DNA of 38,675 nt from assembly GCA_013151745.1 (NCBI GenBank), contig JAADHS010000255.1, positions 1 to 38,675 of the forward strand. Direction: 5' to 3'. The translations under genes and the position numbers were made by a program. This document shows, in pieces, positions 1 to 38,675 of this stretch (the stretch's first letter is position 1; every line of letters starts with the position of its first letter). The notes beneath the pieces were generated by a model that did no database searches, had not been told where the DNA came from, and saw only the letters and a list, made by a program, of their open reading frames with translations. The stretch comes from Gammaproteobacteria bacterium (GTDB taxonomy: Bacteria; Pseudomonadota; Gammaproteobacteria; JAADHS01).

Positions 1-36
1 TTTTGTTCCGCCTATATCTCCAGAGAGAACAATCAA
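1..36 (-). CDS. glk: Glucokinase, N-terminal 12 codons only (runs off the left edge)
   Basis: Reading leftwards, a TTG start at 36-34 overlaps the TGA stop of pgl (35-33) and opens a frame that translates to MIVLSGDIGGTK. The DIGGT phosphate-binding loop right after a short hydrophobic beta strand is the N-terminal hallmark of glucokinases and ROK sugar kinases, which phosphorylate glucose with ATP in the cytoplasm. A GAAGGGA ribosome-binding site lies inside the end of pgl at a normal distance. The overlap implies translational coupling with the lactonase, and the pairing makes sense because both act early in glucose catabolism. Only 12 residues are visible, so Glk cannot be separated from a ROK-family kinase. 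Confidence 0.62.
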   Translation of the reverse strand, partial: MIVLSGDIGGTK

Positions 37-779
37 TCTTTAATCCCTTCAGAGGCAGCTTGGTCGATATGCCATGTTACTAACCCGGATGGCTGTAAGA
101 GTTGAATAGGATAAGTTTTTTTGTTTGGATGAGATTTTGAGAAAACTTCTTTAATTATATCAGCCTTAGGTTTTCCACTGGCTATAATGATGATATTTTT
201 TGCGTTATTAATTATTGGCAAAGTGATACTGATTCTCCAACTATCCAGTTTTTTGACGTAGACAGCATCGACCCATTTTTCATGTTGTAGAAGAATATCT
301 GTATCGGGAAACAAGCTGGCAGTATGCCCATCAGATCCAATACCCAGCAAAACTAAGTCGAATATTGGAACGAGCGATTCAGATTTATCCAGGTGCTCTA
401 TGAGTTCTTTTTGATATTCAGCCGCTGCAGTATGAGGGTCTTGTAATTCACCTTTTATGGCGTGAATATTAGCGCTAGGGATGGGGCAGTGATCTAATAA
501 AGAATTTTTAACCATTAGATAATTACTGTCTTGATGATCAGGAGCAACCATTCTTTCGTCACCAAAATAGATATTGAATCCACCCCAATTGATTTCTTCA
601 CAAAAGTGCGTAGAAGCGAGTGACTGATAAATATTTTCGGGTGTGCTACCGCCTGAAAAGGCAACATTAAAAGGTCGGTATCGTTGTTCAGCACGATGAG
701 CCAATGAGGCTATTTCCTTAGCAACACCATGACATAGTGCTTTATAACTAGAATGGATATATAGCTCAGGCTTAGACAT
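33..779 (-). CDS. pgl: 6-phosphogluconolactonase (DevB/SOL type)
   Basis: The 248-residue product has the length and motifs of the DevB/SOL family, which hydrolyses 6-phosphogluconolactone to 6-phosphogluconate in the oxidative pentose phosphate and Entner-Doudoroff routes. Visible signatures are FSGGSTPENIYQ near residue 42, FGDERMV near residue 72 with the following DSNY, and LLGIGSDGHTASLFP near residue 145. The ATG at 779 is preceded by AAGGATAAAC, a good ribosome-binding site. It is cytosolic and lacks a signal peptide. It is the first visible gene of a leftward unit that continues into a glucokinase-like frame through a stop/start overlap. The zwf gene that often precedes pgl is not upstream here: the adjacent ~690 bases carry no gene. 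Confidence 0.95.
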   Translation of the reverse strand: MSKPELYIHSSYKALCHGVAKEIASLAHRAEQRYRPFNVAFSGGSTPENIYQSLASTHFCEEINWGGFNIYFGDERMVAPDHQDSNYLMVKNSLLDHCPIPSANIHAIKGELQDPHTAAAEYQKELIEHLDKSESLVPIFDLVLLGIGSDGHTASLFPDTDILLQHEKWVDAVYVKKLDSWRISITLPIINNAKNIIIIASGKPKADIIKEVFSKSHPNKKTYPIQLLQPSGLVTWHIDQAASEGIKD

Positions 780-1472
780 CAGTTTATCCTTGTTTACTCT
801 AGGCTATTCGAGAATAGAGAACCTGGGCAACGGTATCCATCGTTACTTATTTCGTGTATCGATTCACTCGTACTGTGAAAAATCTATTTGGGTCAACTAT
901 ATTATGTTAAATTTAAAGCCTCTCTGTTTGCTTCATTTGTTCAAAAACTTGATTCCAAATGGTTTTTCTCGCTACGATTTCTATTTTCTGGCCACTTCCT
1001 AGATTAATGACGGTTTACTTGACAAAAATTATTTTTGCATAATAGATGCGTGTACTTACAGGATCAATTAGGTCACAGTTTAACATCAATATACCGATTC
1101 AACATGGCCAAATAATTGACTTCACACGAGTTCATAATTTAAGACAAACTTACACAGCAAAACGAGCTTGAGCAATAAAAGGGTGTTAATCTACTAAGGT
1201 AATGTAGTCCTGAGCATGAGAGGCTGTATAATTTGAGATAGAAAAAAAATACGTTTTTAATATAAATTTCTTTTTTAAAACAGTATCTTAAAGGGTTTAT
1301 ACGTGTTTGGTATCGCTTGACGGAGGGATGTATATTGCGTCAAAGACCGTGATATGCAATATTAAAAGTATTCTGTTGGGTGTTAGGTGACTTAAGTACT
1401 GACATTACTGTATTGTTTTTGGTCAGTGTTGTATGTGAACTACAAGTGAGATAATTTGAGGGGGGAAGAATA
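780..1472. other. Gene-poor intergenic region between pgl and the YhcB-like gene
   Basis: About 690 AT-rich bases lie between two divergent genes. It should hold the promoters of both, but no well-spaced -35/-10 pair stood out on either strand. An open frame of 70 codons at 790-1002 lacks a ribosome-binding site and has a composition resembling translated noncoding DNA, so it is not called. No tRNA fold, terminator or long repeat was recognised. Confidence 0.5.
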
Positions 1473-1856
1473 ATGGAATTGTGGATGTGGACGATCGCTT
1501 TGGCGATGACAGTAGGTGGGTTTACGTGGGGGTTTGCATTTGGTCGTACAGGAAACGCTCAGGCGACAGTCGCGACAGGGACTAATTCTGCAGAGTTAGA
1601 GTCAGAAATGGATGCTCTGAAACAAGAGTTCTCCGGCTATCGAGAAGAGGTGACGGAACATTTTCATACTACAGCGGATTTGGTTCATGAAATGACTCAA
1701 AGTTATAAAGCGGTGTATGAACATTTAGCATCAGGATCACAAGAATTGTGCGCTGGTGAGGTTATCATTACTATGGATAAAACGGCTCAGATTGAAAGTG
1801 GACAAGCGTCTAACGAAGTGGACGCAGAGACGGTTGTGGATACAAAAACGCCCTAA
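1473..1856 (+). CDS. YhcB/ZapG-like inner-membrane protein (DUF1043)
   Basis: A 127-residue protein with one N-terminal transmembrane segment (about residues 4-24) followed by a soluble, acidic, helical region, the layout of the YhcB/ZapG (DUF1043) family of gammaproteobacteria. Family resemblance is strongest in the segment EMDALKQEFSGYREEV and in HFHTTADLVHEMTQSYKAVYEHLASG, which carries the conserved HF, TA-L, Y--VY-HLA pattern. YhcB is a membrane-anchored factor linked in Escherichia coli to cell division and envelope synthesis. The start is set by a purine-rich GAGGGGGGAA ribosome-binding site. The C-terminal tail is poorly conserved. The gene stands alone and ends at a strong hairpin shared with folA. 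Confidence 0.8.
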   Translation: MELWMWTIALAMTVGGFTWGFAFGRTGNAQATVATGTNSAELESEMDALKQEFSGYREEVTEHFHTTADLVHEMTQSYKAVYEHLASGSQELCAGEVIITMDKTAQIESGQASNEVDAETVVDTKTP

Positions 1857-1883
1857 TCGCAAAAACGGTGGAACATGAAAATT

Positions 1884-1909
1884 AAAGAGGGAATATTTAT
1901 TCCCTCTTT
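1884..1909. terminator. Bidirectional hairpin terminator between the YhcB-like gene and folA
   Basis: An 11-bp perfect stem, AAAGAGGGAAT (1884-1894) with ATTCCCTCTTT (1899-1909) and a 4-base loop, is followed by T residues on the plus strand and by TTTAATTTT on the minus strand. The stop codon of folA (1897-1899) falls in the loop and first base pair, so the last folA codons form one arm of the stem. Confidence 0.85.
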
Positions 1910-2391
1910 TCTAAAATAACAAAACTATATGCATGCACATTTTTTTCATCGGGCTGGTGGTTTTCACGTTCAATTTCATACCATTCAGACTCTTCCCATA
2001 CAGGAAAATAAGCATCCCCTGAAAAATTATTACCTTGAATTTGAGTTAAATACAGACGCTGTGCTTTGGGTAACATTTGTTGATAAAAGGAAGTTCCACC
2101 TATTACCATGATTTCGGAATGACCTTCAGCCATGCTGAGTGCTTGTGTTATTGAGTGGGCGACCTGACAACCTGGAGCAGAATAATGGCGATCTTTTGTG
2201 ACGATAATATTGATGCGGCCAGGTAAAGCCTTGCCAATAGATTCGTGTGTTTTTCGACCCATTAAAACAGGTTTACCCATAGTCACTTTTTTAAAATATT
2301 TTAGATCAGCGGGCAAATGCCAGGGTAGTTGGTTGTCTGAACCTATCAGGCGATTATTATCCATGGCGGCAATAATTGAGATTGTGGGCAT
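1897..2391 (-). CDS. folA: Dihydrofolate reductase
   Basis: Chromosomal type I dihydrofolate reductase, which reduces dihydrofolate with NADPH and so regenerates the cofactor consumed by thymidylate synthase. From the ATG at 2391 the product has 164 residues, close to the usual ~160. Visible are SIIAAMDNNRLIG at the N-terminus, NQLPWHLPADLKYFK with the catalytic acid D29 (equivalent to E. coli D27), VLMGRKTHESIGKALPGR for NADPH binding, and IMVIGGTSFYQQML near residue 99. An upstream in-frame start at 2424 would add 11 residues and overlap thyA. The ATG at 2391 is preferred because GGAAAAACA precedes it and MPTISII is the family N-terminus. It sits 13 bases after thyA and is probably cotranscribed. 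Confidence 0.96.
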   Translation of the reverse strand: MPTISIIAAMDNNRLIGSDNQLPWHLPADLKYFKKVTMGKPVLMGRKTHESIGKALPGRINIIVTKDRHYSAPGCQVAHSITQALSMAEGHSEIMVIGGTSFYQQMLPKAQRLYLTQIQGNNFSGDAYFPVWEESEWYEIERENHQPDEKNVHAYSFVILEKRE

Positions 2392-2404
2392 TGTTTTTCC
2401 GGTT

Positions 2405-3199
2405 TTATATTGCGACAGGCGCACTAATGCCCGGATGACTTTGATAGTTCGTTAATTCAAAATCTTCGTAGCGAAATTCAAAAATGTTTTTAATATCCGG
2501 GTTTATTTTCATTGTGGGCAGTGGGTACGATGTTCGGCTTAATTGTAGTTCTGTTTGCTGCAAATGATTAAGATATAAATGTGCGTCTCCCAAAGTATGT
2601 ATGAAGTCCCCCGTTTTTAATCCCGTGACTTGGGCGACCATCATGGTGAGCAAGGCATAAGAAGCAATGTTAAAGGGGACACCGAGAAAAATATCAGCAC
2701 TGCGCTGATACAGTTGGCAAGAAAGCTTTCCATCAGCAACATAAAATTGAAAAAAAGCATGGCAGGGGGGAAGTGCCATATTATGTAATTCGCCAACATT
2801 CCAGGCGCTCACAATAATTCGTCTGGAATCGGGGGTTTCGTTTATTTGTCGAATGATTTGACTAAGTTGATCAATAGATTGACCTGATTGAGTTGGCCAT
2901 GAACGCCATTGAGCACCATAAACGGGGCCTAAGTCTCCCTTTTTGTCAGCCCATTCATCCCAAATCGTGACCCCATTTTCTTTTAAATAAGCGGTATTAG
3001 TAGAGCCTTGAATAAACCACAGTAGTTCATGAATAATGGATTTTAAATGGAGTTTTTTTGTCGTGACAGCAGGAAAGCCATGATTGAGGTTGAATCGCAT
3101 TTGATAACCAAAAACACTCAAAGTGCCTGTACCGGTACGATCTGTTTTAGTGATGCCATTTTCTTTAACATGGCGCATGAGATCAAGGTATTGCTGCAT
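2405..3199 (-). CDS. thyA: Thymidylate synthase
   Basis: ThyA methylates dUMP to dTMP using methylenetetrahydrofolate, leaving dihydrofolate for the adjacent folA product to recycle. The 264-residue length equals that of the E. coli enzyme, and the nucleophile in [12 protein letters not shown] falls at C146 exactly as expected. Further signatures are [12 protein letters not shown] near residue 20, [12 protein letters not shown] near residue 57, [14 protein letters not shown] near residue 125 and [17 protein letters not shown] with the dUMP-binding region. AAGAGA precedes the ATG. Gene order thyA-folA with a 13-base gap indicates an operon, transcribed away from fbp. Confidence 0.97.
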
Positions 3200-3734
3200 A
3201 GCGGTCTCTTATTGCTGTAAGCGTGTTTTGTAAGGTACATCATACCGTACTAATGAATTTGTATTATTCCGAAATCTAGGGCTACAGGATTAATGTTAGG
3301 GTAATTGATACTCATTCTTTACGTTGTACTTTTAGGTGATTTTTGTCAATAGAATATAGCATCTTACTTGTACTAGAGCATAGGGTTCGCTAATGCTCAT
3401 CTAATCTTTTTGTTTGTTGGGGTTAATCATAAAAAAGTCTCTATTCTTCAATGGTATAAATAGATTTTTTTGTTATAAAGTTTGTCGTTATGTCAACAAT
3501 AATGCCTTACTTTAGCCCCATAGACTTTATTTTTTGGTTGAAAAACAGCATAATACGATGCTCAGAAACAGTCTGCTGTTTGGTTTAGTCAATGACAGGC
3601 TCTGAAAACCATAGCGTAAAAAATATACGATGTGTACGCAGCAGGCTTTATAAACAAATTTTTAACGATGTAGATAATCTCTGGTTCGTTACCTGATTTT
3701 TATTCCATTTTTTATATTATTTAAGGAAAGTACA
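3200..3734. other. Divergent intergenic region between thyA and fbp
   Basis: About 535 AT-rich bases separate two divergently transcribed genes. It should contain both promoters. Only small inverted repeats are visible, such as GAGCAT/ATGCTC near 3377-3399 and AAACAG/CTGTTT near 3567-3582. No RNA gene, riboswitch or convincing promoter was identified. Confidence 0.45.
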
Positions 3735-4748
3735 ATGCATACGGGTGAATTTTTATCGCAATTTATTATGGAAGAGCAACGTCGTTTTAAAGACGCAAGT
3801 GGTGATTTTAGTGGACTGTTAAATGATATTTGCACTGCCTGTAAAGTGATATCGAATGGGGTTAACAAAGGTGCGCTTATCGGTGTACTAGGCAGTGCAG
3901 AAACTGAAAATGTTCAAGGCGAGACACAGAAAAAATTAGATATCTTGTCAAATGAAGTTTTTTTGCAATGTAACGAGTGGACGGGGCATCTGGGGGCGAT
4001 GGCTTCTGAAGAAATGGATGATATTTATCCTATTCCAGATCAATATCCACGAGGTAAATATCTGTTAGTTTTTGATCCATTAGATGGTTCTTCAAATATC
4101 GATGTTAATATTTCTGTTGGTACTATATTTTCTATACTGCGTTGTCCCGATCATATTAAAGAACCGACAGCAAAAGACTTTTTATTGCCAGGGACGAAAC
4201 AGGTTTGTGGCGGTTATGCCCTTTATGGTCCTTCTACTATGTTGGTATTAACGACCGGTAATGGTGTCAACGGTTTTACTTTGGATCAAAATATTGGCGA
4301 GTTTGTTTTAACTCATGCCAATATGATGATTCCAGAAGATACTCAAGAGTTTGCAATTAATGCTTCAAATATGCGGTTTTGGGAAGCGCCAGTTAACCGT
4401 TATATCGATGAATGTTTGGCAGGTACAACGGGAGTGAGAGATAAAAATTTCAATATGCGCTGGGTCGCTTCTATGGTTGCGGAAGTCCATCGTATTTTAG
4501 TTCGTGGCGGTATTTTTATGTATCCTAAGGATAATAAAGATCCGACCAAAGCAGGCAAACTTCGTCTTCTTTATGAAGCCAACCCAATGTCATTTATTGT
4601 CGAGCAAGCGGGTGGTATCAGTTCTACGGGTCGAGAGCGCATTATGGATATCGTCCCCGATGGTTTGCATCAACGTGTCCCGGTCATCCTTGGTTCAAAA
4701 AATGAAGTTGATCGTGTTGTTTCTTACCATGACGACGTTAAGGGTTAA
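3735..4748 (+). CDS. fbp: Fructose-1,6-bisphosphatase, class I
   Basis: Class I FBPase hydrolyses fructose 1,6-bisphosphate to fructose 6-phosphate, the committed step of gluconeogenesis, in the cytoplasm. The 337-residue length fits the family (E. coli 332). Key motifs are the metal-binding [12 protein letters not shown] (D114, D117), the metal-associated SEEMDD near residue 92, [14 protein letters not shown] near residue 152, [16 protein letters not shown] near residue 240 and [18 protein letters not shown] near the end. The ATG follows AAGGAAAG at good spacing. It is a single-gene unit, divergent from thyA and convergent with hemL across a shared terminator. Confidence 0.97.
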
Positions 4749-4785
4749 AAACAATATTTAAATAGTTTCGCATTCACTTCTAAAA

Positions 4786-4812
4786 AAGGCGGTTGAGATT
4801 TTCAACCGCCTT
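4786..4812. terminator. Bidirectional terminator between fbp and hemL
   Basis: Perfect 11-bp stem AAGGCGGTTGA (4786-4796) and TCAACCGCCTT (4802-4812) with a 5-base loop. A run of six A residues lies just left (T run for the minus strand) and GAATTTTTTCTT lies right. This is the expected form for a terminator serving both fbp and the thiD-thiE-hemL operon. Confidence 0.9.
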
Positions 4813-4828
4813 GAATTTTTTCTTCAAT

Positions 4829-6109
4829 CTAGAGCAGACTAAAAACCTGTTCGGCCACATCTAATGTATCGTCAATATCCTTATCAGTGTGTGCAGCAGA
4901 GACAAATCCCGTTTCAAATGCGGATGGAGCAAGATAAATGCCTCGCTCAAGCATGCCGTGATAAAATTTTTGGAAACGTTCTAGGTCACATTTAACCACT
5001 TGATCATAGCGATTGATTTTGTTTTCGTCCGTAAAAAATACACCAAACATACCGCCTACTTGGTTATAGGACATGGCAATGTTGTTTGCTTTGGCTCGTT
5101 CGACGAGGCCTGCCGCCAGTTTGTTGGTTTTTTTGTTGAGTCGGTCAAAAAAATCAGTTGTCGAAATGCCTTTCAATGTCGCTAAACCTGCTGCCATTGA
5201 GGCGGGATTTCCAGACAGGGTACCGGCTTGGTAAACTGGCCCTAATGGTGCAATTTGCTCCATAATTTTTTGTTTGCCGCCAAAAGCACCCACAGGCAGG
5301 CCGCCGCCGATGATCTTGCCTAAAGTAGTGAGGTCGGGCATGACATTATAATGTGCTTGAGCACCTCCCAGCGAGACTCGAAAGCCGGTCATGACCTCAT
5401 CGAAAATTAAAACGGTTTGATATTCGTCGCACAGGGTACGCAAGCCCTCGAGAAACCCAGGTTCAGGGGGAATACAGTTCATATTTCCTGCTACCGGCTC
5501 AACAATAATGCAGGCGATTTCATCGCCCATTTTTTTGAAGGTCTCTTGAACTTGTCCAATATCGTTAAAGCTTAAAGTAATGGTATGTTCAGCGAGCGCT
5601 GCAGGAACACCGGGAGAAGTCGGTACACCTAAGGTTAAGGCGCCTGAACCTGCCTTAACCAATAAAGAATCCGAATGTCCGTGATAGCATCCTTCGAATT
5701 TAATAATCTTATCGCGCCCGGTATAGCCACGGGCGAGACGAATAGCACTCATCGTGGCTTCTGTTCCAGAGCTGACCATGCGTATCATTTCAACGGATGG
5801 AACCAGGTCACAGACTAAATTAGCCATTTCAGTTTCGATTGCCGTGGGCGCGCCAAAACCAAGACTGTTTTGTATTGTTGTGGTTACCGCTTTGATGACA
5901 TCAGGATGGGCGTGACCGAGAATCATGGGTCCCCAAGAGGCGACATAGTCTATATATTGTTTATCGTCCTCATCAATCAGGTAAGCGCCTTGTCCTTTCT
6001 TAAAAAAAACGGGATCACCACCCACACCTCGGAAAGCACGTACTGGCGAGTTGACTCCGCCAGGGATATGTTTTTGGGCTGCTAAAAACAGATTATGAGA
6101 TCGAGACAT
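4829..6109 (-). CDS. hemL: Glutamate-1-semialdehyde 2,1-aminomutase
   Basis: HemL converts glutamate-1-semialdehyde to 5-aminolevulinate, the precursor of heme and other tetrapyrroles, using pyridoxal/pyridoxamine phosphate. The 426 residues match the family length. Motifs include [12 protein letters not shown] at residue 15, [20 protein letters not shown] near 113, the [16 protein letters not shown] segment near 141, FDEVMTGFR near 236, and the cofactor lysine K265 in [18 protein letters not shown]. The ATG is preceded by AAAAGG. It is the last gene of the thiD-thiE-hemL transcription unit, 18 bases after thiE, and ends at a strong terminator. The clustering of hemL with thiamine genes is familiar from pseudomonads. 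Confidence 0.97.
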
Positions 6110-6127
6110 TTGTTTGTACCTTTTAAT

Positions 6128-6751
6128 TTATTTAGGAGGAAATAAACCAATAAATTTTTTTGTATTATGTTGCGGATCGCCTGAACCGAATATCGAATCA
6201 ATGGCGGCGAGTAAATGAGCACCTGAAGCTAATAACGATGCGCCATTTTCTGGTGTGATGCCGCCAATAGCGACAATGGGTAAGTTATATTTTTGATTCG
6301 CTATGGTTAACAATGCAGGAGATGCGAGTGCGGCATCGGGTTTATTGTATGAGTCAAAAAAGCGACCCAATGCAATATAATCAGCGCCTTGTTGATGTGC
6401 AGCAGCAGCGCGCTGCAAACTATTATAACAAGAGATCCCAATCACTGCGTTCGCGCCTAATTTTGTCCGTGCGGCCGCAATGGAATGATCCTTGAGTCCC
6501 AAATGAACACCATGAGCCTGAACAGCCAAAGCTAATTCAATGTGATCATTAATAATGAAAACAGTTTGATATTGAGCGCATAAGTTTTTTAATGCAAGAG
6601 CAATGGCGTGTTGTTGTGCTGGAGTTCGAATTTTATCCCTATATTGAATAACATGCGCACCGCCCATGAGTACCGCTTCAACTTGACTAATCAGCTTTTT
6701 ATCGTTTTTTTCATCTTTAGTGATGGCGTATAAGCCCGACTTGGGAAACAA
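6128..6751 (-). CDS. thiE: Thiamine-phosphate synthase
   Basis: ThiE joins hydroxymethylpyrimidine pyrophosphate and the thiazole phosphate to give thiamine phosphate. The 207-residue TIM-barrel shows GLYAIT at the start, VIQYRDK (34-40) for phosphate binding, FIINDHIELA near 65, GVHLGLKD near 81, VIGISCYN near 103 and ADYIALGRFF near 123, with VAIGGITPEN towards the C-terminus. The start is TTG at 6751, two bases after the thiD stop. AAGGAAAC inside the thiD end supplies the ribosome-binding site, and no ATG is available nearby. This close spacing implies translational coupling with thiD, which makes its pyrimidine substrate. Confidence 0.94.
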   Translation of the reverse strand: MFPKSGLYAITKDEKNDKKLISQVEAVLMGGAHVIQYRDKIRTPAQQHAIALALKNLCAQYQTVFIINDHIELALAVQAHGVHLGLKDHSIAAARTKLGANAVIGISCYNSLQRAAAAHQQGADYIALGRFFDSYNKPDAALASPALLTIANQKYNLPIVAIGGITPENGASLLASGAHLLAAIDSIFGSGDPQHNTKKFIGLFPPK

Positions 6752-6753
6752 GC

Positions 6754-7572
6754 TTAGTTTCCTTTTTCGTTTTCTTTTTTATTCGTACTCCAGAACAACC
6801 GATTAGGTATGTGCTGTCCCATGCCTATGCGATAACCATGATCCAATGCGTTCCAAGTATATTCTTGTGCTTCGTGGATCGCTGTAAACGGTTCTAGCCC
6901 TTGAGCAAGCAGGCCAGAAATCGCCGCTGCCAAGGTACATCCAGAGCCATGGTAGTGGTGAGGAAGACGCTCCCAACTAAAGGTTTCAAGTAACCTGCGG
7001 TTGCCAAAAAGTGAATTGATAACGTGATGTGTCTTTTCGTGGGTGCCGGTAACCAGAACAAACTCACAACCACAGTCTAGTAGCTCTTGAGCGCAGGCAT
7101 CGAGTGTATCCGCTTCTGTAGCCAGTATTTTTGCTTCGAGACTATTGGGTGTCAGTACCGTAGTCAGTGGAATAAGCAAGTTGATTAGCGCATTTTGTAT
7201 GGCAGTATCGCTGAGCGGATCACCGTTGCCAGATGCGAGCACAGGATCTAAGACAAGCGGCACATTGGGGTAATCCGAAATAATACTATGGATTGCTTCT
7301 GTGTTATCGGCACTACCTAGCATACCAATTTTAAATGCAGCAACAGGAATATCTTCAAGTACCGTTTTTGCTTGGGCAATAACATGGCTTGCTTCAATAG
7401 GGAAGTAGGATTTAACGCTTTGTGTATTTTGTACAGTGATTGCAGTGATAACGGGAGCGGTGTGGCAGCCCATGCTTGCTAATGTTTCAATGTCAGCTTG
7501 AATACCCGCACCACCGGTTGGATCTGTCCCGGAAAAAACCATAACAACAGGAGTTGAGAGGAAATTTGACAT
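6754..7572 (-). CDS. thiD: Hydroxymethylpyrimidine/phosphomethylpyrimidine kinase
   Basis: ThiD phosphorylates HMP and HMP phosphate to HMP pyrophosphate for thiamine synthesis. The 272-residue ribokinase-fold protein has FSGTDPTGGAGIQADI near residue 13, VITAITVQNT near 41, KIGMLGS near 81, VLDPVLASGNGDPL near 107, TPNSLEAKIL near 141 and the anion-hole motif GSGCTLAAAISG at 209-220. AAGGA precedes the ATG. It is the promoter-proximal gene of the thiD-thiE-hemL unit. I looked for a TPP riboswitch upstream and found no conserved CTGAGA or ACCTGATCTGG elements. A 9-bp inverted repeat lies about 75 bases upstream. Confidence 0.96.
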   Translation of the reverse strand: MSNFLSTPVVMVFSGTDPTGGAGIQADIETLASMGCHTAPVITAITVQNTQSVKSYFPIEASHVIAQAKTVLEDIPVAAFKIGMLGSADNTEAIHSIISDYPNVPLVLDPVLASGNGDPLSDTAIQNALINLLIPLTTVLTPNSLEAKILATEADTLDACAQELLDCGCEFVLVTGTHEKTHHVINSLFGNRRLLETFSWERLPHHYHGSGCTLAAAISGLLAQGLEPFTAIHEAQEYTWNALDHGYRIGMGQHIPNRLFWSTNKKENEKGN

Positions 7573-7951
7573 TGCAGGCTTCCTTAGGAACTGTAAAAAA
7601 ATAACTTAACATTCTACTTGTCTACCATTCCCTTGCGACGATCACCTAAGTTCGATAGGCCCCTAGCGCGAACTTAGTCCATTCCTGGATGTTTCCGGTG
7701 TTGCCCAAAGAAACAAGTATCCTGGGGTGTGTACTTGGCGACGAAATGCTACTCGGCACAAGAATGCTAAGTTATTTATTTACAGGCTCTTATCTCCTAA
7801 TACACATGAGGGCAATAGTGCTTTGATATCAGTAGGGTAAATTAGAGGTAAACCGAGTCGTTGCTAAAAACTGAGTAAAAAAAGCCAGTGATATACTGGC
7901 TCAATTAATAACACTATGTAATTATTTTATAATTGCGTTAGCAATCGAAAA
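7573..7951. other. Intergenic region between thiD and the cytochrome c gene
   Basis: About 380 bases separate two minus-strand genes, so this should carry the promoter of thiD and the terminator of the cytochrome gene. A perfect inverted repeat, CTAAGTTCG (7646-7654) and CGAACTTAG (7669-7677) with a 14-base loop, is the main structure on the thiD side. The cytochrome terminator lies at 7877-7901. The rest shows nothing recognisable. Confidence 0.5.
7877..7901 (-). terminator. Intrinsic terminator of the cytochrome c gene
   Basis: On the minus strand, AGCCAGT and ACTGGCT form a 7-bp stem with a 5-base loop (7883-7901), followed directly by a run of seven T residues (7883-7877 read in reverse). 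It begins about 50 bases after the stop codon. Confidence 0.85.
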
Positions 7952-8269
7952 TTATAGGCCGAGGATGAAATCAACCAATTTTTCGATGTCAGCATCAGCT
8001 ACGCGAGGCGAGTATGGAGGCATTGGAACACCACCCGTAATTTCAGTCCAGTTACCTTTACCGCCGTTTTTAACTTTGTCGATTAATGTTGCGCGATCAG
8101 CCCCTTTAGCTGCAACATCTTTCCATGCAGGACCAACGACTTTATTATCTACAGAGTGACATGCTAAACAACCGCTTTTTTTAGCAAGATCTAAATCTGC
8201 ACTAGCTGTACCAGCGACACCAAAAGTTAATGCTATAGCAGCAGGAACACTCAACCAACGTGCTTTCAT
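7952..8269 (-). CDS. Periplasmic c-type cytochrome, c551/c552-like
   Basis: A 105-residue class I cytochrome c. Residues 1-24 form a signal peptide ending in TASA. The mature protein has one heme-binding motif, CLACH (C34, C37, H38), and a probable axial ligand M83 in VPMPPYSP. The tail DIEKLVDFILGL is the C-terminal helix of the c551/c8 group, small periplasmic electron carriers for respiratory oxidases or nitrite reductase. The ATG at 8269 has a near-perfect AGGAGATAAC ribosome-binding site. The frame stays open upstream to 8509 but that extension is low-complexity and lacks a site. The gene is monocistronic with its own terminator; its redox partner is not in this window. Confidence 0.93.
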   Translation of the reverse strand: MKARWLSVPAAIALTFGVAGTASADLDLAKKSGCLACHSVDNKVVGPAWKDVAAKGADRATLIDKVKNGGKGNWTEITGGVPMPPYSPRVADADIEKLVDFILGL

Positions 8270-9026
8270 GGTTATCTCCTTTATTAAATTATAGTCTATG
8301 TATCTTCTTTTTTGCTTTAGTTTCAAAGATGCGGCACCACACCTCCCCACAACCATTAATTGGTGGTGACTCAAATACCTGTCTCGTAATAAATAGCTTG
8401 CCAAGTAATATTTTTTATTATGGGTACCGCACCATGGGATAGCCTCCCATAAGCTTCGCGGTAATTTATGCCATGCTGATCGATGGGTGTCAAGTATAAC
8501 ATCGCTCATTCACTGTCTCGTTTTGGTGACAAGGCAATAGATTAAAGGTAGAATTTATTGGCGTTAACCTAGCCGGATTATTTATGATGAGGTGATCAAT
8601 GGATATGAAATGATGCAAAATACTAGGTACAATGGACATTCAGGCTTGTTTGTCGATGCTATGTGGATCATGTAATTGGGTTTAGAGTCGATATAGACAA
8701 TGGTGGCTCAGGAAATCAATTTGTCACGGAGGGTCGACATATCCCTTGGAAATGGGGTATGCTAATAAAAATTACAAATTTTTATTAGCATTAGTTAATG
8801 GTTTTGCTTGCAATACTTGGCCGTTTGAGCTATCTATTAAAGAAATTACTACAAACAAGGCTAGAGTCTAAAGATTTGAGCTTCTTCATGTGTTTCAACG
8901 TGGTGGTGTACCCAGAGCCATGTAAATTCAAACGATTGATTTTCTTGTATGGTTTTTTTACGCTTTTTATGAATACTATGGATGTCAGTCAATTACGATT
9001 TAAGACGCCATTTGGAGGGGGTTTTT
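8270..9026. other. Divergent intergenic region between the cytochrome c gene and trxA
   Basis: Roughly 750 bases between divergent genes. The open frame 8798-9034 has no ribosome-binding site and runs into trxA, so it is rejected. The main structure is a perfect 15-bp AT-rich palindrome at 8759-8791. No RNA gene or clear promoter was recognised. Confidence 0.45.
8759..8791. repeat. Perfect AT-rich palindrome upstream of trxA
   Basis: ATGCTAATAAAAATT (8759-8773) and its exact complement (8777-8791) flank the 3-base loop ACA. The hairpin lies about 235 bases before the trxA start and about 490 bases before the cytochrome gene start. There is no following T run in the plus direction, so a classical terminator is not obvious; an operator, cruciform or RNA stem are alternatives. 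Confidence 0.7.
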
Positions 9027-9353
9027 GTGAGTAATAATATTGTTTTTATTGAGGATCAAGGTTTTGATGCCGAGGTGCTACAGGCAGAAGGACCTGTTTT
9101 AGTCGATTTTTGGGCTGAATGGTGTGGTCCGTGTAAGATGATTGCGCCTATTCTAGATGAAATTGCTGCTGAGTACTCGGGTAAGGTTAAAATTACCAAG
9201 CTTAATATCGATGAAAATCCAGCGACACCGCCCAAGTACGGTATTCGTGGTATTCCAACCTTAATGCTGTTTAAAGATGGCAATGTTGAAGCGACCAAAG
9301 TAGGCGCGGTTTCTAAATCACAATTAACAGCTTTTTTGGATAGTCATATATAA
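9027..9353 (+). CDS. trxA: Thioredoxin 1
   Basis: Thioredoxin, the cytoplasmic disulfide reductant. The 108-residue product matches the E. coli length and contains [15 protein letters not shown] with active-site C33 and C36, the family segment [11 protein letters not shown], and the cis-proline loop [15 protein letters not shown]. The frame also has an ATG at 8982, but the GTG at 9027 is preferred: GGAGGGGG lies just upstream and [10 protein letters not shown] starts where thioredoxins start. The gene is 181 bases upstream of rho, a pairing conserved in many gammaproteobacteria. Confidence 0.96.
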
Positions 9354-9534
9354 TAGAAATACCCTCCCCACGAAATTAATGTATAAGTGGCGTGTTAAAA
9401 GTATGACCTTTCATGTATTCACAAAGTGATGCCTTTCGTTTGAGGAGCAAGGTGTCGCTCCATGTATTTCTCTCTCAATCTTCTACCTGAGTAACAACAC
9501 AATCCAAATGCGAACCACTGGAAAGTTATCAACA

Positions 9535-10791
9535 ATGAATCTTACTGAACTCAAAAAAAAGGCAGCGGCTGAGTTAATTGACTTAGCTCAGTCCATGGGT
9601 GTTGAAGGGATGGCGCGGATGCGCAAGCAAGACATTGTCTTTTCGATATTAAAAGCCCATGCAAAAAAGGGGGAAGATATTTACGGCGATGGTGTCCTGG
9701 AAATTTTGCAGGATGGTTTTGGCTTCCTGCGTTCTGCCGATTGTTCCTATTTGGCAGGTCCTGATGATATCTATGTTTCACCCAGCCAGATTAGACGTTT
9801 TAGTTTGCGAACTGGCGATACCGTAGAAGGAAAAATTCGTCCCCCGAAAGAAGGTGAAAGATACTTTGCGCTGCTTAAAGTTAATAAAATTAATTTTGAG
9901 TCTCCAGAAAATGCAAAAAACAAGGTAATGTTTGAAAATTTAACGCCTTTATTTGCAAATAAGCGGTTTACCATGGAGTTAGGGAATGGCAGTACAGAAG
10001 ATATTACTGCGAGAATAATAGACCTCGTCTCGCCAATAGGTAAAGGTCAACGTGGCATGATTGTATCCCCTCCTAAGGCGGGAAAAACGATGATGCTGCA
10101 AAATATCGCGCAATCAATTACGGCGAAACATCCAGAATGTTTTCTTATGGTTTTATTGATTGATGAGCGGCCAGAAGAAGTGACGGAAATGGCTCGTTCA
10201 GTGCATGGTGAAGTGATCTCCAGTACCTTTGATGAGCCTGCCAGTCGTCATGTTCAGGTTGCGGAAATGGTAATAGAAAAGGCCAAGAGATTGGTTGAAC
10301 ATAAAGTCGATGTGGTTATTTTGTTAGATTCCATTACTCGATTAGCGCGGGCTTACAATACGGTTATACCTTCTTCAGGCAAAGTTTTGACGGGCGGGGT
10401 TGATGCTAATGCACTGCATCGACCTAAACGGTTTTTCGGTGCGGCGAGAAACGTAGAAGAAGGGGGGAGCTTAACCATTTTGGCAACCGCTTTGGTTGAT
10501 ACGGGGTCGCGAATGGATGATGTTATATTCGAAGAATTTAAAGGCACTGGCAACATGGAATTGCATCTTGATCGCAAAATTGCTGAAAAACGTATTTATC
10601 CTGCCATTAATATTAATCGTTCTGGTACCCGTCGTGAAGAGTTGCTGACCAAGCCAGATGAGTTACAAAAAATGTGGATCTTAAGAAAGCTGCTTCATCC
10701 TATGGAAGAAATAGGGGCGATGGAATTTTTGCTAGACAAGCTTAAGGCGACAAAAACCAATAACGATTTTTTTGAATCCATGAAGCGTTAA
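9535..10791 (+). CDS. rho: Transcription termination factor Rho
   Basis: Rho is the hexameric RNA-dependent ATPase that terminates transcription. From the ATG at 9535 the protein has 418 residues, near the E. coli 419, and begins with the standard MNLTELK. The N-terminal domain and RNA-binding OSB domain ([18 protein letters not shown]) are followed by the Walker A loop PPKAGKT at 179-185, the Walker B region [18 protein letters not shown], and the Q/R-loop segments TGGVDANAL and [12 protein letters not shown]. An ATG 27 bases upstream is in frame but is not the conserved start. The 180-base leader after trxA holds a small GGAGC/GCTCC stem at 9444-9461. Confidence 0.97.
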
Positions 10792-10810
10792 GCAATTTTT
10801 TATTTTCGGA

Positions 10811-10820
10811 CAGCCTCCTA
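10811..10820 (-). repeat. Solo end of the dispersed GGAGGCTGTCC repeat
   Basis: The bases CGGACAGCCTCC followed by TA, at about 10808-10820, match the right end and flanking TA of the element at 35331-35492. The terminal TA contributes to the TAG stop codon of coq7 (10818-10820). No second arm is visible, so this is a relic or a chance match of about 12-14 bases. Confidence 0.5.
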
Positions 10821-11465
10821 GATGCGATATGCGGTATAAGTCATTACTTTTGATACGATAGACATCATTATTTTAACGGGTGCGGGTAGCTTTGCTCCAC
10901 CTGCTTCCAGTGCGGTCGTGGCGTGATGGAGTTCATCCTTTTTCATTTGTTCCAGAATGGCTTTGCTCTTTTGGTCGTCTTTGGGTAAGTTGTCTAAATG
11001 GGAGTTGAGGTGACGAACGACTTGTTTTTCTGTTTCGGCAACAAACCCTAAGCTCCATTTATCGCCGGCGGCACCGGCGATGGCACCTATTGTGAAAGAG
11101 CCGACGTACCACAGGGGGTTGAATAAACTGGTTTGCTTGCCTAATTCTTCTACTCTTTTTCCACACCATATGAGATGGTCATTTTCTTCAATTGCAGCCT
11201 GCTCCATTTTTTCTCTAACCTCAGGTAGTTTAGCGGTAAGTGCTTGGCCTTGATATAAAGCTTGAGCCGAGACTTCGCCAGCATGATTAATACGCATCAA
11301 GCTCGCTACATGGCGTTGTTCCTTTTTTGACAGAGCGTAGTCTTCGTATTGATCTGCGGGGTTGGCGCGCTGTGTTCCTGTAGGTGTTGTGCATAAGGTT
11401 TGCAGTGCGTTATTGGCGCTGATTAAAAGTCGGTCTAGGGGTGAATAGTTTCTTGTGGTCGTCAT
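10818..11465 (-). CDS. coq7: COQ7-type demethoxyubiquinone hydroxylase
   Basis: Di-iron monooxygenase that hydroxylates 2-polyprenyl-3-methyl-6-methoxy-1,4-benzoquinone late in ubiquinone synthesis; it replaces the flavoprotein UbiF in many proteobacteria. The 215 residues carry the metal ligands expected of the family: E64 in RINHAGEVSAQALYQGQ, E94 and H97 in IEENDHLIW, E146 in ETEKQ, and E178 with H181 in KKDELHHATTALEAGG. It is probably a peripheral inner-membrane protein. The ATG at 11465 has only a weak ribosome-binding site. It is convergent with rho, and the stop codon TAG abuts a repeat-like sequence. The product ends TAYRI as family members usually do, so little or no coding sequence seems lost. 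Confidence 0.93.
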   Translation of the reverse strand: MTTTRNYSPLDRLLISANNALQTLCTTPTGTQRANPADQYEDYALSKKEQRHVASLMRINHAGEVSAQALYQGQALTAKLPEVREKMEQAAIEENDHLIWCGKRVEELGKQTSLFNPLWYVGSFTIGAIAGAAGDKWSLGFVAETEKQVVRHLNSHLDNLPKDDQKSKAILEQMKKDELHHATTALEAGGAKLPAPVKIMMSIVSKVMTYTAYRI

Positions 11466-11535
11466 GTTATTCGATGTCCGTTTTGTAGATTATTTCGTAC
11501 CTCAATCCTGAAAATAAGATCTCTTGTGGGATCCA

Positions 11536-11565
11536 GGGAGGCTTTCTTGTTCTTGGGCAGCCTCC
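11536..11565. repeat. Short hairpin related to the GGAGGCTGTCC repeat
   Basis: GGGAGGCT (11536-11543) and AGCCTCC (11559-11565) form an inverted pair. The right half TTCTTGGGCAGCCTCC differs at two positions from the right end of the 35-kb element. It lies between glcF and coq7 and may be an internally deleted copy. It could also weakly terminate glcF transcription. Confidence 0.5.
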
Positions 11566-11583
11566 TCTTGATATAGATAGTTA

Positions 11584-12837
11584 TTATAGGCGCAATTGTC
11601 GCTCAAGAATAGTAATGGGATGTAATACTTCGATATGATTATGGTGTGGTGGTAGACCCGCAGCAAGGTGAAGTGCGCAACCTATATTGGATGTTGCAAT
11701 GATTTGAATATTGTCGAGTGTGAGCAATTTTGATGCTCTGAGTAAATCGGCCTTTTCTGGATGGGTCAGCATGTGTGTTCCTGCTGCACCACAGCAGTGC
11801 TGATTGTTGGGTAGCTCAGATAGTTTTATTTCGGGGATAAGCTTTAAAAGCTCATAGGGTGCTTGTTGTTGTTTAAGTACATTCCTCAGGCTACAAGGGT
11901 CATGAACGGCGATCTGTTTTGCCAATGGCGCAAACAGGTTGGTTGTCAGTCGGTTTTCCGCGAGTAAAAAATGGCTAATATCTCTAATACGAAATGTTTT
12001 TTTTTGATTGGCTTCTTTTTTGCTTGAAAAATACAGTGGTTCGGCTAGTGTGGTGGTGCAGCCTGAAGCAATGGACAAAATGGTCTGAATGCCTGATTTA
12101 GAAAAACAGTTATAGTTGTTTTGTGCTAGTTTATTGGCGGATTTTGCATGGCCTGTATGCAAGTGCAAAGCACCACAGCAGTTTTGTGAGCGGGGAATGT
12201 GAACCTCGTAACCCAGCTTTGTTAAGAGTCGAATGCTGGCTGATAGTGTTTGGTGATCGACTTCTTGAGCAATACATCCGAGAAACAGGCCGACGCGAGC
12301 ACCAGGCTTTTTTTTAGGATAATAAACTGATTTCCATTTAGGGCGGTGTTGTAGTGATGGCAAGTATTGTTCCAGACGCTCGAGTTTGAATGCTTGTAGT
12401 AAGCCTGTTTTTCGAGCAAGAGAGGGTAGTTTTAGATGCTGTGCAAAGCGAAGAAATTTAAAAAAAAAGTGTATTGAATATCCGCTTTGGGCAAGTAAAT
12501 TTATTACGTATAACGGGATTTTATTTTTATCTTGACCAAGGTGGGTACGTGTTTGATCTAAGAGGTATCCATAATTGACTTGTGATGGGCAAACGGCCTC
12601 ACAAGCTCGGCATCCAAGGCAGTGATCCAAGTGTTGACGTAGCGGTGTATCTGCTTGGAGTTTATTGTTCCATAGCCCGTTCATTAATGCCAGTCGTCCG
12701 CGCGGTGATTCAGCTTCCAGGTTCGTCATCTTGTACGTAGCGCAGTATTCTGAGCATAGACCGCACATGACGCAGCGATCCAGCTCCTTTTTGATTGCTT
12801 TTTTTTGTAGGTGAGCGAGATTGAGAATTGTGCTCAT
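11584..12837 (-). CDS. glcF: Glycolate oxidase iron-sulfur subunit (GlcF)
   Basis: The 417-residue protein has two 4Fe-4S ferredoxin motifs, C22-M-C-G25... as CVMCGLCSEYC (C22, C25, C28, C32) and CLGCRACEAVCP (C73, C76, C79, C83). Two cysteine-rich CCG domains follow, marked by SQNCCGALHLHTGH and NQHCCGAAGTHML. This is the architecture of GlcF, which passes electrons from the flavin subunits GlcD/GlcE to the membrane quinone pool during glycolate oxidation. The ATG is preceded by AGGAAAAAAT. Neither glcD nor glcE is adjacent: the next genes are coq7 downstream and a divergent regulator-like gene upstream. A related orphan Fe-S oxidoreductase subunit cannot be excluded. Confidence 0.88.
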   Translation of the reverse strand: MSTILNLAHLQKKAIKKELDRCVMCGLCSEYCATYKMTNLEAESPRGRLALMNGLWNNKLQADTPLRQHLDHCLGCRACEAVCPSQVNYGYLLDQTRTHLGQDKNKIPLYVINLLAQSGYSIHFFFKFLRFAQHLKLPSLARKTGLLQAFKLERLEQYLPSLQHRPKWKSVYYPKKKPGARVGLFLGCIAQEVDHQTLSASIRLLTKLGYEVHIPRSQNCCGALHLHTGHAKSANKLAQNNYNCFSKSGIQTILSIASGCTTTLAEPLYFSSKKEANQKKTFRIRDISHFLLAENRLTTNLFAPLAKQIAVHDPCSLRNVLKQQQAPYELLKLIPEIKLSELPNNQHCCGAAGTHMLTHPEKADLLRASKLLTLDNIQIIATSNIGCALHLAAGLPPHHNHIEVLHPITILERQLRL

Positions 12838-12857
12838 ATTTTTTCCTGATCGATGAA

Positions 12858-12963
12858 TGTTTAACGTTGAGTGTAATGTAAAATATTTTAAAAAACAACA
12901 GTTAAGGAGTGAATATTGTTTGTTTATTGAATGTTTAACAAAAATAAGAGATAATGTTAAACA
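12858..12963. promoter_or_regulatory. Three TGTTTAAC motifs: candidate operators between glcF and the 13.0-kb cluster
   Basis: The 8-mer TGTTTAAC occurs at 12858-12865 and 12932-12939, and inverted as GTTAAACA at 12956-12963. The first two are preceded by the same GAA. The last two form an inverted pair with a 16-base spacer that brackets the -10 box of the predicted promoter at 12927-12955. The layout suggests binding by a dimeric regulator, possibly the ribbon-helix-helix-like product of the next gene; this is inference. Confidence 0.5.
12927..12955 (+). promoter_or_regulatory. Sigma70-like promoter of the envelope cluster
   Basis: TTGAAT (12927-12932) and GATAAT (12950-12955) are separated by exactly 17 bases. 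Transcription would begin near 12962, about 50 bases before the start codon of the first cluster gene. Confidence 0.6.
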
Positions 12964-12986
12964 CTTTTAGGTGGTTTACCTAAAAG
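12964..12986 (+). promoter_or_regulatory. Leader hairpin or operator before the RHH-like gene
   Basis: Perfect 9-bp inverted repeat CTTTTAGGT (12964-12972) and ACCTAAAAG (12978-12986) with a 5-base loop. It starts about at the predicted transcription start and ends 14 bases before the ribosome-binding site, so it could act as operator DNA or as an RNA stem. Confidence 0.65.
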
Positions 12987-13012
12987 CAATATAATAGATG
13001 AGGAAAAATACC

Positions 13013-13432
13013 ATGAGAGAAATGGCGAATAAATATGCACAAGAAATGCGCGGTCGTGCTATGGCGCAGGCGAAAAAACGTAAAGAAGAATTTTTAGGCG
13101 CACGAGTACCTAAAGGGTTGCGAGACAAGGTCATTCAGTCTGCAGAGGCGCAAGGCATATCGGTATCGATATTGATTCGTAAAATTCTGGAAAAGGCATT
13201 TGAGGGGGATACAGCAGCAAGTGTTTCTGTCAATCAGCAACAACAAACTCCGATGGATATTGCGCAACGATTTCCATCGGTTCTAGGTTGGGATTCAATC
13301 ATTTTAAACCAAGGCGTATCGTGCTCTGCATGTTGTTGTGGGTTATCGGCAGGGAGTCATGTTACTCTGGGACTATCGGCGACCGGGGGAAGCCCTATTG
13401 TGCTTTGTGATCACTGCAAAGGATCTGCATGA
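13013..13432 (+). CDS. Small ribbon-helix-helix-like protein with a Cys-rich tail; putative regulator
   Basis: Not a family I can name. The 139-residue product has a basic N-terminus, then RVPKGLRDKVIQSAEAQGIS and VSILIRKILEKAFEG (about 31-65), with the strand-helix-helix pattern of ribbon-helix-helix DNA-binding domains. A Q-rich linker follows. The C-terminus has CSACCC (C104, C107, C108, C109) and CDHC (C132, C135), two CxxC knuckles compatible with a zinc ribbon or another metal site. The ATG at 13013 is chosen over an in-frame ATG 15 bases upstream because AGGAAAAATACC precedes it. It opens a five-gene plus-strand cluster behind a promoter with repeated motifs, suggesting a metal- or redox-responsive autoregulator (inference). 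Confidence 0.68.
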   Translation: MREMANKYAQEMRGRAMAQAKKRKEEFLGARVPKGLRDKVIQSAEAQGISVSILIRKILEKAFEGDTAASVSVNQQQQTPMDIAQRFPSVLGWDSIILNQGVSCSACCCGLSAGSHVTLGLSATGGSPIVLCDHCKGSA

Positions 13433-13490
13433 TGATTCTGAATCACTCAGTTGATCCATTTTTGGAAAGCGTTAATTAAAGGTATTGATT

Positions 13491-15710
13491 TTGATTAAAC
13501 GCTGGAAAAAGGCTGACGATTCTTGTTTTTCTACGAGTTATGGCCAAATTATTTTCATAGTCGCGCTATATTTATGGGGGGGATCCCATGCTATTGCGAG
13601 TCAAGGTGGCTCGACTGTAGCGGCGATGCCGAACGCACTTCCGTTTAATTCGGCTGCGCTGTATCTCGATACAAAGATCACGAAGGGGCAACTCATCGTG
13701 CTGGCTCAAACAGCGTCTTTGCTTCCCAGGTCGGAGTCAAAAATAAATCGAGAGGTTCTGGCCGAGTATGCTGCCGAAGCCTTGGCAAAAAAGCATTTGA
13801 AAAGTCTGCAAAATAAAGATTCTGGGCTCATCCGGGTTGAGCGAAAAATAAAACATCTTACCCGTGTGTTTTTAGGCCCCTTTCAAAATCGGCTTGAGGC
13901 GCAGCCCATTTTGGATGATCTTAAACAGCGTCGTGTCTTATTTAAATTTAGTTTTGATGATGAATTGCAGGCTTACGTGATTCGTCTAGGCGCATTTGAA
14001 AAAGATCAAGATGTAGAGCGGTTTAGTTCTCAATTGGAAAAATTAAAAATTGGTGGTGTAAAAAAAACGCCGGTTATGTTGAATTTTTATCAAGTTGTTA
14101 GAATTACGATACCGCAAAAAACCCCGAAAATTGTCGATGCTCCCAAGGTTTCTCCTCCTCTTGTTGAGCCTCCTAAAGTCAAGACGGTGGAACCGCCCAA
14201 AGTCAAACCTGTTGAACCACCTGAAGTTGTGGTGATTTCAGTACCTCAGTTCGTGGAACCTTCGGTGGAAATTGAGGGCTTGGGCATAGAGGGATTATTT
14301 ATTGATGATGGCCCTCGTGATGATCAAGAGGAGAGTGAGCCATCTATTTGGGCTGATTTTGAATGGAGTGGTTTTTATCGAAATGAAACGGCTTATCGTT
14401 ATCAGGAGCCTCGCAGTATTAGTAAAGCAAGAAATACCTTATACCTCGATGCACGTTATCCAGTAACAGATAACATTGAATTATTTGCTGCCGGTTGGGC
14501 TTATTATGACTTAGCCTATGATTTATTTAATTATAGAACGATAGCGGCTCGTGTAGAACGAAATGATGAGGAACCATTGGTATTTATAGAGCGTCTTGAT
14601 CAAGAAAAAGACAGTAATGTTAAAGAAATTAGAGAATTATATGCTGATTTTTTGTTTGATGGTCTGGATCTTAGAGTCGGCAAACAATTTATTGTTTGGG
14701 GCGTTTTGGAAGGCGTGCGCATTGTCGATGAAATAAACCCGATAGATTTTCGAGAGCTGATCAATCTTGATTTGTTGGATTATAGAATTCCGCTGTGGTC
14801 GCTTAAATTGGATTATTTTCGGGAAGATACGTCCTATCAACTCGTATGGATACCTGACTTACGGTTTAATAAACCGGCTCCGCGGGGCTCGGAATGGGAG
14901 TTATTGCAAGATGTCTGCGTCGGTCAAGCAGAAGAAATTTTATGTATTGATTCTAGCCCTGAATCATGGACCCTAAAGGATTCAGAAATTGGTCTTAAAA
15001 TAGATACCTATTTGTGGGATACGGAACTTTCTTTCAGTTATTTTTATACTTGGGATGATTTTCCCGTTATTTTTCGCTCTATACGTGTTGATGATAATAC
15101 CGTGCCTCCGGCATTTTACCCACTGTATACGCGCATTCATATGTTTGGTGCAACGGCAGTCAAACAGTTGGGTAATTATATTCTTAAAGGGGAGTTAGCT
15201 TATGTCACAGGTAAATATTTTGGTACCAGAAATGTACCGGATCGTGATGCTAACGGTTATTTAGATGATGATGGCGAGTTGATTCGCAACCATTTTCGCT
15301 GGGGATTGGGGACGGAATTTAATATGATGGGTATGGATGTGTCGCCGGGCATCGCACAATGGGTCATTTTGGATTACGACGAATCGATTATGCAGGAACG
15401 TTTGGATACGTCGTTCTTTCTGTTTGTACGTAAAGAATTGCCCGAAAAAGCCGCGGTTTTTCAGATGTTGGCCATTTATCTTGTTAGCTTAAAAGAACTT
15501 TTACTAAAACCGGAAATTACTTTTCAATTCAGTGACAATTTGCAATTGGGTATTGGCTTGGATTTGTTTTACGGGCTGAAGTCTGACTTTGGCTCCAATC
15601 AATCGCAAGTCACATCTGCTGTCTTTGATCCCAATGCGGCGAGAGCACAATTCATAGGAAATTTTAATAATAATGATCGCATCTATTTTGATTTTAAATA
15701 TTCATTCTAG
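13491..15710 (+). CDS. SPOR-like plus DUF1302-like outer-membrane beta-barrel protein
   Basis: About 739 residues from a TTG at 13491; a TTG at 13485 is also possible, but AAAGG is better spaced from 13491. Residue numbers count from 13485. A hydrophobic segment near 20-38 acts as signal peptide or anchor. Residues about 118-198 match the SPOR fold pattern, with TRVFLGPFQNRLEAQPIL and AYVIRLGAFEKDQDVERF as its halves; SPOR domains bind denuded peptidoglycan glycans. A proline-rich linker with three VEPPKVK-like units (227-247) follows. From about 285 the protein is rich in alternating aromatic strands and contains IRELYADFLFDGLDLRVGKQ and WGVLEGVRIVDEINPIDFRE, typical of DUF1302, and it ends in YSF. 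A transporter gene begins 26 bases later. Confidence 0.75.
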   Translation: MIKRWKKADDSCFSTSYGQIIFIVALYLWGGSHAIASQGGSTVAAMPNALPFNSAALYLDTKITKGQLIVLAQTASLLPRSESKINREVLAEYAAEALAKKHLKSLQNKDSGLIRVERKIKHLTRVFLGPFQNRLEAQPILDDLKQRRVLFKFSFDDELQAYVIRLGAFEKDQDVERFSSQLEKLKIGGVKKTPVMLNFYQVVRITIPQKTPKIVDAPKVSPPLVEPPKVKTVEPPKVKPVEPPEVVVISVPQFVEPSVEIEGLGIEGLFIDDGPRDDQEESEPSIWADFEWSGFYRNETAYRYQEPRSISKARNTLYLDARYPVTDNIELFAAGWAYYDLAYDLFNYRTIAARVERNDEEPLVFIERLDQEKDSNVKEIRELYADFLFDGLDLRVGKQFIVWGVLEGVRIVDEINPIDFRELINLDLLDYRIPLWSLKLDYFREDTSYQLVWIPDLRFNKPAPRGSEWELLQDVCVGQAEEILCIDSSPESWTLKDSEIGLKIDTYLWDTELSFSYFYTWDDFPVIFRSIRVDDNTVPPAFYPLYTRIHMFGATAVKQLGNYILKGELAYVTGKYFGTRNVPDRDANGYLDDDGELIRNHFRWGLGTEFNMMGMDVSPGIAQWVILDYDESIMQERLDTSFFLFVRKELPEKAAVFQMLAIYLVSLKELLLKPEITFQFSDNLQLGIGLDLFYGLKSDFGSNQSQVTSAVFDPNAARAQFIGNFNNNDRIYFDFKYSF

Positions 15711-15736
15711 CCATAATCGGCGATAGGAGAGCACCC

Positions 15737-18271
15737 ATGTTAAATTATTTTTATTCTATGGTTATTCGTTCTCCAAAAATAGTGCTGGCGCTGTTTACTG
15801 TGATTACTATTTATTTAGCAACTCAGTTACCGACCTTGGAATGGGAAACGGATGCTCGTGTTTATATGCCAAAAGGGCATCCTGCCATTGTGTATGATGA
15901 AAAAATAGAGCACCTGTTTGGCGCTAAAGATGCCGTTATTATTGGTATTGTTAATGAAGAAAAAGGTATTTTTAATCCTGAAACTCTGGCTTTAATTACT
16001 CGTGTTACTGAAAAAGTGGCCGCCTTGGATGGCGTCATCGCAAATCGTTTAATTGATGTTGCTTCTTTGTCTACAGCCAGTTTCTTTTTGGGTACGGATA
16101 CGTCGATTGGTGCGAAACGACTGATGCCCTATCCGGTTTCGTCAATCAGCGATATAGAGCAACTGAAAAAAGAAGTTTTTGACAATAGCGACTTATTCGT
16201 TGGCAATATTGTTTCAGCAGATGGCAAGGCGACAATGATTCGCGCCAAGCTCAAAGAAGGGATCGCGAATCGTTATCAAACTTATTGGCAGATCAAAGGC
16301 ATTATTGCTGCAGAAACAGGAGAAGCAGATTGGGAAGGCGCGGATTGGAGTGACAAATGGTCTGAAAACGGGAGTCAAGGCGATTGGAATACCGAAAACG
16401 CTGATCGTGAGAGCAAAAACGAAATTGAGGCTGAGAATGAAACGCCACCAGCCTGGCCTGCTGCTGAGCAGAACGTATGGCCGACTGAAACCTCTGCCGG
16501 AATAGAGAACGGTGATCAGTTTTACATGGCAGGTCGTCCGGTCATCGAGGTGGGTTCAGGCTTGGAAGCGCTATCGGATTTAAAAATAATGATTCCGCTA
16601 TTGCTTGCGGTGATTGCTTTAATGCTTTTTGTTGTGTTTAGAACCAGTCGAGGTGTGTTGTTACCTCTGGCCGTTATGACCGCCAGCATTATCTGGACTA
16701 TGGGTATTATGGCGCTTTTAGATGTGCCTATGTACACCATTTCAACCATGTTACCTGTGATTCTAGTCGCCGTTGGTGTGGGTGATGGCATTCATTTAAT
16801 GAGCCATTATTATGATAATGTATTAACTGACCCACATCGAGAGGGCGGCGTTATTATTGGCGAGGTATTAAATGATATTGGTCCACCTCTGATCATAACT
16901 TCGCTGACTACAGCCATTGGTTTTTTGTCCCTGTGGTTTGCGGAAATGCCACCTTTTAAAATCTTTGGTTTATTTACCGTGCTGGGTATCGTGCTTTGCT
17001 GGTTTCTTTCGGTAACATTGATCCCTGCAGTATTAACCCTGCTGAAGCCCAAGGTTGGGGGATATCTGCAAAAACGTCGTTCTCTACGGGTGCGTGATGA
17101 GCAAAACCAGCTTGTTAAAGCTTTGGTTTCATGGGGCGGCACGGTATTAAAGCGCCGAAATATATTTGCCATTATCGTGGGCGTGATCGTTGTCGTATCA
17201 GCTATTGGTGCGAGCAAGCTCTATGTCAATTCAAGCTGGATGAGTGATTTCAGAGAAAATAGTGACGTTTTTGTTGCGAATAAATTAGTCAATGATCGGT
17301 TCTCTGGGGCTATTACGCTTAATGTTGTTATCGATGGTCAGCGTGATGGTGCTTTGAAATCTCCAGAATTGCTACGTGCTATAGAAGGGTTGCAGGTTCA
17401 TGTTGAGACACTTCCTTTTGTGGGTGCTTCACTTTCCGTTGTTGATTATATTAAAAGTATGAATAAAAATCTTCATTCTGGTGATCCGGCTTATGATGTT
17501 TTACCTGAAACTCAGGCTGAAATATCGGAGTATTTATTTTTGTTTTCTATTTCAGGGCGACCTGAAGAGCTAGATGAAGTTTCTGATTTTAACTATCGGC
17601 AGGCTAATGTCAGTATTCAGGTAAAAACCGATCAAACTCTACATTTGGCTGCTATTGTTGATTCTATCAATACTTTTGTTGATAAGCGTTTTAAAGACTT
17701 AGATGTGGAAGTCAATCTCGCTGGGTCGGGTAACAATTCTTATATTTGGGCTGATCTGCTGATCAGTAGCCAAACCTCGGCGATTGTGTTGTCAAAAATA
17801 GGTATATTTCTATTGGCGAGCCTGCTCTTTCGGTCTTTGTTAATCGGCTTGTTTGTTGTTGCTCCCGTTACACTGACAACGTTGATGGTTGGAGGGGCGA
17901 GTGGCTTTTTAGGTATTCCGTTAGATGTTTCTACCGTGCTTGCTGCGGGTGTCGCTATCGGTGTGGGCGTCGACTATGCCGTTCATTACATATTTAGATA
18001 TATGCGTGTTCTTAAAATCGAGGGTAATCACGAAATCGCAACCCAAGCAGCAATGCGTGGTGTGGGTAAAACGATCGTATTTAATGCGACAGTGGTCACC
18101 GCTGGCTTTTTAGTTTTGTTGTTTTCGGTTTTTCCACCGCACGTGAAGTTAGGCGCGTTCGTTTCGTCGTATATGGTTGTCAGTTGTGTCGTGGCGCTAT
18201 TGATTCTTCCGGTGTTATTCTCGTTTAGTCGCAATGCCATCCTCAAATTAGTCAATGATCGTGCAAATTAA
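15737..18271 (+). CDS. MMPL/RND-superfamily exporter
   Basis: An 844-residue inner-membrane protein with the duplicated RND layout: TM1 at about 12-30, a periplasmic loop, a TM bundle at 283-436, then TM7 at 475-495, a second loop and a bundle at 681-835. Intramembrane acidic motifs lie at VGVGDGIHLMSHYYD (about 346-360) and IGVGVDYAVHYIFRY (741-755), the expected proton-relay positions. The family (MMPL, HpnN and patched-like proteins) mostly moves lipids or hydrophobic molecules. The first loop has an unusual Trp/Asn/Glu-rich insertion at 196-260. AGGAGAG precedes the ATG. No membrane-fusion adaptor or TolC-like gene is adjacent; the neighbours are outer-membrane-type proteins instead. The substrate is unknown. 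Confidence 0.9.
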   Translation: MLNYFYSMVIRSPKIVLALFTVITIYLATQLPTLEWETDARVYMPKGHPAIVYDEKIEHLFGAKDAVIIGIVNEEKGIFNPETLALITRVTEKVAALDGVIANRLIDVASLSTASFFLGTDTSIGAKRLMPYPVSSISDIEQLKKEVFDNSDLFVGNIVSADGKATMIRAKLKEGIANRYQTYWQIKGIIAAETGEADWEGADWSDKWSENGSQGDWNTENADRESKNEIEAENETPPAWPAAEQNVWPTETSAGIENGDQFYMAGRPVIEVGSGLEALSDLKIMIPLLLAVIALMLFVVFRTSRGVLLPLAVMTASIIWTMGIMALLDVPMYTISTMLPVILVAVGVGDGIHLMSHYYDNVLTDPHREGGVIIGEVLNDIGPPLIITSLTTAIGFLSLWFAEMPPFKIFGLFTVLGIVLCWFLSVTLIPAVLTLLKPKVGGYLQKRRSLRVRDEQNQLVKALVSWGGTVLKRRNIFAIIVGVIVVVSAIGASKLYVNSSWMSDFRENSDVFVANKLVNDRFSGAITLNVVIDGQRDGALKSPELLRAIEGLQVHVETLPFVGASLSVVDYIKSMNKNLHSGDPAYDVLPETQAEISEYLFLFSISGRPEELDEVSDFNYRQANVSIQVKTDQTLHLAAIVDSINTFVDKRFKDLDVEVNLAGSGNNSYIWADLLISSQTSAIVLSKIGIFLLASLLFRSLLIGLFVVAPVTLTTLMVGGASGFLGIPLDVSTVLAAGVAIGVGVDYAVHYIFRYMRVLKIEGNHEIATQAAMRGVGKTIVFNATVVTAGFLVLLFSVFPPHVKLGAFVSSYMVVSCVVALLILPVLFSFSRNAILKLVNDRAN

Positions 18272-19220
18272 GGCTGGAGGGAAAAGAGCGCTGGCTTTTT
18301 TCTTGTTGGCGCTACTGAGTACAGATTTGTTGGCCCAAACGGCACGAGGAAAATGGAGTATAAGTCCTATTATAGGTCTTCATTCCCCAGCGCTCGACGT
18401 GCTCAATGAACGAGGATTTAAAGCGCCGGTGACAGGAATAGGAGATACGGAGCGTCCAGAGACCGAAGCGGAGCCGCAGAGAGACACAATTTCGGTTCCA
18501 ATAGGTTTTGATAATGATTTGGAGGCTATTGGTACAAACGCCAATGTGGGGCTGGAGTTTCAATGGGTGCAGAGCGCCAGACATGAGTTTATTATGGGAG
18601 GAAGCACGTGGGAAGGCGATTCCAGTAGCAGTACAAATGGACAGCTGCCGGTGCAAGGTAATGTGCATAATGTTGACTATGTGCGTCGCGCGAAAATATC
18701 ATATAACGAATTTTATTTTGGCTGGCGATATAATTTTCGTTTTAAGGAAACTAAAAAATACAGATTATATAGCCGTATTACATTAAATGAGCTATTTGAT
18801 GTCGACTATAGAGAAGAACATGTTTTTAGCATCCCTCCTGGCGGTCTTGACGTTGATGAAGTGAAGCGAATTTTCATTGTAAAAGGACAAACAACGGGGG
18901 TATTGATGTTTCAGTTTGGTCTGGGAGGGGAATACTTTCTGAGCAAAAAAATGTCAATCGGTATGGAGGCGGGTTATGTGATTTCTCCACAGTCTTTTGA
19001 ATTAAGTTCGACCGCTCTAGAGAGTGATGAACAACTTGGGGATGGTTTTGCCTTGGTTTTACCGGTTCATCCTCGAAATATCAATGCGCCTTTGGGTGCC
19101 ATTGATCCCAATACGGAGGCCTCTCAAAATTGGACTCAGTTAGCCAAGCCTGTACCACAAGATATGAAATTGCGCTTTGACGGCTGGAAGCTGGCATTGA
19201 AATTTACTATTTATTATTAA
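18255..19220 (+). CDS. Exported protein, probable small outer-membrane beta-barrel
   Basis: Not assigned to a family. The 321-residue product starts with a signal peptide (KAGGKRALAFFLLALLSTD, cleavage likely at LLA-QTA). The rest has repeated amphipathic strands with aromatic ends, such as FYFGWRYNFRF, YRLYSRITL, FQFGLGGEYFL and MSIGMEAGYVI, and closes with WKLALKFTIYY, the strand ending typical of outer-membrane barrels. The start overlaps the end of the RND gene by 17 bases. A strong GGAGG at 18275-18279 lies too far inside for this ATG, but starting later would remove the basic n-region of the signal peptide, so 18255 is kept. The overlap implies translational coupling with the transporter and a shared function. 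Confidence 0.7.
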   Translation: MIVQIKAGGKRALAFFLLALLSTDLLAQTARGKWSISPIIGLHSPALDVLNERGFKAPVTGIGDTERPETEAEPQRDTISVPIGFDNDLEAIGTNANVGLEFQWVQSARHEFIMGGSTWEGDSSSSTNGQLPVQGNVHNVDYVRRAKISYNEFYFGWRYNFRFKETKKYRLYSRITLNELFDVDYREEHVFSIPPGGLDVDEVKRIFIVKGQTTGVLMFQFGLGGEYFLSKKMSIGMEAGYVISPQSFELSSTALESDEQLGDGFALVLPVHPRNINAPLGAIDPNTEASQNWTQLAKPVPQDMKLRFDGWKLALKFTIYY

Positions 19221-19262
19221 CATTTAATTCTTAAAAAATGCGTACGAAATAACTTGGCCATT

Positions 19263-21998
19263 ATGTATTTAAAAATAAAACATGCGGCACACTTTAGCTG
19301 TACACCCTTGGTATTGATGTTGTGTGTTTCGTTTTTTTTGTATATTAATAATATGTCTGTTGCTGTTGCTCAGAATAAAAATCAAAATGCTATGGTTGAT
19401 TTATTACAACAAGGCCGGACAGAAATGGAAGAAAAAAATTATGCTAAGGCCATTGTTACATTTAATGAAGTGATAAAAATAAACGCCAAACATGTAGAAG
19501 CCCATTTTCGTATTGGTACCGCCTATTGGCGTCAAAGGAAAGTAAAAGAGGCGCTTAGCTACATGAATAAAGCGATCGAATTCGACCCAAAAAATGTGTC
19601 ACTAAAATTATCCTTGGCCGGTTTCTATGAACAAGTGAAGATGATTAATCGGGCGATTGAACAATATAAACAAATTATTGCTTTGGAAAAAAATACTAAA
19701 CAGGCACGTACCGCGGAGAAGCGTTTGAACTTGGCTTTAGTGAAGGCGTATGCGGCAGGAGGAGATGTTGATACTGCCTTGCAATTGTTAAATTCGATGC
19801 TAGAAGAGCATCCAGGTGACCCTCGTGTTTTACAGCATTTGGGTTTTGCTTACTTGCTTGCAAAGCGTTATGAAGCCGCGGTAGCCATTTATGAAAATGT
19901 TTTGGAGTCTGAACCAAATAGTGACTCTGCACATATGAACCTGGCGGGTGTTTATGAAAAAATGGGTGACCTTGAGAGCGCAATTTCTCACCTTGAGGCC
20001 GTTGCCAAAGGGCCAGCCAGTGCGGGGAGAAAAGCAGAAGCGAAGATTCGTGCCGAGCTTTTTCGAGCTACAGTGGCTCAGGATAAAGGCGATCTTGACG
20101 GTGCGGTTCTTTTTTTAAAGGAAATTTTAAAATTCAGGCCGGCTCATGCCGTAGCGAGTAACCGTTTGGCTGCAGTTTACAGAGCTCAAAATAAATTTGA
20201 TTTATCGGAAGAAATTTTACTGGAATCTATTAAACTGGTTCCAAAAAATATAGATGGAAGACTGAATCTGGCTTCGTTATTTTTACAAAGAAACAACCTG
20301 TTAGATGCCGTATGGCATCTGGATAATATTTTAAACACGGCACCGGATACAAACACAGGGAAGCAAGCCAAAGCATTAATGCAGCAGATTGCTGAGCGAG
20401 TAGGCCAAAATATTCAGCAGATAAAAAATGCTGCTGTCAGTAAGTATAATTTGATAGATTTTCTTGAGAAAGAGCCAGAAAATGCGAAGGCGAGATATCA
20501 ATTAGCCTTGATTTATTTTAAACAAGGAATATATAAAAAAGCATTGTCGGCATTTGAAAAAGTTCGGGAAATTGATCCTGGTAATGCTGGTGTTTATTTA
20601 CATCTGGGCGAGTTGTATTCTAAAAATCGAAAATATGCGGAATCGGCGACGGCATTTGCAAAGCATCTTGCTTTGAGCGAAAACATACAGAACCTGGATC
20701 GTTTGAAACTCGCTTATGCGACGGTGCTGGGCCAACAATTTTACGAAGAAAAAAAACTGGAACAATCGTTGTATCAGTTTCGGCGTGTATTAAAGTCTCA
20801 GCCAAAAGATACCTTGGCAAGTTATTATTCAGCGCTCATTTTATCCAGGCAAGGGGAGATTGAAGAAGCGGCCAGTTTGTATGAGGCAGTTATAGAAAAA
20901 GCACCTAACCATATTGGCGCACATTCGAACATTGCCATAATTTATGAGCAATTAGAAAAAGAAGAAAAAGCTTTAAGCCACTATAGAAAAATTCTGACTA
21001 CGGAACAAACTAAGCAGGTGGTAGACAATGCAGAAAAGAGAATTGTTTTTTTAGAGAAAAAAATTAATGGCCTGACAACGACAGCAAGCTATGCTATGAC
21101 GGTCGATAATAATAGCAATCTGAGTGAGACTGAACCGGATGAAGAGTATTACTCAACATTAAGCGCAAGTTTTTTATATCGTTATAAGTATAGTGATGTG
21201 ATTCGTACTGGTATTCGTTATGCTCCTTCTTATTCGACATACCATATTGGTCAGTACGATTTTTATAACCAGTTAATTAGTCCTTTCGTTGCTTATGAAC
21301 GCAAAAAAAATAAAGCAACATTAACTTATAGTTACAATAAGCTGCAGGGTATATTAAACGAGCAAAATATTAATAATACGCAATCATTCAAGCTGGATTG
21401 GAATCATACCCTCCGTCAAGGGAGAACCTCTGATTTGTCGATCTCTTTTCGCCAGTATGAAGCGGCTACTTCGAGTCTTTTTGATGCCAGTACATGGACG
21501 CTGGCTGGCGTATACCAAAGAAGTCTGGGTAGCGGCTATTCGGATAATTTTTCTTATACCTATAACTTGAATATGAATGACAATTCACAAAATGTAGATG
21601 CAGCGTATCAGTCACATCAATTGTCTTATTCACTTAACAAGTGGTTGAGTACCTCAACATTTGCAAGTTTTTCTATTTCGGGGCGTCTGACAGGTTATGA
21701 TGAGCTAGATAGAATTGCGCTTGAAAAAAGAAAAAGTGCATTTGTTTCGATTAGAGGCAGTATAAACTATCGGCTTAACCAGGCGGTTAGGTTGTTTGGC
21801 AATATCAGTTACCAATTTAATGACGCAAATCTTCCTATTTTTGTATGCCCGGCCAGAAACGAAGACGGTTCGCAGGTGACGCGAGAAGATTGTCGACCAT
21901 TAAACAGTACCGATATTATTGGCGCACCTCAGCAAAGCGCTTCTTTGGGAACGTTTAGCAAAACTATTGTTGGTTTTGGCATTTCAGTGAGTTTTTGA
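19263..21998 (+). CDS. TPR-repeat protein with C-terminal outer-membrane barrel
   Basis: About 911 residues from the ATG at 19263; a TTG nine bases upstream is also in frame and neither has a strong ribosome-binding site. An N-terminal hydrophobic segment (about 13-33, ending AVAQN) is a likely signal peptide. Residues from about 45 to 590 are tandem TPRs, for example MEEKNYAKAIVTFNEVIKIN, QRKVKEALSYMNKAIEFDP and AKRYEAAVAIYENVLESEP. From about 610 to the end alternating strands appear (TASYAMTVDNNSNLSE, FLYRYKYSDVIRTGIRYAP) and the last residues are FGISVSF, a barrel-type C-terminus. Periplasmic TPR plus barrel is the layout of polysaccharide export porins such as BcsC and PgaA, but no glycosyltransferase is nearby. 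It is the last gene of the plus-strand cluster. Confidence 0.8.
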   Translation: MYLKIKHAAHFSCTPLVLMLCVSFFLYINNMSVAVAQNKNQNAMVDLLQQGRTEMEEKNYAKAIVTFNEVIKINAKHVEAHFRIGTAYWRQRKVKEALSYMNKAIEFDPKNVSLKLSLAGFYEQVKMINRAIEQYKQIIALEKNTKQARTAEKRLNLALVKAYAAGGDVDTALQLLNSMLEEHPGDPRVLQHLGFAYLLAKRYEAAVAIYENVLESEPNSDSAHMNLAGVYEKMGDLESAISHLEAVAKGPASAGRKAEAKIRAELFRATVAQDKGDLDGAVLFLKEILKFRPAHAVASNRLAAVYRAQNKFDLSEEILLESIKLVPKNIDGRLNLASLFLQRNNLLDAVWHLDNILNTAPDTNTGKQAKALMQQIAERVGQNIQQIKNAAVSKYNLIDFLEKEPENAKARYQLALIYFKQGIYKKALSAFEKVREIDPGNAGVYLHLGELYSKNRKYAESATAFAKHLALSENIQNLDRLKLAYATVLGQQFYEEKKLEQSLYQFRRVLKSQPKDTLASYYSALILSRQGEIEEAASLYEAVIEKAPNHIGAHSNIAIIYEQLEKEEKALSHYRKILTTEQTKQVVDNAEKRIVFLEKKINGLTTTASYAMTVDNNSNLSETEPDEEYYSTLSASFLYRYKYSDVIRTGIRYAPSYSTYHIGQYDFYNQLISPFVAYERKKNKATLTYSYNKLQGILNEQNINNTQSFKLDWNHTLRQGRTSDLSISFRQYEAATSSLFDASTWTLAGVYQRSLGSGYSDNFSYTYNLNMNDNSQNVDAAYQSHQLSYSLNKWLSTSTFASFSISGRLTGYDELDRIALEKRKSAFVSIRGSINYRLNQAVRLFGNISYQFNDANLPIFVCPARNEDGSQVTREDCRPLNSTDIIGAPQQSASLGTFSKTIVGFGISVSF

Positions 21999-21999
21999 C

Positions 22000-22635
22000 C
22001 TAAAAAAACCACCAGCCTGATTTTTTTTGAAAATGTGGTTCGCATTTTTTTAATTGATTTATATAGCGTTGACTATGTAAGTCAACTTTTTTTGCAACCT
22101 TGATCAGCCATGGTTTTTTCATATAAGATTTTTTTTTAAAGCCGGCTTGTCCTTCATGATAGGCTAAATATTGTAAATAAGTATCCCATTTTGAAATTTT
22201 TAACAGGCCGTGGCTGCGACGAATATACCAGCCAATAAAATCTATGGCATCTTCAAATGAGTCGCGGTCTGCCCATGAGTTGCCTGTTGCCTTTTGATAT
22301 TGTTTCCATGTTCCGTCTATTGCTTGGGCGTAGCCATAAGCCGAAGTAGGCCGAAACATAGGGATAAAACCTAGAAATTTGTTTCTGGGTGGTTTGGCAT
22401 CCGCATGAAAATGAGATTCTTGCCGAACAATAGCCATGGTGACATGGATAGGTGCACCCCAACGTTCGTAGGCCTCTTTTGCATTGGGGTACCAGTCGGG
22501 TTTTTCCTTAAATATGGAGCAAATGTCATTGACATCTTTTGGTGGTAACTGAACGCAAGCGCTAAGTATCGTTGTGCAACAGAGCAAAGTAATAAGTTTA
22601 TGGGCGCGGGCTGAGTTTTTCATACTTTTAGGCAT
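22000..22635 (-). CDS. Lytic transglycosylase-like lipoprotein (SLT domain)
   Basis: A 211-residue protein with a lipoprotein signal peptide (LITLLCCTTILSAC, lipidated C27) and an SLT-type lysozyme fold. The catalytic glutamate is E73 in MAIVRQESHFHA, followed by SAYGYAQAIDGTWKQYQ and the helix ending YLAYHEGQAGF. Such enzymes cleave the glycan strands of peptidoglycan to make 1,6-anhydro ends, usually from the periplasmic face of the outer membrane. The start is the ATG at 22635; another ATG at 22623 would also leave the lipobox intact, and neither has a strong ribosome-binding site. It converges tail to tail with the TPR-barrel gene, separated by one base and with no terminator visible. A role in opening the wall for the adjacent envelope proteins is speculative. 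Confidence 0.85.
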   Translation of the reverse strand: MPKSMKNSARAHKLITLLCCTTILSACVQLPPKDVNDICSIFKEKPDWYPNAKEAYERWGAPIHVTMAIVRQESHFHADAKPPRNKFLGFIPMFRPTSAYGYAQAIDGTWKQYQKATGNSWADRDSFEDAIDFIGWYIRRSHGLLKISKWDTYLQYLAYHEGQAGFKKKSYMKKPWLIKVAKKVDLHSQRYINQLKKCEPHFQKKSGWWFF

Positions 22636-23179
22636 CAATGATTTTATAAGGTTGTTGATTAAAAAAGTAGGACTTAAGGGCGTAAAAGATCCGTATTTTC
22701 CCTTATATACAAAAATAAAAAAACAGACTTTAATATCTTGGACTTTTTAAAATCAACTTGTCAAATTTTTTAGCAGGAACTTGTTCATGTAATGAGCTGG
22801 TTTGCGGCTGAGGTTGCAGGTTTGCATGATGTTGATCATGTTTATAGTTAAGTCGTTCGTTTGGGTAGCACTGGAAAGTGGTAATAATTAAATCAATATA
22901 CCCGTAGCGTTCGAAATTCAGGTGTTGAGAGAGTGTCTATTCATTTTCTGGTAAGTCGAAATGACGAGGTGTAGCGAACATTGCGAGATGTTTGCAGTAG
23001 CCAGGGAATGAAAGGCTGTGCAATCCACCTAAATTTTAGTCACTTTGTTACTGCGCACTCATCTAATACAGAGTACGTTTTAATGACAGAAAACTTAGTG
23101 CATGAATCCTGTTCGTTGAGGATGTAGAACTGTTGTTGCTTTCAGCAGATGATTTGTCATAAGGAAAAGACTAAATAAT
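22636..23179. other. Divergent intergenic region before the secreted protease gene
   Basis: About 540 AT-rich bases between a leftward lipoprotein gene and the rightward protease gene. No gene, RNA element, strong repeat or well-formed promoter was recognised. Confidence 0.45.
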
Positions 23180-25258
23180 ATGGATATGAAAAAAAGACGC
23201 ACCGTTTTTGCTGCGGGGCTGGTATTCAGTGTGATGGCTCTACCAATGGCAGGAGCCCAAGATCAAAGTGCCAAATTAAAAAATGCGATGGAAAAACAGG
23301 TTGCGCTGGGTATACAGGCGGTTCCTAAAGCTTTTACTGATCAGGTCATTCGAGCTGCATCATCTAAAGCCTTTACTGATCAGGCTATTCAAACCGCATC
23401 ATTACGGACGTTACCCGGCCCAAATCCATTTCTTAGTAAAGTTGTCGACCTCACCAAGGTTGATTTTTATAGTTGGCGCATGGCGGTTGCATCGCAAGCT
23501 GTTGCTGCTCAAAAAACTCGGGATGCTGCCCAGGACAATTTTCAAGTTAGTGATCTCCAGCCCCTGGTCATCGATGAACTTGAGCCTGATAGTCTCTCTG
23601 GATTGAATGACACATTGGCCACGAAAGAACTCGTCAAGGGGTTCGGTACGGATACCAATCCAAAAGCTCGAATTCTTGGTGTTCTCGCTCCATTAAGGGA
23701 TGTTTACACGGACTTTCCCGGTTTTGCTGAATTTAATGGCGTTGATGGGGCGGATGATGGGGCCATCCCGTTTGCCAATGAAACGGGTGTCGCCACCAGT
23801 TTCGGTGCCATACAAACCAGTGGCATCATCGGTGACGGTGCCCATGGCAGTGCAGCCAGCGGCACTGGAGATTTTGACTTTTATCGTGTCGAGCTTTTGT
23901 CAGGGCAAAGCATAATCGCAGATACGGATATCACAGGCGATCTGGATTCAGTGCTCGTGATTTATAACGCTGCGGGCGAAGTGGTTGCTGTGAATGACGA
24001 TGACGGTGTGACTTTAGCGAGTAAATTGACCTATACACCCGCCGAGGCGGGGACGTTTTTTATCATGGTATCCGGGTTTGGTGAGGGAATCATTTTTCCT
24101 GAAGATCCATTTGATCCTGCAAGCGGTCTTGGAGTCGGTAGCGAAGGTGCATATGAGCTGCTCATCACGACAGCCAAACCGGATATTGACGTTTATGCTG
24201 TCGATCTCAGGGCTGGGGACGTTCTCGGCGCAACCCTCCAAGGGGCGGGGAGCCAGCTACAAATTTTTGAACCCAATGGTACTGAGGCCATAGGCTCGTC
24301 TCAGGATCTTAGTGCGCTCTATCCCGTCGCGTCTCCGTTACCAGGTGGTGGCAACGCGGTGGTGGCTTATACTGCTTCGGTCGATGCGCAACACTTTATT
24401 ATTATTAGTGGTAATACTGAGGGAAGCTATGAAGCCATTTTTGAAGTGTATCGTGCCGGATTAGAGGACGAGCCTCGTGGCTCAGTGCAAACCATTTTTC
24501 TTGATTTCGATGGCGCGCGGGTACAGACGAGTGTGTTTGATGGACCAGGACAACGAGATTTCACCGGGCTGGCTGCTTTTCTCGGTGGCTGGGGGCTTCG
24601 TTCTGACGACGAAGATTCGCTTATTGATGCCATTGTGAAGGTTGTCAAAGAAAACCTCCATGACGATTTGAAAAGACGCGGTCTTAACGAAAAATTTGGT
24701 GTGAAAGTTTTCGATAGTCGCAACCCATATATTGAATTTGGCTCCGATCAGGTTAGTCGAGTCGTCATCGGGGGTACAATCCAGGAATCGGGTATTGAAA
24801 CATTCGCAGCCGCCTCTTCAATCGACCCAGGTAACTTTGGCTACGAGGACGATGCGTTTGTATTGCTCGATCTGTTGAGTGCGCCGGTTCCTTCTCCATT
24901 TTCGATCAACACGTATTTCGCAGAAAATGCCGATACTGAGGATCGTATCAATTTTGTCGCCATAGGGGTTGGCAATCTCGTTGCTCACGAGATCGGTCAT
25001 TACCTTGGTAGCTACCATACCGATGAATCCAATAATACTCTGGATCTTATGGATGAGGGGGGTAATCTGGCCAATATATTGGGTGTTGGTGACGATCTGG
25101 TATTCGGCACCGATGACGATATTGATATCGACTTTGGTCAGGACAGTTTTTCATCATCCGAGGGGCTTTTTACGGGTATTGAAGACACGCTCAATAACTC
25201 TGCGTTTGGTCTTACTGTCAATCATTGTCGGTCTGGCCGCTGGCCGATTTTGTGCTAA
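23180..25258 (+). CDS. Secreted metzincin-like metalloprotease with PPC-type domain
   Basis: The 692-residue product begins with a signal peptide (KKRRTVFAAGLVFSVMALPMAGA). Residues about 229-300 form a pre-peptidase C-terminal-like beta domain (DFDFYRVELLSGQSIIADTD, LDSVLVIYNAAGEVVAVNDD, GTFFIMVSGFGEG), common in secreted proteases. The catalytic site is HEIGHYLGSYH at 603-613, the HExxHxxGxxH zinc motif of metzincins, and LDLMDEGG a few residues later suits a Met-turn. A 13-residue duplication (KAFTDQVIRAASS, KAFTDQAIQTASL) lies near residues 50-75. AAGGAAAAG precedes the ATG. The gene looks more GC-rich than its neighbours, hinting at separate origin. The substrate is unknown; the Cys-containing tail NHCRSGRWPILC shows no recognised sorting signal. 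Confidence 0.82.
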   Translation: MDMKKRRTVFAAGLVFSVMALPMAGAQDQSAKLKNAMEKQVALGIQAVPKAFTDQVIRAASSKAFTDQAIQTASLRTLPGPNPFLSKVVDLTKVDFYSWRMAVASQAVAAQKTRDAAQDNFQVSDLQPLVIDELEPDSLSGLNDTLATKELVKGFGTDTNPKARILGVLAPLRDVYTDFPGFAEFNGVDGADDGAIPFANETGVATSFGAIQTSGIIGDGAHGSAASGTGDFDFYRVELLSGQSIIADTDITGDLDSVLVIYNAAGEVVAVNDDDGVTLASKLTYTPAEAGTFFIMVSGFGEGIIFPEDPFDPASGLGVGSEGAYELLITTAKPDIDVYAVDLRAGDVLGATLQGAGSQLQIFEPNGTEAIGSSQDLSALYPVASPLPGGGNAVVAYTASVDAQHFIIISGNTEGSYEAIFEVYRAGLEDEPRGSVQTIFLDFDGARVQTSVFDGPGQRDFTGLAAFLGGWGLRSDDEDSLIDAIVKVVKENLHDDLKRRGLNEKFGVKVFDSRNPYIEFGSDQVSRVVIGGTIQESGIETFAAASSIDPGNFGYEDDAFVLLDLLSAPVPSPFSINTYFAENADTEDRINFVAIGVGNLVAHEIGHYLGSYHTDESNNTLDLMDEGGNLANILGVGDDLVFGTDDDIDIDFGQDSFSSSEGLFTGIEDTLNNSAFGLTVNHCRSGRWPILC
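23327..23404 (+). repeat. 39-bp tandem duplication inside the protease gene
   Basis: Two adjacent 39-base units (23327-23365 and 23366-23404) encode 13-residue repeats beginning KAFTDQ. They differ at several positions, so the duplication is not recent. It lies in the linker after the signal peptide. Confidence 0.85.
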
Positions 25259-25407
25259 ACGAAGCTCTGATTGGCGTTGAGGGGGGGCTGAAATAATGCA
25301 GTCACAGCGCAAACGTAAAAGCGGAGGATCGGAGTAAAAACAAACTCATGACGGTGTCGCGAATGGGCGCGGCATCGCCATGGGTTCTCTAGCTGAAGAG
25401 GAAATGA

Positions 25408-26490
25408 TTAATCGCGATGTTCAGCGGAGTTTCGTTTAAACCATCCGTGTTTATGGTGTTGTTTTTTGTGCTTATGGGTATCTTCATCCTCCTCCTTTAT
25501 TATACGGCGCATCCAGTCCGCCACTGCAAGGCCTATCGCTTCTGGTTGGTCTTCCTGCAGGTAGTGAAAACCCTGTCCTACGAAGACGGTTTCAAGGTTT
25601 TCGATCAGCGCAATGTAAGCTTCAACAATATCTGATGTCACTGCTATACCGGGTTTGGCGTAGAGCAATAGAAGCGGTAAATCCGTTTTTCTCATAAATT
25701 TTTTAATTTTGTTCAGTGCCTTTACGTTTCTTTTGGGCTGACCTTCAATAGGAACCTCTTGTGGCCAGACAAACATAGGTTTGCGAGAAAGTTGATCTTG
25801 GTACGGCTCTCTATAATGCGTCATTTCTATTTCTGTTAAAGATCGATTAACAGCTTGGGGTAAAACCTGTTCAATAAACCCGTTTTGTTCGATGATAAAC
25901 TGTCGACCTAATATTGGGTCTTTAAGAAATTGAAAAAAATCTGCGGTTTGTTGAGGAAGGCGGTCGTAATAATTTGGAAATCTTGGTGGTAACAAGCCTT
26001 CCATAAAGGCTATTCCCTTAACATTATTTTCGTTACGGCGAGCGTATTCAAACCCGAGTGCAGCTCCCCAATCATGTATGACTAAGGTTATATTTTCCAG
26101 GCCTAAGGTTTCAATGAATTTTTCCAGATAGGCGTAATGATCTTGAAATGTGTAATCAATATCTGGTTTGCTGGATTTACCCATGCCCACAAGATCCAGA
26201 GCAATGGCACGACCCGAATCTGAAACAAGTGGGATTATATTTCGCCAAAGATAAGATGACGTTGGGTTGCCGTGAATAAATAAAATAGGATCTCCATGAC
26301 CTTGTTCTACGTAATGGATTCGGGCATCCATTACATCGACGTACTGGCTTTCATAGGGAAAGTCCGATGATATTTCTGGGTGGGGTAATTTATAATTTTC
26401 AGCCGCAGAAGCATTGGCCAGGTTTGCTCCTGCTAATACAAAAGCAAGGACAACCAGAAAGCGTAAATTCAAAATTTGTATAAATTCCAT
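25408..26490 (-). CDS. Exported haloalkane dehalogenase-like alpha/beta hydrolase
   Basis: The 360-residue protein has an N-terminal signal peptide (LRFLVVLAFVLAGANLANASA) and an alpha/beta-hydrolase domain. Residues match haloalkane dehalogenases of the HLD-II type (DhaA, LinB): halide-binding N75 in FIHGNPTSSYLW, nucleophile D140 with halide-binding W141 in VIHDWGAALGF, acid E164 in FMEGLLPPRF and base H309 in GFHYLQED. HLD enzymes hydrolyse carbon-halogen bonds to alcohols. A signal peptide is unusual for characterised cytoplasmic HLDs. A Glu/His/Lys-rich tail (about 333-350, HKHKKQHHKHGW) could bind metal. AAAGGAAAT precedes the ATG. Without assay data it could be another hydrolase of the same fold. 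Confidence 0.82.
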   Translation of the reverse strand: MEFIQILNLRFLVVLAFVLAGANLANASAAENYKLPHPEISSDFPYESQYVDVMDARIHYVEQGHGDPILFIHGNPTSSYLWRNIIPLVSDSGRAIALDLVGMGKSSKPDIDYTFQDHYAYLEKFIETLGLENITLVIHDWGAALGFEYARRNENNVKGIAFMEGLLPPRFPNYYDRLPQQTADFFQFLKDPILGRQFIIEQNGFIEQVLPQAVNRSLTEIEMTHYREPYQDQLSRKPMFVWPQEVPIEGQPKRNVKALNKIKKFMRKTDLPLLLLYAKPGIAVTSDIVEAYIALIENLETVFVGQGFHYLQEDQPEAIGLAVADWMRRIIKEEDEDTHKHKKQHHKHGWFKRNSAEHRD

Positions 26491-26633
26491 TTTTTTATTT
26501 CCTTTTTATGTCGCGATTCCATGTTTTTTTGAGGTAGGTTGATGTGAAATTTTCAAAGTTTTTGTCGTGTTTAAGTCCATATAAATGAAGTCACTTCTTT
26601 AAGTGGCAGACAAGGCAGCTCTAATACGTTATT

Positions 26634-26668
26634 CTCGGCAAGACGTTTATCAACAAACGCTTGCCGAG
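26634..26668. repeat. Strong hairpin after the 26.7-kb gene
   Basis: CTCGGCAAG-A-CGTTT pairs with AAACGCTTGCCGAG across the loop ATCAAC, giving a 14-bp stem with a single bulged A. It starts 14 bases after the stop codon of the minus-strand gene. No T run follows on that strand (GAATAACG), so it may stabilise the mRNA end or be a repeat rather than an intrinsic terminator. Confidence 0.7.
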
Positions 26669-26681
26669 CATCGTGCTAATG

Positions 26682-27281
26682 TTATTCGTGGCAGCAGGTT
26701 CCACTTGGGTCATAAGGCATATCCCAGTTCGGGGACAGTTTATAGTCGACTCCTGGCATGACATCGTAGGCTTCCATGTCGTCTGAAAAATTGAGTGCGC
26801 CATCTCCATCCAGCCTGAATTCTTTTACCGCCACACGTTTGAGCCACACTACTTTTTCAGGGTGAAATTGTTTGGTTTTAACATTGAGTAATCTGTGGTA
26901 TTGAACAAACCCCTTGGTGAAATACTGTAAAGCTTTGACTTCGCTCCAGCGGTCAATCACCGCGTCTACGATATAAAGCAAAGCCCCGTCGCCCGCATTA
27001 TTGGACCAAAAGTTAGGGGCGCTAAAAGGTCCGGTGTTAAAGTGTTTGCCTAAGAAGCGTTTTTTATCGGTACGTAACCACTTGTGTCCGGGTGCGTCTG
27101 ATGCCCCATTTAATCCATCAGGCGGACCAGCGAAATTATAATGCTCATCGTCCAGCTTGATCGTGATACCATGAATAAATTCTTTTGATGATTCTTCATG
27201 AGCCTGTACGCTGAATGTCAACGCGATCAGCAGCATCAAAAATATTTTTTGGAAAATTATTTTATTAGTAGTCAATTTCAT
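26682..27281 (-). CDS. Exported protein of unknown function
   Basis: Not recognised. The 199-residue product has a signal peptide (KIFLMLLIALTFSVQA, cleavage before HEESS), so it is probably periplasmic. The mature part is rich in aromatic residues and Asp/Gly, with FAGPPDGLNGASDAPGHKWL, LDGDGALNFSDDMEAYDVMPG and a terminal GTCCHE that offers two adjacent cysteines and a histidine as a possible metal or disulfide site. The ATG at 27281 is chosen over an upstream in-frame start at 27317 because AGGGAAGAAAAG precedes it. It lies about 190 bases upstream of the dehalogenase-like gene on the same strand, with a strong hairpin between, so separate transcripts are likely. Confidence 0.7.
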   Translation of the reverse strand: MKLTTNKIIFQKIFLMLLIALTFSVQAHEESSKEFIHGITIKLDDEHYNFAGPPDGLNGASDAPGHKWLRTDKKRFLGKHFNTGPFSAPNFWSNNAGDGALLYIVDAVIDRWSEVKALQYFTKGFVQYHRLLNVKTKQFHPEKVVWLKRVAVKEFRLDGDGALNFSDDMEAYDVMPGVDYKLSPNWDMPYDPSGTCCHE

Positions 27282-27921
27282 TGTATCTTTTCTTCCCTTA
27301 GTTAATTTATATTTCAAGATAGCCCTCAGTATCTAAAGTAAGCGACAAGCCTAACGAATTTATGTTATCCGCCTTTCTTATTGCTTACATTAGCGGTTTT
27401 TTTTTAATCTTCTGTTTAATCAATCAGGTATAAAACGAGATTGGTATCGAGTCGTTGATTAGGCGCTCTACATGTAGATAAAAAACCAGTTAAGCATTAA
27501 ACCTTATCTTTAAGGGTTTAAGCAACCGGTCTTAGCCTATATAAAAAAAATTGTGCTAGAATGAATGACTTGAAATAAAAATAATTAAAAGTGGATATCT
27601 AGTTTATTTTACGAGCACGAGGTAATTTGCGTCATTAACTTGTTTTGTGGTCGTTTGATTTGCCAAGAGTAATCGTTTTATACAAGCTATGAATTCACGT
27701 AAAATATTGCGGCGAGAGAAGCTAGAGTTTGCTTATTCGCTTGAGTCCATTTCAATTGAAATCTTATGGTGAAAAATTAAAGCTAAAAATTAGGGGCAAA
27801 GTGATTTACGTACGCCTTTTTCTTCATTGAAGGGAAATGTTGAGGTAATCAACTTTGAGGGGTTGCGGCTTTTTAGTGGGCGGGCTATAATCCGGCCTCA
27901 ATTTCCGGGACGCTTTAACCT
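27282..27921. other. Intergenic region upstream of the atp operon
   Basis: About 640 AT-rich bases between divergent transcription units. The last 60 bases hold the strong atp promoter. An imperfect stem, TTAAACCTT (27496-27504) with AAGGGTTTAA (27511-27520), is the only other structure noted. The rsmG-parA-parB genes that often precede atpI in gammaproteobacteria are absent. Confidence 0.55.
27863..27891 (+). promoter_or_regulatory. Sigma70 promoter of the ATP synthase operon
   Basis: TTGCGG (27863-27868) and a perfect TATAAT (27886-27891) are separated by 17 bases. Transcription would start near 27898, about 24 bases before the atpZ-like start codon. This is the best sigma70 promoter seen in the window. 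Confidence 0.85.
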
Positions 27922-28122
27922 ATGTCAAAGCCAAATAGTGCTGGTTGGCTGCTTGTCGGTGTCGGTACACAGCTTGCTGCAATGGTTATAACAGGGTTCA
28001 TGCTCGGGTATGGAACAGACTATCTATTAGGGACTACGCCCATATTTATGCTGGTTTTTGGTGTATTAGGTTTTGTTGGCGGTATTTTAAAGGCAATGGA
28101 ATTGTTAATACGGCTGGGTTGA
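27922..28122 (+). CDS. AtpZ-like ATP synthase accessory membrane protein
   Basis: A 66-residue protein with two transmembrane helices (about 8-30 and 38-62) in the pattern GVGTQLAAMVITGFMLGYGTDYLLGTTPIF and FGVLGFVGGILKAMELL, resembling the AtpZ/ATPase_gene1 family found at the head of atp operons. These are thought to assist c-ring assembly or ion supply; they are not catalytic subunits. The ribosome-binding site is weak. Its TGA overlaps the ATG of atpI by one base (TGATG), implying translational coupling. Confidence 0.75.
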   Translation: MSKPNSAGWLLVGVGTQLAAMVITGFMLGYGTDYLLGTTPIFMLVFGVLGFVGGILKAMELLIRLG

Positions 28123-28529
28123 TGAATACGTTGGGTAGTGACAAAAAATTTAAGACGGGCGCTAGATCGGTCGTGTTGACGCAGATTTGTATTGGCGGTT
28201 TTACATCTGCGGGGTTTTTATTGAAAAGCGGTGTGCCCTCCGCGCAAGCAGCAATTTTTGGTGCTTTTATAGGCGTGGTTTTATCGCTTTTTTTGAGTTG
28301 GAGTGTGGCAAGAGCTGCAAACGCTGCGCCTGAAAAGCAAAGAATAAGTATGGGCATGCTCTATTTAAGTGCCGCTCAACGGTTTTTGTTAGCTTTGGTG
28401 TTATTTAGTGTCGGCTTGGGCTATTTGAAACTTGAACCGTTGCCCATGGTAGTAACATTTGGCCTAGTTCAAATAGGCTATGTTGTATTGATACGGATGC
28501 AAAGTAAATCAAACAAGATTTTGGGTTAA
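28122..28529 (+). CDS. atpI: ATP synthase protein I
   Basis: A 135-residue membrane protein with four predicted helices, starting at the ATG that shares its A with the stop of the atpZ-like gene. The order, length and hydrophobic profile (VVLTQICIGGFTSAGFLL, AAIFGAFIGVVLSLFLSWSV, QRFLLALVLFSVGLGYL, MVVTFGLVQIGYVVLI) fit AtpI, the poorly conserved assembly factor for the c-ring that precedes atpB. The frame stays open upstream of this start, but that part overlaps the atpZ-like gene in another frame and is not coding. Confidence 0.85.
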   Translation: MNTLGSDKKFKTGARSVVLTQICIGGFTSAGFLLKSGVPSAQAAIFGAFIGVVLSLFLSWSVARAANAAPEKQRISMGMLYLSAAQRFLLALVLFSVGLGYLKLEPLPMVVTFGLVQIGYVVLIRMQSKSNKILG

Positions 28530-29399
<870 letters not shown>

Positions 29400-29427
29400 C
29401 TTTTTATATTTTAATTTTATTTTCTAG

Positions 29428-29733
<306 letters not shown>

Positions 29734-29753
29734 TAGTTTTAAGGAGCGATATT

Positions 29754-30224
29754 GTGAATATTACCGCAACCCTGTTTGGCCAAATTATAGCGTTTGTATT
29801 GCTAATTTATTTTGTTGAAAAAGTGCTGTGGGCGCCACTTTCTACAATGCTTGAAGATAGGCAAAAACGTATTTCTGACGGTTTGGCTGCTGGTGAAAAA
29901 GGCAAGCATGAGCTTGAACTGGCAGAAAAAAAAGCACAACAAGAAATTAAAGAAGCAAAAGACAAGGCCAGTGAGATTATAGCGTTGGCAGAAAAACGAG
30001 GCAGTGAAATTGTTGAAGAAGCCAAGCAAGAAGCACGCACTGAAGGCGAGCGTATTGTGACTGCTGCGAATGCCGAGCTTGAGCGCGAAGTTAATCGTGC
30101 AAAAGAAGCTTTGCGATCTCAGGTTGCTGATCTTGCTGTGGCGGGTGCATCAAAAATTCTGAAGAAAGAAATTGATGCCGCTTCTCACAAAGGCATCATT
30201 GCCAAGCTGGTTACACAGATATAA
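29754..30224 (+). CDS. atpF: ATP synthase F0 subunit b
   Basis: The 156-residue peripheral stalk subunit has a membrane helix near residues 5-24 ([20 protein letters not shown]) and then a long charged helix that dimerises ([10 protein letters not shown]-type start [20 protein letters not shown], then repeated EA/EK-rich segments), ending with [11 protein letters not shown]. Length matches E. coli AtpF. It begins with GTG at 29754, with AAGGAG eight bases upstream, and follows atpE by 20 bases. Confidence 0.95.
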
Positions 30225-30235
30225 GAGTGATTTAG

Positions 30236-30772
30236 ATGGCTGATAATTCGACACTTGCACGACCTTATGCCCGAGCTGTTTTTGATCTGGCTCAAGGTGA
30301 AAATAACTTGGCAAAATGGTCAGATGTTTTGGGTCTGCTCGCGATGATCGTTTCTGATCGTGCAATGGCTGCGGCGATTGGCAATCCACGCATAGCGAAA
30401 GAAAAGCTTTCAATTGCTTTGATTAGTATTGGCGGCGACATTTTTGATGAAAAAGCGCAAAACTTGGTCAAGCTTCTTGTTGAAAATAATCGCTTAGTCT
30501 TGTTACCCGCCATGGCTGAACTCTATGAAGCTTATCGAGCTGAAGCAGAGGCGACGATCAAAGCGGAAGTAACTTCAGCAGTTAAGCTGACTCAAGAACA
30601 ACAGCAAAAACTGGCTGCTGTACTGAAAAAAAGATTAGGGCGCGATGTTGAAATCAGTTGTTCCTTAGATCAATCACTGCTTGGTGGCGCCATTATTCGT
30701 GCTGGAGACCTTGTTATTGATGGCTCGGTTTCGGGTCAGCTAGACAAATTAGCCAACGCGTTGACCGGATAA
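30236..30772 (+). CDS. atpH: ATP synthase F1 subunit delta
   Basis: The 178-residue delta subunit joins F1 to the b-subunit stalk. The start [13 protein letters not shown], the central [24 protein letters not shown] and the C-terminal [27 protein letters not shown] are family signatures. It begins 11 bases after atpF. Confidence 0.95.
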
Positions 30773-30795
30773 CGTATTTTAAGAGGAAAACTAAC

Positions 30796-32337
30796 ATGCA
30801 ATTAAACGCTTCAGAAATCAGTGAGCTGATTAAGCAGCGTATCGAAAGCTTCGAGGTCGTAAGCGAAGCGCGCAACGAAGGTACAGTTGTCAGTGTTACT
30901 GACGGGATTGTACGTGTTCATGGTCTTGCCGATGCAATGCAAGGTGAGATGCTTGAATTCCCCGGTAACACTTTTGGCATGGCGCTTAACTTGGAGCGTG
31001 ATTCCGTTGGTGCGGTTATTCTTGGTGATTACAAACATATAACTGAAGGCAATAGTGTTAAATGCACAGGTAAAATCCTGGAGGTTCCTGTAGGGGCACA
31101 GTTGTTGGGTCGTGTGGTAGATTCCCTCGGCAATCCAATCGATGGCAAGGGGCCGACGGGATGCACTATAACTTCTCCTATTGAAAAAGTGGCTCCCGGC
31201 GTTATTGCGCGTCAGTCTGTAGATGAACCTATGCAAACGGGCATCAAAGCAATTGATGCTATGGTACCCATTGGCCGTGGTCAGCGTGAATTGATCATCG
31301 GTGACCGTCAAACAGGCAAAACGGCTGTTGCCGTTGATGCCATCATTAATCAGAAAGATACTGGCGTTAAATGCATCTATGTTGCAGTGGGTCAAAAGGC
31401 TTCTTCCGTTGCCGCTGTAGTGCGCAAACTCGAAGAGCACGGAGCGCTTGACCATACGATTATCGTTTCAGCTTCAGCTTCAGAATCCGCTGCAATGCAG
31501 TTTATTGGTCCTTATGCAGGTTGCTCAATGGGCGAATATTTTCGCGATATTGGTGAGGATTGTTTGATTGTTTATGATGATTTAACCAAACAAGCATGGG
31601 CCTATCGCCAAGTCTCATTATTGCTGCGTCGCCCACCCGGTCGAGAAGCTTATCCCGGTGACGTTTTTTATCTTCATTCTCGTTTGCTTGAACGTGCATC
31701 ACGAATCAATGCAGAGTATGTAGAAAAAATTACAGATGGTAAAATTAAGGGCAAAACAGGTTCTTTAACGGCTTTACCTATTATCGAAACGCAAGCAGGT
31801 GATGTGTCCGCCTTTGTGCCGACCAATGTAATTTCTATTACTGATGGGCAAATTTTCTTAGAGTCCGATCTATTTAACGCAGGGATTCGTCCTGCAATTA
31901 ATGCTGGTTTATCGGTTTCTCGAGTGGGTGGCGCAGCACAAACGAAAGCCATTAAAAAATTAGGGGGCGGGGTTCGTCTTGATTTGGCTCAATATCGTGA
32001 GCTGGCCGCTTTTGCACAGTTTGCATCAGATCTGGATGAAACGACACGCAAGCAATTGGAGCGAGGTCAACGTGTAACCGAATTGATGAAGCAAAAACAA
32101 TTTTCACCTTTGAGCGTCGCCGAACAAGCGATCTCACTTTTTGCTGCTAATGAAGGTTTTCTGGATGATGTTGAGTTGGCAAAAATTAGTGACTTTGAAG
32201 CGGCATTACTCTCCGCTATGCGCTCTTCACATGCCTCCTTGATGGACAAGATTAATACTACGGGTGGCTATGATGGTGATATTGCAAGTGAGCTGAAGTC
32301 TGCCGTTGAACACTTTAAGTCCAATAATACTTGGTAA
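30796..32337 (+). CDS. atpA: ATP synthase F1 subunit alpha
   Basis: The 513-residue length equals E. coli alpha. The non-catalytic nucleotide site is GDRQTGKT at 169-176 (K175 as in E. coli). Other signatures are [67 protein letters not shown] split across the catalytic interface, and the arginine-finger region [25 protein letters not shown] precedes the ATG. It lies between atpH and atpG in standard operon order. Confidence 0.98.
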
Positions 32338-32349
32338 TCGGGGAACACC

Positions 32350-33213
32350 ATGGCTGTAGGTAAAGAGATACGAACCAAGATCAAGAGTGTGAAAAACACT
32401 CAGAAGATCACTAGAGCAATGGAAATGGTTGCGGCTAGTAAAATGCGTCGGGCTCAAGAGAAAATGCAAGCTACTCGCCCTTATTCCAACAAAATGCGCA
32501 GCGTTGTTAGTCATTTGGCACATGCCCATCCAGAATATCAGCATCCCTATATGCAGCAACGGGATGTCAAGCGAGTGGGTGTGATTGTTGTTTCATCTGA
32601 TCGTGGTCTTTGCGGAGGATTAAATACTAATCTGCTTAGAGCTACGGTTGTTGATATGAAAGAGTGGAACGATGCTAATATCAAAATTAATATTTGCACT
32701 GTTGGTAAAAAAGCCGGCAGTTTTTTTAGTCGCTTTGGTGGCAACGTTGTAGCGGATATCTCAGGCTTGGGAGATAGACCTGAAGTTGCGGATATCATTG
32801 GTGCGGTTAAGGTGATGTTGGATGCTTTTGATAAGGGTGAGATTGATGCGTTACATTTGGTTTATAACGAGTTTGTGAATACCATGACGCAAAACCCGAA
32901 TAATCTTCAGTTATTACCTATCCAGGCAGAGTCAGAGAAAGAATTAGAGCACCACTGGGATTATATGTATGAGCCTGAAGCAAAAGAAGTGCTTGATGCG
33001 CTATTAATGCGTTATATTGAGTCTTTGGTCTATCAAGGTATAGTTGAAAACTTAGCTTGTGAACAAGCTGCACGAATGGTTGCAATGAAGAGTGCTTCGG
33101 ATAATGCGGGAGATATTATTACTGATTTGCAACGTGTTTATAATAAGGCACGACAAGCAGCAATTACCCAGGAAATATCCGAAATTGTTGGTGGTGCGGC
33201 CGCGATTCAGTAG
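32350..33213 (+). CDS. atpG: ATP synthase F1 subunit gamma
   Basis: The 287-residue rotor shaft, same length as in E. coli. It begins [20 protein letters not shown] and continues [16 protein letters not shown], the N-terminal coiled-coil helix. [20 protein letters not shown] lies near residue 76, and the C-terminal helix holds [15 protein letters not shown] and [21 protein letters not shown]. It starts 12 bases after atpA with GGGGAACACC upstream. Confidence 0.97.
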
Positions 33214-33251
33214 GGCGAGCGCGTCTTTGAATTTTTAGATTTGCTATTTGA

Positions 33252-34643
<1,392 letters not shown>

Positions 34644-34699
34644 TTGTATATTCAATTTGTACCGGCATAAGCTCGGTACTTTTGATCAGAGGTTAGACA

Positions 34700-35128
34700 A
34701 TGGCTACGACAGTTCAAGTAGATATCGTTAGCGCTGAAAGTGAAATATTTTCAGGGCCGGCTGAGATGGTATTTGCACCAGCAGTGATGGGTGAAGTGGG
34801 GATTCTTCCTCGCCATGCGCCTTTGTTAACCCACTTAAAGCCGGGTGAGGTTCGTGTACGGAAAGAAGACGGTGAAGAAGAGGCATTTTATGTCTCGGGT
34901 GGTATTTTAGAAGTACAGCCGCATGTTGTGATTACGGTATTATCGGATACGGCAGTACGAGCTAAAGATATAGATGAAGCTGCAGCTCTGGAAGCAAAAC
35001 AGAGAGCAGAACAAGCATTGGAAGATCAGGGCTCAGAGTTCGAATATGCTCAAGCAGGACGTGAACTTGCTGAAGCCGTAGCCCAGTTACATGCCTTGCA
35101 ACGTTTAAGAAAAAAAGTGGGACGTTAA
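34700..35128 (+). CDS. atpC: ATP synthase F1 subunit epsilon
   Basis: The 142-residue epsilon subunit, which couples rotor and regulates ATPase activity. The N-terminal beta sandwich has [38 protein letters not shown] and [19 protein letters not shown] (shown in parts), and the C-terminal helices contain [13 protein letters not shown] and [11 protein letters not shown]. It ends the atp operon and is followed by a hairpin terminator about 75 bases downstream. Confidence 0.96.
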
Positions 35129-35175
35129 TTTTAGGCAGTTCAAAGCTTGGCTTGTCTTCTTCTCTATAGCTACTC

Positions 35176-35194
35176 TTCTCGGACAGTTTTCCTA
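35176..35194 (+). repeat. Relic of the TTCTCGGACAG repeat end before the atp terminator
   Basis: TTCTCGGACAG (35176-35186) followed by TTTTCCTA resembles the right end of the element at 35331-35492 (TTCTCGGACAGCCTCC plus TA). Upstream similarity around AAGCTTGG is suggestive. It looks like a decayed right half. Confidence 0.45.
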
Positions 35195-35202
35195 ATATAA
35201 TC

Positions 35203-35228
35203 AAAAAACCGCCGTAAGGCGGTTTTTT
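35203..35228. terminator. Terminator of the atp operon
   Basis: AAAAAACCGCC (35203-35213) and GGCGGTTTTTT (35218-35228) form a perfect stem with loop GTAA and a terminal T run. The symmetric A/T ends make it functional in both directions in principle; the biological role is termination after atpC. Confidence 0.93.
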
Positions 35229-35309
35229 ACTTTCGGTTCCGTAGTAAGATATACCCATGGGGTTATGAGTTTAGGTGTTAGCGCGTGTAGCGGTACTCGG
35301 TTTTTCTTC

Positions 35310-35520
35310 AATCGAAAAAACGTAGGCCTAGGGAGGCTGTCCGAGAATAGCGATCGTAGCGAGAGCAAGCTATTTTGATTCAGATTTTTCGATCATTTGA
35401 GGCGAATAATGGGTCTATTTAACGAAAATGATCGGAAAGTCTGACCAAAATAGCTTGGTCGCAGTAGGTCAGTCTGTTCTCGGACAGCCTCCTAGCTGGC
35501 TAAGTTGAATTTTTTCGATT
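35310..35520. repeat. Outer inverted repeat interrupted by the MITE-like element
   Basis: AATCGAAAAAA (35310-35320) and TTTTTTCGATT (35510-35520) are exact complements lying on either side of the element at 35331-35492. Removing the element and one TA would leave an 11-bp stem with a loop of about 25 bases, resembling a pre-existing hairpin that served as insertion site. Confidence 0.6.
35331..35492. mobile_element. MITE-like palindromic element, no coding capacity
   Basis: A 162-base element whose two arms of about 70 bases are imperfect inverted repeats. The left end GGGAGGCTGTCCGAGAATAG corresponds to the right end read in reverse, GGAGGCTGTCCGAGAACAG. Inner blocks CAAGCTATTTTG and CGATCATTT are also shared between the arms. 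A spacer of about 25 bases lies between. TA dinucleotides flank both ends (35329-35330 and 35493-35494), as expected for TA-targeting IS630/Tc1-mariner-type transposition. No transposase is encoded, so it would depend on one elsewhere. As RNA it would fold into one long hairpin. It lies between the atp terminator and glmU. Confidence 0.75.
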
Positions 35521-35600
35521 AAAAAAAGCTGGAAATGCCTAAACTTATAACGCTATGGGCATAGAAACTCAAATAATAACTATAGTTATAGGCATGGATA

Positions 35601-36965
35601 ATGAGTTTACACATTATAATTTTAGCAGCGGGTCAGGGCACCAGAATGAAGTCTTCACGTGCCAAGGTTTTGCATGAGCTCGCTGCTCGTCCGCTTTTAA
35701 AACATGTTATTGATGCGGCGCAAAGCTTGAATGCAGAAAAAATTCACGTGGTTATCGGCCACGGTCGCGAAGAAGTGACTCGTTGTTTGGCAAATGAAAA
35801 TGTTCACTGGGTCATGCAAGAGAAGCAGTTGGGTACCGGCCATGCCGTCGCCCAGGCCATGCCGAATATAGGAGAGGACGATTTAATTTTAGTTCTGTAT
35901 GGAGATGTACCTCTCATACAGGTAGAGACTTTAAACGCTTTGCTTACAAGGGCAATGGACGAGTCCTTGGCTTTACTCACCGTGGTATTACCCGATTCCA
36001 GTGGTTATGGACGTATTGTCCGTAATGCAGCCGGTGTTGTGCAAAAAATAGTTGAGCATAAAGACGCATCTGAATCCGAATTAGAAATTAAAGAAATTAA
36101 TACGGGCATTTTGGCTGCACCCGCTGCGAAATTAAAACAATGGTTAGGGCAGCTGAAAAATAGCAATCAACAACAAGAATATTATCTTACTGATATTGTC
36201 GCAATGGCTGTTACTGACGGGTTGGAAGTTAAAACGACCAAGCCCACCGCAATAGAAGAAGTGAGTGGCATTAATGATCGTACTCAGTTGGTTGCATTGG
36301 AACGATATTATCAATATCAAAAGGCGAAGCGCTTAATGCTACAAGGCGTAACGCTCGCGGATCCTGCTCGTATCGATGTTCGTGGTGAACTACACGTTGG
36401 GATGGATTCGGAAATTGATATTAATTGTATTTTTGAAGGTGAGGTTAGTATAGGTAAAAATAGTAAAATTGCATCAAATGTAATTATTATTAATTCAAAA
36501 ATTGGAGATAATGTAGAAATATTAGCGAACACGATAGTCGATCATGCTGTGATCGAAAATGAGTGTAGAGTTGGACCTTTTGCGAGAATTAGACCCGATA
36601 CCATTCTCTCAAAAGGTGTTCATATTGGTAATTTTGTTGAAATTAAAAAAACCACCGTTGGCAAAAATTCAAAAATCAATCACCTTAGCTATGTGGGCGA
36701 CGCGGAGATTGGATACAGTGTTAATATTGGCGCAGGTACCATAACCTGTAATTATGATGGGGCAGATAAACACAAAACTTTAATTGGTAATCATGTTTTT
36801 GTTGGTTCGAATACGCAGCTTGTAGCGCCCGTTAAAATCAATGACAATGCGAGTATCGCAGCAGGAACAACGGTCACAAAAAATGTTGAAGGTGGTGCCT
36901 TGGCGATCAGTCGTGTTCCTCAAAAAACGAAATCAAACTGGCAGCGTCCGAGTAAAAAGAAATAA
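35601..36965 (+). CDS. glmU: Bifunctional UDP-N-acetylglucosamine pyrophosphorylase / glucosamine-1-phosphate acetyltransferase
   Basis: GlmU acetylates glucosamine 1-phosphate and then couples it to UTP, giving UDP-GlcNAc for peptidoglycan and lipopolysaccharide. The 454 residues match the E. coli length. The N-terminal nucleotidyltransferase starts LAAGQGTRMKSSRAKVLHEL, with EKQLGTGHAVAQAMP and LVLYGDVPLI following. The C-terminal half is a left-handed beta helix (hexapeptide repeats such as IGKNSKIASNVIIINSKIGD) with the acetyltransferase segment HLSYVGDAEIGYSVNIGAGTITCNYDG. It heads a glmU-glmS unit. Confidence 0.97.
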   Translation: MSLHIIILAAGQGTRMKSSRAKVLHELAARPLLKHVIDAAQSLNAEKIHVVIGHGREEVTRCLANENVHWVMQEKQLGTGHAVAQAMPNIGEDDLILVLYGDVPLIQVETLNALLTRAMDESLALLTVVLPDSSGYGRIVRNAAGVVQKIVEHKDASESELEIKEINTGILAAPAAKLKQWLGQLKNSNQQQEYYLTDIVAMAVTDGLEVKTTKPTAIEEVSGINDRTQLVALERYYQYQKAKRLMLQGVTLADPARIDVRGELHVGMDSEIDINCIFEGEVSIGKNSKIASNVIIINSKIGDNVEILANTIVDHAVIENECRVGPFARIRPDTILSKGVHIGNFVEIKKTTVGKNSKINHLSYVGDAEIGYSVNIGAGTITCNYDGADKHKTLIGNHVFVGSNTQLVAPVKINDNASIAAGTTVTKNVEGGALAISRVPQKTKSNWQRPSKKK

Positions 36966-36988
36966 TTTAAGTTTCGAGGTTAAATAGT

Positions 36989-38675
36989 ATGTGCGGAATA
37001 ATAGGTGCTGTTGCTGAACGAGATGTCGTTCCCATTCTTCTACAGGGACTCAAACGCCTGGAGTATCGAGGCTACGACTCAGCAGGCATTGCCGTTACAC
37101 AAGAAGACAAGGATATTGCACGTTCAAGAATGGCAGGAAAGGTGGCGCAGCTTGAAGCCTTGCTTGATTCCGAGCCTATGCATGGTGTAGTGGGTATCGC
37201 CCATACCCGATGGGCTACCCATGGTGAGCCGGGTACGCACAATGCTCACCCGCATGTCTGTAATAAACGATTTGCTGTTGTGCATAATGGTATTATAGAA
37301 AATTTTGAATTGTTACGAGAGCAGCAAAAAAATAAAAACTATGTTTTCACTTCTGAAACAGATACAGAAGTTATTGTGCATCAAATTCATGAGTATTATG
37401 AAACAAGCAAAGATCTGTTGCGTGCAGTGCAATTGACGATCAAAGACTTGACCGGTGCTTATGCCTTGGGCGTGCTCAGCAGTGAGGAACCCGGTCGCTT
37501 AATTGCGGTTCGTTTGGGTAGCCCCTTAGTGTTGGGTGTGGGGATAGGTGAATATTTTATTGCTTCCGAAGCTTCTGCACTATTACCCGTTACCCAACGT
37601 TTTATTTATTTGGAAGAAGGTGATATAGCCGATATTCAGCGTAACTCACTGACTATTTATGATGTCGATGGGAACTGTGTTGAACGGCCAATAAAAGAGT
37701 CAGAATTAACGGTCGATGCAGTGGAACGTGGGACTTATCGGCACTTTATGCTGAAAGAAATTTTTGAGCAACCCCAAGCCATCTCCGATACCTTGTTAGG
37801 TTCTATCAATGGCCATAGAGTGATTGAAGAGTCATTTGGGCATAATGCCAAAGAAATTTTTGATGAGGTTCAGGGTGTTCATATACTGGCTTGTGGTACA
37901 AGCTATCATGCGGGTCTGGTGGCGCGCTATTGGCTGGAATCAATATCGGGTATTCCTTGTAGCATAGAAATTGCCAGTGAGTTTCGTTACCGCAAACCCA
38001 TAGTACGAAACAACTCGTTGGTTGTTACTATATCTCAATCAGGAGAAACAGCGGATACACTGGCCGCACTTAAAGAAGCAAAAAAACTTGGTTTTGGTAA
38101 ATCTTTGGCCATTTGTAACGTTCCAGAAAGTGCCTTGGTTCGAGAAAGTGATTTGATATTTTTAACAAGAGCGGGTCCTGAAATAGGTGTTGCATCGACT
38201 AAAGCATTTACAACTCAATTAGTGGCTTTGTTATTGTTATCTATATTGCTGGGTCGGCGGCATAATATTTCCGATGAACAAGAAGAAGAGTTAGTAAGAC
38301 AACTGCTTTCATTGCCGGCAAAAATTGAAACGGTATTGGGACAGGCACCTAAAATAGAAGCCTTGGCTGAAGATTTTGCAGATAAGCATCACGCTTTATT
38401 CCTGGGTCGTGGTACACAATACCCTATTGCAATGGAAGGGGCGCTTAAGCTAAAAGAAATTTCTTATATTCATGCGGAAGCCTATCCTGCGGGTGAGCTT
38501 AAGCATGGGCCTCTAGCATTGGTTGATGCGGATATGCCCATTATAGCGGTAGCACCGAATAATGAATTGTTAGAAAAACTTAAATCTAATTTACAAGAAG
38601 TGCGGGCGCGGGGGGGGATACTCTACGTTTTTGCGGATGAAATCTGGGATGACAAAAATCAACAAAATGACAATA
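36989..38675 (+). CDS. glmS: Glucosamine-fructose-6-phosphate aminotransferase (isomerizing), 3' end missing
   Basis: GlmS makes glucosamine 6-phosphate from fructose 6-phosphate and glutamine, the first step toward UDP-GlcNAc. The frame begins [12 protein letters not shown], giving the nucleophilic N-terminal cysteine after Met removal, and continues [24 protein letters not shown] and [10 protein letters not shown] of the glutaminase domain. The SIS sugar-isomerase domains show [31 protein letters not shown] and [10 protein letters not shown], then [28 protein letters not shown]. About 562 codons are present and in frame to the edge, so roughly 45-50 residues are missing. GAGG lies upstream of the ATG, 23 bases after glmU, consistent with one operon. 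Confidence 0.96.

Follow-up and report, generated by a model that had tools for sequence, protein, structure and literature searches.

The window, a stretch of 38,675 nucleotides from the draft genome of a gammaproteobacterium (292 contigs), carries five envelope genes that sequence comparisons indicate to be a real unit, namely an apparently undescribed cassette whose gene order is kept in relatives. We consider it reasonably likely that this cassette is one operon, presumably co-transcribed, encoding the pump and the outer-membrane half of a dedicated inner-to-outer export path for one hydrophobic or amphiphilic cargo, possibly lipid-linked or polymeric. A literature search confined to open-access papers found nothing on the five-gene set.

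Layout and conservation of the cassette

ORF analysis placed the five genes at 12998-21998, all on the + strand, in the order RHH/Cys4 protein, SPOR-DUF1302 protein, MMPL pump, small outer-membrane-type protein and TPR-barrel. The recomputed intergenic gaps are 52, 26, -17 and 33 bases (the last is 42 if the ATG of gene 5 is used), bearing out the tight co-directional row seen by the first-pass annotation. A consensus scan found no terminator-like site within these gaps, and no RNA families or tRNAs were found within the window.

Table 1. Coordinates of the cassette genes, their domains and the downstream hairpin.
Feature	Position	Strand	Basis
Gene 1, RHH + C-terminal Cys4 (zinc-ribbon-like) protein, 144 aa	12998-13432	+	Weak RHH_5/Arc match; invariant core
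Cys4 region of gene 1 (CxxC-x24-CxxC)	13322-13417	+	Invariant alignment columns
Gene 2, signal peptide + SPOR + Pro-rich linker + DUF1302 outer-membrane barrel, 741 aa, TTG start	13485-15710	+	Pfam, over curated cut-offs
SPOR domain of gene 2	13761-13925	+	PF05036, residues 93-147, E 6e-7
DUF1302 core of gene 2	14445-15212	+	PF06980, residues 321-576, E 1e-16
Gene 3, MMPL RND pump, putatively HAE3-type, 844 aa, 12 predicted TM helices	15737-18271	+	PF03176, E 6e-32
Trp/Gly/Gln/Asn-rich insert, gene 3 periplasmic loop 1, just before TM2	16322-16528	+	Sequence composition
Gene 4, secreted outer-membrane-type protein, 321 aa	18255-19220	+	Signal peptide, amphipathic strands, conserved motifs
Gene 5, signal peptide + TPR + C-terminal 14-strand beta-barrel, 914 aa, TTG start (ATG at 19263)	19254-21998	+	Pfam and model
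TPR region of gene 5, about 545 residues	19407-21044	+	Many Pfam TPR matches
14-strand beta-barrel of gene 5	21045-21998	+	AlphaFold2 model m442076e87e04
Terminator-like hairpin + T7 run, 70 bases past gene 5	22068-22086	+	Consensus scan; alone no evidence of function

The identical five-gene order was observed in all six relatives holding gene 4, and all five genes stand in the same order in 27 of the 35 gammaproteobacterial loci with enough flank to test, a conservation that is far above chance. The proposal of an undescribed conserved cassette, which was to fall if homologues did not co-occur in other genomes, is thus upheld, as are the assignments of an MMPL/RND pump and three outer-membrane-type proteins. 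Gene 4 is the best marker of the system. The marker gene is present in 24/369 sampled genomes of the class Gammaproteobacteria, and in a phylum sample of 398 genomes the cassette occurs only in the source genome itself. Some genomes hold pump-less copies (genes 2, 4 and 5), and in most lineages the cluster extends beyond these five, an ABC-2 exporter plus a secreted protein being added in most relatives. Distance matrices of the cassette genes correlate with one another and also with that of tsaD (0.84-0.94); since tsaD correlates as well, they reflect vertical inheritance and are no sign of a special coupling of the cassette genes.

The cassette is spread over many uncultured, probably CO2-fixing gammaproteobacteria. 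RuBisCO was detected in 24/24 cassette-carrying genomes, dsrA in 0/24 and soxB in 1/24, and the carriers are probably autotrophs. A Cyc2-like motif, too strict to be informative, was present in 2/24 carriers vs 1/31 others. This association of RuBisCO with the lack of Dsr and, with one exception, of SoxB ties the cassette to a physiology and narrows the search for its cargo; we offer gene 4 as a marker gene for that physiology.

The five proteins and their partners

The RHH match of gene 1 is sub-threshold in Pfam, and its profile found no informative relative in the PDB. The RHH core and C109/C112/C137/C140 are invariant in 29 homologues, and in most loci the gene immediately precedes gene 2; from its sequence, it is a probable DNA-binding regulator. 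In gene 2, PF06980 scores 61 bits against a cut-off of 23.2 and the barrel shows 46-72% identity in relatives, while the DUF1302 profile likewise had no informative relative in the PDB. The SPOR domain is confined to two genera of the source organism's family and absent in the scanned members outside it. The peptidoglycan-binding-like domain that the first-pass annotation had counted as a part of the system is therefore a lineage-specific add-on, and peptidoglycan docking was rejected as a core feature.

Gene 3 is above the Pfam cut-off for MMPL, and Asp746 in TM10 is invariant. Its best NCBIfam match is TIGR00921 (HAE3), at 199.6 bits vs a cut-off of 351.9, and it falls far below the HpnN equivalog TIGR03480 (85.6 bits vs 751.85). 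A new element is the Trp-rich periplasmic insert, found in 42/42 clade pumps (7.6% W vs 1.1%) and without a Trp-rich counterpart in four other MMPL pumps. Its motifs, of the WxGNxWV and DWxKW types and defined post hoc after the sequences had been inspected, are echoed among 897 ORFs only in the pumps and in the tail of the neighbouring ABC ATPase.

Gene 4 matches no curated Pfam family, giving only a sub-threshold OMP_b-brl score (20.4 bits vs 28.7), and its profile found no relative in the PDB. For the barrel of gene 5, AlphaFold2 predicted 14 strands (pLDDT 88.5, pTM 0.82), with OmpG and CymA as best PDB matches and PelB, PgaA and FadL also among the matches. PgaA and BcsC barrels have 16 strands. 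Gene 5 was not retained as a PgaA/BcsC/PelB member: it shares their TPR-plus-barrel plan and lacks both the 16 strands and a family match (PgaA 44.9 bits, cut-off 366.65; BcsC 46.5 bits, cut-off 858). Slam combines TPR with a 14-strand barrel. A Slam translocon was also rejected, as none of five barrel sequences, when scanned by themselves, matched the Slam barrel family, and the TPR_Slam match of gene 5 is a match of its TPR region, not of the barrel.

A Pfam scan found no adaptor, TolC or DUF1329/LolA gene in the cassette or in the checked neighbours, consistent with what had been noted at first for the cassette itself. The same claim does not extend to the genome, where a LolA_like orthologue is encoded in trans on contig C124, nor to the relatives, 28/41 of whose loci carry the LolA_like gene directly upstream of the cassette, its product being over the cut-off for both PF17131 and PF07044. 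The orthologue on C124 led us to reject a pump working without a LolA/DUF1329-type partner.

On C124, the LolA_like gene follows a gene for the secreted protein that accompanies the carrier in relatives. This protein, whose gene is present in 28/39 relatives' loci and near LolA_like in most, is beta-rich, with 8 invariant residues and two conserved Cys; no PDB structure matched its model (pLDDT 71) at an E-value under 0.3. A third contig, C203, carries an ABC ATPase followed by a permease, orthologues of the ABC-2 exporter that is convergent with the cassette in 24/28 loci. Since the C124 and C203 orthologues retain flanking genes of intact loci (histidine phosphatase, tsaD), one ancestral locus seems to have been split into three in the source genome. 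As tsaD adjoins the ABC exporter, the exporter's position beside the cassette in relatives could be mere vertical synteny.

Proposed export path and rival readings

In the export path that we favour, the cargo would first pass through the inner membrane by way of the ABC-2 exporter with its Trp-rich ATPase tail. The MMPL pump, driven by protons, would lift it from the periplasmic leaflet, the Trp-rich insert helping to hold it, and the LolA_like carrier, which is trans-encoded in the source genome but cis-encoded in most relatives, would ferry it over the periplasm. At the outer membrane, the DUF1302 barrel would take it over together with gene 4 and the TPR-barrel, for placement or release at the surface. 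Gene 1 may regulate the unit. We infer in which direction the cargo moves, to what class it belongs, what each outer-membrane-type protein does, and that the ABC exporter and the secreted protein take part. A bolder version, which we regard as tentative and rather unlikely, sees an ATP-driven and a proton-driven transporter working as a relay and recognising one cargo through disordered Trp-rich tracts that both possess, in the cytoplasm for the one and in the periplasm for the other; a LolA-type carrier would hand the cargo to an outer-membrane port made of three proteins, and the surface product would be special to RuBisCO-bearing gammaproteobacteria without Dsr and mostly without Sox, possibly oxidisers of iron or of other solid or extracellular electron donors.

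An exopolymer exporter, with the TPR-barrel as a BcsC/PgaA/PelB-like polysaccharide porin, the Trp tracts binding sugar rings of an ABC-exported glycan and the pump moving the lipid carrier, would account for the architecture of gene 5, for PelB and PgaA among its fold matches and for Trp tracts on both sides of the membrane, which suggest a shared ligand. We hold it to be unlikely, given the 14-strand model closest to OmpG/CymA, the PgaA and BcsC scores far below cut-off and the absence of a recurring glycosyltransferase or synthase beside the cassette among the neighbour clusters listed. In a protein-display system the secreted protein, adjoining the LolA_like gene on C124, would itself be the cargo, placed at the surface by a TPR-barrel that resembles Slam in plan; no lipobox among the secreted-protein sequences listed, no Slam barrel match and a fold model of moderate confidence without relatives make this quite improbable.

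DUF1302/DUF1329 systems may also serve uptake, as such proteins of P. putida are needed for Tween 20 use (PMC10866462). The corresponding reading, in which a hydrophobic nutrient enters through the DUF1302 and TPR barrels in a FadL-like way while pump and carrier protect the membrane, finds some support in the 14-strand folds, FadL included, among the barrel matches; RuBisCO in each of the 24 tested genomes and the lack of degradation genes seen beside the cassette speak against it. RND pumps, moreover, move cargo outward, and we judge uptake very unlikely. Little credence is given to outer-membrane lipid homeostasis, that is, hopanoid-like or phospholipid shuttling with no special product: hopanoids are the cargo of HpnN, one of the HAE3 relatives (PMC6394551), and gene 3 has a weak HpnN match, but that score is far from the cut-off and the narrow distribution of the cassette would be odd for a housekeeping function.

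Comparison with known systems

Among the closest described systems is AmeABCD, an efflux system for apolar monoterpenes in Castellaniella defragrans, in which a DUF1302 protein, a LolA-type protein and an HAE3 pump protect against monoterpenes (PMC6394551). Common to both is a conserved set of an RND pump, a DUF1302 protein encoded in the same operon and a periplasmic protein of the LolA/DUF1329 superfamily, and the HAE3 type of the Ame pump is putative for gene 3; neither has the membrane fusion protein and TolC channel of HAE1 (AcrAB-TolC type) pumps, absent from the cassette and its checked neighbours. AmeABCD differs in its carrier in cis, in a surrounding catabolic island and in AmeC (COG4447), which has no counterpart among the cassette genes, while gene 4, the TPR-barrel, the RHH/Cys4 gene and the ABC-2 exporter are not part of Ame as described. 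In P. putida, fitness data connect PP_0765/0766 with PP_2018/2019, and an interaction between them is predicted (PMC10866462); there too DUF1302 and DUF1329 proteins work with a pump from another locus, comparable to the carrier on C124, whereas that system is tied to Tween 20 use and no TPR-barrel or Trp-rich insert has been reported for it. The source genome also holds its own MMPL - LolA_like (PF17131) - DUF1302 trio (C265, L040), with 29% (pump) and 27% (barrel) identity to the cassette; its LolA_like gene sits in between, and counterparts of gene 4, gene 5, the RHH gene and the Trp-rich insert are all absent from it.

In aryl polyene transport by ApeLMN, an RND pump works with LolA/LolB-like carriers and passes a lipid-like product on to them for the outer membrane (PMC8253772). 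ApeLMN differs by adjacent biosynthetic genes, of which the cassette has none that would name its cargo, and by the lack of DUF1302 and TPR-barrel. The Borrelia BBJ23-29 cluster encodes an ABC exporter and a LolA-like protein together with TPR proteins and a barrel of the outer membrane; the transporter is of the MacB/LolCDE type, the barrel is Omp85, there is no RND pump, and the system is predicted only (PMC13078400). PgaA, BcsC and PelB resemble gene 5 in having a periplasmic TPR part ahead of the outer-membrane barrel, and differ from it in family, in strand number (PgaA and BcsC) and in the synthase, none being seen near gene 5.

In conclusion, the cassette is best read as a new form of hydrophobe exporter within the HAE3/MMPL-LolA-DUF1302 group, set apart by its 14-strand TPR-barrel and by one additional protein of outer-membrane type. 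MMPL pumps often come with LolA_like and DUF1302 partners, and hardly any of their cargoes have been identified; the cassette contributes two more outer-membrane-type proteins, one of them a new TPR-barrel, and a testable, putative recognition element in its Trp-rich tracts.

Layout and conservation of the five-gene cassette

The RHH/Cys4, SPOR-DUF1302, MMPL-pump, small outer-membrane-type and TPR-barrel genes (genes 1 to 5) were found where the first-pass annotation had placed them, all on the plus strand, with intergenic gaps of 52, 26, -17 and 33 bases from predicted ORF starts (the last being 42 if gene 5 begins at ATG 19263). A terminator scan found no terminator-like site in these gaps, and a hairpin with a T run downstream of gene 5. 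On either side the genes have housekeeping or unconnected roles (coq7, fbp, thyA, folA, rho, ATP synthase, lytic transglycosylase). The window also encodes a secreted PPC-domain protein in which a metzincin-type zinc-protease motif is weakly matched; in relatives it was not observed alongside the cassette.

The same annotation had proposed neighbourhood conservation as a check on its cluster, and in the draft MAGs compared the cluster holds together. Gene 4, the marker of the cassette, is held by 6 of 56 sampled relatives, the window's genome (G000) counted, and all six keep the same five-gene order in one direction. Of the 53 loci returned when 84,980 species genomes were scanned with the DUF1302 alignment, 49 come from the clade's metagenome-assembled genomes, which are gammaproteobacterial or belong to unnamed Proteobacteria; all five genes are kept in 27 of the 35 loci with sufficient flank, with median gaps, measured between profile matches, of 10, 44.5, -5 and 30.5 bases. 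Gene 4 occurs in 24/369 genomes of the class sample (9 families) and, among 398 genomes of the phylum sample, in the window's own genome only. Named isolates are absent from the scan result, which is not proof of their lacking the cassette, since a pattern-based scan can miss divergent members.

Pump-less copies, consisting of DUF1302, gene 4 and, where the contig reaches, gene 5, were observed at L063, L065, L071, L073 and L080. Several of these genomes have the pump at another copy of the locus (L063 with L089, for example), which suggests that a single pump may serve two sets of outer-membrane proteins.

Protein families and the longer locus

Gene 1 matches RHH in Pfam below threshold only; because its RHH core is invariant in 29 homologues, as are four cysteines (CxxC...CxxC), it may fairly be read as a putative DNA-binding, metal-bearing regulator. 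Pfam assigns SPOR and DUF1302 to gene 2, MMPL to gene 3, TPR to gene 5 and no curated family to gene 4, whose sequence has amphipathic strand periodicity. The C-terminus of gene 5 is predicted as a 14-strand barrel (pLDDT 88.5, pTM 0.82), with OmpG and CymA as nearest folds and FadL, PelB and PgaA ranking lower. At some loci very large gene 5-related TPR proteins adjoin the cassette; their lengths range from about 1060 to 2420 aa, some being truncated where the contig stops. Among copies checked, SPOR is restricted to those of the window and of genome G001 and to a G000 paralogue on contig C195 with no adjoining pump. The N-terminal part of this paralogue is 68% identical to gene 2 and its barrel far more divergent, an apparent barrel swap.

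In most relatives the order is secreted protein (a family of no known fold), LolA_like (PF17131, a periplasmic carrier-type protein also matching PF07044) and genes 1-2-3-4-5, followed by a convergent ABC-2 permease and ATPase. Within 2.5 kb upstream, LolA_like is found in 28/41 and the secreted protein in 28/39 testable loci, and the ABC exporter lies beside the cassette in 24/28. In G000 the best LolA_like match directly follows the secreted protein on C124, while the ATPase lies with its permease on C203; both pieces retain outer neighbours of intact loci, histidine phosphatase and tsaD. The simplest history would be a single ancestral locus broken into three.

One subclade (L060, L066, L067, L070, L088, L093) has two tandem LolA_like genes, in place of a single one, upstream of gene 1. 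The secreted-protein family shows duplication: one genome encodes a double-length protein of 722 aa, and another has tandem genes. Some genomes encode multihaem-type cytochromes (CxxCH-like motifs) close to LolA_like or to the ABC exporter. G000 has a separate MMPL-LolA_like-DUF1302 trio on C265; in Omnitrophota (L094, L095) such a trio occurs without genes 1, 4 or a full gene 5.

Coordinates of features by window, compared locus (L) or G000 contig (C)
Feature	Location	Positions
PPC-domain secreted protein	window	23180-25258
Secreted protein	C124	1187-2026
LolA_like	C124	2118-2924
ABC ATPase	C203	8550-9875
SPOR-DUF1302 paralogue	L039 (C195)	360-2585
Large TPR protein	L064	1-7266
Large TPR protein	L068	1-3195
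Large TPR protein	L072	12502-21324
Large TPR protein	L089	3-4265
Secreted-protein duplication	L135 (G053:C82)	9064-11232
Secreted-protein duplication	L053	6135-8441
Multihaem-type cytochrome	L126 (C124)	6057-6896
Multihaem-type cytochrome	L038	17531-18766
ABC ATPase, repeat-bearing tail	L073	15937-17475

Tryptophan-rich tracts of the pump and the ABC ATPase

The pump has 12 predicted TM helices. Asp746 in TM10 is invariant in 42 pumps; in six of them, from one subclade (L048, L049, L054, L057, L090, L036), Asn replaces Asp350 on the TM4 side. In every pump the periplasmic TM1-TM2 loop carries an insert, 41-315 low-complexity residues long, whose Trp content is 7.6% versus 1.1% elsewhere; four other MMPL pumps compared are without any Trp-rich equivalent. 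The ABC ATPase, that of G000 as well, has a conserved EWWKQWAGKGGG box and then a Trp-rich tail. Among 897 ORFs, the modules WxGNxWV and [DEN]W[QRKE][KQ]W are confined to the pumps and this ATPase; because they were defined post hoc, after sequence inspection, this restriction is suggestive. A shared ligand seems likelier than direct contact, since the pump tract should be periplasmic and the ATPase tract cytoplasmic. Near-identical WQGNEWVNxDGTxK-type repeats occur in one ATPase tail and in the pump inserts of L082 and L085; they may faintly resemble choline/glucan-binding repeats.

Carriers and known systems

RuBisCO matches, which alone are no proof of autotrophy and in two non-carriers are weak and RuBisCO-like, occur in 24/24 genomes holding gene 4 (carriers) versus 13/31 non-carriers of the class. 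Over cut-off, dsrA is found in 0/24 versus 11/31 and soxB in 1/24 versus 12/31. Among RuBisCO-positive genomes dsrA separates carriers from non-carriers (0/24 versus 11/13, Fisher p 9e-8), also when carriers are counted by family (0/9 versus 11/13, p 2e-4), phylogeny being ignored in both tests. On these gene counts carriers look like autotrophs that do without the usual Dsr/Sox pathway for sulfur. They might instead draw electrons from iron, an electrode or hydrogen, or oxidise sulfur by an sHdr-type route, and Ca. Tenderia-type biocathode organisms (PMC5371394) are one possible lead.

By analogy, we propose that the cassette would work like AmeABCD (PMC6394551), PP_0765/0766 with PP_2018/2019 (PMC10866462) and ApeLMN (PMC8253772), which supply the logic of the mechanism. 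The Ame cassette is defined by an in-cis LolA protein and AmeC. Because the window operon is without both of these and contains components not present in Ame, it is a variant beside that cassette and not a member of it.
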